Shown in pieces: positions 1 through 64,000 of a DNA stretch of 64,000 nucleotides. The stretch spans positions 62,001-126,000 of the forward strand of contig NZ_JACJQN010000002.1 of assembly GCF_014696675.1 (NCBI RefSeq), read 5' to 3'. The DNA comes from Phormidium tenue FACHB-1052. Its GTDB lineage: Bacteria; Cyanobacteriota; Cyanobacteriia; Phormidesmidales; Phormidesmidaceae. Position 1 is the first letter of the stretch. Every line of letters begins with the position of its first letter. A program made the position numbers and the translations under genes. The notes beneath the pieces were generated by a model that was not told the origin of the DNA, did not search any database, and was given only the letters and a program-made list of their open reading frames with translations.

Positions 1-3000
1 GTCATCCACGGCGATGACCCGCACGCCGGTCAGGTCGATCTGCCCCGACAAAACGGGCATTGCCCGGTGGCTGGGGCGGTGGCTAAGCAGCGGCAAACTC
101 ACGGTAAACGTCGCCCCTTTGCCCTCGCCGGGGCTGTCGGCGCTGATGGTGCCGCCGTGGGCTTCTGCTAGGTAGCGCACGATCGCCAACCCCAGACCCA
201 ACCCCCCAAACTGCCGGGTAATCGACGTATCGGCCTGACGAAAGGATTCAAAAATATGGGGCAGAAACTCTGGCCGAATGCCTTGGCCGGTGTCGGTGAC
301 CTTAAGCTGGGCCCAGTGGTCTACCTGGGCGAGCTGAATCGTGATCTGGCCCTGTTCGGGGGTAAATTTGATGGCGTTGGTGAGCAGGTTCCAAACAATC
401 TGCTGAATGCGAGCCCCGTCGCCTTGAATCTGCCCAACGTCGGGCAGATCGGTCTCGATGCGAATGGCTTTGGCATCGGCTGCGGCCTGCACGGTTTCGA
501 TCGCCGCCTCAATCACAAATACCGGATCGACCGAGGCGGGTTCGATCTTGAGCTTGCCGCGCAAAATCTTAGCGATGTCTAAGAGGTCGTCAATGAGCTG
601 AGTCTGCAACTTGGCGTTGCGCTCAATGGTTTCGAGGGCGCGGGCGGTTTTTTCCGCGTCGAGTTTTTTGGTTTGCAGCAGCTTGGCCCAACCCAAAATT
701 GGGTTGAGGGGCGACCTCAGCTCGTGGGACAAAATCGCCAAAAACTCGTCTTTGATGCGGTTAGCCCGCTCAGCGGCTTCGCGGGCGGCCTGCTCTTGGC
801 GCAGCAGCTGTTCGCGGGCGACTTCGGCCTGTTTTTTCTGAGTAATGTCGAGGATGGTGCCGGTAAAGCGCAGGGGGTTGCCATCGCGATCAAAGTAGGT
901 CTGCCCCTTGGCCCGCACCCACCGTTCTACCCGATCTTGCAGGCCAATCACCCGATATTCCACATCGTAGCTGCCGCCACTTTCCTGGGTGAGCGACTCG
1001 GCGATCACCTGTTTTAGGCGATCGCGATCGTCGGGGTGCAGCCCTTCGTAAAACCGTTCGGGGCTGCTGTCGGCCTCGGGGGGTAGGCCAAAAATGGCTT
1101 TACAGCCTGCGTCCCAAATTAGCTGGTTGGTGATTAGGTTCCAGTCCCAAATGCCCATATTGGCCGACTCGATTGCCATGCGCAGGCAGTCTTCGCTTTC
1201 TTGCAGAGCCATTGCGGCCTGCTGGCGCTCGGTGGCGATTTGAATTCTTTCACTGATGTCAACGGCGGCGCAGGTGATGCCGACAATGGCGTTTTGGTCG
1301 TCGTAAATGGGGTCGACAGTCAGGTCGTAATAGGTAGTTTGCCCATTGGCCGTCACCTTGACCTCCTCGCGCAGGCCGACGCCGGTGGCGATCACCTGAC
1401 GCTTGAGGTAAGTGAGCCGGGCCGCTGTCTCGGGCGAGGCCAAATCTTCGTCGCGCTTGCCAAGCACCTGGTCTTTATTCAGATCGTGGGTGGGGTTGTA
1501 AATCCAGGTGTAGCGCAGGTCAAGATCCTGATTAAAGAGGCTAATTGGCGCACTCTTGAGAGCAACATTGAGCCGTTCGGTGGTCTGTTGCAGAGTCAGC
1601 TCGGCCTGTTTGCGTTCGTCTTCAGCGCGCTTGCGTTCGGTTATGTCAATGTCGATACCTGTCATAGTGAGCGGGATGCCCATAGCGCTATAGAAAACCC
1701 GTCCCAGGCTCAAGATCCAGCACAGTGTGCCATCGGGTCTGATCACCCGTAATTCGATATTGTACTCGGCCTGGTTGTAGACCGCGTCGTGCAGCGCCCG
1801 CTCGACCCGAGGCAAGTCGTCGGGATAAACCATGGCCATGATGGCTTCGTAGCAGTGATCGCCATGATTGGGATCGAGGCCAAATAGGCGCTTGACATTG
1901 TCAGAAAACCGTACCACATTGAGCTGAATATCCCAGTCCCAGCTACCCATGCGGGCTGCGGCCATTGCCAGATTCAGGTGCTCCTGGTGGCGTTGCAGGG
2001 CAATTTCGGTCTGTTTAAACTCGGTGATGTCTCGCCACGCGATAATGCCCCCCGTGATCCTGCCCTCCTGGTCGTAAATCGGGCCAGCGTTGCACAACAG
2101 CGCAATGCTCTGCCCAGCGGCGGTTTGCAGCTGCCATTCCTCATTGGTGACGACCTCACCCTGTTGAACCGCGCGGGTGAGGGGCAAGGCTTCGGGGGTG
2201 GCAAGGCTGCCGTCGGCGGCAAAAATCTTCCAGGTTTCTGGATGGGCGGCGGCGGGCAGACCCTCCAGTTCCCCAAGGGGGCGACCGGTTAGCTCTTGCC
2301 CGTAGCGGCTGATTTGGCGAATGCGCACATCGGGTGCATCGGCAATGGTAATGCCTTCGGGAATGTAGGCCATCAAGGCATCGAGGGTGCGTTGACTGGC
2401 TTCGGCCTCCTGAATTTTTTGCTCTAGGGCAATTTCGACCCGTTTGCGATCGCTAATGTCGGCCAGCGCCCCGGCAAAGACCTCGGCCTGGCCTTCGCTG
2501 TCATATTCGGCCTGCCCGCGCGCAATCACCCAGCGCTCGTCACCGTGGGGGGTGCAGATGCGAAACTCGGCGGCGCAGCTCTCTCCAGTAGCGATCGCCT
2601 GGTCAATGGCAGCGGCCACCCGCGCCCGGTCGTCGGGGTGAATGATGGCGATAAATTTCTCCAGGCGCACCCCGGCAGCAACGCGCTCAGGGTCGAGGCC
2701 AAATAGCTGGGCAAAGCTGCGGTTGGCCACCACCCGATTCTTGCGAATGCTCCAGCACCAGGTGTACACCGACCCGGCAGACAGGGCCGCTTCGAGCTGA
2801 ATCAGGGCCTTGCGCAGCCGCAGTTCGGCCTGGTTGCGATCGCGCAAAGCCGCCTGCTGCTGGCTGATATCGACCGTGGAACCCACCACGCGCACCACCT
2901 GCCCCTGTTCGTCGCGCACCAGGCAGCCCCGCTCCCAAACGTCAACCCAGCGCCCGTCTTCGTGGCGAATGCGGTAGTCTGACTCGTAGAGCTGACTAGA

Positions 3001-4020
3001 GCTAGCGAAGAGTTCCGCCATGCGGTGGCGCAGTTGCGTTCGATCGTCGGGGTGAATGCGGTCTTCCCACCACCGCGATGTGAGCGGTGCTTCGGCAGCA
3101 GGCACCCCAACTAAATTGAATAGTTGCTCAGAGCGGTAAACGCAATCGTCCCCGTCCAGGCTCACCTCACTAACGTCAAACACCAGCCCATTCACCGCTT
3201 GAACAACGAGTTGAAGGCGCTCTTCTAGGTGCTTCTGGTCATCAATGTCGATCAGGGTGCCAACCCAGCCCGCGATCTGCCCGTCGAGGTCACGGGTTGG
3301 CACCCCCCGGTTCATCACCCAGCGATCAACGTCATCGTGGCGACGCAGGCGGTGCTCAACGGCAAAGGGCTGACCGGCGGCGATCGCTTTGGTCCACGGG
3401 ATCAAGATAGGGTCATACTCATGGGGATGCAGGCCGTTGGCACCCGCTAACCCCGGCGACTCGGTGGCGCTGAGGCCAGTGTACTCATACCAGTGCTGAT
3501 TGCAATAGTTGATGGCCCCGGTGCGATCAGCCGTCCACACGATCTGCGGCAGGGCAGCGGCTAGGGCTGCGCAGGGGGGTGGGGAGAATGAGGTGATGGG
3601 GCGATCGGTTAAGCCTGATGGGACGCTGCGCGCAGCCTCCTCACCAGAAATTGCCGCCTCTAGGGCTAAACCCAGTGTCCTTGGGGTGAGCTGGTCTCGC
3701 ACTAAATAGTCGGCGGCTCCAGCTTTAAGGGTCGCTACGGCTGCCTTCAAATCATTCTCGCCTACGACCACTATAGGTGGAGTTTTTTCCCAAACATGTT
3801 GCAGCGGCTTAAGCCGGTCGACGCCATCCCCATCTGAGGGGTCAAGGTCAAGCACAATACCATCGACCTGTAGCAGCTGGTCTGGGCTAATCTGGCGATC
3901 GCTTTGAGCCTCAACCACCCGGTAAAAGATAGCAGCCTCGTGCTGCACCATAGACCTCAATCGATCGGCCTGCCCAGGCGAGCTACTGACCAATAAAACT
4001 GTCCGCTCTGGGGGTGTCAT
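1..4020 (-). CDS. Multi-PAS hybrid sensor histidine kinase (3' end beyond window)
   Basis: Cytosolic signalling kinase; the reading frame is open from an ATG at 4020 to the left edge (1340 codons seen). Order of domains: an N-terminal receiver-like domain (about residues 6-125), seven PAS-type sensor domains (about 155-1060), a HisKA dimerisation domain with H-box SHELRSPLNP (His about 1099), and a HATPase domain with a GGLGLGLAIV glycine box. The last residues visible, VRVIAVDD, are the first strand of a C-terminal receiver, so the protein is a hybrid kinase continuing off the window. The N-terminal receiver is degenerate: its acidic pocket reads LLVSSS, although an Asp remains at the usual acceptor position (VLDLD). 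No membrane segment is seen; the ligand cannot be told. The architecture is typical of cyanobacteria. Confidence 0.93.
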   Translation of the reverse strand, partial: MTPPERTVLLVSSSPGQADRLRSMVQHEAAIFYRVVEAQSDRQISPDQLLQVDGIVLDLDPSDGDGVDRLKPLQHVWEKTPPIVVVGENDLKAAVATLKAGAADYLVRDQLTPRTLGLALEAAISGEEAARSVPSGLTDRPITSFSPPPCAALAAALPQIVWTADRTGAINYCNQHWYEYTGLSATESPGLAGANGLHPHEYDPILIPWTKAIAAGQPFAVEHRLRRHDDVDRWVMNRGVPTRDLDGQIAGWVGTLIDIDDQKHLEERLQLVVQAVNGLVFDVSEVSLDGDDCVYRSEQLFNLVGVPAAEAPLTSRWWEDRIHPDDRTQLRHRMAELFASSSQLYESDYRIRHEDGRWVDVWERGCLVRDEQGQVVRVVGSTVDISQQQAALRDRNQAELRLRKALIQLEAALSAGSVYTWCWSIRKNRVVANRSFAQLFGLDPERVAAGVRLEKFIAIIHPDDRARVAAAIDQAIATGESCAAEFRICTPHGDERWVIARGQAEYDSEGQAEVFAGALADISDRKRVEIALEQKIQEAEASQRTLDALMAYIPEGITIADAPDVRIRQISRYGQELTGRPLGELEGLPAAAHPETWKIFAADGSLATPEALPLTRAVQQGEVVTNEEWQLQTAAGQSIALLCNAGPIYDQEGRITGGIIAWRDITEFKQTEIALQRHQEHLNLAMAAARMGSWDWDIQLNVVRFSDNVKRLFGLDPNHGDHCYEAIMAMVYPDDLPRVERALHDAVYNQAEYNIELRVIRPDGTLCWILSLGRVFYSAMGIPLTMTGIDIDITERKRAEDERKQAELTLQQTTERLNVALKSAPISLFNQDLDLRYTWIYNPTHDLNKDQVLGKRDEDLASPETAARLTYLKRQVIATGVGLREEVKVTANGQTTYYDLTVDPIYDDQNAIVGITCAAVDISERIQIATERQQAAMALQESEDCLRMAIESANMGIWDWNLITNQLIWDAGCKAIFGLPPEADSSPERFYEGLHPDDRDRLKQVIAESLTQESGGSYDVEYRVIGLQDRVERWVRAKGQTYFDRDGNPLRFTGTILDITQKKQAEVAREQLLRQEQAAREAAERANRIKDEFLAILSHELRSPLNPILGWAKLLQTKKLDAEKTARALETIERNAKLQTQLIDDLLDIAKILRGKLKIEPASVDPVFVIEAAIETVQAAADAKAIRIETDLPDVGQIQGDGARIQQIVWNLLTNAIKFTPEQGQITIQLAQVDHWAQLKVTDTGQGIRPEFLPHIFESFRQADTSITRQFGGLGLGLAIVRYLAEAHGGTISADSPGEGKGATFTVSLPLLSHRPSHRAMPVLSGQIDLTGVRVIAVDD

Positions 4021-4209
4021 GGCAAGACTGATGGTGCAAACCTTGAGTTGGCTTCGCTATCGGGGGCGATCGCCCCTAAAACCGCTGCCTCTCAGGCCAA
4101 ACACAACCCAAAAAAAGCTGTAAACCTCAAAAGCAGGGCGAATTAGCGCAAATTGCTGAAGGAATCTTATAGCGCTACTACGACAACAGGAATATATCTA
4201 AGGGAGTAA

Positions 4210-4232
4210 ATACCTAGTGATGCCCTAGGTAT
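4210..4232. other. Palindromic hairpin in the 4021-4463 intergenic region
   Basis: Perfect 8-bp inverted repeat ATACCTAG / CTAGGTAT with a 7-nt loop. It lies between the divergent kinase gene and the ssl1498-like gene and could be an operator or RNA hairpin. I see nothing else in this roughly 440-bp gap. Confidence 0.3.
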
Positions 4233-4463
4233 GACAGCGCTGCTTTGCAGATACAGCGGGCAGAACTAAGCGCGATCGCAGATCACAATCTGGCTAAAGG
4301 ATGACGTGGGCCAAATTACAATCTGCTCCTAATGACAGTACTAAGCTTAACGACAGCGACGTTAACATCTCTTTATAAATGTCGCAGTTGTTTAGATCGG
4401 GCGATCGCCGCCAATCATGATGGGTCTTTGCCCTGCGACAGCCCTAATCATGACTTAACCCCT

Positions 4464-4754
4464 ATGACCGACCCAAATAATCGTTCTAACCGCGTTGGCA
4501 ACCCCAAGGAGGCCGAACCAGGCCGTGGGGCTCCTTGCAATCAGTGGGCTGTGCAAACGGCTCAGCCCACCAACGTCAACCCCGCCGATGAAAAAATTCC
4601 GTCCAATGTCGATGTGGACAAAAATCGGCAGCAAATCGTCGATTACGCGGCCCAAGAAGAGGGAACGCTGCCCACGTCCCATGGTTTTGTCATTGATGAA
4701 TCTGGCAACATCGATAACTTTGCCGTTGAACCCCCCATGTATGTCGAAGAATAG
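4464..4754 (+). CDS. Small ssl1498-family-like protein
   Basis: Acidic, soluble protein of 96 residues. The C-terminus contains NIDNFAVEPPMYVEE, which resembles the cyanobacterial ssl1498 family (annotated as light-harvesting-like) where NFA-EP-MY is the hallmark. I chose the ATG at 4464 because the conserved-looking part begins there; the frame is open back to 4332 with another ATG that would add a Cys-containing 44-residue extension unlike the family. The N-terminal half is low-complexity and Asn/Pro-rich. The gene stands before the DUF2267 gene with a 73-bp gap. Function unknown; the family link is inference from the short motif. Confidence 0.6.
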   Translation: MTDPNNRSNRVGNPKEAEPGRGAPCNQWAVQTAQPTNVNPADEKIPSNVDVDKNRQQIVDYAAQEEGTLPTSHGFVIDESGNIDNFAVEPPMYVEE

Positions 4755-4827
4755 GGCTCAGTCGGCACAGGCAGTAACGCTGCCCAACAGAGTTTTATCG
4801 TCATCAAAGAGGCACTAAGGAGGCATT

Positions 4828-5703
4828 ATGCCAATTTCTATTCGAGACGATGTAGTGTTTATCATCCTCGACAAAATCAACGCGTGCAACCAAGCAAACC
4901 CGCAGGATGACATTGATTTTTCTTCCACCGACTTCACTGGTTTAGGATTAACTGAGTCTGATCTACTAGGGCACCTAGACTATCTAAATCAGAGGCAGTA
5001 TATCAAAGCCGAATTTAGCGGCAACGCCTATGGCAACCAGGAAGACGTGCCTAGCGTAGTTGACCCAGACGAGGTCGGCTTTCGCATAGCCAACACCTAT
5101 GGTGCTGCAGACGGGCCTCTCCCTCACCTCATTGAATTTAAGCGAGCTACGTTGACAGAGAAAGGCCAGCGTATGTTAGAAGACATGGAACAAAACCCTC
5201 CCCAAAACCTCGATCAAGGGCCAGCGGTGCCGTTGCTCAACGAGCACACCCCGTTTTTAGAAAAGGTCAAAGTTAAGGGTGGTTTGCCCGATATCTACGA
5301 CGCTCGCGATATTACTGAAACAGTTTTTCGGGTGATGCGCGACGTGATGACCACGGCTGAGGCTGACCGTGTGGCGGCTGAACTGCACAACGATGCGCTG
5401 CCAACTGACGAAAAAGCCTTGCAAATGGAAGTGTCTGACCTTTGGAAAGACAGAAACCCCATTGTCGGTTTTTTGAGCCGTATTCGTCCGCCCCTCAAAG
5501 GGCCAGCACCTCTAGGTATCGACTCGAAGCTGTTCTTGACGCGAGTGGATAACGAAGCAGGCGTGCCAAAGACAGTCAATGCGGAAATCGTTGTCTCCGC
5601 CGTTTTTTCAGCCACCAAAGATGAGCTGTCCCAGGAACGTATTGAGGCAGTGGCCGAGTGGTTACCAGAAGGTAAAGTGCGCGAAATTTGGCAAGCAGCC
5701 TAG
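4828..5703 (+). CDS. DUF2267 domain protein with N-terminal winged-helix-like region
   Basis: A protein of 291 residues preceded by a strong ribosome site (AAGGAGG, 4818-4824). Residues about 145-285 fit DUF2267: FLEKVKVKGGLPD followed by an Arg/Met-rich helix with VFRVMRDVMTT and ADRVAAEL, then a second half with a helix ending EWLPEGKVREIW. The N-terminal 120 residues contain helix-turn patterns (LTESDLLGHLDYLNQRQYI) suggestive of a winged-helix fold. DUF2267 proteins are small helical proteins of unknown function in stress or membrane contexts. No signal peptide. It is not evidently in an operon with the next gene. Confidence 0.8.
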   Translation: MPISIRDDVVFIILDKINACNQANPQDDIDFSSTDFTGLGLTESDLLGHLDYLNQRQYIKAEFSGNAYGNQEDVPSVVDPDEVGFRIANTYGAADGPLPHLIEFKRATLTEKGQRMLEDMEQNPPQNLDQGPAVPLLNEHTPFLEKVKVKGGLPDIYDARDITETVFRVMRDVMTTAEADRVAAELHNDALPTDEKALQMEVSDLWKDRNPIVGFLSRIRPPLKGPAPLGIDSKLFLTRVDNEAGVPKTVNAEIVVSAVFSATKDELSQERIEAVAEWLPEGKVREIWQAA

Positions 5704-5716
5704 CACCATAGTCGTC

Positions 5717-5749
5717 AGTGGTGCGCGATCGCCCAACGACCGCACCACT
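5717..5749. terminator. Hairpin after DUF2267 gene
   Basis: Nine-bp inverted repeat AGTGGTGCG / CGCACCACT starting 14 bases after the stop codon. The loop contains a HIP1-type GCGATCGC. There is no T-run, so it may act with the stronger terminator at 5839. Confidence 0.4.
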
Positions 5750-5838
5750 ATATTAAAAGTCATCCCCTCAGCAGGGCAGCGCGCGGCATCTAGCAATGGT
5801 TAGCCGTATTAACCTTCTAAACATCACTCGCGTCGCTG

Positions 5839-5861
5839 CCCCTCCTGAGGGGTATTTTTTT
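5839..5861 (+). terminator. Rho-independent terminator
   Basis: Stem CCCCT / AGGGG with loop CCTG followed by TATTTTTTT. It terminates rightward transcription from the DUF2267 gene. Confidence 0.65.
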
Positions 5862-6062
5862 GCCTACAGCCCATAAAGTCTAGGTTCGTTCTTTTGCCAC
5901 ACAGTGCGGCTCAAGCCCACCTCGTTGCGGCCCTTCCCACAACCCACAGTTGCCCACTCGTTGATTCCCTTGCGCCCATCCTGTAACCGATTTTGTAACC
6001 ACGCTTCGCAGCTCTGAGTGGCTGGCTATGGTAATGGAGCAAAGCAAAACAGTGTTGAGATT

Positions 6063-6935
6063 ATGGCTCCCTTACCTCTTCAGACTAAAACGTTGATCGC
6101 GCTACTGGCCCTAGGTACGATCGCCATCCAAGGCATGGCAGCGGCCTGCATCGACCCCAGCTCAGGGGCCGGTGGTTTTCCAGAGCAGAGTGAACCCCGC
6201 CCTGCCCTAGAGCCAAATCCAGAGCCGCGCCCAGGCAACTGGGAAGTAGTGACAGTCGAAGACCTGCTAACCCGAGCGGTGAGCCGTCGCATCTTGCGAG
6301 CCGTCGCCGCCGAGGTCAATCGCCCCGCTTCTGCCCTGCGCATTGCTGCTGCCGAACCTGCCACCTGGGATGGCTGCATGGGCATCTATGAACCCGACCA
6401 GTTTTGCACCATGATTGCTATTTCGGGTCTGCGCCTTGTCGTCACCGATGGCGATCAAAGCTGGGTCTACCATGCCCGCCAAGATGGCCGAGAGCTGGTG
6501 CAAAACCCCACCGCCATTAGCCGCAACGGTCTCATTCCCGATTTCATTCCCCCAGTGATGTCGGAGCCGGAAGCAGAACCCGAAGCCCACATCTTTCGCT
6601 CAGTCGAATCGGGGAGCCTGATCGGCACCCAATTTGAAACCGTGCTGCTCACCGATGGCCGACTTTTGCGGAAAGAGAACGACAAAGTCGTGTCAGAACG
6701 GCAACTCTCAGCAGCACAAGTCGCCGCCTTTGAACAGGTGCTGGCAGACCAGCGCTTCCCTAACCTCAATCGCCTGCGCTATATCACCGATGCGGCCTTT
6801 GCCGATTACCCCACGGTGCAGCTGTCGGCCAGTCACTACGAAACCACCTACATTGATTTGGCTATCGACGATGCTCCACCCGCGCTTCAAGCCGTGGTGC
6901 AGGCCTGGAGCGATCTGACCACCGAGGCCCAGTAA
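6063..6935 (+). CDS. Secreted protein of unknown function
   Basis: Exported protein of 290 residues. I start at the ATG at 6063 because residues 1-30 then form a clean signal sequence (charged start, hydrophobic LIALLALGTIAIQG, then AAAC which could be a lipobox); an upstream GTG at 6018 would add 15 residues before the signal. The mature part has a Pro/Glu-rich linker, then a region with two close Cys residues (DGCMGIYEPDQFC) that could form a disulfide, an acidic linker and a C-terminal alpha/beta region. I do not recognise a family with certainty; comparable secreted proteins of unknown role occur in cyanobacteria. A strong hairpin follows. Confidence 0.8.
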   Translation: MAPLPLQTKTLIALLALGTIAIQGMAAACIDPSSGAGGFPEQSEPRPALEPNPEPRPGNWEVVTVEDLLTRAVSRRILRAVAAEVNRPASALRIAAAEPATWDGCMGIYEPDQFCTMIAISGLRLVVTDGDQSWVYHARQDGRELVQNPTAISRNGLIPDFIPPVMSEPEAEPEAHIFRSVESGSLIGTQFETVLLTDGRLLRKENDKVVSERQLSAAQVAAFEQVLADQRFPNLNRLRYITDAAFADYPTVQLSASHYETTYIDLAIDDAPPALQAVVQAWSDLTTEAQ

Positions 6936-6950
6936 CCGCCCTGAGCCGAG

Positions 6951-6998
6951 ACCGGCCATCCCTGTGGACACAGTGCTACACCCACAAGGATGGCCGGT
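6951..6998 (+). terminator. Strong hairpin terminator
   Basis: Eleven-bp perfect stem ACCGGCCATCC / GGATGGCCGGT beginning 15 bases after the stop codon, followed by only TT. Confidence 0.55.
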
Positions 6999-7139
6999 TT
7001 GCCCCCGCAGCCCAGAGCGGCATTGATGCGATCGCTATCCCTCCGCTCCGCAGCCTAGGGAGATTGGGGTGCAGGCGATTAACCTCAGCATTCGTTTTAT
7101 GATCGGATGAGTTAGTGAGTGGCTGACTGGGAGAGCAAC

Positions 7140-7547
7140 ATGGGAACTTGGTCAGTGGACGCCTTTGGCAATGACGATGCCGCCGATTGGGCCTTTGAGC
7201 TGGCAGAATCTGACGATCTATCGCTGGTGGAAGCGGCGATCGACGGGGCACTGGCTGAGAGCGATTACCTAGACGCGCCGGACGCGGCGATCGCCCTGGC
7301 CGCCATCGAGGTGATTGCCCGGCTCAACGGCAACTGGGGCGATCGCAACGCCTACACCGAACCAATCGATCGGTGGGTAGAGCGGGTCACTGTGCAGCTA
7401 GAGCCTGAGCTACTGGCGCGGGCGCGGGCCGCCATTGACCGCATTTTGAGCGAAAACTCGGAGATGGTAGACCTGTGGCAAGACAGCGACGATTACGAAG
7501 ATTGGTTGGGATCAGTGGAAGATCTGCGATCGCGCATCAGTGAATAA
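7140..7547 (+). CDS. DUF4259 domain protein
   Basis: Small acidic cytosolic protein of 135 residues. The N-terminus MGTWSVDAFGNDDAADW is the hallmark of DUF4259 (MG-W-x-x-F-NDDAxDW), followed by helices typical of that all-alpha family. The ATG at 7140 is chosen because the family begins exactly here and GGGAGAG stands just upstream; an in-frame GTG at 7119 would add seven unrelated residues. The function of the family is not known. It stands alone between the secreted protein and yaiI. Confidence 0.87.
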   Translation: MGTWSVDAFGNDDAADWAFELAESDDLSLVEAAIDGALAESDYLDAPDAAIALAAIEVIARLNGNWGDRNAYTEPIDRWVERVTVQLEPELLARARAAIDRILSENSEMVDLWQDSDDYEDWLGSVEDLRSRISE

Positions 7548-7639
7548 ATCAGAGGAATAAATACCTGATGCAGCCAGAGTTTGGATTGAATTAATCTGTA
7601 TTTTCAGCTTTCTCACCATTGATCACAGGCACCTACATT

Positions 7640-8089
7640 ATGCAGATATGGGTTGATGCCGACGCCTGCCCCAATGTGATCAAAGAGATCCTGTTTCGGG
7701 CCGCCAAACGGGTTGAGATGAAAACCACCCTGGTCGCCAATCAAGAGCTACAAATTCCAGGGTCTCCCTACATTGATGCCGTACTGGTGCGATCGGGTTT
7801 AGATGTCGCCGATAGCTATATTGTGCAGCACTTACAATCTGGTGATCTGGTGATCACCGCCGACATTCCCCTAGCGGCTGAAGCCATCGAAAAGGGGGCC
7901 TATGCCCTCAACCCCCGGGGCGAATTTTATGATCGCGGCAACATTCGAGAGCGCCTATCGATGCGAAATTTCTTAACTGAGCTTCGCAGCGGTGGGGTAG
8001 AAACCGGAGGCCCTCCCCCATTTAGCCAGCGAGATACGGCGGCGTTTGCTAACCAACTCGATCGCTTTTTGACCAAGCATAAAAAATAG
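7640..8089 (+). CDS. yaiI: YaiI/YqxD family (UPF0178, DUF188) protein
   Basis: Protein of 149 residues covering the full length of the UPF0178 family. It starts [20 protein letters not shown] and carries the conserved blocks [36 protein letters not shown] and a C-terminal [10 protein letters not shown]. The fold is related to PIN-type nucleases with conserved Asp residues ([14 protein letters not shown]), but the substrate is unsettled. The start at 7640 matches the family; an upstream TTG is unlikely. Single-gene unit followed by about 320 bases without a gene (8090-8410) in which I see no clear signal. Confidence 0.92.
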
Positions 8090-8410
8090 GCAATAACGGC
8101 CCAATCGCTAAAAGAATCACGGTTCTAATAAATAATCGTTAGCCGCTAAAGTTAGCGCTTGCGGGTCGCCTATTCTGCCTAAGACTACGGGCCTGCTCAC
8201 AAGACTTAACCAAAAGACACAGAACTTTATCCAGCTAATAGAGATGCATGTGAGCGCCTCAAGGGCAGAATTATGTATGAGGGATAATGTAAGGTGCAAT
8301 ACATTATTCCTTGGTAGCGTTGCTCTCCGCAGAGTAGGCAATCTCTCGTGCTGCTAATAACATAGGCCATCCATCCTCTATAGCTCTGGGAAGCACTGAT
8401 TTTTGACAGT

Positions 8411-10207
8411 ATGCCCTACAGAAGGTTTCGCGCACTCTTAAAACCGCTGACAAAGCTAATTGCTAATTTGGCTTGCCGAGCGGGCAACATGCCAACTATC
8501 GATCAGCTAGAGGCTCAGCTCCAGAACAAGCGCCACCAGCTTGAGACTATTGATGCCCAAGAAAAAGCACTTTATCAAGTGATTAGTAAGATTCGAGCGT
8601 CCTTAGATGTAGACATTATTTTCCGCACTACCACCAAAGAAACCTGCAAACTACTGCACGTCGAACGAATTGCCGTCTACCGTTTTTTTACTGACTGGGG
8701 GGGAGAATTTGTTGAAGACTTTGAATTTGCTGAACCAGGCTGGGACTTTGGCACCCTAGGGCAAAATACGATTTGGAATGATTCATACCTGAAAGAGCAT
8801 CAGGGAGGGCGATATCGCGCCAACGAGTGCTTGGTAGTTTCTGATATCTACACTGCCGATCTGTCGCAGTGTCATATAGATGTTTTGGAGCAATTCCGCA
8901 TTCGGGCCTATGCTACAGCACCCATTTTTATTGGGCAAAAGTTGTGGGGGGTATTGGCTGCGTATCAACATTCCCAACCCTATCAATGGCAGCATCAGGA
9001 AATTCAGTTTTTATCGCAAGTCGCGAATCAACTTGGCTTTGCGGTAAAACAAGCCGAACTAATGGCAAGAAGCGAACGCAAGGCTGAAGATTTGCGGTTG
9101 CTCAACGAACAACAAGAGATTTTGTTTAAACTGATTGCTGATATTCGTGAGTCGCTCGATCTCAACACGTTGTTTAAAACGACAGCCCGTGAGGTTCGAA
9201 AAGCTCTACAGACCGATCGAGTGGCTATTTTTCAGTTTGACATCGATTCACAATACAACTCCGGGGAGTTTGTTGCTGAAAACGTATTGCCAGAGTACGA
9301 CTCAGCGATCGCAATGAAGGTGAGCGATCACTGTTTTGGCAGTCAATATGCGGCCCGATATCAACAGGGTCAGATGCAGGTCATATCAGATCTCTCCCAG
9401 GCTGGACTAAATCGATGCCATGTAGAACTGCTGGAAGATTTTCAGGTTAAAGCCCAAGTTGTTGTACCCCTCATAAAAGGAGGGACACTGTGGGGATTGC
9501 TCTGCGTCCATCAGTGCGATCGCCCCCGTATCTGGAACTCAGCCGAAATTACCTTTATCAAACAATTGGCAACTCAATTTAGCGTTGCGCTACGTCATGC
9601 CGATCTGCTAGCCCAAGCCGACTCTAAAGCTGAGCAACTAGACCAGGCCCTTCAAGCCCTGAAGCAAGCCAACGAAAAATTAGAAGAGTTAAGTAATCTC
9701 GATTCATTGACACAAATTTCGAACCGTCGATTTTTTGATAAGTCCTTAAGAAGCGAATGGAAACGATTGCTGCGAGCTGAGAAATACCTATCTCTCATTT
9801 TATTTGATATCGACCACTTTAAAATTTATAACGATTGCTATGGGCATCTAGCAGGCGACCAATGCCTGATCGACATCACGCGGGCGGCTCAACTTGTCCT
9901 CAAGCGTTCCTCAGACGTTCTAGCTCGCTATGGTGGAGAAGAGTTTGCCGTAGTTTTGCCAGACACAGATCGAGTGGGAGCAGTCAAAATTGCCGAAGAA
10001 ATTCGAGAAACCATCAAAAACTTGCAGATTCCTAATAAGTGTATGCAAATAGATCATCCCTACGTCACGATCAGCCTAGGCATTGCTAGTCAGATTCCGA
10101 AGGTTGGTCAATCAGTTCGGGATATCATCCGTCAAGCCGATCAAGCGTTGTATCAAGCAAAGGCAAAAGGGCGCGATACGGTAGTCTGCGCACCTTTTGC
10201 TCAATGA
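8411..10207 (+). CDS. Tandem cyanobacteriochrome-like GAF-GAF-GGDEF diguanylate cyclase
   Basis: Protein of 598 residues predicted to make cyclic di-GMP in response to light. GAF1 (about 58-215) has GGRYR and a CH pair (Cys154-His155) in LSQCHIDVLEQF, the bilin-attachment pattern of red/green-type cyanobacteriochromes. GAF2 (about 240-398) has a CH pair (Cys336-His337) and also DHCF at 306-309, matching the DXCF second-cysteine motif of another cyanobacteriochrome class. A coiled coil (400-430) leads to a GGDEF domain (432-592) with an intact GGEEF (508-512) and an RSSD inhibitory-site motif (499-502). No membrane segment. An internal ATG at 8489 is an alternative start. Bilin binding is inferred from motifs only. 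Confidence 0.92.
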   Translation: MPYRRFRALLKPLTKLIANLACRAGNMPTIDQLEAQLQNKRHQLETIDAQEKALYQVISKIRASLDVDIIFRTTTKETCKLLHVERIAVYRFFTDWGGEFVEDFEFAEPGWDFGTLGQNTIWNDSYLKEHQGGRYRANECLVVSDIYTADLSQCHIDVLEQFRIRAYATAPIFIGQKLWGVLAAYQHSQPYQWQHQEIQFLSQVANQLGFAVKQAELMARSERKAEDLRLLNEQQEILFKLIADIRESLDLNTLFKTTAREVRKALQTDRVAIFQFDIDSQYNSGEFVAENVLPEYDSAIAMKVSDHCFGSQYAARYQQGQMQVISDLSQAGLNRCHVELLEDFQVKAQVVVPLIKGGTLWGLLCVHQCDRPRIWNSAEITFIKQLATQFSVALRHADLLAQADSKAEQLDQALQALKQANEKLEELSNLDSLTQISNRRFFDKSLRSEWKRLLRAEKYLSLILFDIDHFKIYNDCYGHLAGDQCLIDITRAAQLVLKRSSDVLARYGGEEFAVVLPDTDRVGAVKIAEEIRETIKNLQIPNKCMQIDHPYVTISLGIASQIPKVGQSVRDIIRQADQALYQAKAKGRDTVVCAPFAQ

Positions 10208-10254
10208 TCGCGATTGTTCCAATATCAGTTGTTGTTATCAAAAAATCTAAAAAA

Positions 10255-10301
10255 GCGGGTGATCGGACTCGAACCGACGACATTCAGCTTGGGAAGCTGA
10301 C
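10255..10301 (-). pseudogene. 3' half of tRNA-Gly(CCC)
   Basis: Reading leftward: an anticodon arm with stem TCAGC/GCTGA and loop TTCCCAA (anticodon CCC), a variable region, a T-arm with TTCGAGT, and the 3' acceptor strand CACCCGC, followed by a T-run. The matching 5' half (acceptor GCGGGTG plus D-arm) is not present upstream. A D-arm-like string AATGGTAGAGC lies about 110 bases away (10406-10420) but its flanks do not pair. So this is a partial tRNA, of the kind left by integration of mobile elements at tRNA 3' ends. No other gene is seen in 10208-10506. Confidence 0.7.
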
Positions 10302-10506
10302 ACATTTCCTTGATATGCAAGGCTTTCAGGCAAGGGGTTTCAGGCCTATACCAATTCTATACCAGTTTCCAGGCTGCTGATTACTACACAGTCCAGAAGG
10401 CTGTTGCTCTACCATTGGCCAGCGACGTGTGGACCTGCGGTTATCTCGCTTCCCATCTGATGGTGTTGAGAACAGTCGTTGATAAGCTTTAGGGCATTCC
10501 TATGTG

Positions 10507-11055
10507 ATGCCTATGAACCGTCCACTTCGATTAACCAAACCGCCCAACGACATTGTCACAGCGACAATCGGTTTGTTAACTCAGGAACAGGTCGGGCAAA
10601 TCGATGACATCTGGGAAAGCATTCTGCGGGAGACACAGCAGCCTGACGCCAGTTGGGACTGGGCCTATAAGCTACGACTGGCTGTCAATGATGATCGCTA
10701 TGAGGCTTACGGCATCGAGTTTGAGGCGCTCCTTCAAGGCGTCATCTTGCTCGAAACGCAATGGCACCGTTCCTGGTTGCCGCAACGGTTTCCTCTGGTC
10801 TATGTCGAATACTTAGCCTCTGCGCCGTGGAATCGCCGGTTACTCGAAGATCCTCCCTATCTAATTGGGGTCGGACGGGCACTCGTACTCTTTGCCCGTC
10901 AGCGCAGTGTGGAGTTAGGTTACGGTGGTCGCGTCGGTCTACATGCGTTACCGGGCGCGGAAGCTTTCTATCGACGTTACAATATGCCGGACTACGGCTC
11001 TGACCCGGACAAAGATGGATTGATATACTTCGAGTACGCCGCTCTAATGCCCTAA
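10507..11055 (+). CDS. GNAT-family-like acetyltransferase
   Basis: Protein of 182 residues. The C-terminal half has the GNAT-like sequence VGRALVLFARQRSVELGY followed by GRVGLHALPGAEAFYRRY and a final strand (LIYFEY), matching motif A, motif B and the last strand of N-acetyltransferases, although the Q/RxxGxG acetyl-CoA loop is not obvious. The start codon is uncertain between GTG 10504, ATG 10507 and ATG 10513; AGGG at 10491 favours the first two. The gene is 15 bases upstream of the next, so they form a pair. The substrate is unknown. Confidence 0.7.
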   Translation: MPMNRPLRLTKPPNDIVTATIGLLTQEQVGQIDDIWESILRETQQPDASWDWAYKLRLAVNDDRYEAYGIEFEALLQGVILLETQWHRSWLPQRFPLVYVEYLASAPWNRRLLEDPPYLIGVGRALVLFARQRSVELGYGGRVGLHALPGAEAFYRRYNMPDYGSDPDKDGLIYFEYAALMP

Positions 11056-11070
11056 CTCATCCAATCGCTT

Positions 11071-11622
11071 ATGAATGATGCAATCCTGGCTGAGCAATTG
11101 AGAAAAACGGGCAACCTGATGGACTTGCTCAATGACGAGGCTTGGGTTCGGGAAGCAGATGCGGATCTCGCCAGTGAGGAAGGGGCGGTTGAGGCTGGTC
11201 TGGGTCTACAGCCGTATGTGGAGTTACTCAAGGAGGCTTCACCGGAAGCTCTGCAGCGTCAGCGGTGGTATGTGAGAGTGCTATCCACCTTGTTGCCAGA
11301 GCTGAAGGGGTGGTTAGAGTCGTGGCAGCTCGGGCGGAGTCTAGAGGCTGTCTACATGGAAGCGCAAAAATGCTTATACGGTCATCTGATGCATCTCACC
11401 CCCGAACAAGCGGCCTGGATTGAGGTGCTGTTGGCAGAGGGAGAGCAGGTTTTACCCAACGAGCAGAGGGTGATTCGGGCTGAGACGATCGCTATGCTCA
11501 CCCAGATGTTCACTACAGAGGACTGGCAGGCGATCGCGCATGTTGCCTCTCAAACAATGGCGAAAGACATTTTACAGATGGGGCAAGAAGCGGCGGTTCC
11601 CACGCTCACTATCTCAACCTAA
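11071..11622 (+). CDS. Unknown helical protein paired with the GNAT gene
   Basis: Acidic, mostly helical soluble protein of 183 residues with no signal peptide or membrane segment. I do not recognise the family. Features seen are an N-terminal helix (AILAEQLRKTGNLMDLL), a Trp-rich centre (ELKGWLESWQLG) and a C-terminal helical tail. It is 15 bases downstream of the acetyltransferase and almost certainly co-transcribed, so it could be its partner, target or antagonist; that is inference from position. Confidence 0.65.
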   Translation: MNDAILAEQLRKTGNLMDLLNDEAWVREADADLASEEGAVEAGLGLQPYVELLKEASPEALQRQRWYVRVLSTLLPELKGWLESWQLGRSLEAVYMEAQKCLYGHLMHLTPEQAAWIEVLLAEGEQVLPNEQRVIRAETIAMLTQMFTTEDWQAIAHVASQTMAKDILQMGQEAAVPTLTIST

Positions 11623-11666
11623 GCCATTCAATAGGGTTGAGAACGGCCTAGTGCTTTTCTATCGTC

Positions 11667-12251
11667 TCAAGCAAACACCTCCCCTTGCCCCTCGTGAGTG
11701 AAGCAGGGGACAGATGGAGCTGGATCAAATATGACGGTGTACTGAGCTGAGGGGCTCAGCCGCCGCAGGGCTTTCAAATGGGCATCAGCATCATTGCGAC
11801 GCCGGAACCGAGCCACCGTGCGCCGCTGCATGTGGGGGAGGAGTTGAACAACGCACCAGGGATGGAGCAGCTGGTTGTAGGCCGTAGGAGCTGTCACCTC
11901 GTAGGCAGTGGATAAAGAATGGTGCTGGCTCTCCAAACGGTTAGCCTCCTGCTCGCTGACAGCATCTCTTGGGTAAGACTGCCCGCTCTCCTCGATCCTG
12001 GCAGCGCTGGGCCTCAAGGCCTGCTCAATCTTGCCCAACAGCTCAGAGGCCTCTCGATCAGGGGGATGCAGCGTCCAGGCGTTGATCGGGGCTGGCTGGA
12101 AGGTCAGCCGGTAGGTTTTGCTGTTTCTACCGTGAACGAGCCAAACGGCCTGCCGAGGCAGCTTTTGCAGACGGTACGAGCCTTGCCCTGGCGTTGCCAG
12201 CGTTGCCCGGATACGTTTGATATCGGTCATGATTCGGTGCCCTTGGCTCAT
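11667..12251 (-). CDS. Unknown basic protein, last gene of the 13.0-11.7 kb operon
   Basis: Protein of 194 residues. The ATG at 12251 is chosen because GGGAGGA lies 8 bases before it; the frame continues upstream to 12329 without a better start. Arg/His-rich, with no membrane segment. The stretch QAVWLVHGRNSKTYRLTF resembles a beta-sheet segment. I recognise no family. Third gene, after the helix-turn-helix gene, of an operon read leftward. Confidence 0.6.
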   Translation of the reverse strand: MSQGHRIMTDIKRIRATLATPGQGSYRLQKLPRQAVWLVHGRNSKTYRLTFQPAPINAWTLHPPDREASELLGKIEQALRPSAARIEESGQSYPRDAVSEQEANRLESQHHSLSTAYEVTAPTAYNQLLHPWCVVQLLPHMQRRTVARFRRRNDADAHLKALRRLSPSAQYTVIFDPAPSVPCFTHEGQGEVFA

Positions 12252-12350
12252 GTGACTGTCCTCCCTGATGCTTCGATTCAGTGCAGTTGATGCCACCCTA
12301 GCTAGGAGAGATTCGCCAAAACAGAGCACGGTGATATTGACAATTTTGGG

Positions 12351-12662
12351 TTAAGTGTGATCGTCTCTGGACTCAGTGGCACAGAGAGCCTGCCGCAGGT
12401 CTGCCGGAATCTGGTCAAAGTTGTCGAGCAAAAAATCCATCAGGGCCAGATGGCGCAGGTCTACGGGGGTAGGGCGGCGATAGCTGCGACCTTTGCGAAA
12501 CCAGCCCCGCACCGTCGAGACTGAACGGGAGCAGATCGCGGCCATGTCTTCTTGGCTGACTTGCCACTTGGCGTAAAACCGCTGGGGCGTCATGCCCAGT
12601 TGGCAGTAGCTGTACCGCTCGATTAGGCGCTGCTCGCGGGGAGAAAGGGGACGGGGATTCAT
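12351..12662 (-). CDS. Helix-turn-helix DNA-binding protein
   Basis: Protein of 103 residues. Residues about 27-60 form a helix-turn-helix: FYAKWQVSQEDMAAICS, then SVSTVRGWFRKG as a recognition helix. The protein resembles small plasmid-borne regulators found in cyanobacteria. Its start overlaps the stop of the preceding gene by an ATGA-type junction (12659-12662), so the two are translationally coupled. It may regulate its own operon. Confidence 0.75.
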   Translation of the reverse strand: MNPRPLSPREQRLIERYSYCQLGMTPQRFYAKWQVSQEDMAAICSRSVSTVRGWFRKGRSYRRPTPVDLRHLALMDFLLDNFDQIPADLRQALCATESRDDHT

Positions 12663-13021
12663 CGGGCAGGCTTCTCATCGATGGGTTCGAGGTCGTCTTC
12701 CCAGGCGATATCGGCCCTGACCCAGGCGGCACTAGAGGAAGCAGGATCGAGCCAAATCAGGTAGCACCATTGCCAGCGACGGCTATGGGGGGCGTAGCTG
12801 TAGAACCGGCCAATGACCAAGCCCCAATCGGTCGCGTTGCCGTGGGGAATCCAGCGAAGGCGATCGCCGTAGTGAAAGCGGGGCGCTTCGACCTTGGGAA
12901 AGGCGGCAGGCAGGTCAGTCGTTGGCGGGAGGTGCAAGTGGCCAGGGTTGAAGGCATACCCGAAGGCTCCATGGATGATCTGAAACTGGCGCGATCGCTG
13001 ATGTGGGAAAGGTTGAGCCAT
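12659..13021 (-). CDS. Unknown Trp-rich protein, first gene of operon
   Basis: Protein of 120 residues rich in Trp, Tyr and Pro, with an apparent beta-barrel-like core (HYGDRLRWIP, then WGLVIGRFYSY and WQWCYLIWLDP), reminiscent of SH3-like small domains. There is no signal peptide. It overlaps the helix-turn-helix gene by 4 bases. Its promoter must lie in 13022-13197, which also holds the palindrome at 13119 and the divergent ribbon-helix-helix gene. The function is unknown. Confidence 0.6.
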   Translation of the reverse strand: MAQPFPHQRSRQFQIIHGAFGYAFNPGHLHLPPTTDLPAAFPKVEAPRFHYGDRLRWIPHGNATDWGLVIGRFYSYAPHSRRWQWCYLIWLDPASSSAAWVRADIAWEDDLEPIDEKPAR

Positions 13022-13118
13022 AGGAAGAGCACCTCCTGGTGCTGGTGACAGTGAGCCTGGGCACCAACCGAGGCTGAGGCGATTTGGACTAGCGAATGTG
13101 GCTTATCCAGACTAACTC

Positions 13119-13143
13119 AATCTACTCTAATCTAGAGTAGATT
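13119..13143. promoter_or_regulatory. Palindromic operator between divergent genes
   Basis: Perfect inverted repeat with 11-bp arms AATCTACTCTA / TAGAGTAGATT and a 3-bp spacer. It sits 55 bases before the ribbon-helix-helix gene and 98 bases before the divergent operon, the usual place for an autoregulated operator. Confidence 0.6.
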
Positions 13144-13197
13144 ACCCTTGATCGCAATGCTTCACCTAGGCTTGCTTTAGAGCTAGATAGAGCGGTT

Positions 13198-13359
13198 ATG
13201 ACTACCCAGAAGCGCCAAACCAGCATTTACCTGCCAGACCCGATGAGGGATGCCATTCAGGCGATCGCAGACAGAGAGCAGCGATCATTTACGTTCGTGG
13301 TTGAAATGCTTTTGAGGGAGGCTTTAGAGACCAGGGAGTACACTGGGAAGAATGATTGA
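13198..13359 (+). CDS. Ribbon-helix-helix (CopG/Arc-like) protein
   Basis: Short gene of 53 codons. The N-terminal strand KRQTSIYLPDPM followed by helix RDAIQAIADREQ, a turn RSFTF and helix VVEMLLREALE matches the ribbon-helix-helix fold, in which the strand (here Q-T-S-I-Y) reads DNA. Such proteins are antitoxins or plasmid copy/partition repressors. No toxin gene follows directly. The palindrome at 13119 is its likely binding site. Confidence 0.75.
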   Translation: MTTQKRQTSIYLPDPMRDAIQAIADREQRSFTFVVEMLLREALETREYTGKND

Positions 13360-13517
13360 GTGAACCCAGCAAGGCTTTTATCGATGCCTGCCATCATGAT
13401 CAAACTTGAAGAGGCTAACGCTTCCTGCGCCCGAGTGCTGCAGCATAATTGAATCAGGGCTTCAAACAGTTCACCCTCCTGAGTGGTTTCAATCTCCATG
13501 CCAATGAGACCTTTCAT
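13257..13517 (-). CDS. Doubtful small reading frame
   Basis: Open frame of 86 codons from an ATG at 13517. The first 60 residues look protein-like (EGELFEALIQLCC, then AQEALASSSLIMM), but the end overlaps the ribbon-helix-helix gene on the other strand and no good ribosome site precedes it. It may be a fragment of a gene whose end was overwritten. Confidence 0.25.
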   Translation of the reverse strand: MKGLIGMEIETTQEGELFEALIQLCCSTRAQEALASSSLIMMAGIDKSLAGFTQSFFPVYSLVSKASLKSISTTNVNDRCSLSAIA

Positions 13518-13607
13518 GCACTAAAACGGAATTGCCCCCGCTTCGACAAGAATGGCATTTTGCCCTTCAAGAGAAGACAACGGATCCATAATTTCTATAG
13601 CCGATTC

Positions 13608-13799
13608 TTAGGCCGCCGCTAGCTTTGCTTTGCTGGGTAGAGCATCAAACTGCTCGGTGACATCAATACACTCAAACGGATCGTCAACATCGAGGTCGCA
13701 CAACTCGTCGAATTTTTTAAAGAAGGCTGCCACAAGATTGGCGTACATCCACCGTTCGATTTCCGTGGCATAGGGTTGTCCGTGTTTAACTGGCCCCAT
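13608..13799 (-). CDS. Small acidic protein of unknown function
   Basis: Protein of 63 residues from the ATG at 13799 (an upstream TTG at 13820 is possible). Acidic helix-rich sequence, for example FFKKFDELCDLDVDD. It overlaps the end of the upstream membrane-protein gene (stop at 13786), suggesting co-transcription. No family recognised. Confidence 0.5.
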   Translation of the reverse strand: MGPVKHGQPYATEIERWMYANLVAAFFKKFDELCDLDVDDPFECIDVTEQFDALPSKAKLAAA

Positions 13800-14250
13800 A
13801 TGAAATTTGACGTCTAGCAAACCAAATGGTGAGCGGAGGCACTAGAAACCACATCAACAATGGCACTAACCCAGTGCCTAAAATCGGAATTCTTGGCATA
13901 GACTCTGCATAATTCCACCGATTGAGGGGGCCAGTAGCCAAGGCTTCGATAACAATGGTGATGATCACTCCCACAAGGATAAAAGCACTCATTTGGCTAC
14001 GGCTTGGGTGACGGAACCATTGACGAGACTTTGATAGAGCTACGACGGCCCAAAATGCAATTAATATAATTACGACATCTCCGACTGTAGCGAGGGTGCA
14101 ATTTCTGACTATATCGAAGTGGGAATATCCAGCCGGAATTTGATAAAACCACATTTGCTGAATTTCCCAAAAGAAAGACAGCAGAAAAGAGAATATAGCG
14201 ATATTTAACTCGGGCGAATTTAGCCAATTCAAGGGACTATGGCGGTTCAC
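13786..14250 (-). CDS. Four-helix membrane protein of unknown function
   Basis: Integral membrane protein of 154 residues with four hydrophobic segments (about residues 14-32, 52-72, 87-107, 122-142). The first segment ends in SFFWEIQQMWFYQ, and there is a HFDIVRN motif before the second. I recognise no named family. The base composition is AT-richer than neighbouring metal genes. Followed by an overlapping small acidic protein. Confidence 0.6.
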   Translation of the reverse strand: MNRHSPLNWLNSPELNIAIFSFLLSFFWEIQQMWFYQIPAGYSHFDIVRNCTLATVGDVVIILIAFWAVVALSKSRQWFRHPSRSQMSAFILVGVIITIVIEALATGPLNRWNYAESMPRIPILGTGLVPLLMWFLVPPLTIWFARRQISYGAS

Positions 14251-14297
14251 GGTGTTAGCCTTAATTTAGAATAAATCAGACTTGATCTGACAGTTTT

Positions 14298-14594
14298 TCA
14301 AATAGCATCTAGACAATTCGAGGTCAGGCTTACTTCTTCAATCAGGCTGCAAACTCTAACGTTGGATGGATTGTCTAGAGGACGGGTTGCCCAACTCGTG
14401 CGGTGGGTTTCTAGCATGGTTTTACGAGCGGTAGCCTGCTGAATTTCCTGTTCCAGAGTCGCAATTTTACAGTCAATCAGCGTTTTAACCAGAGTACAGA
14501 CCGGCTCCCCTTGCTTGCGAACGTCAAATACCTGCTGAATACAACCAGCAACCCAGTTTACACAGGGTTTAACGCGCTCATAGCGCTCAAACAA
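14298..14594 (-). pseudogene. Truncated MerR-family regulator (C-terminal part only)
   Basis: The frame encodes the dimerisation helix and metal-binding tail of a MerR-type metal sensor: GEPVCTLVKTLIDCKIATLE, a long coiled coil, then VRVCSLIEE, corresponding to the conserved Cys near residue 80 and the C-terminal C-LIE. The N-terminal winged-helix DNA-binding domain is missing, and translation of 14595-14760 in other frames does not reveal it. It therefore cannot act as a normal regulator. It stands 1 kb from an intact merR. Confidence 0.65.
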
Positions 14595-14769
14595 GGTAGT
14601 GGCTAGGTTGTCTGGCTAAACTTCTACCAGTAGAGCGGTGCTGGGGATGGAGAGCCGAAGCAGTCGGGGCATACTCTAAGCTAGCATCGGTTTGCTAAAT
14701 GGATAGCGAGGTATTTTCATAATTGAGACACCGCAGTCGCTAAAAGATAGATCTGTAGCTAGCTCTGGG

Positions 14770-15129
14770 TTATTGACGATAGCTTTCTTCCACGTCCATT
14801 CTGGCATGGCAGCCTATACCGGCGGGGCCGCCGACTAATGTCATACCGAATAGCGCGACCACAATTACCACCGCCATCGCACCGTCCTTAGCTAGCCAAG
14901 AGAAGCTGGCGGGGCCTGATGTCGCCCGAATGTGCTGTGATTGAATCTGTTGCGCCGCCTGACGAATATACTCCGGTTCAATGTTAGCCTCAGCTCCTGC
15001 CTCAACTAATTCCTCCAGGGAGTAGCTGCTTTGCTGCTCAGCCTGTAGTCGCGTTGCCAGCGCCAACACCTCTGGGACCAAGTCTGCTGAGATTCTAGGA
15101 TCTGAAGGGTTTATATCCAAAGGATCCAC
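14770..15129 (-). CDS. Membrane-anchored protein of unknown function
   Basis: Protein of 119 residues. The N-terminal 70 residues form a helical domain (SADLVPEVLALATRLQ, then SYSLEELVEAGAEANI, then IRQAAQQIQ), a pattern I associate with N-terminal domains of cyanobacterial membrane proteins of unknown role. A hydrophobic segment (about 86-108) follows, with a short tail holding Cys and His. Leftward, divergent from the mercury-type operon. Confidence 0.6.
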   Translation of the reverse strand: MDPLDINPSDPRISADLVPEVLALATRLQAEQQSSYSLEELVEAGAEANIEPEYIRQAAQQIQSQHIRATSGPASFSWLAKDGAMAVVIVVALFGMTLVGGPAGIGCHARMDVEESYRQ

Positions 15130-15247
15130 AATAGAGGCCTCACATCAGTTACCGCATTAACCGCCATCTCAGGCTAAACCCTAAAGTCCTTAGAGAGTCA
15201 AGGGCGTTTTGTAAATTGACACATCGAATAGGAGTTTAAGCCCCCCC

Positions 15248-15279
15248 TTGACCTTGAAGTCAGGTTCAAGGTTTAGAGT
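15248..15279 (+). promoter_or_regulatory. MerR-type promoter of the mercury-like operon
   Basis: -35 TTGACC and -10 TAGAGT are separated by 20 bp, too long for normal RNA polymerase, with a dyad CCTTGAA-N6-TTCAAGG in the spacer (15252-15271). This is the layout activated by MerR-family proteins. It fires toward the gene starting at 15304. Confidence 0.8.
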
Positions 15280-15303
15280 GAACTCAACTTTCAAGGTAAT
15301 GAA

Positions 15304-15579
15304 ATGACTCAGCGACAAGTTGAAATCTTTGTAGTCGGTTGTCCTCGCTGCGACGAAGCCGTAGCTCTGGTGCAGCAGATGAGCTGTACAGCCTGCCAAG
15401 TTCAGGTGTGGGATGTGCGCAGTGAGCAGATCACGGCCACCGCTCGCCAAAAGCTGGAGGAGTACGGCATCCATCGATTGCCCGCTGTGGTAGTCGATGG
15501 TGCATTGGTGGATTGCTGTCGTCAACAGCAGCCGATTTCCCGCGACGCTCTGGCAGCGGCAGGGGTAGGGCAGGGATAG
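15304..15579 (+). CDS. Thioredoxin-fold protein of the mercury-type operon
   Basis: Small protein of 91 residues with a thioredoxin/glutaredoxin-like start EIFVVGCPRCDEA (CxxC at about 13-16), further Cys residues (SCTAC, DCC) and the cis-Pro region HRLPAVVVDG. Proteins of this type accompany metal-resistance operons and probably bind or reduce thiophilic metals. First gene after the MerR-type promoter; merR follows by 10 bases. Confidence 0.75.
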   Translation: MTQRQVEIFVVGCPRCDEAVALVQQMSCTACQVQVWDVRSEQITATARQKLEEYGIHRLPAVVVDGALVDCCRQQQPISRDALAAAGVGQG

Positions 15580-15589
15580 AACTACCGTC

Positions 15590-16021
15590 ATGTTAATCCG
15601 CGATCTGAGTCGGGCCACGGGCGTGCCCGCTTCCACTATTCGTTACTACGAGCGGCTGGGGCTGCTGCAAGTTCCCCGGCGTAGCGGGGCTCAGTATCGC
15701 CTCTACGAAACAGCTGATGTGGAGCGACTGCGCTTTATCCAAAAAGCCAAGCGGCTGGGGCTATCGCTGACAGAAATTGGTCAGCTCATGGCGTTGCGCG
15801 CCGGGGGCATAGCGCCCTGCCAGCAGCTCAAAGCGATGGTGGCCAGCCATCTTCAGCAGCTCGATCAACAAATTGCCGAGCTGCAAACCCTCCGCCAGGA
15901 ATTGGCCACCTACCACGCTGACCTGGCGTCACAGCTGCCTGACGATGCTGCTGTCCCAACCGAAACCCTTTGTCAGGGAATTATCTGCGGCTTTATTGAA
16001 CAGGTATCCCATGACGCCTAA
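15590..16021 (+). CDS. merR: MerR-family metal-responsive regulator
   Basis: Protein of 143 residues with the MerR DNA-binding start IRDLSRATGVPASTIRYYE and GLLxPxR, wing GAQYRLY, and a long dimerisation helix. Candidate metal ligands are Cys77 (APCQQL), Cys128 and Cys133 (CQGIIC). The spacing of the last two differs from Hg(II)-specific MerR, so the metal may be mercury or another thiophilic ion. It should bind the dyad at 15252-15271 and control its own operon. Its end overlaps the start of merF by 11 bases. Confidence 0.88.
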   Translation: MLIRDLSRATGVPASTIRYYERLGLLQVPRRSGAQYRLYETADVERLRFIQKAKRLGLSLTEIGQLMALRAGGIAPCQQLKAMVASHLQQLDQQIAELQTLRQELATYHADLASQLPDDAAVPTETLCQGIICGFIEQVSHDA

Positions 16022-16223
16022 AAACACGTTTATCGCCAGCCTAATCGGTACCGTAGTTGTGGCCCTCTGCTGCTTTACGCCGGTGCTGGTGATTTTGCTC
16101 AGCCCCCTAGGGCTGGCCGCTTAGGTCGGCTATCTCGATATTGTCTTGCTGCCGCTGTTGGGCGTTTTGATTGCGCTAACGGTGGTGGCCTATCGACGGC
16201 ATCGCTGCTGCTGTGCGAAGTAA
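16011..16223 (+). pseudogene. merF: MerF mercury transporter interrupted by an amber codon
   Basis: The start fits MerF: IASLIGTVVVALCCFTPVLV with the vicinal Cys20-Cys21 pair in the first membrane helix. A TAG at 16122-16124 (codon 38) then interrupts the frame. The same frame continues with VGYLDIVLLPLLGVLIALTV, the second MerF helix, and a CCC cluster at the end (codons 66-68), stopping with TAA at 16221. So a full-length MerF is present apart from one nonsense codon between the two helices. Either the gene is inactive, the stop is read through, or there is a base error. Confidence 0.85.
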
Positions 16224-16258
16224 ATCAATCCAGAAAACGTCCATTTAGAACACAACTG

Positions 16259-16720
16259 ATGAGCGACTGTTGTACTGACCCATTAACTACTGCCGTACAA
16301 TCCCATCAACACTGCCCCCGCAATGGCGCAAAGGGCAAACCCGTGCCGCTGATTACTCTCAAAAGTTTACTGGTGCCAGGTGCTCTGGCGCAGCTCAACG
16401 CCCAGCAGAGCTACCGATTTTGCGCTAGCTCCGATTGCCCCGTGGTGTACTTTGGTGCTGACGGGCAAACCTTTGAAATTGATCGCCTCAAGGTGCCGGT
16501 CTTTGCTAAAGATCCTGGCCCCGAGGTGCCGGTGTGCTACTGCTTTGATTGGCGACGGCACCAGCTCCAAGACCCCGCCAATCGCCACGCCCCCGACGAC
16601 ATTGCCGCCCATATTCAGGCCAAGTGCTGCGGCTGTGAGGTGAACAATCCCCAGGGGCGCTGTTGTTTGGCGGATGTGCAATCGGCAATAGCCGTATCGA
16701 GTGAACTGTCTTCCAAATAA
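16259..16720 (+). CDS. CopZ-type Fe-S/zinc metallochaperone-like protein
   Basis: Cysteine-rich cytosolic protein of 153 residues. The pattern CASSDCPVVYF, LKVPVFAK, VCYCFDW and CCGCEVNNPQGRCCL resembles the N-terminal Zn/[2Fe-2S] domain of archaeal CopZ and the putative iron-sulfur metallochaperones often found in mercury operons. The C-terminal HMA domain of true CopZ is absent. It may deliver or buffer metal with the operon. Last gene of the 15.3-16.7 kb unit. Confidence 0.8.
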   Translation: MSDCCTDPLTTAVQSHQHCPRNGAKGKPVPLITLKSLLVPGALAQLNAQQSYRFCASSDCPVVYFGADGQTFEIDRLKVPVFAKDPGPEVPVCYCFDWRRHQLQDPANRHAPDDIAAHIQAKCCGCEVNNPQGRCCLADVQSAIAVSSELSSK

Positions 16721-16754
16721 TGACAAAGTCCTGTCATGATGCTCAAGTCTGTCC

Positions 16755-16771
16755 ATTTCACTCGCATTTCA
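16755..16771 (+). promoter_or_regulatory. CopR-type direct repeat upstream of copM-like gene
   Basis: ATTTCA-N5-ATTTCA, an 11-bp-period direct repeat as used by OmpR-family regulators, 100 bases before the start at 16872. The same motif recurs at six other places in the island. Confidence 0.65.
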
Positions 16772-16871
16772 TTTTTGGGTGGCAAACTGAAGACTGATAG
16801 TTGTGCCGGGCTCGTCAACGCGTTTGAAAGCGAGCAACCGCCTTTATAGTGGAAAAAAGGTTTGACATCCG

Positions 16872-17537
16872 ATGACTCTAAGAAGAAAACTGGCTTCGTG
16901 GATAGTGGTAGGCGGATTAGTATCCTTACCTGTAACCGTGAGTGCATGCGGCACGTCATCCTCAGCACCCAGAGAGTCGGACTCTGCCGCTATGCCCATG
17001 GGAGATGAACCCATGGGCGACCATTCCATGATGATGGACCTCGGCCCTAGTGACACGGAGTTCGATTTACGGTTTATCGACGGCATGATTTTGCATCACC
17101 AAGGTGCAGTCATGATGGCTGAATCGGCTTTGCAAAATTCTCAACGCGATGAAGTAACGCAGTTGGCAGAAGAAATCATTGCTGCCCAGCAGGTCGAGAT
17201 TGACCGCATGCAGCAGTGGCGACAAGCGTGGTACCCGGACGCGGGCGAAGGGCCCGTAATGTATCATGCAACCATGGGGCATTCGATGACCATGACATCT
17301 GACATGCAAGCTGCCATGATGATGAGTGGCGACTTAGGTACTGCCGATGATGAGTTCGATTTACGCTTTATTAACGGCATGATTCCGCACCACGAAGGGG
17401 CACTAGCTATGGCCCAAGACGCTCTAGAAAAAAGCAGCCGACCAGAAGTTCAGTAACTCGCCCAAGATATCGTATCGTCTCAACAGATCGAAATTGATCA
17501 GATGGAACATTGGCGAAAAGACTGGTACAACCAGTAG
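16872..17537 (+). pseudogene. CopM-like double-DUF305 lipoprotein with premature stop
   Basis: Periplasmic copper-binding type protein. A lipoprotein signal ends LPVTVSAC, then a Met/His-rich stretch, then two DUF305 domains, each with the DLRFI-GMI-HH signature (FIDGMILHHQGA and FINGMIPHHEGA). A TAA at 17454-17456 ends the frame after 194 residues, yet the same frame continues for 26 codons (LAQDIVSSQQIEIDQMEHW) to TAG at 17535, exactly as in the intact paralog at 40929, where GAA stands in place of TAA. The product would lack only the last helix of the second domain, so partial function is possible. Confidence 0.85.
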
Positions 17538-17564
17538 TTTTATTCGCGAATAGAATCTAGCAAG

Positions 17565-17588
17565 CCTCAGATTTTTTCTGAGGTTTTT
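17565..17588 (+). terminator. Rho-independent terminator
   Basis: Stem CCTCAGA / TCTGAGG with a T5 loop, followed by TTTTT, just after the copM-like gene. Confidence 0.8.
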
Positions 17589-17791
17589 GTGGGGATATTT
17601 ACTGCTATTAATTTACCGGAAGTGTTTGTAAGTAGGAAAAACTATTTAGAGACTGATTTAGTCAGGCACAGCAGAATTCTTACGGTAACCCGCTTAGCAT
17701 TAATCTAGCTTGCAATGCTTGTTTCGCTTACAATCGCCTCATTCTAATGGCCAAGCAAGAAATCCAAAAATATCTTTTGGATTCATTAGGG

Positions 17792-17808
17792 TTTTCACGC
17801 TCATTTCA
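17792..17808 (+). promoter_or_regulatory. CopR-type direct repeat upstream of response regulator
   Basis: TTTTCA-N5-ATTTCA followed by a T-run, about 155 bases before the start at 17963. Same layout as the other sites in the island. Confidence 0.55.
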
Positions 17809-17962
17809 TTTTTACTTGCCATACTGTAGCGACAAACACTGAAAGACAAAGAAAGCCCCGGTGTCAAGGATGTTAAAAGGAGCTTATGTTCTAGTGTGTA
17901 GAACAAGCTTTGCCTTGCCCTACTTTCTGGTGTTTTCAGTTTAGAGAGTGAGGTGGGTTTGT

Positions 17963-18691
17963 ATGGCCAAACATATTCTTGTTATAGAGAATGAATCTAG
18001 CTTTTCTCGTTTGATTGAGTCAGAGCTGATTCAGGAAAGCTACCTAGTCAGTGTTTTTGAAGATGGCTTTAGTGGCCTTGTCAACGTTCGTCAAATTGAG
18101 CCAGATGCATTAATTGTCAGCTCGTCTGTTTCTGACTTAACAGCTATTGATATATGTAGAAGGCTGAGGGCTACAGGCAATCCAGTCCCCATTCTTTATA
18201 TCGATAAAGACACTACTCCTCAAAAGCAAGCTGCTGCTTTGGAGGCCGGGGCTGATGCCTATGTCACCACACCTATAAGTCTAGATTTAATTTTGGCCCA
18301 CATTAAAGTCTTTTTAAGGAGAAACGATAGCGAAGATACATCGAGAATACTTGTTTTCTCTGATTTAACACTCAGCCACTACAGCCGGACGGTATATCGA
18401 GGTGGTCATGAATTAACTCTAACAGCCAAGGAGTTCGATTTACTAGCTTATTTCCTTGAAAATCCTAAGAAAGCGCTTAAAAAAACGCAGATTATCGATG
18501 CTGTTTGGAGCTATGACTGCGATCTCGGGCATGAGAGCAACGTGCTTCAGTTTTACATTTGCTCTCTACGAAAAAAGATGGAAGATGGTCAAAAAGAACG
18601 GCTAATTCACACCATCCGAGGGTTTGGCTACATTCTCAAGACTGCTGCTAGAGGTCGATCTAGAAATTCCTTAACTTTAGCTTTGGCATAG
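17963..18691 (+). CDS. Atypical OmpR-family response regulator lacking the phospho-aspartate
   Basis: Protein of 242 residues from ATG 17963. The receiver has the right length, but its acidic pocket reads IENE, the acceptor Asp is replaced by Ser53 in ALIVSSSVSD, and the conserved Lys is Thr103 (VTTPIS). The C-terminal winged helix (about 125-230) is intact: LTLTAKEFDLLAYFLENP, then VWSYDCD, then LRKKM and IRGFGYIL. It thus probably works without classical phosphorylation. It is 48 bases upstream of the TolC gene, and probably controls it and perhaps the RND pump. Confidence 0.85.
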   Translation: MAKHILVIENESSFSRLIESELIQESYLVSVFEDGFSGLVNVRQIEPDALIVSSSVSDLTAIDICRRLRATGNPVPILYIDKDTTPQKQAAALEAGADAYVTTPISLDLILAHIKVFLRRNDSEDTSRILVFSDLTLSHYSRTVYRGGHELTLTAKEFDLLAYFLENPKKALKKTQIIDAVWSYDCDLGHESNVLQFYICSLRKKMEDGQKERLIHTIRGFGYILKTAARGRSRNSLTLALA

Positions 18692-18739
18692 TTTATTCGT
18701 TGATTTAATCGGCCAAGAGTACTCATTTTGTTGCTAAAC

Positions 18740-20146
18740 ATGTGTCAGAACTTTCGACTTTCTAAATCTACCCTAGCCAGTTTGGCCGTCGTGATTGCGT
18801 TAGATGTTGCTCCCCTGACTGCATCTAGAACCCTTGCTCAATCTTTGCCTCAGCCAGAAGAAGATACCCCACGACTTGATGGTCTTTCACCCGAGCCTAA
18901 TCCGCTATTTCTGCCCACTCAGCCAGAAGCTGTTGAAATTACAACGACAGAAACTCTCTCTCTAGAAGAAGCTTTTGAGTTGGCATTGCGCAATAACGAA
19001 GATCTCCAAATTGCACTGTTAGAGCTAGAACGCAGTCAATTTGCCCTTAGAGAAGCTAGAGCAGAACTGTATCCAACAGTTGGTTTGGCATCAACATTAC
19101 TAAGCAATAGCGAAGAGGATGACAACCAAACAACTCTCAGAGGAGACCTTGAGGCCCTTTATGACTTGGGCTTATCGGGAGGTAGACAAGCTAGAATACA
19201 AGTAGCCGAAGAGCAAGTTCGTATCGCTGAACTAGACATTAACCGACGTAGGTCGCAACTTTTGCTCGATACCGCCAATGATTATTACGCCTTACAGCTA
19301 ACCGTTGAGCAAATTCGTATTAGCCAGGCCTTTTTAGATGAAGCGGAGCGCAATCTACAGGACACTATTCTAAGAGAAAGGGCTGGCGTGGGCACTCAGT
19401 TTGACGTGCTACGGGCAGAGGTACAGGTGGCCAATGCTCGCCAAGACTTGACGCAGGTTCAAAGCCAACGACAAATTGCGCAAAGACAACTATCACGCAG
19501 GCTAAATTTACCAGCTTCAGTCAATGTTGATACTTTGCCCGTAGAAATTGCTGGAGGCTGGCCGCTGACCCTAGAGGAGAGTATTGTACTGGCTTATCAA
19601 AGTCGAGTTGAGCTATCGCAGGTTTTGGCCCAGCGCACAATTGCCCAACGCCAGAGACAAGTTGCCCTGGCAGCGGTAAGGCCTAACCTTAGCTTAGTTG
19701 CCAATTACGGCCTTCAGCAGGCTTTGAGTGGCAATTCAACGGCACTGGATGATGGGTTCAGCGTGGGCGCTAGATTACAGTGGCAACTCTTTGATGGGGG
19801 TGCTGCCTCAGCATCGGCGGCTCAGCAAGATAAGGAATCTGAAATTGCAGAAACTCAGTTTTCACAAACTCGCAACAGTATTCGCTTGGAGGTTGAGGAC
19901 GCATACTTCAACTTAACGGCTAATCAGGAAAATATTACTACGGCCAATGCAGCCATAGAACAAGCGCAAGAGGCGCTTAGGTTAGCCAACTTAAGATTTG
20001 ATGCAGGAGTAGGCACTCAACTGGATGTGTTAAGCGCCATAGGAGATTTAGCTGAAGCAGAAGGCAACTTGGCGAATGCAATTATAGACTATAATCGGTC
20101 GTTAGCTGCAATACAAAGAGCAACTGAGCAACCTTATCCAGAATAA
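18740..20146 (+). CDS. TolC-family outer membrane efflux protein
   Basis: Outer membrane channel of 468 residues. Signal peptide of about 35 residues ending TLAQS. It contains two TolC repeats: LSLEEAFELALRNNEDLQIA opens the first and LEESIVLAYQSRVELSQ the second, each followed by long coiled helices and a DxG/GV-TQ-DVL motif (GVGTQFDVLRAEV, GVGTQLDVLSAIG). It would form the exit duct for the CzcB/CzcA-type pump downstream. The ATG at 18740 is preferred over the TTG at 18728 because it places a compact signal sequence first. Confidence 0.93.
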   Translation: MCQNFRLSKSTLASLAVVIALDVAPLTASRTLAQSLPQPEEDTPRLDGLSPEPNPLFLPTQPEAVEITTTETLSLEEAFELALRNNEDLQIALLELERSQFALREARAELYPTVGLASTLLSNSEEDDNQTTLRGDLEALYDLGLSGGRQARIQVAEEQVRIAELDINRRRSQLLLDTANDYYALQLTVEQIRISQAFLDEAERNLQDTILRERAGVGTQFDVLRAEVQVANARQDLTQVQSQRQIAQRQLSRRLNLPASVNVDTLPVEIAGGWPLTLEESIVLAYQSRVELSQVLAQRTIAQRQRQVALAAVRPNLSLVANYGLQQALSGNSTALDDGFSVGARLQWQLFDGGAASASAAQQDKESEIAETQFSQTRNSIRLEVEDAYFNLTANQENITTANAAIEQAQEALRLANLRFDAGVGTQLDVLSAIGDLAEAEGNLANAIIDYNRSLAAIQRATEQPYPE

Positions 20147-20214
20147 TTTTGAAGATCTGCTCAATTACCCGGATCAGACTTTTTCTGAAATAGGAAGTGA
20201 ATTAAAGCCAATAA

Positions 20215-20249
20215 AAAGCCCATCGTAACCTAAGTCTACGGTGGGCTTT
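20215..20249 (+). terminator. Terminator after tolC-like gene
   Basis: Stem AAAGCCCATCGTA / TACGGTGGGCTTT with one G-T pair, then GCAGTTTTT. Confidence 0.7.
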
Positions 20250-20341
20250 GCAGTTTTTAGAGTGAGTAAGGTAACTTGAATCTGCCTCTGAAGACACTAA
20301 AGAGTCGTTACTCTTTCTGTTTTTCCAGAGACGATCACTGG

Positions 20342-20518
20342 CTATTTTCCTCTGTATTCAGAGTTGTGAAACCTAAGCTCACCAAGGGTGACAGTGCCAT
20401 CCCCGTTCAGATCAGCAGACAGGTCATTAAGACTTGTCTGTCCTGAGGCGCTTGCCACAGGTGCTAGCACCATTGAAGCCATTGCGATTGTCAGTACAGA
20501 AAGGAAGTATTTTTTCAT
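20342..20518 (-). CDS. Tiny secreted EF-hand-like peptide (copy 1)
   Basis: Exported peptide of 58 residues. Signal sequence MKKYFLSVLTIAMASM to ASASG, then a 35-residue mature part with DLNGDGTVTLGEL, a canonical calcium-binding EF-hand/dockerin loop (Asp-x-Asn-x-Asp-Gly-x-x-x-x-x-Glu), ending HNSEYRGK. A second copy at 20843 shares signal, SGQTSL, VTLGEL and the tail. I start at the second Met, matching the paralog. No named family recognised. It lies between the tolC-like gene and the RND genes, on the opposite strand. Confidence 0.7.
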   Translation of the reverse strand: MKKYFLSVLTIAMASMVLAPVASASGQTSLNDLSADLNGDGTVTLGELRFHNSEYRGK

Positions 20519-20541
20519 CTTATTCTCCATGAGAGCTTATG

Positions 20542-20577
20542 AGTTTCGTCTTTTATTTGTTGGCGAAACTTATACCA
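20542..20577 (-). promoter_or_regulatory. Extended -10 promoter and leader hairpin of peptide copy 1
   Basis: Read leftward, TGGTATAA (20577-20570) is an extended -10, directly followed by a leader hairpin AGTTTCG / CGAAACT (20570-20542). The same -10 and a differently sequenced but similarly placed hairpin occur before copy 2 (TGGTATAA at 21070-21063). Confidence 0.5.
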
Positions 20578-20736
20578 TATTAAATCTCCTGTCGAGATAA
20601 TTCCTGATAATCACCTAAGCTAATGATGAAAGTTTTATTAGAAAAATTAGAACGAAACTTACTGACTGACTGCGAAGCCATATGGCATCGTACTTGTTGA
20701 ATTTAATTAGCCACAGCGAACCGCTCTATACTCCTC

Positions 20737-20773
20737 AAAAAAAAGCCACCAGGCTTTTGGCAATGGTGGCTTT
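20737..20773 (-). terminator. Terminator downstream of peptide copy 2
   Basis: Read leftward, stem AAAGCCACCA / TGGTGGCTTT followed by an eight-T run. Confidence 0.8.
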
Positions 20774-20785
20774 AGAGTCTATTGA

Positions 20786-20835
20786 GACGAGTGCTATCTT
20801 GGGTAAGCGATAGCACTTTAAAGATAGCACTCGTC
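20786..20835. other. Alternative-hairpin element
   Basis: Perfect 14-bp inverted repeat GACGAGTGCTATCT / AGATAGCACTCGTC. Inside the loop is another GATAGCAC (20809-20816) that could pair with the same left arm, so two mutually exclusive hairpins are possible. It lies just after the stop of peptide copy 2. Confidence 0.45.
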
Positions 20836-20842
20836 AAAAAGT

Positions 20843-21013
20843 TTATGAACCTCTGTAATCGCGATTGTGTTGAATAAGTTCACCGAGAGTTACAGGCCTG
20901 CCTTTTTCGGCAGCTAAACCACGAAGGCTAGTTTGGCCAGAAGCACTGGCCACAGGGGCAAAGGACATTGTAGCTAATGCGATAGTTAGCACAGAAAGAA
21001 AGTATTTTTTCAT
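20843..21013 (-). CDS. Tiny secreted peptide (copy 2, EF-hand lost)
   Basis: Exported peptide of 56 residues with nearly the same signal as copy 1 (MKKYFLSVLTIALATM to ASASG), then SGQTSLRGLAAEKGRPVTLG. The calcium loop of copy 1 has been replaced (AAEKGRPVTLGEL), so the binding Asp residues are missing, while the tail HNRDYRGS is kept. The upstream sequence is also shared with copy 1, so gene plus promoter were duplicated. Function unknown. Confidence 0.65.
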   Translation of the reverse strand: MKKYFLSVLTIALATMSFAPVASASGQTSLRGLAAEKGRPVTLGELIQHNRDYRGS

Positions 21014-21328
21014 TTGTCTTCTCAATGAGAACTGCTAAAGTTCGCGCTTGGTTAGCGAAGCTTTATACCATTTATTATAGATTGGATATCAAACCATTTT
21101 CTGATAATTACCTAAGCTAAAGCTGAGCGTTTTATTAGAAGAATTAAAGGGCAATTTTCGTTTGCATTTTCACAAAAGTTGATCCTTTCAGACATTTTTT
21201 GGGGTGATTAAAGAAATCTATTCTTTCTTGATGGAGCCTTCGTTTGAGCACGTTTTTTTATAGATTGAGCTTACATTCTGGAAAAATATCCCTTGTGCAA
21301 CCTGAAAATTGCCCGATTGGTGTTGGGT

Positions 21329-21345
21329 ATTTCATCCTGATTTCA
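21329..21345 (+). promoter_or_regulatory. CopR-type direct repeat upstream of RND operon
   Basis: ATTTCA-N5-ATTTCA followed by TTTTTCTGTGG, 78 bases before the adaptor start at 21423. Confidence 0.65.
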
Positions 21346-21422
21346 TTTTTCTGTGGGATGTTTGGGGGACTGAGGGCATTTTTCTCCTAAAGACTGTATT
21401 TGAGTGGATCAAGGGCACGCCT

Positions 21423-23069
21423 ATGACAGCTATCTCCGATCGCTTGTGTGTTGTAGCCAGAGGGCGGTTGCTCCCTCGGCTGGCCTTGCTAATGCTGTTG
21501 CTAGCTCCGGCTGGCGCAGCCTTTGCCCATGCTGGCCACGGGGATGAGTTTCAGGGCGGTGGAGCCGGAACACACCCAGTAGGCATTGAGGTTGATGCAG
21601 AGGTTGCTGACCGCATTGGTTTAATTATCGAGCCGGTAAAGCGCCAGGTGTTGGCCTTTGGAGTGAAGGCAACAGGGCAAATCGAAGCCTCGCCGGGGCG
21701 GCAGGTGTCGGTGACAAACCCAGTCGGCGGTACGGTGACCAAGCTGCTGGTGGAGCCGGGGCAGCAGGTGGAAGCGGGCCAGGCGCTAGCAGTGATCACC
21801 AGTGGGGAATTGGCCGAATTGCGGGTGACCGCCTTGGAAAACTCCGCTGAGCGCCAGGGAAATGTGCAGCAGGCCGAGGCCGATTTGCAGCTCGCCCGGC
21901 AGACTTACGAGCAACAGCAGCAGATTGCCCTGAGGGCGATTGAAGCGGCCCGGACGGATGTGCGAGTAGCCCAAGAGCAGTACGATCGCGACTCTGAACT
22001 AGCGGCGGAAGGGGCGATCGCCCGCCGCGAACTATTGGCCTCTGAAGCGGGTTTGGCGGATGCCAAGCAGGCTTTGGCAGAGGCCGAAAGCCAGCTGGAG
22101 GTTCTCAGTGCTCGCACGGGGGTGGCGCAGGCCCAGACCGCCCTCAACGTTGCTCGCTCCCGCTCTCAGCTCAGCTCACAGACCTACCAAACTCGGTTGC
22201 AGCAGCTCGGGGCCACGGCTAACCCAGACGGCACCATCACCATCAAAGCGCCGATCGCAGGCACCATTGCGGATCGCGACGTGACCCTGGGGCAATCGTC
22301 AGAAGATGCGGGCGCGGTGCTGATGACTATCGTAGATAACCGCACGGTATTGGCTACCGCAAATATTTACGAAAAAGATCTCTCCCAAGTATCCCCTGGG
22401 CAACGGGTGCGGATCACCGTGGACAGCCTGCCCGATCAAATCTTTGAGGGCCAAATTACCACGGTAGGTTCGGTGGTCGATGGCGAAACTCGGGTCGTGC
22501 CCGTGCAGGCTGAGCTAGACAATGTCGAGGGCACCCTCAAGCCCGGCATGTTTGCGGCCCTAGAGGTTTTGACCGAGAGCACTCCAGCGGCGGTGATGGC
22601 CATTCCTCGGGCGGCGGTGGTCGAAGCCAACGGCCAAACGCTGGTGTTTGTACGCAATGGCAACGCCTTTGAACCATTTGATGTCACCCTAGGGAGAACA
22701 GCGGGCGATCAGGTAGAGGTGCTTAGCGGTCTGTTTGAGGGCGATGAAGTGGTCACCCAGCGGGCTAATCAACTCTATGCCCAGTCGTTGCGGGGCGGGA
22801 GTGCTGAGGCAACAGAGGAAACTGCCGCACCCGTTGAGGCGGTCGCAACCCCAGGCGTTCCTTGGTGGGCGATGGGGTTGGGCAGTGGTGCGATTGCTAC
22901 GACAACCTTTGCCGCCGGAATCTGGTGGGCCAGGCGACAGCGCCCGACCTACGCCCTGGCGATCAGCGACGAGGTGGTTTCGCCTTCGGCACAAGGGCAT
23001 CCTCGCTACGGCACTGGGCCAACCCTTGCTGCTCCCCTGGTTGAAGAGGGAGAGCCCTCGCACAAGTAG
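21423..23069 (+). CDS. RND efflux periplasmic adaptor (CzcB/CusB type)
   Basis: Membrane fusion protein of 548 residues linking the inner-membrane pump to TolC. The ATG at 21423 gives a signal sequence (LALLMLLLAPAGAAFA) followed by the metal-ligand-like HAGHGDEF. Next come a lipoyl half-motif (GQIEASPGRQVSVTNPVGG, then VEPGQQVEAGQALAVI), a long alpha-hairpin of coiled helices (about 125-240), the second lipoyl part (ITIKAPIAGTIADRDV), beta-barrel regions and, unusually, a C-terminal membrane helix (about 485-508) with a cytoplasmic tail. Operon with the pump 101 bases downstream. Confidence 0.92.
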   Translation: MTAISDRLCVVARGRLLPRLALLMLLLAPAGAAFAHAGHGDEFQGGGAGTHPVGIEVDAEVADRIGLIIEPVKRQVLAFGVKATGQIEASPGRQVSVTNPVGGTVTKLLVEPGQQVEAGQALAVITSGELAELRVTALENSAERQGNVQQAEADLQLARQTYEQQQQIALRAIEAARTDVRVAQEQYDRDSELAAEGAIARRELLASEAGLADAKQALAEAESQLEVLSARTGVAQAQTALNVARSRSQLSSQTYQTRLQQLGATANPDGTITIKAPIAGTIADRDVTLGQSSEDAGAVLMTIVDNRTVLATANIYEKDLSQVSPGQRVRITVDSLPDQIFEGQITTVGSVVDGETRVVPVQAELDNVEGTLKPGMFAALEVLTESTPAAVMAIPRAAVVEANGQTLVFVRNGNAFEPFDVTLGRTAGDQVEVLSGLFEGDEVVTQRANQLYAQSLRGGSAEATEETAAPVEAVATPGVPWWAMGLGSGAIATTTFAAGIWWARRQRPTYALAISDEVVSPSAQGHPRYGTGPTLAAPLVEEGEPSHK

Positions 23070-23102
23070 CTATAAGGATGTCTGGAAAGCGTCTTTCCAG
23101 AT

Positions 23103-23119
23103 GGTGGGCATTGCCCACC
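23103..23119. repeat. Small palindromic repeat GGTGGGCATTGCCCACC
   Basis: A 17-bp palindrome followed by CTATGAC, in the gap between adaptor and pump genes. A one-base variant occurs at 49861, in the gap of the other RND operon. Confidence 0.6.
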
Positions 23120-23170
23120 CTATGACGGTTATGGTGAGCCACCTACCCTGCCAAATTTTGAACAACAGCG

Positions 23171-26100
23171 ATGCTAGATAACATTTTGAAGTGGTCGATC
23201 GCCCAGCGGTGGCTCGTGGTCATCGGGGCGATCGTGGTGACGTTTTTGGGTATTTATAACCTCACCCAAATGCCTTTGGACGTGTTTCCAGATTTTGCGC
23301 CCCCCCAGGTTGAGATTCAAACCGAAGCGCCGGGGTTAGCCCCCGAAGAGGTGGAAGCGCTGATTACCCTGCCCATTGAGAGTGCCGTCAACGGCACCCC
23401 TGGGGTAGAAATCGTGCGGTCATCCTCGGCGGTTAGTATTTCGGTCGTCAAGGTGATTTTTCGCTGGGGTACCGATGTCTATCAGGCCCGGCAGCTGGTC
23501 ACCGAGCGCCTTCAGCAGGTGCAAGAAAAACTGCCCGAGGGGGTCGGCATTCCCCAGATTTCGCCGATTTCGTCCCCCATTGGCACAATTTTGATGTACG
23601 CCTTTACGGCGGAAACTACGCCTCTGATGGAGGTGCGGCGGTTGGTGGATCGCGATGTCACAAATCGGCTGTTGGCTGTGCCCGGTATTTCTCAAGTGAT
23701 TGCCTACGGTGGCGACGTGCGGCAGTACCAGGTGCTGGTAGATCCAGACCGACTGGTGGCGTTTAATGTGTCGCTGCAAGAGGTGGCCGAGGCTACTGAG
23801 GCCGCTAACGTCAATGCCGCAGGTGGATTTCTCAACACCCCCGACCAGGAGCTGATTATTCGGGGTGTAGGACGACTCGACTCGATTGAGCAACTGCAAG
23901 AGTCGGTGGTAGCCGCCCGAGATGGCCGCCCCGTCAAGCTGCAAGATGTCGCTGATGTTCAAATTGGAGCTGCCCTCCAGCGGGGCGACGGTAGCGTGGG
24001 GGGCCAGCGGGCGGTGATAATGGTGGTCAACAAGCAACCGCTGAACGACACTCCTACGGTGACCCGAGCCGTGGAAGCTGCCATGGAGGAGCTAAAAGCG
24101 GCTCTACCTGAGGATGTCGTCGTCACTGAAACCTTTCGGCAGGAAAACTTTATTGAGGCGTCGGTCGAAAACGTTCTGGGTTCCCTGCGAGATGGCATCA
24201 TCATCGTCTCAGTCATTATCCTGCTGTTTTTGATGAACTGGCGCACGGCGGTGATTACGCTGAGCGCCATTCCGCTCTCGATTTTGGTGGGCATGATCAT
24301 TCTCAATGCCTTTGGCCAGGGCATTAACACCATGACCTTAGGCGGGTTAGCGGTGGCCATTGGCTCAGTGGTCGATGACTCGATTGTGGATATGGAGAAC
24401 GCCTATCGCGGGCTGCGCAAAAACCAGCTGGCGGGCAGCCCAGAACATCCCTTTAAGGTGGTTTATGACACCTCTGTAGAGGTGCGGGTGAGCGTTATTT
24501 TTTCCACTGTAATTATTGCTGTGGTGTTTGCCCCCATCTTTAGTTTGACGGGGGTAGAGGGCCGGATTTTTGCACCCATGGGGGTGGCCTACCTGGTGTC
24601 AATTGTGGCTTCTACTCTGGTGGCCATGACGCTCTCCCCAGCGCTGTGCGCCATCTTGCTTGCCCGCCGCCCGCTGCCCAGCGATGAGACCTGGGTTACC
24701 AGGACATCTCAACGGCTGTATCAACCGGCTTTGCGGTTTGTAATGGCCCGCGCCAAGCTGGTGCTGGCCATTGCCGTGGCGTCGTTGGTGGCGTCGATGG
24801 TGGTGTTTTCGAGTCTGGGACGGGTGTTTTTGCCAGAATTTCAGGAGCCCTCTCTGGTGAATGCAATGCTGCTGTATCCAGGGTCGTCGTTGGCGGCCAC
24901 CAACGAGGCGGGTCTGGCGATGCAAGAGGCGCTGAAAGACGACCCCCGCTTTGCGACGGTGCAGATGAGGACGGGGCGGGCACCGGGGGATTCCGATGCT
25001 GGCGGGGTCAATTTGGGTCACGTAGATATCGAGCTGAGCAAAGAGGGATTGCGTGATCGCGAAGCCTCCATCCAGCACATTCGAGCAGAATTTGCCCGCA
25101 TTCCCGGCATTGCCCCCAGCGTGGGCGGGTTTATTACCCACCGCATGGATGAGGTGCTTTCGGGGGTAAGAAGCGCGATCGCCGTAAAGATCTTTGGCCC
25201 TGACCTCGACCAGCTGCGCACCATTGGTAGCGATGTGGAAGCCGCCATTCGCGATATTGATGGCCTGGTGGATCTGCAACTGGAGCCCCAGGTGCCTATT
25301 CGCCAGGTGCAGATTCAATTTGATCGGCCCGCTGCGGCCCGCTACGGCCTCACCGTGGGGCAAATCGCCAGCGTGGTCGAAACGGCCCTTAACGGGCGAG
25401 TGGTGTCTCAGGTGCTAGAGCAGCAGCAGCTCTTTGACCTGCTGGTTTGGCTCAAAGATGACGCCCGCAACAACCTGGAGGCGATCGGCAATCTCTTGAT
25501 CGATACCCCGGTGGGCCAAAAAATTCCCCTGGCCCAGGTAGCCCGTATTGACTACGGCACCGGACCAAACACCATCAACCGCGAAAATGTCTCGCGTCTA
25601 ATTGTGGTGTCGGCCAACGTTGCTGGGCGCGATTTGGGGTCGGTGGTCGATGCCATTCAAGATCGCGTCAGCGCCTCTGTAGCGCTGCCATCGGGGTACT
25701 ACATTCAGTACGGCGGGCAGTTTGAGTCAGAGCAGCGGGCTAGCCGTAACCTCTTAGTATTTGGGGGGCTAGCGATCGTCGTCATCTCTGTCCTGATGTA
25801 TTTTGCGGTTAAGTCGGTGCTGGGGATGGTAATGATTATGGTCAATCTACCCCTGGCTCTGGTGGGGGGCATTGCCTCCATTGCCCTTGGTGGCGGTGTG
25901 GTTTCGGTGGCGTCGCTGGTCGGGTTTATCACCCTGTTTGGCGTCGCTACCCGCAATGGCCTACTGCTGGTGGATAACTACAACACCAAGCTGGCCCAAG
26001 GCATGCCCCTGCGCGAGGTGATTGTCGAAGGCTCCTCAGAGCGGCTAGTGGCTATTTTAATGACGGCGCTCACCTCGGCCCTGGGCATGGTGCCCCTGGT

Positions 26101-26305
26101 GCTGGGCAGCGGCGCAGGCAAAGAAATCTTGCAGCCCCTGGCCGTGGTCGTCCTAGGCGGGCTATTCACCTCGACGGCGCTGACGTTGCTGGTGCTGCCA
26201 GCCCTCTATTCTTTGTTTGGGCGGCGTCTGGTTCCCAAGGTGACGCCCCCCCTATCGCCTGCAGAGCTTGAACCTGAGCCCCGCGATCCTGCCCTGGTGC
26301 AGTAA
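23171..26305 (+). CDS. Heavy-metal RND efflux pump (CzcA/CusA family)
   Basis: Proton-driven inner-membrane exporter of 1044 residues, normal for the family. Twelve membrane helices in the usual 1+5 / 1+5 pattern around two large periplasmic loops. Helix 4 carries GGLAVAIGSVVDDSIVDMEN, the proton-relay acidic residues of heavy-metal RND pumps. The conserved start MLDNILKWSIAQRWLVV and MPLDVFPDFAPP match CzcA/CusA. The exact ion cannot be read from the sequence; the copper-rich setting and CopR-type site suggest copper, but divalent cations remain possible. It works with the upstream adaptor and the TolC-like protein at 18740. Confidence 0.95.
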   Translation: MLDNILKWSIAQRWLVVIGAIVVTFLGIYNLTQMPLDVFPDFAPPQVEIQTEAPGLAPEEVEALITLPIESAVNGTPGVEIVRSSSAVSISVVKVIFRWGTDVYQARQLVTERLQQVQEKLPEGVGIPQISPISSPIGTILMYAFTAETTPLMEVRRLVDRDVTNRLLAVPGISQVIAYGGDVRQYQVLVDPDRLVAFNVSLQEVAEATEAANVNAAGGFLNTPDQELIIRGVGRLDSIEQLQESVVAARDGRPVKLQDVADVQIGAALQRGDGSVGGQRAVIMVVNKQPLNDTPTVTRAVEAAMEELKAALPEDVVVTETFRQENFIEASVENVLGSLRDGIIIVSVIILLFLMNWRTAVITLSAIPLSILVGMIILNAFGQGINTMTLGGLAVAIGSVVDDSIVDMENAYRGLRKNQLAGSPEHPFKVVYDTSVEVRVSVIFSTVIIAVVFAPIFSLTGVEGRIFAPMGVAYLVSIVASTLVAMTLSPALCAILLARRPLPSDETWVTRTSQRLYQPALRFVMARAKLVLAIAVASLVASMVVFSSLGRVFLPEFQEPSLVNAMLLYPGSSLAATNEAGLAMQEALKDDPRFATVQMRTGRAPGDSDAGGVNLGHVDIELSKEGLRDREASIQHIRAEFARIPGIAPSVGGFITHRMDEVLSGVRSAIAVKIFGPDLDQLRTIGSDVEAAIRDIDGLVDLQLEPQVPIRQVQIQFDRPAAARYGLTVGQIASVVETALNGRVVSQVLEQQQLFDLLVWLKDDARNNLEAIGNLLIDTPVGQKIPLAQVARIDYGTGPNTINRENVSRLIVVSANVAGRDLGSVVDAIQDRVSASVALPSGYYIQYGGQFESEQRASRNLLVFGGLAIVVISVLMYFAVKSVLGMVMIMVNLPLALVGGIASIALGGGVVSVASLVGFITLFGVATRNGLLLVDNYNTKLAQGMPLREVIVEGSSERLVAILMTALTSALGMVPLVLGSGAGKEILQPLAVVVLGGLFTSTALTLLVLPALYSLFGRRLVPKVTPPLSPAELEPEPRDPALVQ

Positions 26306-26371
26306 GCCAATTCGCGGCCTCAGCGCTGCCCCCAGACAACCTGCTGTTTTCTCTTTTTAAGGAACAACGCT

Positions 26372-26866
26372 ATGACCGTTAAGAAAACCCTGACCTTTTC
26401 CGTAATGGCCCTTGGCCTGGCTCTAACCCTAGGGGCCTGTGGCAGCAGTGGAGAGCAAAGTAGCGCTCCCGCAGAGGCTGTTGCCGAAGCACCGGCTGTT
26501 GAGACTCAAGTGGCTCCCGACACCTCTGCTGAAGGTGATGGGCAAATGCAGGCCTCCCAGGGAGGGCAGGTGGTTGAATCTGGTCCCTACCACCTAGAGT
26601 TGGTTACGGCCAATGAGCCGACCGGGGTTCACCTAGATTTCTTCTTACAAAAAGGCGACACCCACGAGGCGATCGCCGATGCCAAGGTAATGGCGCAAAT
26701 TCAGTCTCCTGACGGCACTCAAGAGTCTGTCGAGCTGACCTATGACGCCGAGGGCGCACATTACACGGCTATGCTGCCTGTCACAGCCGCAGGAGACTAT
26801 AACGTAGCTATTTTGTCTGATATCGGTGGGGAGAAGGTGAACGGACGCTTTACCTTTGCTAAGTAG
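26372..26866 (+). CDS. Lipoprotein with YtkA/FixH-like domain
   Basis: Lipoprotein of 164 residues: signal ending LTLGAC (lipobox), an Ala/Glu/Pro linker, then a C-terminal immunoglobulin-like beta domain (about 70-164: VVESGPYHLELVTANEP, then VHLDFFLQKGD and AMLPVTAAGDYNVAI), resembling YtkA-like/FixH-type domains linked to copper handling. Good ribosome site (AAGGAACAA). Third gene of the RND operon; a strong hairpin follows. Copper chaperoning is inference. Confidence 0.75.
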   Translation: MTVKKTLTFSVMALGLALTLGACGSSGEQSSAPAEAVAEAPAVETQVAPDTSAEGDGQMQASQGGQVVESGPYHLELVTANEPTGVHLDFFLQKGDTHEAIADAKVMAQIQSPDGTQESVELTYDAEGAHYTAMLPVTAAGDYNVAILSDIGGEKVNGRFTFAK

Positions 26867-26884
26867 CCCCAGACTTGTATTCAA

Positions 26885-26919
26885 TCGCCCCGATGGCAAT
26901 CTGCTTGGCATCGGGGCGA
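26885..26919 (+). terminator. Hairpin ending the RND operon
   Basis: Perfect 11-bp stem TCGCCCCGATG / CATCGGGGCGA with a 13-nt loop; no T-run. Confidence 0.6.
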
Positions 26920-26993
26920 AGAATTAATTGACCTGACGTTAAATTCCAAGCCAAGACAATAAAATTGTTTTTATCTCAAGCAAGAGCAACACG

Positions 26994-27164
26994 ATGAAAA
27001 CAAAAGTCAATGCTCTTGGCATGTGTTCTGATTGGAGAGTGTTAGCCGGACTGATAGCCGTTGGCATTGCCATTGCGGTACGGGCACTACAACTAACGCT
27101 GAGTGCATTACCACTGCTGTTGCTAGAAGCCTGTCCGCTTTTGATGATAAGGAAATTATTATAA
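26994..27164 (+). CDS. Small DUF2933-like membrane protein
   Basis: Short gene of 56 codons. The protein has two hydrophobic segments: DWRVLAGLIAVGIAIAV and ALPLLLLEACPLLMIRKLL. The LPLLLL-ACPL-M pattern is the hallmark of DUF2933, small membrane proteins found in metal-resistance clusters, also seen at 31338. Stop codon 8 bases before the next gene, so they are coupled. Confidence 0.65.
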   Translation: MKTKVNALGMCSDWRVLAGLIAVGIAIAVRALQLTLSALPLLLLEACPLLMIRKLL

Positions 27165-27171
27165 GGGCGTT

Positions 27172-28197
27172 ATGAGTCAGCCAAATTCAAGCCAGGGAAA
27201 AGTTACAAAATGGCTGGCTTACGCTGTTCCGGCAACTATACTTCTTCTGATCTTAGGAGGCACAGCCTGGTTATTTGGACGTACCAGCCAGCCGACTGAA
27301 GGCAATTTGTCCAATGCTGCACCTCAATCACCAGCGAAACAGACAGATAGCGCACCAGCACCTACTAGTTTAGAAGCGTCTCTAAAACCAGCAGAAAGCT
27401 GGCAGGCAAACAATCACATTCACGGGTTAGCCATTAGCCCTGATAATCCTCAAATTATCTATATTGCCAGTCACAGTGGTCTTTTGAAGCGATCCGAGAC
27501 GGGTCAATGGTTTTGGGTGAAAGAGCAATATGATTACATGGGGTTCATCGCGCACCCCACTGATGCAAACCGCTTTTATGCCAGTGGTCATCCGCCAGAG
27601 GGTGGTAACTTGGGTTTTCAAGTGAGCCAAAATCAAGGGTTAGATTGGCAAGAAGTTTCCATGCCAGGGGTAGATTTTCATGCCATGGCGATCGCACCTA
27701 GCAACCCTGATACCATTTACGGCTTAGCTACATCTGGAAAGCAAGGCTTTTTTGTATCAAACGATGCGGGGCAAACCTGGGCACAACCGTCTGGCAGCGG
27801 TTTAGAAGCAATGCCCTTTAGCCTCAATGTTGATCCTCTTAATCCAGAACGGGTGTTAGCAACAACACAAGCGGGGCTATATGAAAGTCAGGATGCAGGT
27901 AAAACATGGTTACTGATTCCCAGTACAGCCACTGCTCCAATCGCCGGATTAGCACTGCAAACAGAGGGCGATCAAACGACTATGTTGGGATACCGTATCT
28001 CTTCTACGGATACTGGATTATACCGTAGCGTGGACGGCGGACAATCTTGGGAGCCTTGGAGCGATGAATTAGAGGGCATAGTTTTATACATGGCTGCTGC
28101 TCCCACTAATTCCCAAGTTCTCTATGCTGTCAATGAAAATAATGTCGTCTTTCAATCACAAGACGGTGGCAAAACATGGGATGAACTGAATTCGTAA
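27172..28197 (+). CDS. Membrane-anchored BNR/Asp-box beta-propeller protein
   Basis: Protein of 341 residues with an N-terminal signal anchor (about 12-34), a Ser/Pro-rich linker, and a beta-propeller of repeats with Asp-box motifs (SNDAGQTW, SQDAGKTW, SVDGGQSW, SQDGGKTW). This matches the F510_1955-type glycosylhydrolase-like/Ycf48-like family. Catalytic activity is doubtful; these proteins recur beside DUF2933 genes in copper-resistance clusters. Faces the periplasm. Co-transcribed with the small DUF2933-like gene. Confidence 0.8.
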   Translation: MSQPNSSQGKVTKWLAYAVPATILLLILGGTAWLFGRTSQPTEGNLSNAAPQSPAKQTDSAPAPTSLEASLKPAESWQANNHIHGLAISPDNPQIIYIASHSGLLKRSETGQWFWVKEQYDYMGFIAHPTDANRFYASGHPPEGGNLGFQVSQNQGLDWQEVSMPGVDFHAMAIAPSNPDTIYGLATSGKQGFFVSNDAGQTWAQPSGSGLEAMPFSLNVDPLNPERVLATTQAGLYESQDAGKTWLLIPSTATAPIAGLALQTEGDQTTMLGYRISSTDTGLYRSVDGGQSWEPWSDELEGIVLYMAAAPTNSQVLYAVNENNVVFQSQDGGKTWDELNS

Positions 28198-28348
28198 CCG
28201 TGAGTCAAACAATACGATCACTCTTACTGACTAGGGATATCTACAAAAGCTAGACAGCCACGATCAAACCGCTGTGAAGGCGTTATATAGTGCTCACATT
28301 GCCCGTGAACCAAAATGCCACAACGGGCAATGTCTTGGTTAGTCTTTT

Positions 28349-29050
28349 ATGAAACTTAAGCGACTAAGGAAGCAGAAATTTCTCAACCGTCAGAATGCGA
28401 TCGCCTTCAGCATTCTGTTGCTGTGTCTACTGGTTTGTGCTTGGGTGTGGGTTCAACCAGGCTTTGATGTATTCTCCGCACAAGGTCTGGAGCAAGTTAT
28501 TCAAAGCTGGGGATGGTTGGGAGTATTCGTTTACATTGGCATCCTAATTTTATCTGTTGTCCTTAGTCCCATTCCAAGTGCTCCCCTGGCGGTTGCGGCT
28601 GGTATGGTTTGGGGCCCTATTTGGGCAGGAATTTATAGTGTCATTGGTGGCTTCTTAGGTGGCTTGCTGGCGTACTTTATTGGATACACCTTAGGGAGAT
28701 CGGCTGTTCGTGTGTTGACGGGCAAACTCATCTACTTTTCTGAAAATCGAGGAGAAGTTTACCTTGGCTGGGTAATCTTCATCACGCGCCTGCTTCCTGT
28801 CTTATCATTTGATTTAATTAGCTATGGTGCCGGTATTGCAGGGCTTTCGCTGCCAATTTATGCCACTACAACTCTACTTGGCATGATTCCATCAACCTTT
28901 CTTCTAACTTTTCTAGGCTCAACTTTTACAGTGGGTCTACCGTTCGGAATTGTTCTTTCTGTTTTGTTCCTGACTTTTTTGATTGGCTTACCGTATGGTA
29001 TTCATCGATACAATTGGTTCAACATGAGAGACATTATTCATGTGGAATAA
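28349..29050 (+). CDS. TVP38/TMEM64 (DedA-superfamily) membrane protein
   Basis: Integral membrane protein of 233 residues with about six hydrophobic segments. It has the signature of the SNARE-associated/TVP38 family: SPIPSAPLAVAAGMVWGP, then GGFLGGLLAYFIGYTLGR and FITRLLPVLSFDLISYGAG. Such proteins are thought to be lipid scramblases or half-transporters, and often accompany metal-resistance genes in bacteria. Its role in copper resistance is not defined. Confidence 0.9.
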   Translation: MKLKRLRKQKFLNRQNAIAFSILLLCLLVCAWVWVQPGFDVFSAQGLEQVIQSWGWLGVFVYIGILILSVVLSPIPSAPLAVAAGMVWGPIWAGIYSVIGGFLGGLLAYFIGYTLGRSAVRVLTGKLIYFSENRGEVYLGWVIFITRLLPVLSFDLISYGAGIAGLSLPIYATTTLLGMIPSTFLLTFLGSTFTVGLPFGIVLSVLFLTFLIGLPYGIHRYNWFNMRDIIHVE

Positions 29051-29378
29051 GTGCTTGTCGTAGTATCTCAGCTGATTTAGAGACAGGACGCAGTAATCAG
29101 TAAAGAAAAGATTCAAGAGGTCGATAGGGATAGTGTATCTGCACAAGTTGCCTTCATCCATCACTTCTTTGGTATCGCTGTGTAAGCCTGGATAGGGAAG
29201 AGGGCTTTTATACCTTACTGCGAGTCTTGTAGCGGGATCATTCTACAAACCCTAAAGTCAAGGTGGCCAAACAATACTTAGCATTTCTTATGGAAATATT
29301 ATAACTGAACTATGAAACATCAAAATGTAGACAATACAAAAAAATGAGTAATTGACGCATTTCGTTACCATCAACTTA

Positions 29379-29395
29379 TGAAATGAGGATGAAAT
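29379..29395 (-). promoter_or_regulatory. CopR-type direct repeat in the 29.05-29.50 kb gap
   Basis: TGAAAT-N5-TGAAAT, the reverse complement of the ATTTCA-N5-ATTTCA box, 109 bases before the four-helix protein at 29504. The rest of the 29051-29503 gap shows no gene. Confidence 0.55.
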
Positions 29396-29503
29396 TGCCC
29401 TAGTCAATCAGAGAGAAATTGAGCTTCCTACCCTGGAGAGGTGTAGGTGAAGGCTTTTCTACCTATAGTTTTTACTATTGATAAAAATTTAGGGAGAGCG
29501 CTT

Positions 29504-29839
29504 ATGCTCCTCAATCACGAAAAATATCAGTCTAGCTTCGATCAGGCTATGGCCTGTGCAGTGGAATGTGAGCACTGTGCGGAGGCCTGTATGGGCAAGC
29601 CTGAGATGGTGAAGTGTGCTCGCATGTGTCTGGACACGGGGGAAAGCTGCCGCACCTTAGCAACGCTGATGGTGCGGGGGTCTTACTTTATCGCGCCGAT
29701 GGCCAACGCCTGCGCTGAAATTTGCGAAGCCTGCGCCAGCGAATGCGAAAAGCACAGTATGGATCACTGCAAAAAGTGCGCTGAATCTTGCCGCACTGCG
29801 GCACAAACCTATCGCAAGATTGCTAGCGTAGCCGCGTAA
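29504..29839 (+). CDS. Four-helix-bundle copper-binding protein (Csp/DUF326-like)
   Basis: Small cysteine-rich protein of 111 residues. Cys residues are spaced along helices (CAVECEHCAEAC, CARMCLDTGESC, CAEICEACASEC, CKKCAESC), so that a four-helix bundle would have a core lined with thiolates for many Cu(I) ions. No signal peptide, so a cytosolic copper store. I start at the ATG at 29504, with GGGAGAG upstream; an upstream GTG adds an implausible N-terminus. A second family member is at 40348. Confidence 0.88.
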   Translation: MLLNHEKYQSSFDQAMACAVECEHCAEACMGKPEMVKCARMCLDTGESCRTLATLMVRGSYFIAPMANACAEICEACASECEKHSMDHCKKCAESCRTAAQTYRKIASVAA

Positions 29840-29891
29840 GTTGAAGTTGACTAACCCTTCAATTCAATTCAACTTAGCCCGCTGAGGTCAT

Positions 29892-29965
29892 AGCATCCCA
29901 TGAAAGTAGATCATGGGATGCTGGCTAGCTTTTAGATAGAGCTTTTCGGTTTAGGAAAGCTCTAT
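29892..29965 (+). terminator. Two consecutive hairpins
   Basis: First stem AGCATCCCATGA / TCATGGGATGCT (29892-29922), second stem ATAGAGCTTT / AAAGCTCTAT (29936-29965, one bulge). They separate the four-helix gene from the DUF305 membrane protein. Confidence 0.55.
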
Positions 29966-30019
29966 GGGAAGTTTCCTTACTTTTTCACTTCTACATACCT
30001 CTACACAAACAGCAAGATC

Positions 30020-30598
30020 ATGACTACTAACAAAGAAATTACCAAAGACCACGCAGATGCTGGCCATAATCAGGAAATGTCAGGTAGTTATCTCCGGTTC
30101 CTGGCCATGATTGGAACATCAATCGTTGTGATGTTCTTCTTGATGTATCTGCATTCCTATCAAATTCTCGACCATGCTTGGTTTAGTGAAACAAGGGTCT
30201 TTATGGCGCTGATCATGGGGGCTGCGATGATGGTGATTATGCTGTCTTACATGCTGCACATGTACAAGAGCCGCAGTGCTAATATTGCCATCTATGTGAG
30301 TGCCATTGTGCTATTTGGCGCTTCGCTATGGCTGGTACGCAGCCAAGTTACGGTGAGCGACGTCGATTATATGGAAGGCATGATTCCTCACCACTCAATT
30401 GCCATCTTGACCAGCGAGCGAGCCCAGATCCAAGATCTTCGGGTGCGCGAACTGGCCGATGAAATCATTGAGGCTCAGCGCCGAGAGATTAACGAGATGG
30501 AGTGGCTAATTTCTGATATTCGAGACAACGGTTTGGTTACTGCACAAGCTGAGTTAGAAGCAAGACCGCTGCCAGACTTCACAGCAGCTCCCGAATAG
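30020..30598 (+). CDS. Membrane DUF305 protein
   Basis: Protein of 192 residues with three membrane helices (about 27-48, 60-80, 88-108) followed by a C-terminal DUF305 domain containing DYMEGMIPHHSIAILTSERA and helix ELADEIIEAQRREINEME. The paired His in MIPHH and nearby Met are typical metal ligands of the family. Predicted to bind copper at the membrane surface. Single gene. Confidence 0.88.
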   Translation: MTTNKEITKDHADAGHNQEMSGSYLRFLAMIGTSIVVMFFLMYLHSYQILDHAWFSETRVFMALIMGAAMMVIMLSYMLHMYKSRSANIAIYVSAIVLFGASLWLVRSQVTVSDVDYMEGMIPHHSIAILTSERAQIQDLRVRELADEIIEAQRREINEMEWLISDIRDNGLVTAQAELEARPLPDFTAAPE

Positions 30599-30675
30599 AA
30601 CGATTAAGCCCACTGAACCAGATAGCCATGTCTTACGATCCATTTTGTTGCCTTCCATAATGGTTACTCCTGTAA

Positions 30676-31341
30676 TTACACATGTGGGAAGTCCTCACCT
30701 TGCCTGTCAGCGGCACCAAAATGTGGGAAAAAGGCAGGTACCCTGGCCGCATACTGGGCATATTCCTCGCCAAATTCTGCCAGGGCTTCACGCTCTTCTT
30801 GATGGGCTAAATGGACATACATCCAGACTAAAAAGGGAAACATCGGCAGCGTGAGAATAGTGGGCCATTGCAGCAAGAATCCAGACATGATCAAGACAAA
30901 TGCACCATATTGAGGATGTCGTACCCTTGAGTAGGGGCCGGTGATCGCGAGCTGATGGTTTTGCTGCGCCCCATAGAGTACTCTCCAAGCAGAAGATAAC
31001 AGAATGAACCCGCTCAAAACTACTAAATTGCTAAGCAGGTGAACAGGGTTAAAGTGAGGGTTGCCTCCGAGTCCTAAAATTGTCCACCAGAGATGTCCGG
31101 CATCGTGGGATAGAGGGTCTAAGCTAGGATAGCGGCTCTGTAGCCAGCCTGAAAGCAGATAGACGGTGACAGGAATGCCATACATTTCGGTGAAAAGCGC
31201 GACGATGAAGGCAGAAAATACCCCAAACGATCGCCAATCACGAGCGTTTTTCGGCTTTGTAAAGCTAAACGCAAAAATGATGAACACTAGAGAATTAATG
31301 ATCACCAAAGACCATAGACCATAGGCAGGAGCGTTATTCAT
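30676..31341 (-). CDS. Isoprenylcysteine carboxyl methyltransferase-like membrane protein
   Basis: Membrane protein of 221 residues with five or six hydrophobic segments. The C-terminal part has the family signature GPYSRVRHPQYGAF, then EEREALAEFGEEYAQYAARV and PAFFP, which forms the S-adenosylmethionine site in isoprenylcysteine/phospholipid methyltransferase-like proteins. Such genes recur in bacterial heavy-metal clusters without a known substrate. Its start overlaps the upstream DUF2933 gene by 4 bases. Confidence 0.85.
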   Translation of the reverse strand: MNNAPAYGLWSLVIINSLVFIIFAFSFTKPKNARDWRSFGVFSAFIVALFTEMYGIPVTVYLLSGWLQSRYPSLDPLSHDAGHLWWTILGLGGNPHFNPVHLLSNLVVLSGFILLSSAWRVLYGAQQNHQLAITGPYSRVRHPQYGAFVLIMSGFLLQWPTILTLPMFPFLVWMYVHLAHQEEREALAEFGEEYAQYAARVPAFFPHFGAADRQGEDFPHV

Positions 31342-31574
31342 TTTTCATCTTCTTGAGGCGAATTGTGATGGCTATGCCCGTGATGTCCTCCGGGGGCACC
31401 GTGCATAAAGACATGCATTAAGGGGCAGGCTAGTAGAAACAGCCACGGCAACACAGGAATAATGTGAGCGAGATGCTCCGTGAACAGAAAAAATGCGGCA
31501 ATTCCTAAGAATATTAGCAGTGCAATGCCAGAAGGAGATCGCCACCAAAAACTTGTCGAAGAGTCGTTGGTCAT
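31338..31574 (-). CDS. DUF2933 membrane protein
   Basis: Protein of 78 residues: two hydrophobic segments (GIALLIFLGIAAFFLF, then PWLFLLACPLMHVFMH) with the ACPLMH hallmark and a His-rich tail (GGHHGHSHHN) likely to bind metal. Co-transcribed with the methyltransferase-like gene through an ATGA overlap. Confidence 0.85.
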   Translation of the reverse strand: MTNDSSTSFWWRSPSGIALLIFLGIAAFFLFTEHLAHIIPVLPWLFLLACPLMHVFMHGAPGGHHGHSHHNSPQEDEK

Positions 31575-31630
31575 AGGTTTATTATTGCCTCACTTAATTT
31601 TCTTTTCAGTCGTTCGGCATATTGATCGAC

Positions 31631-31859
31631 TTAAGCGACAGAAGAATTCTCAACAATCTGGGTATTATATCCAGCACCTTCCAGAGCCCTCTGAACAGTT
31701 TCTAGGGTCACTAATTGAGGATCGTAAACAACCGTAGCCTGATTTTTAGAACTCAACTGTACATTTTTCAATGCCAGGAATTTTTTCGGCTGCCCTCTCA
31801 ATAATTTCGCCACATCCACTGCACATCATTCCTTCTATTTTAAGCGTGCTAATCTGCAT
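31631..31859 (-). pseudogene. HMA-domain copper chaperone with a frameshift
   Basis: From the ATG at 31859 the frame gives MQISTLKIEGMMCSGCGEII, an HMA start with the metal site MMCSGC, and stops early after about 37 codons. A second frame, ending at 31631, supplies the rest of the fold (NVQLSSKNQATVVYDPQLV, then VQRALEGAGY). The two join perfectly if one A is removed from the A5 run (T5 at 31764-31768 on the plus strand). So a CopZ-like or P-type ATPase N-terminal HMA unit is split by one base in a homopolymer: mutation or sequence error. It stands 27 bases downstream of copB. Confidence 0.8.
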
Positions 31860-31885
31860 AAATATTCACCTTAAAAACAGTGCAT

Positions 31886-33913
31886 TTATAGTTTGACCCG
31901 GCGCAGCAACATCGCATTGATAGACACTACGACAGTTGAAACGCTCATGAAAATTGCCCCTACGGCTGGGGTTAGCAGAATGCCGAAGGGATAAGCGACT
32001 CCAGCTGCCAGAGGAATGCCAACTACGTTGTAGCCGGTTGCCCAAAACAAGTTTTGGATCATCTTTCCGTAAGTTGCTTTGGCCAGTTTTAAAGCATAGG
32101 TTGCATCGATTGGATCGCTCTTGATTAAGACCAGATCGGCAGATTCAATCGCAACGTTGGTGCCAGCCCCAATGGCGAGAGCTAAGTTGGCTTCAAGCAT
32201 TGCTGGTGCATCATTGATGCCATCGCCGACAAACGCAACGGGCTTTTCTGATTTCAGTTTGCGGATGAGAGATGCCTTATCTTGCGGTAAGACTCGGGCA
32301 TAGTAGCGATCAATGCCCAACTCATCGGCCACTGATTTAGCGACGGCTTCAGCATCGCCCGTGATCATGACGACCTCCAATCCCATGGACTGTAGCTGCT
32401 TGATCGCCTGGAGAGATTGAGCACGGACTTTATCGGCTAGCCCAAACAGTGCCAGGAGTTGCGTGTCGTCCATCAGCGCGATCGCGCTTTCTCCACACTG
32501 CTCAATAGTCACTAGCCCGGCCTGTAGCGAGTCTGCCACCGATAGCGCCAGTTCTTCGGCCCACTCAGGTCGCCCAACCCGATAGCGACGTCCGTTTACT
32601 GTACCCTCGACCCCTTTGCCAGCCACAGCTCGAAAGTCTGTGCCGCCAGGCAAACCAAGTTGCCTGGCTTCTGCTTCCTGCACAATGGCTGCTCCTAGAG
32701 GATGCTCTGAAAAGGTTTCTAATGAGGCTGCGATCGCCAGCGCATTTGGTTCATCCACAGCGTCTGTGAAAATATGGCGAACCCCAAATTTACCCTCGGT
32801 TAAGGTACCCGTTTTATCGAAGGCGATTACCTGAATCTGACGTGCCCGTTCAAACGCTTCACGGTTCCGCACTAAGATGCCATGCTTTGCCGATAGGGAC
32901 GTGGCATTCACAATTACCAGGGGAATGGCCAAGCCTAAGGCATGGGGACAGGTGATAACGAGTACGGTTACGGCCCGATTAATCGCAAAGGTCAATGATG
33001 GGCCTACCGACAGCCAAACGACAAAGGTCAGTACGCCGACTCCGATCGCAGTCAAGGTCAGCCAATAGGCCAGTTGATCCGCTAGAGCCTGATATCGGCT
33101 TCGCGATGACTGTGCCTCTTCTACCAGACGCATGATTTGGCTAAGTGTCGTCTGATCGCCTGTCCGAATGATTTTTAAGGTGAGTGCCCCTTCGCCATTG
33201 ACAGAGCCACCTACAGCTTCATCTCCGACCTGTTTGATGACAGGACGAGACTCGCCAGTCAAAAATGCTTCGTTAACGCTAGAGGCTCCTTCAATCACCT
33301 CGCCATCAATCGGGATTTGTTCGCCAGGTTTGACGAGAATGGTATCGCTAGGCTGCAAACTCTCGACTAAAACCTCCTCGATCTTGCCTGCCCTAAAACG
33401 ATGGGCTGTTGTTGGCACCAGATTTGCTAGGTGCTCTAGGGCGCGGCTAGCCCCTTGCACCGAAGCCATTTCTATCCAATGGCCTAGCAACATGATGGTG
33501 ACTAAGGTAGCTAGCTCCCAGTAGAATGGCTCACCCTCTAACCCAAAAGAAACAGCCACACTGTAGACAAATGCAACTGTAATGGCTAAAGCAACCAGGG
33601 TCATCATCCCGATTTTGCTCTGTAGCTCAATCCAGGCACCCTTTAAAAATACCCAGCCGCCATAGCCATAAATCACAACACTTAAAAGAGGGCTCACTAA
33701 TTCAGAGCCAGTAAACCGAATGGCCTGATAGCCAAACCACTGCTGAAAAGAAGGCGAAAAATACAGAACTGGTAGGGTCAGCACCAGGCAGATAAAAAAA
33801 CGTCTGCGGAAAATCTCAGGGCTATGACCAGCATGCTTATCATGGACAGAAGAAGAGCCGTGGCCTACATGGCCATGATGTGTTTTAGAGTGATGCGTAT
33901 GATCGTGGGCCAT
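31886..33913 (-). CDS. copB: CopB-type copper P-type ATPase (CPH motif)
   Basis: P1B-type ATPase of 675 residues exporting copper across the inner membrane. His-rich N-terminus ([17 protein letters not shown]) in place of HMA domains; membrane helices; actuator with TGES; CPH transport motif in TCPHALGLA, which marks the CopB subgroup rather than CPC CopA; phosphorylation motif DKTGTLT; ATP-binding SEHPLG; hinge GDGINDAP. Full length. A CopR-type repeat lies about 190 bases upstream; a broken HMA gene follows. Confidence 0.95.
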
Positions 33914-34101
33914 TTTGTGTCTCTCTATACTCGATTGTGCGATACGCCATCGATTAGAAGTGCCTAGGCCTTTTTCCTTATTGAATAGAAAGATGGAATC
34001 CCTTTACAAAGCTCAGCCCAGCTCAGAAATGAAGCTTTGTCTGTAGGAAAACCACAGATCTCGATCTGAACTTGGTATAGCTATAGCCTGACGAATGAAT
34101 A

Positions 34102-34118
34102 TGAAACCAGGATGAAAA
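34102..34118 (-). promoter_or_regulatory. CopR-type direct repeat upstream of copB
   Basis: TGAAAC-N5-TGAAAA, the reverse of TTTTCA-N5-GTTTCA, in the 33914-34230 gap between copB and the sensor kinase; weaker than the other sites. Nothing else clear in that gap. Confidence 0.5.
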
Positions 34119-34230
34119 GTATTACTTCTTTAGATCCTGGCGATGCCTAACATCCCTCCGACTCAATAGCCAGAGAAGGCTAACTTGAGAGCGCAGAAAA
34201 ATCACCACAATAATGCGGTCGAGGCCTAAC

Positions 34231-35619
34231 CTAGCGAAGCTGGCCTAGGGGCATGCCCGCACTGGTCAGGGGAAGCTTAATGGTAAAGGTGCTGCCCTTT
34301 GAGAGGGCGCTCTTAACGTGAATGCTGCCCCCATGAGCCTGGGCGATCGCCAGCGCGATCGACAGACCCAGCCCCGCTCCGCCGCTCTGGCGCGATCGAT
34401 CTTTTTCAATGCGGTAAAAGCGATCAAAAATTCGAGGCTGATCGTCGGGGTGAATGCCCACCCCCGTATCTTCTACGGCAATCAGGGCGTGCTTATCCAC
34501 GGCTCTGAGGCGGATGGTGACTTTGCCGTTGGCAGGGGTGTGCTGTAGGGCATTGCTGACCACATTCAGCACCAGGCGGTAAAGCTGCTCTTCGTGACCA
34601 ATCACTGTCAGAGGCGGGGCCGCAGGCTGATCGAGCCAGAGGTAAATGCCCTTAGCGATCGATAGCGCCGCCATTTCCTCCTCAATATCGCTCAGCACGT
34701 CTTGCAGGCAGCAGGCAAAGCCAGGCGCTGTGGTTTGAATATCGAGCCGGGAGAGCAGCAGCAGATCGCTGACTAAGCGGGTGAGGCGATGGTTTTGGCG
34801 GGCAATCACCTGGAGGGTATCGCGGGCTTCGGCATCGGAGATGTCTGGCAGTCGAATCACTGACTCGGTGGTGGCCTGAACGGCAGAGAGGGGGGTTCTC
34901 AACTCGTGGGCGGCATCGGCAGTGAACTGCTGAATATTGCGGTACGACATTTGCACAGGCTCTAGGGCTACCCCCGCCAGCCACCACCCAGCGATCGCCG
35001 TGAGCGCCAGTGCAATCGGTAGACCTAACGCCATATTCCAACGAACCGTGGCCAGGTAGGCGGCAAAGTCATTGAGCGAACGCCCTACCACCACCCGACC
35101 CACCAGTTGCTGATCGTCGAGGGCATACAGGGGCAAAATAATCTGGCGGTAGGGCTGCCCCGACCCATCGCGCAGGCTTTGCCAAAGGGAAGCCCCATCA
35201 GGGCCGGGTAGTCCTGGGGGGTAGTCGCCAGCGGTCGCAACTAATGTTCCATCAGTGCCTAGCACCCGGATATAGTAATTGCCGGAGTACAGGTCATCGG
35301 GGTGATAGTGGTTCTGGCTGTGCTCAAAGGGGGCCAGGCAGGGATCTCCTGTGAGGCAAAGGCTGGGCAGCAGGTCAGAGGAACCGCTCTCGATCTGACC
35401 TTTGGCCGTGAGCGATTTCTCTAGGTTGTCGTGAACGGCTTCGGCGACTGATTTTAGCTCGCGATCGGCGGCTACCCGATGGGCATGGGCGATCGCCTCA
35501 TACATGCCCAGGGCGCTGATTGCCAGCACGACGGCCATCACCCCCGTATACCAGCCAGTGAGCTGCCAGCGGCTGCGGCGAAACAGTCTATTCAGCTTTA
35601 AACCGGTATCCCATGCCAT
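34231..35619 (-). CDS. rppB: RppB/CopS-like sensor histidine kinase
   Basis: Membrane sensor of 462 residues: helix 1 (about 25-45), a periplasmic domain of roughly 145 residues with paired Cys (CLTGDPC) and HxxxH-type residues (HSQNHYHPDD) that could bind metal, helix 2 (about 195-215), HisKA with AHELRTPLSAV, and HATPase with VEDTGVGI and GGAGLGLSIA. It resembles cyanobacterial RppB/NrsS and CopS. The frame overlaps the regulator gene by about 30 bases. It probably senses periplasmic copper here; that is inference from the neighbours. Confidence 0.9.
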   Translation of the reverse strand: MAWDTGLKLNRLFRRSRWQLTGWYTGVMAVVLAISALGMYEAIAHAHRVAADRELKSVAEAVHDNLEKSLTAKGQIESGSSDLLPSLCLTGDPCLAPFEHSQNHYHPDDLYSGNYYIRVLGTDGTLVATAGDYPPGLPGPDGASLWQSLRDGSGQPYRQIILPLYALDDQQLVGRVVVGRSLNDFAAYLATVRWNMALGLPIALALTAIAGWWLAGVALEPVQMSYRNIQQFTADAAHELRTPLSAVQATTESVIRLPDISDAEARDTLQVIARQNHRLTRLVSDLLLLSRLDIQTTAPGFACCLQDVLSDIEEEMAALSIAKGIYLWLDQPAAPPLTVIGHEEQLYRLVLNVVSNALQHTPANGKVTIRLRAVDKHALIAVEDTGVGIHPDDQPRIFDRFYRIEKDRSRQSGGAGLGLSIALAIAQAHGGSIHVKSALSKGSTFTIKLPLTSAGMPLGQLR

Positions 35620-36280
35620 AGACGGTTTCAATCATGTGGTCATAGCCATGCTGCCCCAGCTTACGGCGCAGCAGCCGCACCTGGGCCGCTACCACGTTGC
35701 TGATCGGTTCGGAGCCAAATTCCCACAGTTGGTTGAGCACCTGCTCTTGGGTGAGAATCTGGTCAGGGTGCTCCATTAAATATTGCAGGAGCTGAAATTC
35801 TTTTTGGGTCAGCTCGATTGCCTGATCAGCGGCGGTGTCGCTGGGCAGCAGGGCAATTCTGCGATCGCAGTCTAGCCGCAGTGGCCCAACTTGAATTTGA
35901 GCGGGCCTAAAATCAGCGGGGCGGCGTCTCAAGGCCCGCAGTCGGGCCAGCAGTTCGTCCATGCTGAAGGGCTTGACCAGGTAGTCGTCGGCTCCAGCAT
36001 CGAGCCCCGCGATGCGATCTTCGATGCGATCATTTGCGGTCAGCATGAGAATGGGGAGAGCATTTTGCCGCGCCCGCAGCCAGCGACAGATCTCCAGCCC
36101 CGTTAGCCCTGGCAACATCCAGTCTAGGACTCCCAACACGTAGGTGACAGTGCTGCTCTCTAGATAGGTCAGAGCTTCATCCCCAGACTGCACCCAGTCC
36201 ACCACGTAGGCTTCTTGGGTCAGCGTGCGCTTAATCGCTCGCCCCAGGTCTGGCTCATCTTCAACCAGCAAAATACGCAT
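35588..36280 (-). CDS. rppA: RppA/CopR-like OmpR-family response regulator
   Basis: Protein of 230 residues. Intact receiver: acidic pocket VEDEPD, acceptor Asp53 in VLDWMLPG, Lys in YLVKPFSMDELL. C-terminal winged helix ends MIETVYGMGYRFKAE. It closely follows the cyanobacterial RppA (NrsR)/CopR pattern. It has a CopR-type repeat before its own promoter (36362) and is the best candidate to bind all the ATTTCA repeats in the island. Operon with the kinase. Confidence 0.92.
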   Translation of the reverse strand: MRILLVEDEPDLGRAIKRTLTQEAYVVDWVQSGDEALTYLESSTVTYVLGVLDWMLPGLTGLEICRWLRARQNALPILMLTANDRIEDRIAGLDAGADDYLVKPFSMDELLARLRALRRRPADFRPAQIQVGPLRLDCDRRIALLPSDTAADQAIELTQKEFQLLQYLMEHPDQILTQEQVLNQLWEFGSEPISNVVAAQVRLLRRKLGQHGYDHMIETVYGMGYRFKAE

Positions 36281-36361
36281 TGATAGTTGCTCGGGCTACC
36301 GGAAGACGCAATCGCAGCAAATAGCTGCACCACGTCGCTTCAAGAAAATACCACCTGATAA

Positions 36362-36378
36362 TGAAACCACAATGAAAT
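36362..36378 (-). promoter_or_regulatory. CopR-type direct repeat upstream of rppA/rppB
   Basis: TGAAAC-N5-TGAAAT, reverse of ATTTCA-N5-GTTTCA, 82 bases before the regulator start: likely autoregulation. Confidence 0.6.
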
Positions 36379-36454
36379 TGATCACAGCATCATTGCTACT
36401 CCACTAAGTGAAGGGACGCTTAACCAAACCCGGCTCTCTAACAATTGCCACAGA

Positions 36455-37423
36455 CTAGGCAGCAGCATGGACAGGAGTTTTGCCATTCAGAGAGCCTGCC
36501 CCAGGGCGCACCTCAATAGTGCCAAAGTTCATCTTCATGCCGCACATAAATTCGTACTCGCCGGGTTGAGTGGGGGTGAACTCCACCGGGATAGTTTTGC
36601 CTTCAGGTAGATCCACCGCAATACCAAAGTCAGGAATCAGCAGTTGGGCATAGCAGCCGCTGGGGGTCTCTCGCCGGAAGTCGAGCCGCACGGGCCGACC
36701 CGCTTCGACAACAATGCGGCTGGGCTGGTAGCCCTTCGCCGCCGTCACCGTGGCGGTTTGAATACCCTCCGGGGTGAGAGCCGCCTCCGTTGCCGCTGCC
36801 GATGGAACAGGAACTGCCGGGGGTGCCACTGAAAGATGGTGCTGATGGTCCGTAGGTTCTGCTGTGGCTGTGGTTATAGGTGGAACGGCGTCTTCGCCCT
36901 CGGCCACCACTTCGACGGTGCCACGAAACATATTCATGCCGCAGGCAAACTCGTAGCGACCGGGCTGGGTGGGGGTGAACTCGATCGCCGTAGTCTGGTT
37001 CACTGGCAGCGCCTGGGCAATGCGAAAGTCGGGGAAGCGCACCTCTTCGAGGCAGCTGCTGGGGTCTTTGCGGTAGAAGTTGAGCTGCACCGGCTGCCCC
37101 GCCTGCACCACAATGTGGCTGGGGTCGTAACCGCCATCAACGGTGACGGTGACCTCTTGTACGCCGCCAGTAGTGGTGGCTTTGCGAGACTTAGGCTTGC
37201 TGAGCAAGAACCACCACAGCTCTAGCCCAATCAGGCTCAAGCCTGCCCCGGTGACGGCGGCTCTCGACCATAGCGGTTGCTCAATGCGCTGGAACTGCCC
37301 GGTTGGCTCGGTAGCGTGATCGGTCATGGTGTCATGGTTGACCTGGGCAGAGGTGCCGCTGGCGAAGGTAACTACCATCGCCAAGCTGGCCAAACTGGTG
37401 AGGGTAAGGTGTCTTATTTTCAT
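36455..37423 (-). CDS. Double cupredoxin-domain protein
   Basis: Exported protein of 322 residues. Signal sequence (LASLAMVVTFASGTSA), a membrane helix (about 58-76), then two cupredoxin-like domains. Each has the VDGGYDPSHIVVQAGQPV-like first strands, a Cys in SSCLEE or SGCYAQ, and a C-terminal copper-loop motif FACGMNMFRG or FMCGMKMNFG. A His-containing linker joins them. It probably binds copper in the periplasm. The ATG at 37423 follows AGGAG, which overlaps the stop of the 29-residue peptide. Last gene of the copZ-copA operon. Confidence 0.85.
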   Translation of the reverse strand: MKIRHLTLTSLASLAMVVTFASGTSAQVNHDTMTDHATEPTGQFQRIEQPLWSRAAVTGAGLSLIGLELWWFLLSKPKSRKATTTGGVQEVTVTVDGGYDPSHIVVQAGQPVQLNFYRKDPSSCLEEVRFPDFRIAQALPVNQTTAIEFTPTQPGRYEFACGMNMFRGTVEVVAEGEDAVPPITTATAEPTDHQHHLSVAPPAVPVPSAAATEAALTPEGIQTATVTAAKGYQPSRIVVEAGRPVRLDFRRETPSGCYAQLLIPDFGIAVDLPEGKTIPVEFTPTQPGEYEFMCGMKMNFGTIEVRPGAGSLNGKTPVHAAA

Positions 37424-37433
37424 GGGAATGCTC

Positions 37434-37523
37434 CTAGGCAATGGCGTTAACAACAAGTCCAGACAGTGCGCCCATTAAGAAACCGAATCCGGTGAGTAGG
37501 GCAAAGGAATAAGAGTGGATCAT
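37434..37523 (-). CDS. 29-residue membrane peptide
   Basis: Tiny gene from the ATG at 37523 to TAG at 37434, preceded by AAGGA. The product MIHSYSFALLTGFGFLMGAL plus a short rest is one membrane helix rich in Gly and Leu. Its stop overlaps the ribosome site of the cupredoxin gene, so it may be translationally coupled to it. Not a family I recognise. Confidence 0.45.
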   Translation of the reverse strand: MIHSYSFALLTGFGFLMGALSGLVVNAIA

Positions 37524-37623
37524 GGGAGGAGTCCTTTTTATAAGCGGTGAAGGACGGGGGGTAGGGGAGCGAGGGAGTTTTGTGTTCTCGATGACTCAAT
37601 CACCTCATCCCCCCGTTACTCCA

Positions 37624-39876
37624 TCACCCTTGCAGCTTGGGGCGAAAGTTTCGTAGCCGTAGGGCATTCGTGACCACCGACACGGAGCTAAAGGCCATCG
37701 CGGCTCCAGCGATAATCGGGCTGAGCAGCCAGCCAAAGATGGGGTAGAGAATGCCCGCCGCGATCGGAATGCCTGCCACGTTGTAGATAAAGGCGAAGAA
37801 CAGGTTTTGGCGAATGTTGGCCATGGTGGCGCGGGAGAGCTGAATGGCGGTGACAATGCCGTGCAGATCGCCGGAGATCAGGGTGATATCGCTGGCGGCG
37901 ATCGCCACATCGGTCCCGGTGCCAATCGCCATCCCCACATCCGCTTGGGCCAGGGCAGGGGCGTCGTTAATGCCGTCGCCCACCATTGCTACAACCTTGT
38001 CTTCCCGTTGCAGATTTTCCACCTGGGCGGCTTTTTGGTCGGGGCGCACCTCGGCAAAGACGCGGGTAATGCCGACTTCGCGGGCGATCGCCTCGGCGGT
38101 GCGGCGGTTATCGCCGGTCAGCATCACCACTTCCAGCCCCATCCGTTGCAGGGTGGCAATAGCGGCGGCAGAGGAGGGTTTGACGGCATCAGCGATCGCC
38201 ATCAGCGCTTCGACTTGGCCATCCACCGCCAGCCACACCACGGTGCGACCGAGGGATTCTAGCTGGTCCCACTGGGTTTGCAGGCGATCGGTAGCAATGC
38301 CCAATTCCTGCATCCAGCGGTGGGTGCCAATCTGCACGCGCTGCCCAGCTACAGTGCCCTGAACGCCGCTGCCTGCAACCGCTTCAAAGCCTTTGGGATC
38401 TTCCAACGTTACCCCCTGCGCTTGGGCGTAGTTAACCACCGCTTCGGCCAGGGGATGCTCGGAGTTGCGTTCGAGAGATCCCGCCAGCTTTAGCAGATGC
38501 AGCTCGGTCGCGGTACCGTTCACCGTCAGGTAATCGGTCACGGTCGGCTTGCCCTGGGTAATAGTGCCGGTCTTATCGAGCACGATCGCCTGAATGTTGT
38601 GAGCCAGTTCCAGGCTGTCGGCCCCTTTAATCAAAATGCCGTTCTCAGCCCCTTTGCCCGTGCCCACCATAATTGAGGTCGGCGTGGCTAATCCTAAAGC
38701 ACAGGGGCAGGCAATAATCAGCACGCCCACGGTGGTGATCAGCGCCATCGTCACGTTGCCCATGATGTTGTACCAGACGATAAAGGTGAGAATGGCGATC
38801 GCGATCACCGCCGGTACAAACCACGCCGTCACCTGATCTGCCAGCTTTTGAATCGGCGCTTTTGACCCCTGGGCCTGCTGCACCAGCTTGACGATCTGCG
38901 CCAAGAACGTATCTTTGCCGACGCGGGTGGCGCGAAACTTGAAGCTGCCGGTTTTATTTAGCGTTGCCCCAATCACCTCGTCGCCGACGGTTTTCTGCAC
39001 AGGCACGCTTTCCCCCGTCACCATGGCCTCATCCAGGGTGGAGGCCCCGTCGATGATCTCGCCATCGACCGGAATTTTCTCCCCAGGGCGCACCAGCACC
39101 ACGTCGCCCAGCACCACTTCGGCAATGGGAATGTCGTACTCTCGGCCCTCGCGAATCACCCGCGCGGTTTTGGCCTGCAACCCCATCAGTTTGCGAATCG
39201 CTTCAGAGGTCTGACCCTTGGCACGATTTTCCAGCAGGCGGCCCAGCAAAATCAGGGCAATAATTACCGCAGCGGCCTCAAAATACACATCTGGGTTCAA
39301 CCCCTGGTCAATGAACCACTGGGGATAGATAGTGGGAAACAGCGAATAGAGAAACGCGGTGCCGGTGCCCACCGCCACCAGGGTATCCATGCTTGCCGAG
39401 TGGCGCTTGAGCGCTTTCCAGGCGTTGATAAAAAAGGAATTACCGGCCCAGAACAGCACCGGAGTAGTCAGCACCAGCTGAAACCAGGGGTTGTGCAGCC
39501 ACATGGGAATAAACGGAATCGGTAGGCCCAGCATCATCGGCAGCGAGCCGATCACTAAAATGCCGCCCATTATCAAGCTAAACACAGCCTTGCGGGTGAG
39601 CTGGCGGTTTTCAGTCTCTCGTTCTCTCCGTTCAGCATCGTCTTCGGCGGTCAGTGGGTCGTCGCTGAGGGGTTGGGCGGTGTATCCCGCATCATCCACC
39701 GCCGCCTGGATGTGGGTGAGGTTGGTCTGGTGGGGGTCGTAGGTGACAGCGGCTTGTTCTGCACCAAAGTTGACGCTGCATGCTTCTACACCAGGCACGC
39801 TGCGAATGGCGTCTTCAATGGTGCTGGCACAGGCGGCACAGCTCATGCCCCGCAGCTTTAAGAGTTGGTTTTGCAT
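37624..39876 (-). CDS. copA: CopA Cu(I) P-type ATPase
   Basis: P1B-1 ATPase of 750 residues. One N-terminal HMA domain with GMSCAAC, eight membrane helices, actuator TGES, transport motif CPC in ACPCALGLA, phosphorylation DKTGTIT, nucleotide motif SEHPLAEA, hinge [10 protein letters not shown], and YN / MxxSS in the last helices. It exports Cu(I) from the cytoplasm. The ATG at 39876 is preceded by AAGGAGG. Placed 57 bases after copZ, under the MerR-type promoter at 40157. Confidence 0.96.
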
Positions 39877-39933
39877 CGATATCCTCCTTGTCGGGATCAA
39901 TGGCTGGTCAGAATCAATGACTGAACGGCAGAG

Positions 39934-40128
39934 CTAGGCAACGGTATAGCCAGCGTCGATAATGGCCTGCTTAATGACGGTCTCGGTGGCGATGGTGGTA
40001 ACGTTGACCTGCTTGGTTTTGGAATCGGCGTTGACCTGGGCGGTGCTGTCAATTGTTTGAATGGCTTGGGTGACAGCCTTGACACAGGAGGAACAGGCCA
40101 GGTTAGGAACGGTAAATGAAAGAGACAT
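39934..40128 (-). CDS. copZ: CopZ-like copper chaperone (HMA domain)
   Basis: Protein of 64 residues, one HMA domain. The metal site is ACSSC (residues 11-15) after SFTVPNL, followed by AVTQAIQTID and ending AIIDAGYTVA. It carries Cu(I) to CopA. First gene after the MerR-type promoter. Confidence 0.93.
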   Translation of the reverse strand: MSLSFTVPNLACSSCVKAVTQAIQTIDSTAQVNADSKTKQVNVTTIATETVIKQAIIDAGYTVA

Positions 40129-40156
40129 AACAAACCTCTAAACGCTGTATGGGTCT

Positions 40157-40188
40157 ATCTTGGAGCTTCCAGTGCGCTGGAGAGTCAA
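40157..40188 (-). promoter_or_regulatory. MerR-type promoter of copZ-copA operon
   Basis: Read leftward: -35 TTGACT (40188-40183), 20-bp spacer with CTCCAGCGCACTGGAAG, -10 CAAGAT (40162-40157). The dyad CCAG-N4-CTGG is shared with four other sites. Confidence 0.75.
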
Positions 40189-40347
40189 GGGGGTAAGCCA
40201 AACAATTTGTGAAGCGGTTGATTATTCTTTTTATTAAGTCTTGAAACGACAATGAGGGGCATAAAGACTATGCCCCTCATTACGTTAGCTGTCAGTTTTT
40301 ATGAGCTTGTATCTGTGCTACGTTGACAAGCTCCAAGCCAGCGTGGA

Positions 40348-40716
40348 TTAGGCCATTGCCATGCTCATGCGGCGGCAGGTTTCTGCACAGCGGCGGCACA
40401 TCTCGGCGCAGGCCTGCATTTGGGCATCGTCGCCCATGCTGGCACAGTCCTTAGCGCAGCGATCGCACACCTCTGCACAGGCCCCGCAAAAATGCGCATG
40501 TAGGTCGGAACCGCGCAGCATAAAGTTGGCGCTGGTTTGGCAGCTCTCCACACAGTCCATCATCAGGCGAATGTGGGACGGCTCGGCGTGGTGACCACCC
40601 TGCTCTAAGCAGTAGGTGATGGTGTTGAGGCACATGCTGTGGCAATCGAGGCAGTTCTGAATGCACTGCTGCACCTCATCGCTTACATTGTGCAGTTTGA
40701 GGGTTTGAATCGGCAT
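40348..40716 (-). CDS. Four-helix-bundle copper-binding protein
   Basis: Protein of 122 residues with about 16 Cys and many His/Met in helical spacing (CIQNCLDCHSMC, CVESCQTSAN, HFCGACAEVCDRCAKDC, CAEMCRRCAETCRR). It matches the DUF326/Csp-like cytosolic Cu(I) storage type. Divergent from the intact copM-like gene, with one CopR-type repeat between them (40848). Confidence 0.9.
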   Translation of the reverse strand: MPIQTLKLHNVSDEVQQCIQNCLDCHSMCLNTITYCLEQGGHHAEPSHIRLMMDCVESCQTSANFMLRGSDLHAHFCGACAEVCDRCAKDCASMGDDAQMQACAEMCRRCAETCRRMSMAMA

Positions 40717-40847
40717 ATTTATCTCTCTAAGTGTTCAAGATCCTGATCACTTCGGTCTTTTCTAACTTAAAGAGAGACTAGAAATCGCCGAATCTAGCTA
40801 TTGAGAGAGATTGCCAAATTAGATATCTCATACCGTCAGCAGCTCGA

Positions 40848-40864
40848 ATTTCATTCTGATTTCA
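40848..40864 (+). promoter_or_regulatory. CopR-type direct repeat between divergent copper genes
   Basis: ATTTCA-N5-ATTTCA followed by TTTTTGCGTGG, 65 bases before the copM-like gene and 132 bases before the four-helix gene on the other strand; it could serve both. Confidence 0.65.
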
Positions 40865-40928
40865 TTTTTGCGTGGCACACTTCCGAAGTGAACACAACAC
40901 ACACTGCGCAGATGATTGAGGTATTGAG

Positions 40929-41600
40929 ATGACATTGAAACTAGCTGCGATCGCCCTGCTCAGTCTTAGCGCCGCTGTTGGCCTGCCCGCCTGCGCTAAC
41001 TCCCGAGACGCGGCGGTTGAGCCAGCCACCGAAACCGCCCAGATGGATCACGGCGGCATGGGCCAGATGGATGGCGGCATGATGGATCACGGCATGATGG
41101 ATCTTGGCCCCGCTGATGAGAGTTTTGACCTGCGCTTTATCGACGCGATGATCATGCACCACCAGGGCGCGGTGGTCATGGCAGAGGATGCCCAACAGAA
41201 CTCCACCCGTCCCGAAATTCAAACCCTGGCTAGCGACATCATTGCCGCTCAAGAGACTGAAATTGCCGAAATGCAGGCGTGGCGGCAAGCCTGGTATCCC
41301 GATGCTCCGGCAGACCCGGTCATGTACCACGCTGAGATGGGTCACATGATGCCCATGAGTGCAGATATGATGTCAGCCATGATGATGGACATGGATCTAG
41401 GCACTGCCGACGATGAGTATGACCTGCGCTTTATCAACGCCATGATTCCCCATCATGAGGGAGCTCTGACGATGGCGCAAGAGGCGCTAGCCAAGAGTAG
41501 TCGTCCTGAAATCCAGGAATTGGCGGAAGCCATTATCGCCAGCCAGCAGGTCGAGATCGACCAGATGACCCAGTGGCAGCAAGACTGGTACGGGCAGTAG
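40929..41600 (+). CDS. CopM-like periplasmic copper-binding lipoprotein (two DUF305 domains)
   Basis: Protein of 223 residues. Signal with lipobox GLPAC, a Met/His-rich stretch (MDHGGMGQMDGGMMDHGMM), then two DUF305 domains with FIDAMIMHHQGAVVMAEDA and FINAMIPHHEGALTMAQEA. The Met and His residues are suited to Cu(I)/Cu(II). It resembles cyanobacterial CopM, a DUF305 copper-resistance protein under CopRS control. Intact counterpart of the broken gene at 16872. Confidence 0.9.
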   Translation: MTLKLAAIALLSLSAAVGLPACANSRDAAVEPATETAQMDHGGMGQMDGGMMDHGMMDLGPADESFDLRFIDAMIMHHQGAVVMAEDAQQNSTRPEIQTLASDIIAAQETEIAEMQAWRQAWYPDAPADPVMYHAEMGHMMPMSADMMSAMMMDMDLGTADDEYDLRFINAMIPHHEGALTMAQEALAKSSRPEIQELAEAIIASQQVEIDQMTQWQQDWYGQ

Positions 41601-41714
41601 GAAGAGGGCGATCGCCCACCCCAGATGCGAGACGAATGCGCATCATACAAATCCCCCCAATGCCGCCTCCAACAGGTGCGCTGGGGGGATGACTTTCTTG
41701 CCAGCAAGAGATTA

Positions 41715-43178
41715 CTAAGCCGAAATTTGAATGTTGCCCATCATGCCCAGGTCTTCGTGGTCGAGGATGTGGCAGTGGAAGACGGTTTTGCCCGCAAAGG
41801 TGCGGAAGGGTACACGAATGCGCACTGTTTCGCCGCCCTTCACTAGAACCGTGTCTTTCCAGGCGCGGTAGGGTTCGGGCTGTCCGTTGCGGCTGATGAC
41901 CTGGAACGGGTTGACGTGTAGGTGAAAGGGGTGATCCATCCGGTCAGGGTCAACGTTGGCCAGTTCCCACTCTTCCACGGTATCGAGCTGGGCCTCGATG
42001 TCGATGCGCTGGCCATCGTAGGGTTTGCCGTTAAACCAAAACTCCATGCCCATGCCGCCACCCATGGTCATAGACAGCTCGATGCGGCGTGTGACAGTCG
42101 GTTCCGGCAGAGTTTCCACCGTGCCCAACTGTTGCGGTAGAGGCAACGCCGCAACTGAGCCGCGATAATTCAGGGTAGCCAAGGGTTGAGGGTCTCCCGA
42201 CAGGGCACTGCCACCGTGCATCATGCCGCCCATGCCGTGGCCGCCGCCCATCATGCCCATGCCGCCCCGGTTGTAGGGCAGGTTGAGTAGGCGGTACTCG
42301 CCCGGTTGTCGCTTTCCTTGGATGAGCACGTCTGCTCGTTCGCCGGGGGCGAGGAGGAGTTCTTGGAGTTCGATGGGGGATGCGATCGCCCCGCCATCTG
42401 TGGCAATCAACTGGAACGGGTGCCCCTCTAGCTGCAATCGATAGAAGCGGGAGGCCGACGCATTCAGCAACCGCAGCCGCAGTAACCCGCCTTGGGGAAT
42501 GTTCAAGCCGGGATTAACCCGACCATTCACCGTCACCAACGACCCTTCTCGCCCCATCATTAGCGCCATGTGGTTAGGCGCAGGGATATTGCCAGCCCGG
42601 TCAATCTCATAGTCTTTGAGGACGATAAATTCTTCCTGGGCGTCTTTCACCTCAGGAATGTCATCCAGGTCGCCCCGAATGACGAATAGACCCGCCAAGC
42701 CCCCAAAGAGTTGTTCTGCTGCGTGGTGGTGGTGATGGGGGTGATACCAAAAGGTGCCAGCAGGATGATCGGCAGGAATAGTAAATTCGTAGGTGAACGC
42801 TTCGCCCGGAGCCACGCTGAGGAAGACGTTATCGCCTGTGCCCTGGGGGGTGATGTGCAGCCCGTGGTAGTGCAAGTTGGTGGGCTGATCGAGCTGGTTG
42901 TGCAGCCGAATGCGGACGGTATCGCCGGGGCGGGCCTCTAGTCGGGGGCCGGGGCTTTGGCCGTTGTAGCTGAGCAGGTTGGCGGTGCGATCGCCTACCT
43001 GCACTGGGCTCACCGCAGCGGTTAAATCTACCTCTAGTAGGCCGTTTTGGCTGGTATAGAGGGGGGCAGCAGTGGTGGCAGCAAGCCCCTGAGCTAGTGA
43101 TCGATTCCTGAGCCAGTGGAGGGTGGCCGCACTGCCGATGCCAGCGGCTCCGAGGGCGATAAAGTGACGACGATCCAT
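41715..43178 (-). CDS. Multicopper oxidase (CueO-type)
   Basis: Periplasmic oxidase of 487 residues, probably oxidising Cu(I) to less toxic Cu(II). Tat-type signal (MDRRHFIALGAAG). All four copper motifs are present: HYHGLH, WYHPHHHHH, HPFHLH and HCHILDHEDLGMM. A Met/His-rich insert (GGMGMMGGGHGMGGMMHGG) before domain 3 fits cuprous oxidases such as CueO. Controlled by the MerR-type promoter at 43269. Confidence 0.95.
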   Translation of the reverse strand: MDRRHFIALGAAGIGSAATLHWLRNRSLAQGLAATTAAPLYTSQNGLLEVDLTAAVSPVQVGDRTANLLSYNGQSPGPRLEARPGDTVRIRLHNQLDQPTNLHYHGLHITPQGTGDNVFLSVAPGEAFTYEFTIPADHPAGTFWYHPHHHHHAAEQLFGGLAGLFVIRGDLDDIPEVKDAQEEFIVLKDYEIDRAGNIPAPNHMALMMGREGSLVTVNGRVNPGLNIPQGGLLRLRLLNASASRFYRLQLEGHPFQLIATDGGAIASPIELQELLLAPGERADVLIQGKRQPGEYRLLNLPYNRGGMGMMGGGHGMGGMMHGGSALSGDPQPLATLNYRGSVAALPLPQQLGTVETLPEPTVTRRIELSMTMGGGMGMEFWFNGKPYDGQRIDIEAQLDTVEEWELANVDPDRMDHPFHLHVNPFQVISRNGQPEPYRAWKDTVLVKGGETVRIRVPFRTFAGKTVFHCHILDHEDLGMMGNIQISA

Positions 43179-43268
43179 GGTCTTTTCCTTTTCCCTGGGG
43201 AAGGGGTATGAATGGTTGAAATGCCCGTCAATGCAGCGTGACAGGGGGGTAAAAGGCTTGATGACTCT

Positions 43269-43300
43269 ATGCTAGAGATTCCAGTGCGCTGGAGTGTCAA
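43269..43300 (-). promoter_or_regulatory. MerR-type promoter of the multicopper oxidase
   Basis: Read leftward: TTGACA (43300-43295), 20-bp spacer with CTCCAGCGCACTGGAAT, TAGCAT (43274-43269). The core is identical to the copZ-copA site. The rest of the 43301-43760 gap shows no gene. Confidence 0.8.
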
Positions 43301-43760
43301 GGGGGCGTTGATAAGTTCACAAACAAAAACTCGTTTGCCTGTTTGAGGCAAGCTCAAGCAAGGATATGAGGCTGGGAAAGGGCGGTAGGTGCCGGATAAG
43401 TTCGGTAGAGGGCATACGTCCGGCGTTTTTAACAAATAACTCCCTGTATCTCCAGAATCAAGCACACAGTTGATGGATAAGACTCTAACCACGAGGGTTT
43501 AGACAGCAGAAATGCCTTCTAAGCCCTGGGGAATGGGATATTATGCAGCATGTTTGACGGACAACTACGGTGTGTAGGGGTGTTATCCGTCAGATATGAC
43601 GTTGAATACATAGTTAGCCCTCCTAAGTTATCGGTTGAGGCATAGCCAGAAGGCTATTTGTAGAGCGATTAAATAAAGCATCCTTCCGCTGCCAAATTAT
43701 TGCATTGTGGCTAAACTGGGTTGAAAGATTACTCAAGGGCATTTGTTTGCAGGGGAGACA

Positions 43761-46376
43761 ATGGTTAAATTCCGTACTTCTACTTCAGAAGATTCTAAGC
43801 CTGAGTCTATCGTGACTATGTTTCAGGATCTTAATCGTGATCCATCCATTAAGTTCCTCCATTTCCATCAAGGAAAAATTTTGGAGGACTACTGCAATCA
43901 GAAAGACAGTAAATCAAATCAGAAATATATTCAGGTTAAAGATTTAGCAATTGAGTTGCCTACAGGCACGGGTAAAACTTTAGTTGGTCTTCTTATTGCT
44001 GAATATCGTCGTCGGGTATTCAATGAGCGAGTTGTTTTTTTGTGTCCAACTAGACAACTCTGCGCTCAGGTTAATGAACGTGCTCGCTTATATGGAATTA
44101 ATACAGCTTTATTAGTTGGCTCCCAAAGCAAATATGATCCAGGACAATTTTATTCATATCAGCAAGCTAAATCGATTGCGGTAACTACATATAGTGGAGT
44201 ATTCAACACCAATCCTCGAATCAATGATCCTGAAGTGATCATTTGTGATGACGCTCATGCAGCAGACAACTATATTTCTGCTCTCTGGACTCTGTCAATT
44301 GAGCGTTCAAGGCACAAGGATCTGTATATGGCTTTATACAGATTACTTGAACCAGTCATGCCAAATTACATAGCATACAAGATTGAAACTGGTGGAAGTA
44401 GCCGATTTGATGAATTCTCAGTAGATTTACTTTCAACAATAGCTTGGCATGGATGTCTAAATCAAATCGGACAAATCTTAGAAGAATTTGTTTCTGGACA
44501 CGATGATCTTAAATATTCATGGAGTATTCTTGCATCTCATCTTGAAGCTTGCTCACTGTATCTATCACCTAAAAGCATTGAAATTCGACCTCTTATTCCA
44601 CCAACTCAGACTCATCCACCTTTTTCAAACGCCAAACAGCGGATATACATGTCGGCTACATTGGGGGAAGATGGAGATATAGAGAGGGTTTTTGGAGTTA
44701 AGGCAATTGCCCGACTACCAATACCTGAAGAGTGGCATAAGAGAAGTACAGGTAGAAGACTAATTCTCTTCCCTGATCTTTCCGCAAATAAGGATTCCAC
44801 AGATACAGCAGTATCTATGGTTAAGCAGGTAGACCGTGCCCTCGTCCTTGTTCCTGATAATAAAAGACTTGAGGGATGGGAGACAAAGTTAAAAAAGACG
44901 CATGAGATTATCAAGTCTGAGGATATTGAGCAGAACCTAGATGCTTTTACTAAAGCTTCAGAACCATCAGTTCTTCTCTTGGCAACTCGCTACGATGGGA
45001 TCGATTTACCAGGAGAGGACTGCCGCTTCATGGTGTTGGATGGAGAGCCGTCTGCTTCAGGTTTACAAGAATTCTATTTAAGAGTTGGTCTTGGAGCCTC
45101 TTCCCAATTACATAATCGTATCCGAACTAGAATAACTCAGGCATTAGGGCGATGTACTCGTGATGAGAGTGACTATTCCGTGGTGTTTGTTTTGGGAGAT
45201 AAGCTAACACAAAGATGTTGCACTAAAACTCTTACTCAGGGTATGCACCCAGAACTTCAAGCTGAGATCTCATTCGGCTTGGAAAACTCAACTGACCATA
45301 CACCACAGGAATTTGTTGAACTGGCTCAATTATTTCTAAGTCGCTCACCTGATTGGCAAGCTGCCGAACAGGATATTCGAAAGAAGCGTGATTCTAATAC
45401 AAAAACTCCTGACCCTACCACTGAATATCTCAATCAGGCAATGCCCCATGAGATTGATTATGTATATGCTTCATGGAAAGGACAGCACGAAGATGCCTTA
45501 AGCATAGTGGCTAAAATTCTAGCAGCCTTAGAAGGAGGATCAAACCTCAAACCGTATAGGGCTTTCTGGCTACACCAAGCGGCTGCTTCTGCTTTTCTTG
45601 CTTGGCAACATTCTGGCAATGAAACCTTTAAGCTTACGGCTATTTCATATTTAGATAAAGCTTCAGGAGCGTCTTCAAACATTACTTGGCTAAGTAAGCT
45701 ACGTTCTGAGCTTTCAGGACAATCTGATGATAGTGCTGTTGAGGCTTTGCCCATACAGGAGTGGTTTCTGGAAGTCAATAGTTTACTTCAGAATTGGAAA
45801 ATTATTGGCAGTAAATTTGCAAGAAAAGTGTCTGAAACTCAGAATGACATTGAGAACAACGATGCTAAATCTTTTGAAAAGGGCTTGGCTACGTTAGGTA
45901 AAATGCTAGGTGCTAGCAGTCATCAGTGGACAGATGATGGTGCTCCTGATGGTCTTTGGGTATTTGGTAACTGGCACGCTTTTGTATTTGAAGCTAAAAC
46001 TGATGAAAACCCTGAAGGTGGAATTTCGCTTGATACAATACGCCAAGCTCGTACTCATGAACAACGAGTAAGAGCAGATAACTTGATTCCTGCTTTTGTT
46101 CCATGTTCTACGATTGTTATTTCACCACGATCGGCTGTCCACAACCTGGCAACTTCTCACGTTGAGGATATTGCTTACCTATCCCACGATGATGCTATCA
46201 AGTTATTCAGTGATGTTGCATTAGCTCTTGAACGACTTCGAGCATCGGCATCCGGGAGTACAGAAGAAACTTTACAAGAAATCGGCTTGCAGTTCTACAA
46301 AGAAAAATTGGTTGCGTTGCAAGATGTCAAAGAACGACTTCTTCGTAAAAAACTGAGAGACTTACCAATTCAATGA
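43761..46376 (+). CDS. SF2 helicase with C-terminal PD-(D/E)XK-like domain
   Basis: Protein of 871 residues from ATG 43761 (GGGGAG before it). Counting from there: Walker A LPTGTGKT (66-73), CPTRQL (motif Ia), DDAH as the Walker B box (163-166), MSATL (motif III), and QALGRCTRDESDYSVVF (motif VI region), a helicase of the Rad3/DEAH type. After a helical middle region, residues about 725-775 read APDGLWVFG, FVFEAKTD and a helix TIRQARTHEQR, fitting a PD-(D/E)XK nuclease core (Asp, Glu744, Lys746). The gene is clearly AT-richer than its neighbours and is unrelated to metals, so it is probably acquired; a stand-alone phage-defence role is plausible but inferred. Confidence 0.8.
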   Translation: MVKFRTSTSEDSKPESIVTMFQDLNRDPSIKFLHFHQGKILEDYCNQKDSKSNQKYIQVKDLAIELPTGTGKTLVGLLIAEYRRRVFNERVVFLCPTRQLCAQVNERARLYGINTALLVGSQSKYDPGQFYSYQQAKSIAVTTYSGVFNTNPRINDPEVIICDDAHAADNYISALWTLSIERSRHKDLYMALYRLLEPVMPNYIAYKIETGGSSRFDEFSVDLLSTIAWHGCLNQIGQILEEFVSGHDDLKYSWSILASHLEACSLYLSPKSIEIRPLIPPTQTHPPFSNAKQRIYMSATLGEDGDIERVFGVKAIARLPIPEEWHKRSTGRRLILFPDLSANKDSTDTAVSMVKQVDRALVLVPDNKRLEGWETKLKKTHEIIKSEDIEQNLDAFTKASEPSVLLLATRYDGIDLPGEDCRFMVLDGEPSASGLQEFYLRVGLGASSQLHNRIRTRITQALGRCTRDESDYSVVFVLGDKLTQRCCTKTLTQGMHPELQAEISFGLENSTDHTPQEFVELAQLFLSRSPDWQAAEQDIRKKRDSNTKTPDPTTEYLNQAMPHEIDYVYASWKGQHEDALSIVAKILAALEGGSNLKPYRAFWLHQAAASAFLAWQHSGNETFKLTAISYLDKASGASSNITWLSKLRSELSGQSDDSAVEALPIQEWFLEVNSLLQNWKIIGSKFARKVSETQNDIENNDAKSFEKGLATLGKMLGASSHQWTDDGAPDGLWVFGNWHAFVFEAKTDENPEGGISLDTIRQARTHEQRVRADNLIPAFVPCSTIVISPRSAVHNLATSHVEDIAYLSHDDAIKLFSDVALALERLRASASGSTEETLQEIGLQFYKEKLVALQDVKERLLRKKLRDLPIQ

Positions 46377-46675
46377 GATAAGACTGCCTATGGAGTTCAA
46401 TGCAGGTCTGTGCCGGATAGCTAACACTGTGTTGGTGCGGACGGTACAGAGGTTGTCAGTGGGTGTTCGAGATTATCTGCCGCCGCACAACTTCATTGTT
46501 ACAAAAATTTCTAAGCTTCAATACATCATGGCTTTATTGGGGCAATTTTCGCATCGGCAGAGAAATTGATTGTTGAAAAAACTTTTTCTAATAAGAAATT
46601 GCTTGTTTCTCGGAGCAAAAGTTTTAGCGGTGTATTCCTTCTGCGAGTCATTGGTCTTTCCATGCTGAGATTGCC

Positions 46676-49600
46676 CTAGCGAAATGCCTTAGCCACGCGC
46701 TGCTGCATATGGCCGATCGCAATATAGAGTACCGGCACCACAAACAGCGTCAGCACCGTCGCCACCAGCATGCCGCCAAAGATCGCCGTACCCAACGATT
46801 GGCGACTGGCTGAGCCTGCCCCCGTGGCCACCATCAGCGGATAAATGCCCAACAGGGTCGAAATCGCCGTCATCAAAATCGGGCGCAGCCGTTCTTGGGA
46901 AGCCTGCACCGCCGCTTGGGTGAGGGATAGCCCTTCGTCCCGCAGCTGGTTGGCAAATTCCACAATGAGGATGGCGTTTTTGCTGGCCAGACCAATCAGC
47001 ATCACCAGCCCCACCTGGCAGTACACGTCGTTGTACAGCCCGCGCATCGACTGGGCCACCAGGGCACCTAGCACCGCCAGGGGCACCGCCAGCATAATCG
47101 TCAGCGGATCGACAAAGCTGTTGTACTGGGCCGCCAGCACCAAAAAGACGAAGAAAATCCCCAGGCCAAAGATGATTGGCGCTTTGCCGCCCGACTCTAG
47201 TTCTTCGAGGGAAATGCCCGACCACTCAAAGCCCAGGTTGGGGGGCAGCACCTCGGTCGCCAGCTTTGCCATCGCCTGCATGGCCTGACCAGAGCTGGTG
47301 CCGGGAGCCGCTGAACCGTTGATCTCAATCGAGCGGTGCAGGTTGTAGTGGTTGATAATCTGCGGGCCAGTGGTGCGGGTAATGGTCACCAAGGCGCTGA
47401 GGGGAATCATTTCGTTCAGGCGCGATCGCACATACAGTTGCCCAATGCTGTCAGGCTCGGCGCGGAAGGCGGCATCGGCCTGCACATAAACCCGATAGGT
47501 GCGGCCAAAGGCGTTGAAGTCGTTGACGTAGCGGGAGCCCATGTAGGTTTGCAGGGTGCTAAAGATGTCTTCCACAGGCACCTGCAACGCTTCGGCGCGA
47601 TCGCGGTTGACCTCTACCTGGAGCTGGGGCGCGTTAGCCGTGTAGAGGCTAAACACCCCCTGCAAGCCGGGGGTTTGGTTGGCCTGCGCCAAAATCGCCC
47701 CTTTCATTTGATCGAGTTCCTGGATGTCGGCGGTGCTGCTGTCGCGATCTTGCAGCTGGAACACAAAGCCGCCAACGCTGCCCAGGCTGGGGATGGTGGG
47801 CGGGTTCACCGCAATCACGGGGGCCTGGGGAATGCCCATCAGCGGTAGCCGCACCCGGTTGAGAATGCCCGTCACCGACTGCTCCGGCTGCCGCCGCTCT
47901 TGCCAGGATTTGAGCGGCGCAAACAATATGCCCCGGTTGGGGGTGTTGCCGTTAAAGCCCACCCCGCCCATGGCAAAGGTGCCCTCCAGCTCTGGCACCG
48001 CCAGCAACTGCTGCTCGGCCTGGGCCACCACCTGCTCGGTATAGTTCAGGGAGGTGCCATCTGGCCCCTGCAAAATGCTGATGAAATAGCCCTGATCTTC
48101 TTCCGGCAGAAACGCCTGGGGTACCTGGGTGTAGAGCCATCCCGTCGCCACCAGCAGCCCCACAAAGCCGACCAGAACGGCGCTCTGCCATCGCATCAAC
48201 CGACCCAGCCCCCAGTGGTAGCTGCGCTCTAGCCCGGTCAAAAAGCCGTTGATGCGGCGGTAGATCCAGCCGAGAGCGCCAGTTTGGCGGGGCTGTGCCC
48301 GTAGCAGCAGCGCGGAGAGCGCCGGGGTAAGGGTGAGGGCATTGAAAGTAGAAAGTGCGATCGCAAAGGCAATCGTCAACGCAAACTGCTGGTAGAGCTG
48401 CCCCGCCGTACCGGGGAAAAAGCCCACCGGCACAAATACCGCCATCAGCACCAGCGAGGTGGCAATCACCGCGCCCACCAGGTTGCGCATAGATGCGATC
48501 GCAGCCTGCATCGGCGACAGCCCCTCCCTTTGAATCAGGCGGCTGATGTCCTCCACAATCACAATCGCGTCATCCACCACCATACCCGTCGCCAGCGTCA
48601 GGCCAAACAGCGTCAGGCTGTTGAGAGAAAAGCCAAAGAGTTTGACAAAGGCGAAGGTGCCCACCAGCGACACCGGAATGGTGATCGCTGGAATCACCGT
48701 GGTGCGCCAGTCTTGCAGAAACACAAAGATCACCAGCACCACCAGCACCACCGCCTGCAACAGCGTGATAATCACTTCTCGAAACGACGCCTCCACAAAC
48801 CGCGACGAGTCGTAGGGAATCTCGTAAATCAGCCCTGGGGGAAAGCGTTCCGCCAGCCGCGCCATCTCCGCCTTCACCGCCTTGGCAATGGCCAGAGAGT
48901 TGCTGCCGGGGGTTTGCAAAATTTGGTACCCCACCGCCGGATGGCCGCTGTAACGGGCAAAGGTGCTGTAGCGCTCGGCCCCAAGTTCTGCCCGCCCCAC
49001 ATCCTTCAGTTTGACCAGATCGCCTGCCGCCCCTGCCTTGAGCACCACCTCCTCAAACTCCGCTGGGCTACTCAGCCGTCCCAGGGTTTGCAGATCGATC
49101 TGGTAGAGCTGGCCGTCAGGGTTGGGCGGTTGACCAATGCTGCCTACCCCTAGCTGCACATTCTGCTGGCGCAACGCTGTAATCACGTCCTGGGCAGTGA
49201 GCTGGCGGCTGGCGAGGCGATTGGGGTCGAGCCAGAGGCGCATGGCATAGCGCCGCTCGCCAAAGGGAACGAGGGTACCCACACCAGGAATCCGCCGTAG
49301 AGCATCGAGCACATAGAGGTCGGCGTAGTTGCTGATGAAGGTGTCGTCGTAGCGATCATCTTCGCTGTAGAGCGCCATCGCCAGCACAATGGAGCTAGAC
49401 TGCTTCGACACCTGCACCCCCGTTTGGCGCACCGCCTCCGGCAGTTGGGGTTCCGCCTGCAACACCCGGTTCTGCACATCCGAGGCGGCCACATCAATGT
49501 TGTACCCCTGGCGAAAGGTGACGACAATGGTGCTGGTGCCGTCGTTGCTGCTGGTGGAGCTGATGTAGCGCATCCCCTCCACGCCGTTGATCTGGCGCTC

Positions 49601-49798
49601 CAGCACGTTGGTCACCGTTTCTTCCACCACCTGGGCATTGGCCCCGACGGCGTTGGCGGTGACGGTAATCTGCACCGGGCTGATGTCGGGATACTGCTCA
49701 ATGGGCAGCAATGGCAGGCTGATCAACCCCACCACCAGGGTGACCAGCGCACAGACAATGGCAAACACGGGCTTTTTGATGAAGAAATCTGTAAACAT
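46676..49798 (-). CDS. AcrB-type (HAE-1) RND efflux pump
   Basis: Drug/solvent-type proton-driven exporter of 1040 residues. Typical start MFTDFFIKKPVFAIVCALV, IEQYPDISPVQITV, helix 4 with TGMVVDDAIVIVEDISR (the two relay Asp residues), and C-terminal GLASKNAILIVEFANQL. Twelve membrane helices and two large porter loops. It works with the adaptor upstream; an outer channel is not encoded beside it, so it would use a TolC protein elsewhere. About 300 bases (46377-46675) before its end hold no gene that I can see. Confidence 0.95.
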   Translation of the reverse strand: MFTDFFIKKPVFAIVCALVTLVVGLISLPLLPIEQYPDISPVQITVTANAVGANAQVVEETVTNVLERQINGVEGMRYISSTSSNDGTSTIVVTFRQGYNIDVAASDVQNRVLQAEPQLPEAVRQTGVQVSKQSSSIVLAMALYSEDDRYDDTFISNYADLYVLDALRRIPGVGTLVPFGERRYAMRLWLDPNRLASRQLTAQDVITALRQQNVQLGVGSIGQPPNPDGQLYQIDLQTLGRLSSPAEFEEVVLKAGAAGDLVKLKDVGRAELGAERYSTFARYSGHPAVGYQILQTPGSNSLAIAKAVKAEMARLAERFPPGLIYEIPYDSSRFVEASFREVIITLLQAVVLVVLVIFVFLQDWRTTVIPAITIPVSLVGTFAFVKLFGFSLNSLTLFGLTLATGMVVDDAIVIVEDISRLIQREGLSPMQAAIASMRNLVGAVIATSLVLMAVFVPVGFFPGTAGQLYQQFALTIAFAIALSTFNALTLTPALSALLLRAQPRQTGALGWIYRRINGFLTGLERSYHWGLGRLMRWQSAVLVGFVGLLVATGWLYTQVPQAFLPEEDQGYFISILQGPDGTSLNYTEQVVAQAEQQLLAVPELEGTFAMGGVGFNGNTPNRGILFAPLKSWQERRQPEQSVTGILNRVRLPLMGIPQAPVIAVNPPTIPSLGSVGGFVFQLQDRDSSTADIQELDQMKGAILAQANQTPGLQGVFSLYTANAPQLQVEVNRDRAEALQVPVEDIFSTLQTYMGSRYVNDFNAFGRTYRVYVQADAAFRAEPDSIGQLYVRSRLNEMIPLSALVTITRTTGPQIINHYNLHRSIEINGSAAPGTSSGQAMQAMAKLATEVLPPNLGFEWSGISLEELESGGKAPIIFGLGIFFVFLVLAAQYNSFVDPLTIMLAVPLAVLGALVAQSMRGLYNDVYCQVGLVMLIGLASKNAILIVEFANQLRDEGLSLTQAAVQASQERLRPILMTAISTLLGIYPLMVATGAGSASRQSLGTAIFGGMLVATVLTLFVVPVLYIAIGHMQQRVAKAFR

Positions 49799-49860
49799 GG
49801 GGTCACCTCTGGGTGTAGTGGAGTGCCTTCAGGGGGTGGGTGGCAGGAAGATTCAAGGGT

Positions 49861-49877
49861 GGTGGGCAATGCCCACC
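49861..49877. repeat. Small palindromic repeat GGTGGGCAATGCCCACC
   Basis: Almost identical to the repeat at 23103 and also followed by CTAYGAC; again in the gap between an RND pump and its adaptor gene. Confidence 0.6.
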
Positions 49878-49906
49878 CTACGACTTGCTAATCTCTGGAA
49901 AATCAA

Positions 49907-51205
49907 TCAATTCTCAATGGGGCTGACAGGTGCACCGTCGCGCAGCATCAGCACCCCGGTGGTGATTACCGCTTCGCCGGGCTGTAGCCCCTCGATCACC
50001 TGGTACTGGTTCTCTTCTATTTCGCCGAGCTGCACCGATCGCTGTCGTGCCACCGTGCCCTCTGGCCCAGACTCCGCCACAAACACAAAGGATTGACTGC
50101 CCAAATGGGTCACAGCACTGGCGGGCACGCGGGTACCCTGGCGCTGGCTCCAGGTAATGCGAGCCTGAACAAACTGATCGGCCCGCAGCTTGCCTTCAGA
50201 GTTGGGGAGTAACGCCTTCACCAGCACCAGTTGCGTCGCGGGGTCGGCATTGGGGGCAATGAATTCAACCTGGCTGGTGCCCAGGGTTTGCCCCTGGCCA
50301 TCCACCAGTTCTACAGGGCTACCGGGTTGCAGCAGCGCCGCTCGCTCCGCCGGAACGGAGAAATTCACCTCCAGGGTGTCGTTCTTGGCCAGCCCAATCA
50401 GGGCTGTGCCCGGACTCACCACCTCGCCCACCTTGACGGGAATATCGCTCACCATCCCGGTAAAGGGCGCGGTGATCTGAAAATAGGCCAGCTGGGATGC
50501 CTGAGCCTGGGTTTGGGCCTGCGCCGCCTGCCAAGATTGCTCGGCCTGGGCAATAGTGGCCTGCTGGGCGCGGATCTGCTCATCCATGGCATTTAGCAGG
50601 GCGCGGGCCACTTCGAGCTGCTGGGCGTACTGATCGCGCATTTGCCGGGAGACTGCGCCCGCCTCGGCCAGGGTGGCAAAGCGGTCATACTCCTGCTGGG
50701 CGTATTGCACCTCGGTCAGTTTGGCCACCCGCTGCGCTGCTAAGGCTTGCAGGCCAGCTCTGGCATTGGCGATACTGGCCTGGGCTGATTCTGCCGCAGC
50801 GGCAGCTCCAGTGACCAGGGCCTGCTGTTGCTGCGGGTTGATCTCAATTAGCACAGTGCCAGCGGTGACGCGATCGCCCGACCGCACCCGAATTTGCGCC
50901 ACCTGCCCCTGCACCTGAGGCCGCAGGAGAACGGATTGGTGCGATCGCAGACTGGCCACAAACTCCGATGTTTCCGCTAGACTCACGGCCTGCACCGTCA
51001 GGGTTTGCACCGGCATGGGGGGCTGCTGCGCCTGGGCTACAGGTACCACCTCCTGCTTTTGCCACCAGCGCCACAGTTCAAAGCTGCCGCCAGTGAGCCA
51101 AAGCAGGGCAAAGAGTATCCAAAGGCGCGATCGCCACGGTCGTTTTTTGGGGCTTGCCGCTGGCTCTGTTTGAGCATCAGCGATGGGGAAATCAAAGGCG
51201 TCCAT
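49907..51205 (-). CDS. AcrA-type RND periplasmic adaptor
   Basis: Protein of 432 residues with one N-terminal anchor helix (about 25-45), lipoyl halves (LRPQVQGQVAQIRVRSGDRV, then FQITAPFTGMVSDIPV), a long coiled alpha-hairpin between them (about 110-220), and beta-barrel/MP-proximal regions. No lipobox; signal-anchor type. First gene of the pair with the AcrB-type pump. Confidence 0.93.
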   Translation of the reverse strand: MDAFDFPIADAQTEPAASPKKRPWRSRLWILFALLWLTGGSFELWRWWQKQEVVPVAQAQQPPMPVQTLTVQAVSLAETSEFVASLRSHQSVLLRPQVQGQVAQIRVRSGDRVTAGTVLIEINPQQQQALVTGAAAAAESAQASIANARAGLQALAAQRVAKLTEVQYAQQEYDRFATLAEAGAVSRQMRDQYAQQLEVARALLNAMDEQIRAQQATIAQAEQSWQAAQAQTQAQASQLAYFQITAPFTGMVSDIPVKVGEVVSPGTALIGLAKNDTLEVNFSVPAERAALLQPGSPVELVDGQGQTLGTSQVEFIAPNADPATQLVLVKALLPNSEGKLRADQFVQARITWSQRQGTRVPASAVTHLGSQSFVFVAESGPEGTVARQRSVQLGEIEENQYQVIEGLQPGEAVITTGVLMLRDGAPVSPIEN

Positions 51206-51254
51206 AACTGATTTGGAGATAATAGGTGTTCGTCAGGTCAGGCTATAAAACCGC

Positions 51255-51563
51255 CTAAACATCGTCGGGGCTGGCCAGATATTGCTGCTCTAGCCAAACG
51301 CGAACGTCGTTAATAGAGAGCGATCGAAACGGCTGATCGGCCAAGGAATCTTGAATCATCCACCAACTCTGACCGGTGCGATCGACGTACTCCCAAACTC
51401 GGGGCTCCATTTCCCCAAACAGCGCAAAAGAGAGTTCCCTAGAGGTGCGTGAAAGCCAGTCAAACAATGCTCCAACCGGCGATTTTGGCCTATTGTCAAG
51501 GGATGACTCAAGCCATTCAAGATCGCGGTAGACATTCGGGCTATCAGGCGGCAGTTCATACAT
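51255..51563 (-). CDS. Unknown small protein, paralog of the 51638 gene
   Basis: Protein of 102 residues from the ATG at 51563. Cytosolic, Trp-rich. The C-terminal half (YVDRTGQSWWMIQD, then FRSLSINDVRVWLEQQY) lines up with the neighbour at 51638 (RHGNTYYGVYDV, then FHRFESEDEVRIWLEQRY), so the two are paralogs. I do not recognise the family. Second gene of an operon driven by the MerR-type promoter at 51965. Confidence 0.65.
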   Translation of the reverse strand: MYELPPDSPNVYRDLEWLESSLDNRPKSPVGALFDWLSRTSRELSFALFGEMEPRVWEYVDRTGQSWWMIQDSLADQPFRSLSINDVRVWLEQQYLASPDDV

Positions 51564-51637
51564 AACAGACTCCTTTTTCGATGGAAATACTAGATAGGAC
51601 ATCAGATTGGAATCAGAAAATTAACCGGGCAGCGCAT

Positions 51638-51925
51638 TCAGCGGTAATAGCGTTGCTCTAGCCAAATACGCACCTCATCCTCAGACTCGAAGCGATGGAA
51701 GTCTTGAGTCGATACGTCATAAACTCCGTAGTAGGTATTGCCGTGGCGATCGCGACCTGTGAAAATTCTCAGCTCGCTGGATGGCGCAAATAGCTCAATT
51801 AGGCTATGCCAGACACGGTGAAGGATCTGTTTGAAGCTCCATTTCTTAGGGCTCTCGTCAACCAGCTCAAACCATTCTTCAGCAAAGCCTGAGCCTGTAT
51901 TAAATCCGTTGGTGTTAGTGCTCAT
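51638..51925 (-). CDS. Unknown small protein under a MerR-type promoter
   Basis: Protein of 95 residues starting at the ATG at 51925, which lies about 33 bases after the expected transcription start. It has helix LHRVWHSLIELFAPSSELRI, a beta hairpin (GRDRHGNTYYGVYDV) and the C-terminal DEVRIWLEQRYYR shared with its paralog. It may be a small metal-stress protein; family unknown. Its promoter makes it part of the copper MerR regulon. Confidence 0.65.
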   Translation of the reverse strand: MSTNTNGFNTGSGFAEEWFELVDESPKKWSFKQILHRVWHSLIELFAPSSELRIFTGRDRHGNTYYGVYDVSTQDFHRFESEDEVRIWLEQRYYR

Positions 51926-51964
51926 TAGATGTTCCTCAACAGCGGTTAAGTCAACCATGGATAA

Positions 51965-51996
51965 ACCATACAGTTTCCAGTTAGCTGGACAGTCAA
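51965..51996 (-). promoter_or_regulatory. MerR-type promoter of the small paralog operon
   Basis: Read leftward: TTGACT (51996-51991), 20-bp spacer with GTCCAGCTAACTGGAAA, TATGGT (51970-51965). Confidence 0.75.
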
Positions 51997-52027
51997 GCGC
52001 TAATTTGAAGAAATTTTTGGCAATAAA

Positions 52028-52051
52028 AAAGGCCTGCGATCGCAGACCTTT
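52028..52051 (-). terminator. Terminator after the SnoaL-like gene
   Basis: Read leftward: AAAGGTCTGC GATC GCAGGCCTTT followed by TTT. The loop and top of the stem contain the HIP1 core GCGATCGC. Confidence 0.8.
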
Positions 52052-52108
52052 CAATCCAGCTAAAGCTGGCAAATAGATGTGTTCAAGAGCCTTTTGGACT
52101 CAGACTAG

Positions 52109-52483
52109 CTAAGATCCATAGTAGAAGCGTTCGTGAATCACTTGGCCATCTTGCCATTGCTGTACCGAAACCTGGTGATAGGTGCGTCGCCCCCATTCGG
52201 CATGGGTATAGTCCAGATACCATTCAGAAAAAATTGTATTCTCCGTGAAGGCCACGTTCTTGAGTTTGGCCTCATGAATATCAAGAATCTTGGCAAAGAA
52301 GTCTTCTTCTCGGCGACGGTTAGCCTCTTTGCCAACGGTGGCGGGTTCGTCATTTTCTTGCATGACTACCGTATCAGCATAGTATTTTTCAAAGGCTTCC
52401 ATCGCGCTACCTTTGAGTACGAGCTGGCAAATATCCTCAAAAACAACTGGCAGACTGATTTCAGTATTCACTTGAGTCGTCAT
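52109..52483 (-). CDS. SnoaL-like (NTF2-fold) protein
   Basis: Cytosolic protein of 124 residues. The pattern FEDICQLVLKGSAMEAFEKY at the start, ADTVVMQEND, and the final strands YHQVSVQQWQDGQVIHERFY fit the NTF2/SnoaL-like cone fold used by small polyketide cyclases and stress proteins. Ligand unknown. It is preceded by a MerR-type promoter (52574), so it is part of the metal regulon; function there is not known. Confidence 0.8.
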   Translation of the reverse strand: MTTQVNTEISLPVVFEDICQLVLKGSAMEAFEKYYADTVVMQENDEPATVGKEANRRREEDFFAKILDIHEAKLKNVAFTENTIFSEWYLDYTHAEWGRRTYHQVSVQQWQDGQVIHERFYYGS

Positions 52484-52573
52484 AGGTTTCCTCTCAGTTA
52501 GTTTTAGGTGTGAATTCTGGTGTATCCAATGCCTTGCGCAGGGTTTTGTTCCTGATTAACTAGGCATAATCTC

Positions 52574-52605
52574 ACTCTAGAGCTTCCCCCTGACTGGAGT
52601 GTCAA
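52574..52605 (-). promoter_or_regulatory. MerR-type promoter of the SnoaL-like gene
   Basis: Read leftward: TTGACA (52605-52600), 20-bp spacer with CTCCAGTCAGGGGGAAG (right half of the dyad decayed), TAGAGT (52579-52574). Confidence 0.65.
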
Positions 52606-52621
52606 GAGAAGATTTTCAAAC

Positions 52622-52653
52622 AAAAAGACTGGGCCTAATCAATAGACCCAGTT
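52622..52653 (-). terminator. Terminator after merR
   Basis: Read leftward: ACTGGG / CCCAGT stem followed by CTTTTTG. Confidence 0.7.
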
Positions 52654-52689
52654 CGGCAGTTATTACTTGTTGGAGAAAAGATAAATTTA

Positions 52690-53100
52690 CTAGCTTTCAA
52701 TAATCGGACAGATGGCTTCGTCCGTTTTAGTAGCTGTGCTTTGCCACCCAATCAGAAGCCCAGATAGCTCCTGCCTCAGCAGTTGAAATTGCTGAATTTT
52801 TTCTTCAATCTCTGTCAACTTATCCTCTAGCTTGACTTGGATATGGGAGCAGGGTAAGTCCCCTTGATCATGCACTTCCAAAAATTCTTTGATTTCGGTC
52901 AGGGTGAGACCAAGGCTCTGGGCGCGCCGAATAAAGCCCAACCGGGTAAAGACATCTTCCGCAAAAACTCGATAGCCGCCCTCGGTACGACCAGCGGTTT
53001 TGAGCAGGCCGATCTCATCGTAGTAGCGGATGGTTTTAACGGGTAGGCCGCTTTTCTTAGCAACAGCGCCAATGAGTTTGGGAGGAGCTTCTGTGAGCAT
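52690..53100 (-). CDS. MerR-family copper/heavy-metal regulator
   Basis: Protein of 136 residues from the ATG at 53100 (GAGG before it). MerR HTH with IGAVAKKSGLPVKTIRYYDE and GLL, wing EGGYRVF, long helix, and candidate metal ligands Cys in DLPCSHI and in the C-terminal AICPIIES. It is the nearest candidate to bind the CCAG-N4-CTGG promoters. Its own promoter of the same type (53915-53946) has been separated from the gene by the IS1-like element, so its expression may be altered. Confidence 0.88.
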   Translation of the reverse strand: MLTEAPPKLIGAVAKKSGLPVKTIRYYDEIGLLKTAGRTEGGYRVFAEDVFTRLGFIRRAQSLGLTLTEIKEFLEVHDQGDLPCSHIQVKLEDKLTEIEEKIQQFQLLRQELSGLLIGWQSTATKTDEAICPIIES

Positions 53101-53145
53101 GGCTGACCTCATCAAGTATTACATCTATCCTAGGTAGAACTCTAG

Positions 53146-53899
53146 AGGTAATGACGGATTTGTTAGGGTGACAGTGAAGCTATGCAACGATGCCTATGCC
53201 ACCCTGCCCTGACTGTACCTGTGAACGAACGGTCAAAAATGGCCACATTCATACGGGCAAGCAACGGTACCTGTGCCGCAACTGTGGTCGTCAGTTTGTT
53301 GAGAACCCAACCAACAAGACCATCGACACCCCGACACGGGAACTAATCGACCGGCTCTTGTTGGAACGCCTCTCGATGGCTGGAATCGCTCGGGCGGTTC
53401 AGGTTTCCGAACAATGGTTGCAAGACTATGTCACCTGCAAAGCGGCCCAGACGCCCACTCAAGCCACGGTCCGGCCCAAAAAAAGGGGCCATTGACGGTG
53501 CAATGCGATGAACTCTGGTCGTTTGTCGACCACAAGGGCAACAAACAATGGGTTTGGTTAGCGCTCGATGCCGATACCCGTGAGATTATCGGGGCTCATG
53601 TCGGTGATCGCTCTGCCCAGAGTGCCCAACGCCTCTGGGAGTCTTTGCCCAAGGTTTATCGACAGTGTGCGCTCATCTATACCGATGCCTGGGAGGCGTA
53701 CCAGCAGGTACTGCCCCACCAACGACATCGAGTTGTCAGCAAGTCGAGCGGCAAAACGAGTTACATTGAGCGGTTTAACAATACTCTCAGACAGCGAGTG
53801 TCACGCTTTGTCAGACGCAGCTTAGCCTTCTCGAAGAGCCTACGTAATCACATCGGCCTGTTGTGGAATTTTATTCACCACTACAACGCATCATTACCT
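53146..53899 (+). mobile_element. IS1-family insertion sequence
   Basis: Element of about 754 bp. The ends carry inverted repeats starting AGGTAATGA (left 53146, right ending 53899), as in IS1. The sequence CTCTAG flanks both sides (53140-53145 and 53900-53905), a possible 6-bp target duplication, shorter than the usual 8-9. It contains insA and insB joined by a frameshift. Confidence 0.88.
53190..53495 (+). CDS. insA: IS1 InsA-like protein
   Basis: Protein of 101 residues with a zinc-finger start (CPDCTCER, then CRNCGRQF) and a helix-turn-helix (MAGIARAVQVSEQWLQDYV) that bind the IS ends. It ends just after an A7 run (53478-53484), the probable -1 frameshift site for making the full transposase. 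Confidence 0.88.
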   Translation: MPMPPCPDCTCERTVKNGHIHTGKQRYLCRNCGRQFVENPTNKTIDTPTRELIDRLLLERLSMAGIARAVQVSEQWLQDYVTCKAAQTPTQATVRPKKRGH

Positions 53900-53905
53900 C
53901 TCTAG
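53414..53905 (+). CDS. insB: IS1 InsB transposase part (by -1 frameshift)
   Basis: Catalytic half of the transposase, read after a -1 shift at the A7 run. DDE residues visible: Asp in CDELWSFVDHKG, Asp in IYTDAWEAY, and Glu in SYIERFNNTLRQR. Intact, so the element may be active. The stop codon (53903-53905) lies outside the IS, in the flanking CTCTAG. Confidence 0.85.
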   Translation: MVARLCHLQSGPDAHSSHGPAQKKGPLTVQCDELWSFVDHKGNKQWVWLALDADTREIIGAHVGDRSAQSAQRLWESLPKVYRQCALIYTDAWEAYQQVLPHQRHRVVSKSSGKTSYIERFNNTLRQRVSRFVRRSLAFSKSLRNHIGLLWNFIHHYNASLPL

Positions 53906-53914
53906 TACTACCCT

Positions 53915-53946
53915 ATCCTAAACCCTCCAGCAGGCTGGAGAGTCAA
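53915..53946 (-). promoter_or_regulatory. Orphaned MerR-type promoter
   Basis: Read leftward: TTGACT (53946-53941), 20-bp spacer with CTCCAGCCTGCTGGAGG, TAGGAT (53920-53915). It now fires into the IS1-like element, antisense to its transposase; before insertion it would have driven the merR gene at 53100. Confidence 0.75.
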
Positions 53947-54009
53947 GGCAGAGTTTCTTTAATGCGATCGGTATAGTGCAACCTGCCGTGGTGAGCACGG
54001 GGTGGAGCC

Positions 54010-54482
54010 CTAGCTGGCCGCCAACACTTTACGGAACACGACTTTATCATCGCCCTGTGTGTAGAAATCGCGAATGCGGGCCTCGGCCTCAAAGCCATAC
54101 TTTTTATAGAAGGTGCGGGTGCCCGCGAGTTCTGGCAGACCCGAGGTTTCTACCAGCAGGAGGCGACCGCTGCGCTGCTGCAGGGCCTGCTCTACAGCCT
54201 GGAGAAGCTGAGTTCCCCGACCTTCCCCTTGGCGATCGGGATGAATCGCAATCAGTTGCAGATTCCAGGTACCCTCTGCCAAGCGCTCTGGTTCGCAGTA
54301 GGCCATACCCACCGGGCCATCGTTCTCATCCGTCAGCCAAAAGGGGTCTGTAGGCTCGGTTTTGCCCAGCGAATCAGCTAAGAGCTGGCACAGAAACACG
54401 AGTCCATCGGGCGGAAAAAGCCCTGTAGCATCGGCCAGTGCCATCGAGCGGCTGTATCGTCCGGAATCGTCGGTCGAATCAT
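54010..54482 (-). pseudogene. GNAT acetyltransferase with N-terminal frameshift
   Basis: Main frame (from ATG 54444) gives 144 residues of a GNAT protein: FWLTDENDGPVGMAYC, then LIAIHPDRQGEGRGTQLLQA (acetyl-CoA loop QGEGRG), then TRTFYKKYGFEAEARI. The family N-terminus is missing in this frame, but from the ATG at 54482 another frame reads MIRPTIPDDTAA, the standard first strand. The two would join with a one-base change near 54446-54452. So the gene is frameshifted or misread; a shortened product from 54444 would lack the first strand. Confidence 0.75.
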
Positions 54483-54831
54483 CGGCGTAATTAGAGATTG
54501 AGCGACAATACCGACATAATACAAGATACTACAATCTGAGGATTGTTTTTTCTATAGGAAGGCGCTTGCAAAGAGTCAACAGGCTTGGCTGACGATCTGA
54601 GCCAAGGTGATTTTGACAACGCATCTTCCCCTGCAATTGCGGGTCTACCTTGATAAAGGGCAGCCCCAATTTATGTCTGTGATTCAGTTTTTAGCACGAC
54701 CCCACACCCTTTCCAGTAGCAAAAACGCCACTGGAGTAACTACCGCATACCGCCCCAATCATCCGCGCCTACATATTCCCCAGCGGTACCCCCACTAATC
54801 CCGTCAGGCTCATGATGAGGGAAAAGGCCGA

Positions 54832-55015
54832 TCAGCGGTGGCGGGCTCGGTCGATGGTGCAGCGGAAAAATGCGCTCTCGGGCTCAAAGCGATCGCGAAG
54901 CATCCCCAGTGGGGAATCGGAACCAAAGAACCACCCCGCTCGAATCTGAGTGGGAATAGTGTGGCCGTCGAAGGTACTACTAGATCCTGCATTAGGGAGA
55001 TATAAAAATTAAAGC
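54832..55015 (-). pseudogene. Possible gene remnant in a gene-poor stretch
   Basis: The 54483-55072 stretch has no convincing gene. One frame read leftward is protein-like at its end (FDGHTIPTQIRAGWFFGSD, then FEPESAFFRCTIDRARHR then stop), suggesting the tail of a lost gene, but no start or family could be recognised. Confidence 0.25.
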
Positions 55016-55072
55016 CTCTGCACTGCACCCCCAAATTGATTATTCCTTGTCGACTAGCATCGTGCTGAGTAA

Positions 55073-55441
55073 CTAGTTTTGAGTTATCTGTTCTGATGCT
55101 ACGGCCTGCATATCCTTGTGTAGTTCCTGTCGAATCAGGGCAAACCGCTGCACATCTGCCTGGGTAAGCCAGGCATCAATATCGTAGAATGTCTGCCCGT
55201 TTTCTCGCTGAGTGCGTAGCGTCAGAATCGTCTCCGGCAGGTGGTGAGCATCGCCTCTGAACTCGATATTCAGATCGCGCCCCCGCTCCACAATCGTGTA
55301 AAACTGCTTACCTTCAAACACCCGCTGCCCCCGGTGCTGCCCCTGACAAAACCGCTCCAGCAGCAGCACCGCCGTCCCCACGATCTGCTCCTGGGTCTGG
55401 CGGTCAACGGGGATAGGTATTCTGGGTCGCGGCGGGGTCAC
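55073..55441 (-). CDS. Unknown plasmid protein in the par operon
   Basis: Protein of 122 residues from a GTG at 55441 that overlaps the stop of the upstream gene (GTGA junction). Predicted mixed alpha/beta (FEGKQFYTIVERGRDLNIEF, then FYDIDAWLTQADVQRFAL). No family recognised. Third gene of the ParM-like operon; it may assist plasmid maintenance. Confidence 0.6.
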   Translation of the reverse strand: MTPPRPRIPIPVDRQTQEQIVGTAVLLLERFCQGQHRGQRVFEGKQFYTIVERGRDLNIEFRGDAHHLPETILTLRTQRENGQTFYDIDAWLTQADVQRFALIRQELHKDMQAVASEQITQN

Positions 55442-55926
55442 GTCAGGTCATTGATGAAAGGGTTAAGTCCCGCCATGATGGCGGCATCGTCGCCCAAGAA
55501 CTCCCGCAGCGGCTGATCCACCGGCCCTGGGTCGGGCAGAGTTTTGATGGGTTCGGTTGGGGTGGATACTGTGGAGCCATTAGCCGATGGTAGATGTCGT
55601 GGGTTTGCCCCAACCAGTGGGAGAGCTGTCTTGGGTGGCGTTATCAAATCATCGAAGGCTGCCAGTTCTGGGAGGAACCGCTCCTTGATTTCTAGAATCT
55701 GAGTTGTCAACTGCTGAATTGATCGCACAGCCTGCCGCCGAACTTCATCTTTGGGGGCTTGAATGGCTGCCATCGCGAATGGGCCATAGCAGCCATTCAG
55801 CGCCGATCTCATACGGGCATGGAGGTCATGTCGAGACTTTCCTCGGCAGTAACCAATCACCGCTACATCCAGCTCATCCCGGCTAGAGTACTGAATCCGG
55901 GCCTTTGTTTCTGACGTTTGGGTCAT
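55438..55926 (-). CDS. Possible ParR-like partner of the actin
   Basis: Protein of 162 residues. The N-terminal 80 residues are helical and basic (DELDVAVIGYCRGKSRHDLH, then RRQAVRSIQQLTTQILEIKE), followed by a Pro/Thr-rich linker and an acidic C-terminal peptide (LREFLGDDAAIM). A DNA-binding head with a flexible tail is how ParR-type adaptors link centromere and actin filament. The assignment rests on its position directly after the ParM-like gene. Confidence 0.5.
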   Translation of the reverse strand: MTQTSETKARIQYSSRDELDVAVIGYCRGKSRHDLHARMRSALNGCYGPFAMAAIQAPKDEVRRQAVRSIQQLTTQILEIKERFLPELAAFDDLITPPKTALPLVGANPRHLPSANGSTVSTPTEPIKTLPDPGPVDQPLREFLGDDAAIMAGLNPFINDLT

Positions 55927-55978
55927 TCCTGTGATTCCTTATCTCGGTTGTCTTGGGATAGCCGTGCTGCTAGCGAGC

Positions 55979-57100
55979 CTAGGTTGATTTGGCGCTGTAC
56001 ATGAACGTTTTGAACAACCCATAGACATCGGCCCAGCGGACGCTGGTGATCAAGTCGGGTTCCGCCGTGCCATCCTGGCCCCGCAGTACGTCGGTCATCT
56101 CCTGTCGCAGGGCCTCGGCCCAGGTGATCTGCTGAGCCAGCCCGCGTTGGTCAAAAAACTGCTCCAGCTCTGGCCGAATGAAATAGGCAGCACCCCCGCC
56201 GACAATTACCTCCACCTCTGCCGAGGGCAGCCACTCCACTAGAAACTGGTTCACCCGATCCAGATAGAACTCACGGGCGTAGCTACAGGCCTTAGCCAGG
56301 TCGAGAGCTTCCTTGCGGCCTGGGACGTGAAAGGTGGGGTGCCCCTGCAAAATTGCTTCGAGCAAAGCCGGATCATCTGGCGCGACACCCGGTAGCTCAG
56401 TGGCACACTGCTTCAGGTATTCCACGAACCCTGGGCCTTGAGAGGTACTGTTGGTTTCCTGGGGCGTGCTGCCCTTCTCGAAGGTGAGGATGGAGAGATT
56501 GCGGTGGCCAAACATCAGGACGACGACAGTAGAGTCACGAATCCCCACCCCAGCCCGTGCCAGCTGCAATCCCTTGGCCAGGTACAGCCCAGCTCCCTCT
56601 GGCTGCATCTCGATGCGCTCTAGCTGTCCGAACAGAGACCGACCTCGAAAGCTGAAGTCGGCGATCGCCCCCAGAATCTGGACTTTCAACTCCTTACGGT
56701 CTTGCCAGTATTCCTCCAGTGGCAGCAGCAGGCCCAGCTGAGCAGTAAACTCACAACCCGAGCCAGAGTCCTGGGCTGACAGAGTCTTCTCAGCGATGAC
56801 GCCGAGGGTAGCCAGAATTTTGTAGACGGCGCGATCGCGCTTGGGCAGAGCCAGGCCCGAGTCGCCTTTTTGAGCGATTGCCAAGGCTCCAATCGCATAA
56901 GCACTATTGCCCACCATCACATAGGCACTGTCCTCTGGTTCCTGGCTAGTCAGCCCGCCCAGCATTAGCCGGTCGAGTCGAGCCGGGTTCAACCGAGCCA
57001 CTTGGGGGTCAAGGTGCAGCAGGTAGGGCTGGTCCTGCCAGTAGAGGCACTTGGTGGCAGAGCTGCCCATGTCGATATAGGTCTGGATAATTTGAGTCAT
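55979..57100 (-). CDS. ParM/StbA-like actin for plasmid segregation
   Basis: Protein of 373 residues of the actin-like ATPase fold: phosphate-1 loop YIDMGSSATKCLYW, phosphate-2 loop STVVVLMFGHRNLSIL, adenosine motif EVEVIVGGGAAYFI. It should polymerise to push plasmid copies apart. First gene of the operon, with phased ACGACTT repeats directly upstream (57211-57373) as the likely centromere. Confidence 0.82.
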   Translation of the reverse strand: MTQIIQTYIDMGSSATKCLYWQDQPYLLHLDPQVARLNPARLDRLMLGGLTSQEPEDSAYVMVGNSAYAIGALAIAQKGDSGLALPKRDRAVYKILATLGVIAEKTLSAQDSGSGCEFTAQLGLLLPLEEYWQDRKELKVQILGAIADFSFRGRSLFGQLERIEMQPEGAGLYLAKGLQLARAGVGIRDSTVVVLMFGHRNLSILTFEKGSTPQETNSTSQGPGFVEYLKQCATELPGVAPDDPALLEAILQGHPTFHVPGRKEALDLAKACSYAREFYLDRVNQFLVEWLPSAEVEVIVGGGAAYFIRPELEQFFDQRGLAQQITWAEALRQEMTDVLRGQDGTAEPDLITSVRWADVYGLFKTFMYSAKST

Positions 57101-57210
57101 AGTTTGGATACCAACAACAGCGTTTCATCGTTTCATCAACATCTTGAGAAGCGAAAAATGCCTTCAAGCTGCTTGATAGATATCTGTATTCTGAATTGCC
57201 AATTTTATTC

Positions 57211-57373
57211 ACGACTTAATAACGACTGAATTGTTATCTTCAGCAAAATCCATCATGACTTTGATGGCCGAAAATTTCATTCACGACTTATTCACGACTT
57301 GATAACGACTTACCTGCCTAGAATCCAAGACAAGCCTGGAATCACCCAATCATTCACGACTTGATAACGACTT
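57211..57373. repeat. Phased direct repeats, parC-like centromere
   Basis: Seven copies of ACGACTT (one ACGACTG) in three groups starting at 57211, 57283 and 57356. Within a group the copies are exactly 11 bp apart, and the groups are 72-73 bp apart (about seven helical turns), so all sites face the same side of the DNA. Located between the ParM-like gene and the divergent mobilization genes. The remaining 57374-57656 holds GC-rich hairpins and would be the natural place for an oriT, which I cannot identify. Confidence 0.75.
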
Positions 57374-57656
57374 CTCCTTTTATAGGGCACAGATTCCAGT
57401 CAATAGATTGATGAATAAAAACAAATTTTGCAGCTCGATAGACTGAACAGAACGGACATTTTCTGTGGGCTAAAACAGAGAGTATTGCCCCTTGTATTCT
57501 CCCCAGGGAATGCCCCGGCAAATGCCTGATGGGCTGCCTTGGGGGCTACGCCACTCCACTGCGTTTCGTTGCTCCGCGTTTCACACACCACGCCCAGCCC
57601 TGGGCCAGGGGGTTGCTGAAACCCAGCTCTAACAGGGGTTCTAGTCATGGGAGCTA

Positions 57657-58019
57657 ATGGCCGGTTATTTACGAATCACTGACAAATTCACGGAAAAGCT
57701 CATGGGTAAAGGATTTAGCGTCTCGCTGCCCCTCGAAGAGGCGGCAATCGTCGAGAAAGAGGCCAATCGGCTGGGGCTACCCGCCGCCAGCATCATTCGC
57801 CTGATGATGCGCGATGGTCAGCAGCGCCGCGAACTGGAACGGCAGGTGGATGACCTGAAGGCTCGGATGGAGCTGCTGCAAGTGCAGTTTCAGGGACTCC
57901 AGATTTTGCTGGAGACCATCGCCCTGGAGCAGGCCAATGCCCGAGGGCCACAGGCGCTGGAAAATCGCAAGGCGCTGATTCAGGAAATTCGCAAGCGCCA
58001 GGGTTTGGTAGAAGGCTAG
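57657..58019 (+). CDS. MobC-like relaxosome accessory protein
   Basis: Protein of 120 residues: an N-terminal ribbon-helix-helix-like part (GFSVSLPLEEAAIVEKEA, then GLPAASIIRLMMRDG) and a long C-terminal coiled coil (about 60-115). It resembles small DNA-binding proteins encoded just before relaxases. The stop codon is 10 bases before the relaxase gene. Confidence 0.75.
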   Translation: MAGYLRITDKFTEKLMGKGFSVSLPLEEAAIVEKEANRLGLPAASIIRLMMRDGQQRRELERQVDDLKARMELLQVQFQGLQILLETIALEQANARGPQALENRKALIQEIRKRQGLVEG

Positions 58020-58029
58020 GAGGTCAGCC

Positions 58030-60723
58030 ATGCTCAGCCTGACGGTGATCAGCGCCAACCAAGGCGAAACCTACTACACCGCCGAGAACTACTACACCAG
58101 CGAAGAGAACCAGGCACATTCCGGCTGGTGGGGCCAAGGGGCCAAGAGCCTAGGTCTGGCATGCCAGGTGCAGGGAGGCGACTTCAAGAATCTGCTCCAT
58201 GGCTCTCATCCCCGAGGGCACCAAACCCTATCGGGTCGAAAGATCGATCCGGAGCGTCATCGGGCCGGGCTGGATTTGACCTTTAGTGCGCCCAAGAGCA
58301 TCAGCCTGGCGGCCCTGGTCGGGGGGAATGAAGCGATAGAGCAAGCCCATCGCACAGCCGTCACTCGCACCCTGGCCATCATCGAGGAGCGCTATGCCCA
58401 AACACGGGTACGGACACCGGAGGGACGGCAGGCAGTTGGCACTGGCAACCTGATCGTCGCCCAGTTCCACCACGACACCTCCCGCGAGAAGGATCCGCAG
58501 CTGCACACCCATTGTGTGGTGATCAATGCCACACAGCTGGACAATGGCCGCTGGCAGTCGCTCCACAATGACATCCTCTTCAATCAGCAGAAACTGTTGG
58601 GGATGATTTACCAAAACGAGCTGGCGGTGGAGGTGCAGCGGCTGGGCTATGGCATTGAGCCCAGGGCCAACGGCCAGTTTGAACTCAGGGGATATCAAGC
58701 CGAAGACCTCCAGACCTTCTCCAAACGGCGGGAGCAGATTCTGGCGGCGGTGGAGGAGAACGCGACGGCCCAAGAGCGAGAGCTGGCCACCCTGATGACC
58801 CGAGCACCTAAAGGCAAAGAAATCCCTCGGGAAGAGCTGCGCACCTACTGGCAGCAGCAGGCCCAGGCGCTGAAGCTGGAGCACCCTCACCCCCAGCTGA
58901 TGGACTGGCAGAGCCTGCCGAAGCGGGCCACCCAAGCTGGGCTCACCCACTGCGCTGAGCGGGAGGCGGTGTTCCATCGCGAGCAAGTGGAGCGGTTTGC
59001 CCTGGAGAACCATCTGGGTCAGCAGTGCTTTGACGACGTACAGCAGACCTTGGACACCGAGCCAGAGGTGATTCACACCCATGACCAGCGGCTGACCACT
59101 CAGACGGCGGTGCTGCGGGAGTTGGAGACCATTCGCACAGTGTTGGATGGCCGGGGAGATGTGGGGAGTATTGCCTCTCCAGTTTTAGTGGCAGAGCACC
59201 TGCGCGATCAGGGCCTGACCGAGGGGCAGGTGCAAGGAGTGATGTTGGCGGCGACAACCCGCGATCGCGTCATCGCCTGGCAGGGGGTGGCCGGGGCGGG
59301 GAAGAGCTATGCTCTGAATCAATTTCGCCAGATCACAGAGTCCCAGAGCTACACCGTTCGGGGCTTTGCCCCCAGTGCGGAAGCCGCGAAATCCTTGGGC
59401 GACTCGGCCCAAATTCAGCCAGTGGAAACGGTGGCGGCGTTGCTGTGTGCTCAACCGGCGGAACCGAACCCAGCTCAGCCCGAGGTTTGGGTTGTAGATG
59501 AGGCGGGGCTCTTGAGTGCCAAGGATGCGCTGGCCTTGGTGACCAAGGCCCAGGCACAGCAAGCCCGAGTGATTTTGGTGGGAGATACCCGGCAACTGTC
59601 GGCGGTGGAGGCGGGGAACCCGTTCAAGAGTTTGCAGCAGGCGGGGATGGCGACGGCCTACCTCACCCAGTCCTTGCGGCAGAAGAATCAGCAGATCAAG
59701 GCAGGCGTTGACCTGATTGCTGCTGGGGAAATTGCGGCGGGGGTGCAGCAGTTGAAGCCGTACATTCAGCAGGTGAGTAGCCAGGAGGCGAGGGCAGCGG
59801 CGATCGCCCGTGACTATCTGGCCCTGGCCCCAGACGAGCGAAAGAAGACCCTGCTATTAGCGGGCACCAACCAGGAGCGATTAGCAATTACTCAGCTGGT
59901 GCGCGATGGCCTAAAAGCAGAAGGAACCCTCGGCCAGAGCCTGACGGTAAAGCGGCTGAAGGCGAGAGATTTGACAGAGACCCAATCGAGCTATGCCCAC
60001 CATTTTCAGCCGGGAAATGTGCTGATTCCCCAGGCCAGCTACAAGCGGCTGGGGTTTGAGAAGGGGAAGCGCTACGAGGTGCTGACGACGGATAGCCACA
60101 GTAATGGGCTGATGCTGCGAGGGCAAGCCGGGGCGGCGTTGCAGGTGGATCCAGCTCAGATTAGGCGGAAGTCGGTCTATGAGGTGGAGGAGATGGAAAT
60201 TGCAGTGGGCGATCGCCTGCGGTGGACGCGCAATGACCATGCCTTGGGGCGACGCAATGGCCAGGAGTTTGAGGTGGTGGGCCTGGAGGATGGACAGGTG
60301 CTGATTCGCTGGGGGCGAGGGGAGGTAGGGTGTTTCGAGAATTCAGCGCTAGCTCATTTGGATTATGCGCTGGTCAGTACCACCTATGCAGCTCAAGGTA
60401 AGTCAGCAGAGAGGGTAATTGGGGCGCTGGATCGCCATGTGGCGCGGGAGAGCTTTTATGTGGCGGTGAGCCGGGTGAAGCGGGAGCTGCGGCTGTATGC
60501 ATCGGACGATTTGGATCGGCTGATTGAGCGGGTGGAGCGATCGCGGGCAAAGGAAAACCCTGGAGAGGTTACGGGTATCAGTAGTGGCTGCTCTCAGCCC
60601 GCTGATTTGCCGCTACCGACCAATTTGGACAATTTAGTTGCTATGGCCAGTCAACAGGCAAACCTGTCTCACACAACGCATGACAGCCGTTCCAACAGAC
60701 AAGATAGAGGCGTTGAACGATAG
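58030..60723 (+). CDS. MobF-family (TrwC/TraA-like) relaxase-helicase
   Basis: Conjugative relaxase of 897 residues. N-terminal nuclease with two Tyr pairs (ETYYTAENYYTSEEN) and the metal-binding His cluster ending DPQLHTHCVV; then an SF1 helicase with Walker A GVAGAGKSY, Walker B VVDEAGLL, and VGDTRQLSAVE and a late VSTTYAAQGKSAERV motif. It nicks oriT and unwinds the plasmid. Strong ribosome site (AGGAGG). Shorter than TraI of F but normal for TrwC-like enzymes. No type IV secretion genes are in the window. Confidence 0.93.
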   Translation: MLSLTVISANQGETYYTAENYYTSEENQAHSGWWGQGAKSLGLACQVQGGDFKNLLHGSHPRGHQTLSGRKIDPERHRAGLDLTFSAPKSISLAALVGGNEAIEQAHRTAVTRTLAIIEERYAQTRVRTPEGRQAVGTGNLIVAQFHHDTSREKDPQLHTHCVVINATQLDNGRWQSLHNDILFNQQKLLGMIYQNELAVEVQRLGYGIEPRANGQFELRGYQAEDLQTFSKRREQILAAVEENATAQERELATLMTRAPKGKEIPREELRTYWQQQAQALKLEHPHPQLMDWQSLPKRATQAGLTHCAEREAVFHREQVERFALENHLGQQCFDDVQQTLDTEPEVIHTHDQRLTTQTAVLRELETIRTVLDGRGDVGSIASPVLVAEHLRDQGLTEGQVQGVMLAATTRDRVIAWQGVAGAGKSYALNQFRQITESQSYTVRGFAPSAEAAKSLGDSAQIQPVETVAALLCAQPAEPNPAQPEVWVVDEAGLLSAKDALALVTKAQAQQARVILVGDTRQLSAVEAGNPFKSLQQAGMATAYLTQSLRQKNQQIKAGVDLIAAGEIAAGVQQLKPYIQQVSSQEARAAAIARDYLALAPDERKKTLLLAGTNQERLAITQLVRDGLKAEGTLGQSLTVKRLKARDLTETQSSYAHHFQPGNVLIPQASYKRLGFEKGKRYEVLTTDSHSNGLMLRGQAGAALQVDPAQIRRKSVYEVEEMEIAVGDRLRWTRNDHALGRRNGQEFEVVGLEDGQVLIRWGRGEVGCFENSALAHLDYALVSTTYAAQGKSAERVIGALDRHVARESFYVAVSRVKRELRLYASDDLDRLIERVERSRAKENPGEVTGISSGCSQPADLPLPTNLDNLVAMASQQANLSHTTHDSRSNRQDRGVER

Positions 60724-60737
60724 GGAATTGGCCGAAG

Positions 60738-61337
60738 CTATCGATCAGCCTCAAAAATCTGGCTTGCTTTTAGAGTGAGATCTGGAAACTCGACTGAGGT
60801 AATGGCCCTCTGCAACCCAAATACTCCAACCTCTTGATAGGTCTCACCGGCTAGCGAAAGCACCATGACGGTTTGTGCTGCGGGGTCAACTAGCCAGTAC
60901 TCCGGCACTCTAAGGGCTGCGTACTGAGCCCGTTTGGAGACATAATCGCGGTCTTGATTGGTTTTGCCAGGGCTGACAATCTCAACCACCAAGCGAGGCG
61001 GCGGCATATTGCGGGTGATCGTTAACCGCCTCTGAGTCAGTTCCAGATGCTCAGGGCGGAGAACCACCAGGTCGGGGTAGCGATTGGCCGCATCGCTCGG
61101 TTGCAAGACCGGCACTTGCAGTTCTAACGCATGGATTTTGATTAACCGCAGGGGAGCGACGTTGGCCGCGACCAGCAGAAATTGCAGGTAGTTAGCCAGC
61201 CAATTATTCGGTTCTGACTCGGGTGGCAATTCGACTAACTCCCCACGCACTAACTCAAAACGCCCCTCTAGCTGCGTCTCATCACTGTAGGCAAGATATT
61301 CCTCAAAGGAAGCGAGCTTTACCTTAGCCTGGGTCAT
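60738..61337 (-). CDS. Uma2-family (DUF820) endonuclease-like protein
   Basis: Protein of 199 residues of the large cyanobacterial Uma2 family, with a PD-(D/E)XK-type core: RYPDLVVLRPEH, then RLVVEIVSPGKTNQDRDYVSKRAQY and VPEYWLVDP. Often present in many copies in cyanobacterial genomes; probably a nuclease but target unknown. Convergent with the relaxase gene, 14 bases apart. Confidence 0.92.
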   Translation of the reverse strand: MTQAKVKLASFEEYLAYSDETQLEGRFELVRGELVELPPESEPNNWLANYLQFLLVAANVAPLRLIKIHALELQVPVLQPSDAANRYPDLVVLRPEHLELTQRRLTITRNMPPPRLVVEIVSPGKTNQDRDYVSKRAQYAALRVPEYWLVDPAAQTVMVLSLAGETYQEVGVFGLQRAITSVEFPDLTLKASQIFEADR

Positions 61338-61526
61338 AGCCTTTTCCCCGCAGACGTTGCTCTCATCCTAGCGTGCTGCATGGCTTTACCTAATCTCTGG
61401 CCTGCCCAGGCTACCCCTCGGATAAAAAGCTTTTAGTTAACCTGGCCCAAACGACCCAATCTTCAAAGATCCAGGTCAACCTACGGCAGACGTTCATGGC
61501 TTGCTTAACCAATCAATAATGCAGAC

Positions 61527-63053
61527 TCAGCGCTCCTGACCTTGGCGAGAAATCCCTGGAGTCGTTGCATAATGGCCATGGCGTTGCTGAAGCCTCAACA
61601 TCTCAGCCTGAAACCGCTTCAGATCAACTACAGTCAAGTTTTCCAAGGTGACAGTATCACCCTTAGCCTGCAAAATAGCGCCCCGGCCACGTGCCTGTAT
61701 AGTCAGATTCTGCCCCTCAGCGGCGATTTGATAAATTTGCCCCTGTACCCAAAATTTGGGATCTACCGCTGAGCCCTTACCAGTCACCTTCCCTTGTCCT
61801 AGCTGGTGGGCATAGACCAGAATTTCTCGGGCCTGGCGCACGAATGTTTGAATCTGATCTGCTGAGATTGCGGACTGATGGGCTGCTGAAGTCTTGATGA
61901 CAGCGTTTTGCCTCTTTTGAGGTTTGCCCACGGTCAGAACGTGATGGTTCCTTTTGGCCGTAATCTTGATAGCCTGCTTGGTAGCGTCAGGACATAGCTC
62001 TTCATAGACTCCTCGGTCTAGCTTCCACACCCGCTTCCAAGCACTGGTCTTGCCCCCCGCAAAAACCGCCGCTGGGGCGCAACTGCCTGGGTCAGAAATG
62101 CTCCCAATAATTCGCTCCACCCTCTCAGCGTCAATCCCTAACGCAGCCCCTGCCGCTCGTGCCAGCTCTTCCACATTGCCGCTAATCGGTATCCGATTCT
62201 GGGCAGCCCAGTTCTCCCAGCCATAGAACTCCCGCAGGGCATAGGTCAAAGAGTGCGATCGCGATGCCAACGGACTATCCCCATGCAGCACCGCCTGAGC
62301 CTTCGCTGTGGCTAGATCTTCTAGCCGTAAGACTCCCAGTTGAGGAGGCTGAGACTGGATTCGAGGTCGAGACTGGCGGGATTGGCCTTGCTCCCTGCGA
62401 CCACTCACCGGGTATAGCCCGATCGCATCCAACCGCGCTACCCAAACCGGCGGCACCCGCTGCACATTGACATAGGCGTTCCCACTTGGGCCAACTGTCG
62501 GCGAGAGCACGGTGAAGCGTCCTTGCCCCAGAGCCTCCCCCATGTGCTGGCCACCTACCTCATTCAGCGAGAAATTGGTAAAGCTCTTTTCGTGGACTCG
62601 CACTGCTAGCCGCCAGCCGCCGCTGTGGGTGCGTTCAGTAAAGGTTTGCTGTAAGAGTGGGTATTTGCCCAGCCAATCGGCGATCCGCTGGTCGCAGGTC
62701 AGCTGCGACTCAAACTGCTTCACATCCACATCGACCCAAACGATATTGTGCCAGCCGCCCAGAGTGCCAATACCGTTGATAGGGTTGGCAAACCAGGTCT
62801 GAAGCTCAGCCTGAGTTGGCATCCGATTTTGATACTGGGTATGCCGGATCAGATGGGGAATCCCACGGCTGTCCACATAGCTGGGGTTCTTGCCGGTGAA
62901 GGCGGGCACCAGAACCCCGTCTTTGTCGCGCTTCAGGCTGCCATCCCGGTTGCGGGCTGGGTAGCGCGTTGGGTCTTGGGCTGGGGCGACGGGAAGCGGC
63001 GGCAGGCCCTGAACCTGGAGCCAATCAAACGTGGCGCAAAGGGCTGGGTTCAT
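61527..63053 (-). CDS. Primase-polymerase (Prim-Pol) domain plasmid replication protein
   Basis: Protein of 508 residues. The N-terminal 230 residues fit the bifunctional DNA primase/polymerase domain: catalytic acids in NIVWVDVDVKQFE, the strand THSGGWRLAVRV, and GQGRFTVLSPTVGPSG. A helical middle part and a basic, less conserved C-terminus follow; no helicase motif is visible. It probably primes plasmid replication. Overlaps the upstream gene by 29 bases. Confidence 0.8.
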   Translation of the reverse strand: MNPALCATFDWLQVQGLPPLPVAPAQDPTRYPARNRDGSLKRDKDGVLVPAFTGKNPSYVDSRGIPHLIRHTQYQNRMPTQAELQTWFANPINGIGTLGGWHNIVWVDVDVKQFESQLTCDQRIADWLGKYPLLQQTFTERTHSGGWRLAVRVHEKSFTNFSLNEVGGQHMGEALGQGRFTVLSPTVGPSGNAYVNVQRVPPVWVARLDAIGLYPVSGRREQGQSRQSRPRIQSQPPQLGVLRLEDLATAKAQAVLHGDSPLASRSHSLTYALREFYGWENWAAQNRIPISGNVEELARAAGAALGIDAERVERIIGSISDPGSCAPAAVFAGGKTSAWKRVWKLDRGVYEELCPDATKQAIKITAKRNHHVLTVGKPQKRQNAVIKTSAAHQSAISADQIQTFVRQAREILVYAHQLGQGKVTGKGSAVDPKFWVQGQIYQIAAEGQNLTIQARGRGAILQAKGDTVTLENLTVVDLKRFQAEMLRLQQRHGHYATTPGISRQGQER

Positions 63054-63327
63054 CGGCTTGACCCGCTGGGGTTTGAAAGATCCATTCCATGGGGTGGACA
63101 GCGCCCGTGACCAACTCCAGCCGGTTGACCGTGAGCTGCTGGTTCACCAGCGCATAGACCAACACCCCATCCCAAAACATCTCCAGGCGATCGGGTTCGC
63201 GCTCCGCCGTCCATTCCACATCGAGCTGCATTTCGTTGCCCTCCACATGCACGGCCTTTTGCCCATCGCACAAAATCACGATGGACTGGGGGCGGTAGTC
63301 GGCGGGTAAGGGGGCCAGGGTCATCAT
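63025..63327 (-). CDS. Unknown small protein beside the Prim-Pol gene
   Basis: Protein of 100 residues, predominantly beta (SIVILCDGQKAVHVEGN, then MQLDVEWTAERE and LVYALVNQQLTVN). No family recognised. Coupled by overlaps on both sides (ATGA with the upstream gene, 29 bases with the Prim-Pol gene). Confidence 0.65.
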   Translation of the reverse strand: MMTLAPLPADYRPQSIVILCDGQKAVHVEGNEMQLDVEWTAEREPDRLEMFWDGVLVYALVNQQLTVNRLELVTGAVHPMEWIFQTPAGQADEPSPLRHV

Positions 63328-64000
63328 CGTTCAAGTCCTGCTGAGGTCGGGGTGGGAACACGGTCTGATTCTAGGCGCTGCACAAATCGCTGAAACCGCT
63401 GGCAGTCTTCAGCCGTCACCACCGTGCGCTGAATTTTTCCCTGGGCCATTTCCAGAATGGTCTGGGGCTGAGGCGTCACCCGGCGGACGGTCAGCCGGTC
63501 AGCGGTCTGTTTCAGTTCATAGACTTTGCCGCGAAACTGGGTATGGGGGCCTCGGGTCTGCCCGATCGCCGACAAGATTTTTTGAGAGGCTTGAGCCACA
63601 TATTCTCCCCGCTGCTGCAACGCCTGATATTGGGCTAGATCTTGTGCCATCGCCTGCTGTAGGTTTGGCGCGAGGCCCAAGCTGTTGCCGTTGGCTTGTT
63701 TGGCTGAGAGGCCTAACTGCTTAATCTGTTCCAGGTGCAGCGGGTCGTGGCCCAAATCGCGGGCAGCGCGGTACCAGTCGCGCAAGGTGTCTAATGCAGT
63801 ACGCGGCAACGGTTCTAGCGACTTTGGCGCTGCATCATTTGCCTGTTGCTCCTGGTCAGCTACCTCTGGAACAGTGGGGCTAGACAAATGGTGGATAGGC
63901 GGATCTACGGTCGCCTTTGACAATGGCGCGGTTGGTTTTGGCTCTTCTGCCAAGCTAGTCCAGGCTGGATCGGCAGTCTGGCGTTCCCTATGTCCATTTT
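63324..64000 (-). CDS. Unknown plasmid protein (5' end beyond window)
   Basis: The frame is open from the right edge to a stop at 63324, with no in-frame stop near the edge, so the true start lies outside. The visible part has a Pro/Thr-rich N-terminal region and a helical domain (LDTLRDWYRAARDLG, then QDLAQYQALQQRGEYVAQAS) followed by a short beta part. Cyanobacterial plasmid genes of this type are associated with replication proteins; function unknown. First visible gene of the operon with the Prim-Pol gene. Confidence 0.6.
   Translation of the reverse strand, partial: NGHRERQTADPAWTSLAEEPKPTAPLSKATVDPPIHHLSSPTVPEVADQEQQANDAAPKSLEPLPRTALDTLRDWYRAARDLGHDPLHLEQIKQLGLSAKQANGNSLGLAPNLQQAMAQDLAQYQALQQRGEYVAQASQKILSAIGQTRGPHTQFRGKVYELKQTADRLTVRRVTPQPQTILEMAQGKIQRTVVTAEDCQRFQRFVQRLESDRVPTPTSAGLER

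Follow-up and report, generated by a model that had tools for sequence, protein, structure and literature searches.

A divergent Hna-type (PDC-S28) helicase-nuclease, probably a single-protein defence system, carried as an integron gene cassette in a cyanobacterium

Integrons are familiar as vehicles of resistance genes. In Vibrio, and in mobile integrons, they also carry genes against phages (PMC12409362, citing Darracq 2025 and Kieffer 2025), the defence genes of integrons being described as streamlined in size (PMC12409362), and integrons of cyanobacteria are already known (PMC2426708, PMC8352920, PMC9668308). Among single-protein systems, Hna of S. meliloti (PMC13381803, PMC12445080) is described in the former as a 3'-5' exonuclease of single-stranded DNA that is restrained by ATP, activated by phage SSB and results in abortive infection, the switch being an ATP-bound dimer that phage SSB frees; the data availability statement of the same paper assigns the PDB entries 10UJ and 9YKJ to the Hna monomer and dimer. 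PDC-S28 is a candidate system that PADLOC and DefenseFinder label differently (PMC11811056). A full-text search found, judging by its listing, no related literature linking integron cassettes with Hna, and among the matches listed there was by title no paper on cyanobacterial defence cassettes, subscription papers lying mostly outside both searches. We propose, with considerable confidence, that a gene in a 64,000-nucleotide stretch of Phormidium tenue FACHB-1052 DNA (the window, with position 1 as its first letter) codes for a divergent Hna (PDC-S28) single-protein defence system that is carried as an integron gene cassette (Table 1).

Table 1. Coordinates, in the window, of the hna-like gene, its motifs and the elements that bound it
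Feature	Position	Strand	Basis
Segment missing in G036, whose copper region is otherwise collinear	43325..46640	.	BLAST and flanks by eye
attI; alignable similarity from about 43384, ending ACATAG^TT	43450..43613	+	alignment with intI-adjacent DNA
Integron gene cassette, 2885 bp	43614..46498	+	base after attI crossover G43613 to G of attC GTT
hna-like gene, SF2 helicase and PD-(D/E)XK nuclease, 871 aa	43761..46376 including stop codon	+	ORF, profiles, predicted structure
Walker A LPTGTGKT, residues 66-73 (K72)	43956..43979	+	sequence and alignment columns
Motif II DDAH, residues 163-166	44247..44258	+	sequence and alignment columns
MSATL motif, residues 297-301	44649..44663	+	sequence and alignment columns
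C-terminal nuclease region, residues 664-871, modelled alone	45750..46373	+	predicted structure and structure matches
Nuclease P729 D730 (Hna P712 D713)	45945..45950	+	alignment to Hna
Nuclease E744-A-K746 (Hna E727, K729)	45990..45998	+	alignment to Hna
attC, 86 nt; R'' box 46419-46425, GTT 46498-46500	46419..46504	+	repeat alignment, covariance model, covariation

The reading frame of this gene (hereafter hna) is open throughout, with the LPTGTGKT, DDAH, MSATL and PDG-x12-EAK motifs all in place, which bears out the original prediction, made from the letters of the DNA, of a helicase and a nuclease joined in one 871-residue protein; an alternative in-frame TTG start at 43743 in the ORF list would give 877 residues. 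The nuclease lysine had been numbered correctly as K746, whereas the alignment columns place the Walker A lysine at K72 and not, as had been given, at residue 73. The Pfam families above their cut-offs are ResIII/DEAD within residues 38-170 and Helicase_C_2 at 357-497, and the list of matches up to E 10 holds those three helicase families only, leaving the C-terminus without any Pfam family. The NCBIfam profile dinG_rel matches weakly, at 29.2 bits against the cut-off of 547.7 for assignment as DinG. Cysteine columns (present in at least 8 of 19 rows) fall at residues 95, 264, 421 and 465, and of C95, C101 and C162, which lie between Walker A and motif II, C95 is the sole conserved one; the helicase is thus predicted to be without a canonical Fe-S cluster.

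The family to which the protein belongs emerged from the defence-system database search that had been suggested for it. In PADLOC both PDC-S28 models match over nearly the full length (residues 1-839 and 12-862; E-values 7.6e-116 and 1.2e-115, 386.4 and 385.7 bits), the next family, typeIV_DinG, following at 5.4e-19. Among PDB sequences the best of five matches is an 845-residue protein (E 1.9e-39; entries 10UJ, 9YHN and 9YKJ), and the protein of S. meliloti USDA1106 pSymA (L012) matches this Hna sequence across 845 of 845 residues. Because S. meliloti Hna in turn gives 1020 bits on the PDC-S28 model PDLC04986, Hna belongs within PDC-S28, whose models rank first in nine of the nine relatives scanned, S. 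meliloti Hna included. The window protein is therefore of a known kind, a distant member of Hna/PDC-S28; the gene had not been recognised as a named system, yet the family already bears a name both in PADLOC (PDC-S28) and in the literature (Hna).

The predicted structure points to the same family. An AlphaFold2 model of the window protein with 20 relatives (pLDDT 86.3, pTM 0.83) retrieves Hna first from the PDB with Foldseek (E 5.7e-38, TM 0.65 on the query), and VIA-align matches it to Hna with Z 36.3 over 758 residues and to the Hna dimer with 25.1, the rmsd of 9.4 to Hna perhaps stemming from differing domain poses; DinG, CasDinG and XPD, at Z of at most 18.2, lie well below. The nuclease region modelled alone (pLDDT 93.8) matches the Hna nuclease domain with Z 20.2 at 2.7 A over 195 residues, and its next best matches, at Z of about 11, are Nt.BspD6I and FokI, which we take to be PD-(D/E)XK enzymes. 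The predicted C-terminal fold is thus PD-(D/E)XK-like, as had been supposed from the motif, and not of an unlike kind. The four nuclease residues mutated in Hna, P712, D713, E727 and K729 (PMC13381803), are kept in the alignment as P729, D730, E744 and K746.

We then examined the distribution of the family, which is patchy. Plasmid records match in 227 of 72,556 cases, with at least 80% of the query covered in 82, and a single one of 50,697 phage records does so, a 501-kb Salmonella record. Since relatives are also encoded at 34 loci on IMG/VR viral contigs (with open frames of 830-896 aa in 23 of the 23 examined), the family also rides on prophage-like contigs, and no sign of such carriage was found at the window locus. 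Any match at all occurs in five of the 63 genomes of the window's order, a close full-length copy being confined to the window's own genome (1/63); a full-length but distant frame in G024, of the same genus, falls on Hna's side of the tree described below. A phylum sample shows some match in 254 of 386 genomes, a figure unfit as a family count because after roughly the top 15 listed rows nearly all matches are short and confined to the helicase core; counted by hand from the listed rows, six of the 386 span most of the model (G000, G180, G333, G311, G161 and G092, the G180 copy being spread across two contigs) and four have broken or partial copies (G396, G445, G419 and G375). In 84,980 species genomes a search by patterns, a method confined to close relatives, returned six loci, all cyanobacterial: L004 in Chroococcus FPU101 (94% identical by segment, the gene broken into two frames), L002 in UBA8803 (88%) and four further loci at 66-70%. 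The likeness of the helicase part to DinG, CasDinG and XPD, together with the weak dinG_rel match, could be taken to mean that the protein is a DinG/XPD-type helicase-nuclease of DNA repair or recombination that simply happens to be mobile, which we consider very unlikely in view of the patchy distribution, the carriage by plasmids, viral contigs and a cassette, the broken or partial copies, and a structural match to Hna that far exceeds the one to DinG (Z 36.3 versus 18.2). Among the homologues that these searches brought up, none with a housekeeping role was seen. The best reading is that of a stand-alone phage-defence gene on mobile DNA, as in the original prediction, its anti-phage function being likely by homology.

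Within the family the window protein stands at a distance from its best-studied member, with about 22% identity to S. meliloti Hna. In a maximum-likelihood tree of 40 rows (rooted at the midpoint, with row L022 on a very long branch, and from protein alignments without the broken genes L004 and L006 and the cut L007), one branch supported at 100/100 separates 18 rows with Hna from 22 with the window protein, which clusters at 100/100 with the cyanobacterial rows L002, L003 and L005. The dimer loop, called highly conserved in PMC13381803, is altered, T30, D31 and P34 of Hna corresponding to P28, S29 and F32 and R36 to H34. These residues are variable in other rows too, including five A1 rows on Hna's side, so that T30/D31/P34 mark one protein and not the family. 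As the published dimer-loop residues are absent here, trigger and control may differ from those of Hna, and the published autoinhibition may not apply; because the loop both differs and varies, the ATP-dimer/SSB switch serves as a model for the window protein and not as a result. It is accordingly a tentative possibility, somewhat less than evenly probable, that the window's half of the family, with members in cyanobacteria, Paenibacillus, actinobacteria and a Nostoc plasmid, forms a sister system of defence that shares the fold but has a different trigger and different control, and is not Hna in the strict sense. The 100/100 branch, the differing loop and the nearly equal bit scores of the window protein on the two PDC-S28 models, as against 1020 for Hna on one of them, suggest such a separation, whereas the length class, domain order and catalytic residues are the same as in Hna, Hna is the best structural match over 758 residues, and the loop residues vary on Hna's side also. 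This reading overlaps with that of a divergent Hna, both being single-gene helicase-nuclease defence.

The locus itself sets the gene apart from its neighbourhood. As had been noted, hna is AT-richer than its surroundings: its 1-kb bins have 40-48% GC (41.5% for the cassette) as against 57-63% in 11 of the 12 flanking bins (35-43 kb and 47-51 kb; the remaining one has 50.5%), which presumably code, judging the translations by eye, for a multicopper oxidase, a CusA-like pump and a P-type ATPase. The same copper region is found in the same-genus genome G036 at 85-89% identity, covering window 36853-53132 in three blocks, and window positions 43324 and 46665 adjoin there, so that about 3.3 kb with hna constitute a present/absent difference, whose right end is uncertain (46664 by BLAST, about 46640 from the flanks by eye). 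The absence of this segment from G036 and the cassette bounded by attI and attC are in keeping with the mobile region of the original prediction, which could not name the integron cassette as the vehicle. The absence of a partner gene also held, there being no other large plus-strand ORF in the segment (ORF list, at least 80 aa), and this fits the movement of single genes as cassettes. With an empty site in one relative, gain of the segment in the window's lineage would be a simpler reading than loss, and is favoured because the distribution is patchy.

In a repeat search of 43250-46750, the inverted pairs found, one of 15 nt and one of 20 nt, lie away from the segment ends, and the direct pairs are eleven in number, all short. 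A load of IS or transposon type was rejected, as the repeats in this interval are short and chance-like and include no terminal inverted repeat. One direct pair, of 15 nt, lies near both segment ends, at 43384 and 46405 (87%). Rfam returned nothing in 43000-47000 up to E 1.

The upstream boundary of the cassette was recognised from DNA with alignable counterparts at six loci of the genus. Four of these adjoin intI, which is intact at L139, frame-broken yet above the cut-off at L138 and reduced to remnants at L150 and L151; the other two are L153 and L157. The similarity runs to ...GAATACATAGTT and then stops, at what we take to be the G^TT crossover place of integrons, and beside another intact intI (L146) the last GAATACATAGTTA is in common with the window. 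More than one attI type exists in the genus, several in all, since the window's upstream DNA found no BLAST counterpart at nine of the 15 intI loci examined.

Directly 3' of hna lies the attC, a repeat with BLAST matches in 21 of the genus's other 25 genomes; the rest of the matches in that search are to the pump gene. TAAC at the start and GTTA at the end characterise most copies, and a length of 86 nt is common to the 19 that went into a covariance model; two of the 23 matches of the pattern search (L016 and L089) were judged false and left unused, L098 was added by hand, and repeats of the window copy were also excluded from the training set. Corresponding sites lie 3' of hna in the cyanobacterial loci L002, L004 and L005. 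The window, L004 and L005 are training rows, so that the window's own score is high by construction, and the model finds the site in L002, which is not one, at E 3.4e-11. Over 74 matches (68 distinct rows), standard pairs fill 93.5% of pair cells versus 76.8% after shuffling and 30-49% when partners are slid, and the covariation score is 0.423 versus 0.134 and 0.056-0.083, respectively, in an alignment that was fitted to the structure and whose rows are related, both of which favour covariation. Pair changes on both sides number 12 versus 10.2 (reached by 67 of 500 shuffles) and further pair types 36 versus 31.6 (reached by 23 of 500), two of the five measures being barely above the shuffles. 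The bottom strand of the window's attC has a better fold than every one of 200 shuffles (z -2.97), with z -2.15 in L103, -1.71 in L004 and 0.23, no better than shuffles, in L005. The TAAC/GTTA ends and the foldable bottom strand are features of integron attC sites. It is the folded bottom strand that governs recombination (PMC8352920).

The crossover at G^TT in attI and the GTT of attC thus bound the cassette. Its 5' heptamer GTTAGCC agrees with the complement of its own R'' box at six of seven positions and the present 3' flank at four of seven, the same comparison giving six versus five in both L002 and L005; a circular cassette that had been opened at GTT should differ in this direction, though the test is small, with three cases. 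That the flanks are instead ordinary dispersed repeats and hna was moved by another element is most improbable: the attI similarity ends at GTT, matching attI DNA lies beside the intact intI of L139 and the broken one of L138, the attC shows covariation, a same-strand ORF of at least 50 aa ends no more than 250 bp upstream of 20 of 30 sampled attC sites in the genus (a raw count, from 20 stretches), and 43250-46750 holds only short, chance-like repeats with no terminal inverted repeat. Such a view could draw on the host assembly having no intI above the cut-off, on the attC-like copies of the genus lying on many contigs and not in one array, and on there being no attC after hna in L003. Indeed, up to E 1 the covariance model detects no attC 3' of hna in L003, L006 and L007 or near any of 15 hna genes on plasmids (L012-L026), so that carriage as a cassette is a side branch of the family. 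In another Hna branch (L030) an attC-like stretch lies 22 nt past the stop codon (E 0.032), lacks the GTTA end and is a putative, unproven attC.

An intI match above the curated cut-off of TIGR02249 is present in 13 of the 26 same-genus genomes, in some with internal stops. In the host assembly none is recognisable, the best match having 50.8 bits against the cut-off of 265, which makes the window locus an integrase-less remnant, and the six genomes of L002-L007 likewise have none above the cut-off. A tyrosine recombinase at G000:C31 (L136) is not IntI by score. With intI absent, the Pc promoter is, we suppose, perhaps absent as well, and promoter-like sites are at chance level (seven found versus 7.0 expected); it is thus conceivable, if rather unlikely, that the cassette is a silent relic, stranded without a promoter and with its expression lost, as the broken copy in Chroococcus (L004) might also suggest. 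Against this, no stop interrupts the 871 codons of the window frame, all its motifs are present, and about 145 bp 5' of the start codon, common to the window, L002 and L004, may hold a promoter.

Beyond this locus, the attC model matches all 26 same-genus genomes (E up to 0.001) and 56 of 60 genomes sampled from the family, the genus among them (E up to 1e-6); the window's own genome has six attC places, five of them weak (40-45 bits). Ten of the 20 cassette ORFs were searched against families, and as they were chosen partly for a defence- or toxin-like look no defence rate is derivable from them. Three have PADLOC matches (a BsoBI-type restriction enzyme, AbiU/AIPR and a type II methyltransferase), five others match HEPN, PIN (two), BrnT or DUF5615 in Pfam, and two match nothing. 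We hold it just short of evenly probable that this cyanobacterial family banks anti-phage genes in integron cassettes, among them full-size helicase-nuclease systems of nearly 3 kb, each travelling as a single cassette from one cyanobacterium to a distant other and becoming fixed at the first place in the integron once the integrase has gone.

By homology with S. meliloti Hna, we propose that the DinG/XPD-like helicase part would bind ATP and restrain the C-terminal PD-(D/E)XK exonuclease until a product of phage replication or a DNA state (SSB in the one studied case) frees it, whereupon 3'-5' cutting of single-stranded DNA would stop phage replication and probably the cell too, by abortive infection. 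The cassette, in turn, would have been recombined as a circle through its attC into attI at G43613^T43614 by an integron integrase, which would have placed hna first, and intI may have been lost later or never carried along, leaving the cassette stranded. This offers a concrete route by which Hna-type genes could move singly, hna being followed by the same attC type in three other cyanobacteria, and opens to test both the anti-phage role of the divergent half of Hna and the capacity of cyanobacterial integrases to move 3-kb defence cassettes.

In comparison with known systems, the window protein shares with S. meliloti Hna (SMa2245; 10UJ, 9YKJ) the form of a single protein (871 versus 845 aa), the HEL1-HEL2-NUC order, the P-D-E-K nuclease residues and the lack of canonical Fe-S cysteines (PMC13381803), and differs from it in the low identity, in the changed dimer-loop residues and R36, and in its carriage, the gene lying in an integron cassette and that of Hna on pSymA. 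The match to PDC-S28 runs end to end and is roughly equidistant from both models, PDC-S28 being the PADLOC model name for a candidate single-gene system and not a tested function. With CasDinG, DinG and XPD it has the fold of the helicase core in common (Z about 15-18), whereas those matches stop at about residue 540, with the C-terminal nuclease outside the alignments. Like the anti-phage cassettes of Vibrio and mobile integrons it is a predicted defence gene bounded by attI and attC and in first position at attI; unlike them it lies in a cyanobacterial host in whose genome intI was not found, and unlike the streamlined integron defence genes (PMC12409362) it codes for a full-size protein of 871 aa. 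What is new is this mode of carriage, a full-size cassette in an integron remnant that lacks an integrase.

Compared by eye across different genomes, the sequence preceding attC is similar in one group of loci (L102, L104, L105 and L111) and again in a second (L107, L108 and L109), and in both the DNA following attC is mostly different. Such likeness before attC combined with divergence after it, seen within each group, is the pattern expected of moving cassettes. Other attC-flanked genes of the genus (L215, L216 and L221) code for a restriction enzyme of the BsoBI type, an AbiU/AIPR protein and a methyltransferase of type II systems.

Among the further Hna-type genes, the one from G024, a genome of the same genus as the window, falls on the S. 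meliloti side of the tree (L008), and because of this placement we suggest at least two separate gains of such genes in the genus. The Chroococcus FPU101 hna (L004), with 94% identity by segment, is split into two frames and still retains an attC 3' of the broken gene. Beyond the stop of an Hna gene from a different branch (L030), at a distance of 22 nt, lies a weak attC-like stretch (E 0.032), which is perhaps a decayed cassette end. In the relatives from a Nostoc plasmid and Rhodobacteraceae (L015 and L017) the nuclease lysine is replaced by histidine.

Features with coordinates in the window and in other loci
Feature	Location	Positions
~54-bp stretch, two copies	window, copper region	43252-43305; 40140-40193
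15-nt direct repeat, two copies	window	43384-43398; 46405-46419
hna of Chroococcus FPU101	L004	7983-10617
attC-like stretch	L030	4076-4161
attC copy with attI-like end	L097 (G023)	567-691

Close to either end of the inserted segment is a direct repeat (87%), one copy of which is situated where attI similarity begins and the other immediately 5' of attC; this repeat may be due to chance. The two copies of the longer copper-region stretch are 81% alike, and it is also present in the compared genomes G043 (94% over 63 bp) and G036 (78%); it may represent a putative metal-responsive operator held in common.

In the genome G023 an attC copy directly adjoins an attI-like end (GAATACATAGTTAGCC), with no gene intervening. 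At the four same-genus loci with window-type attI beside intI or its remnants (L138, L139, L150 and L151), the attI regions contain TTATCC...GGATAA units arranged in series in the interval from intI to the crossover, and regions of this type exceed usual attI sites in length.
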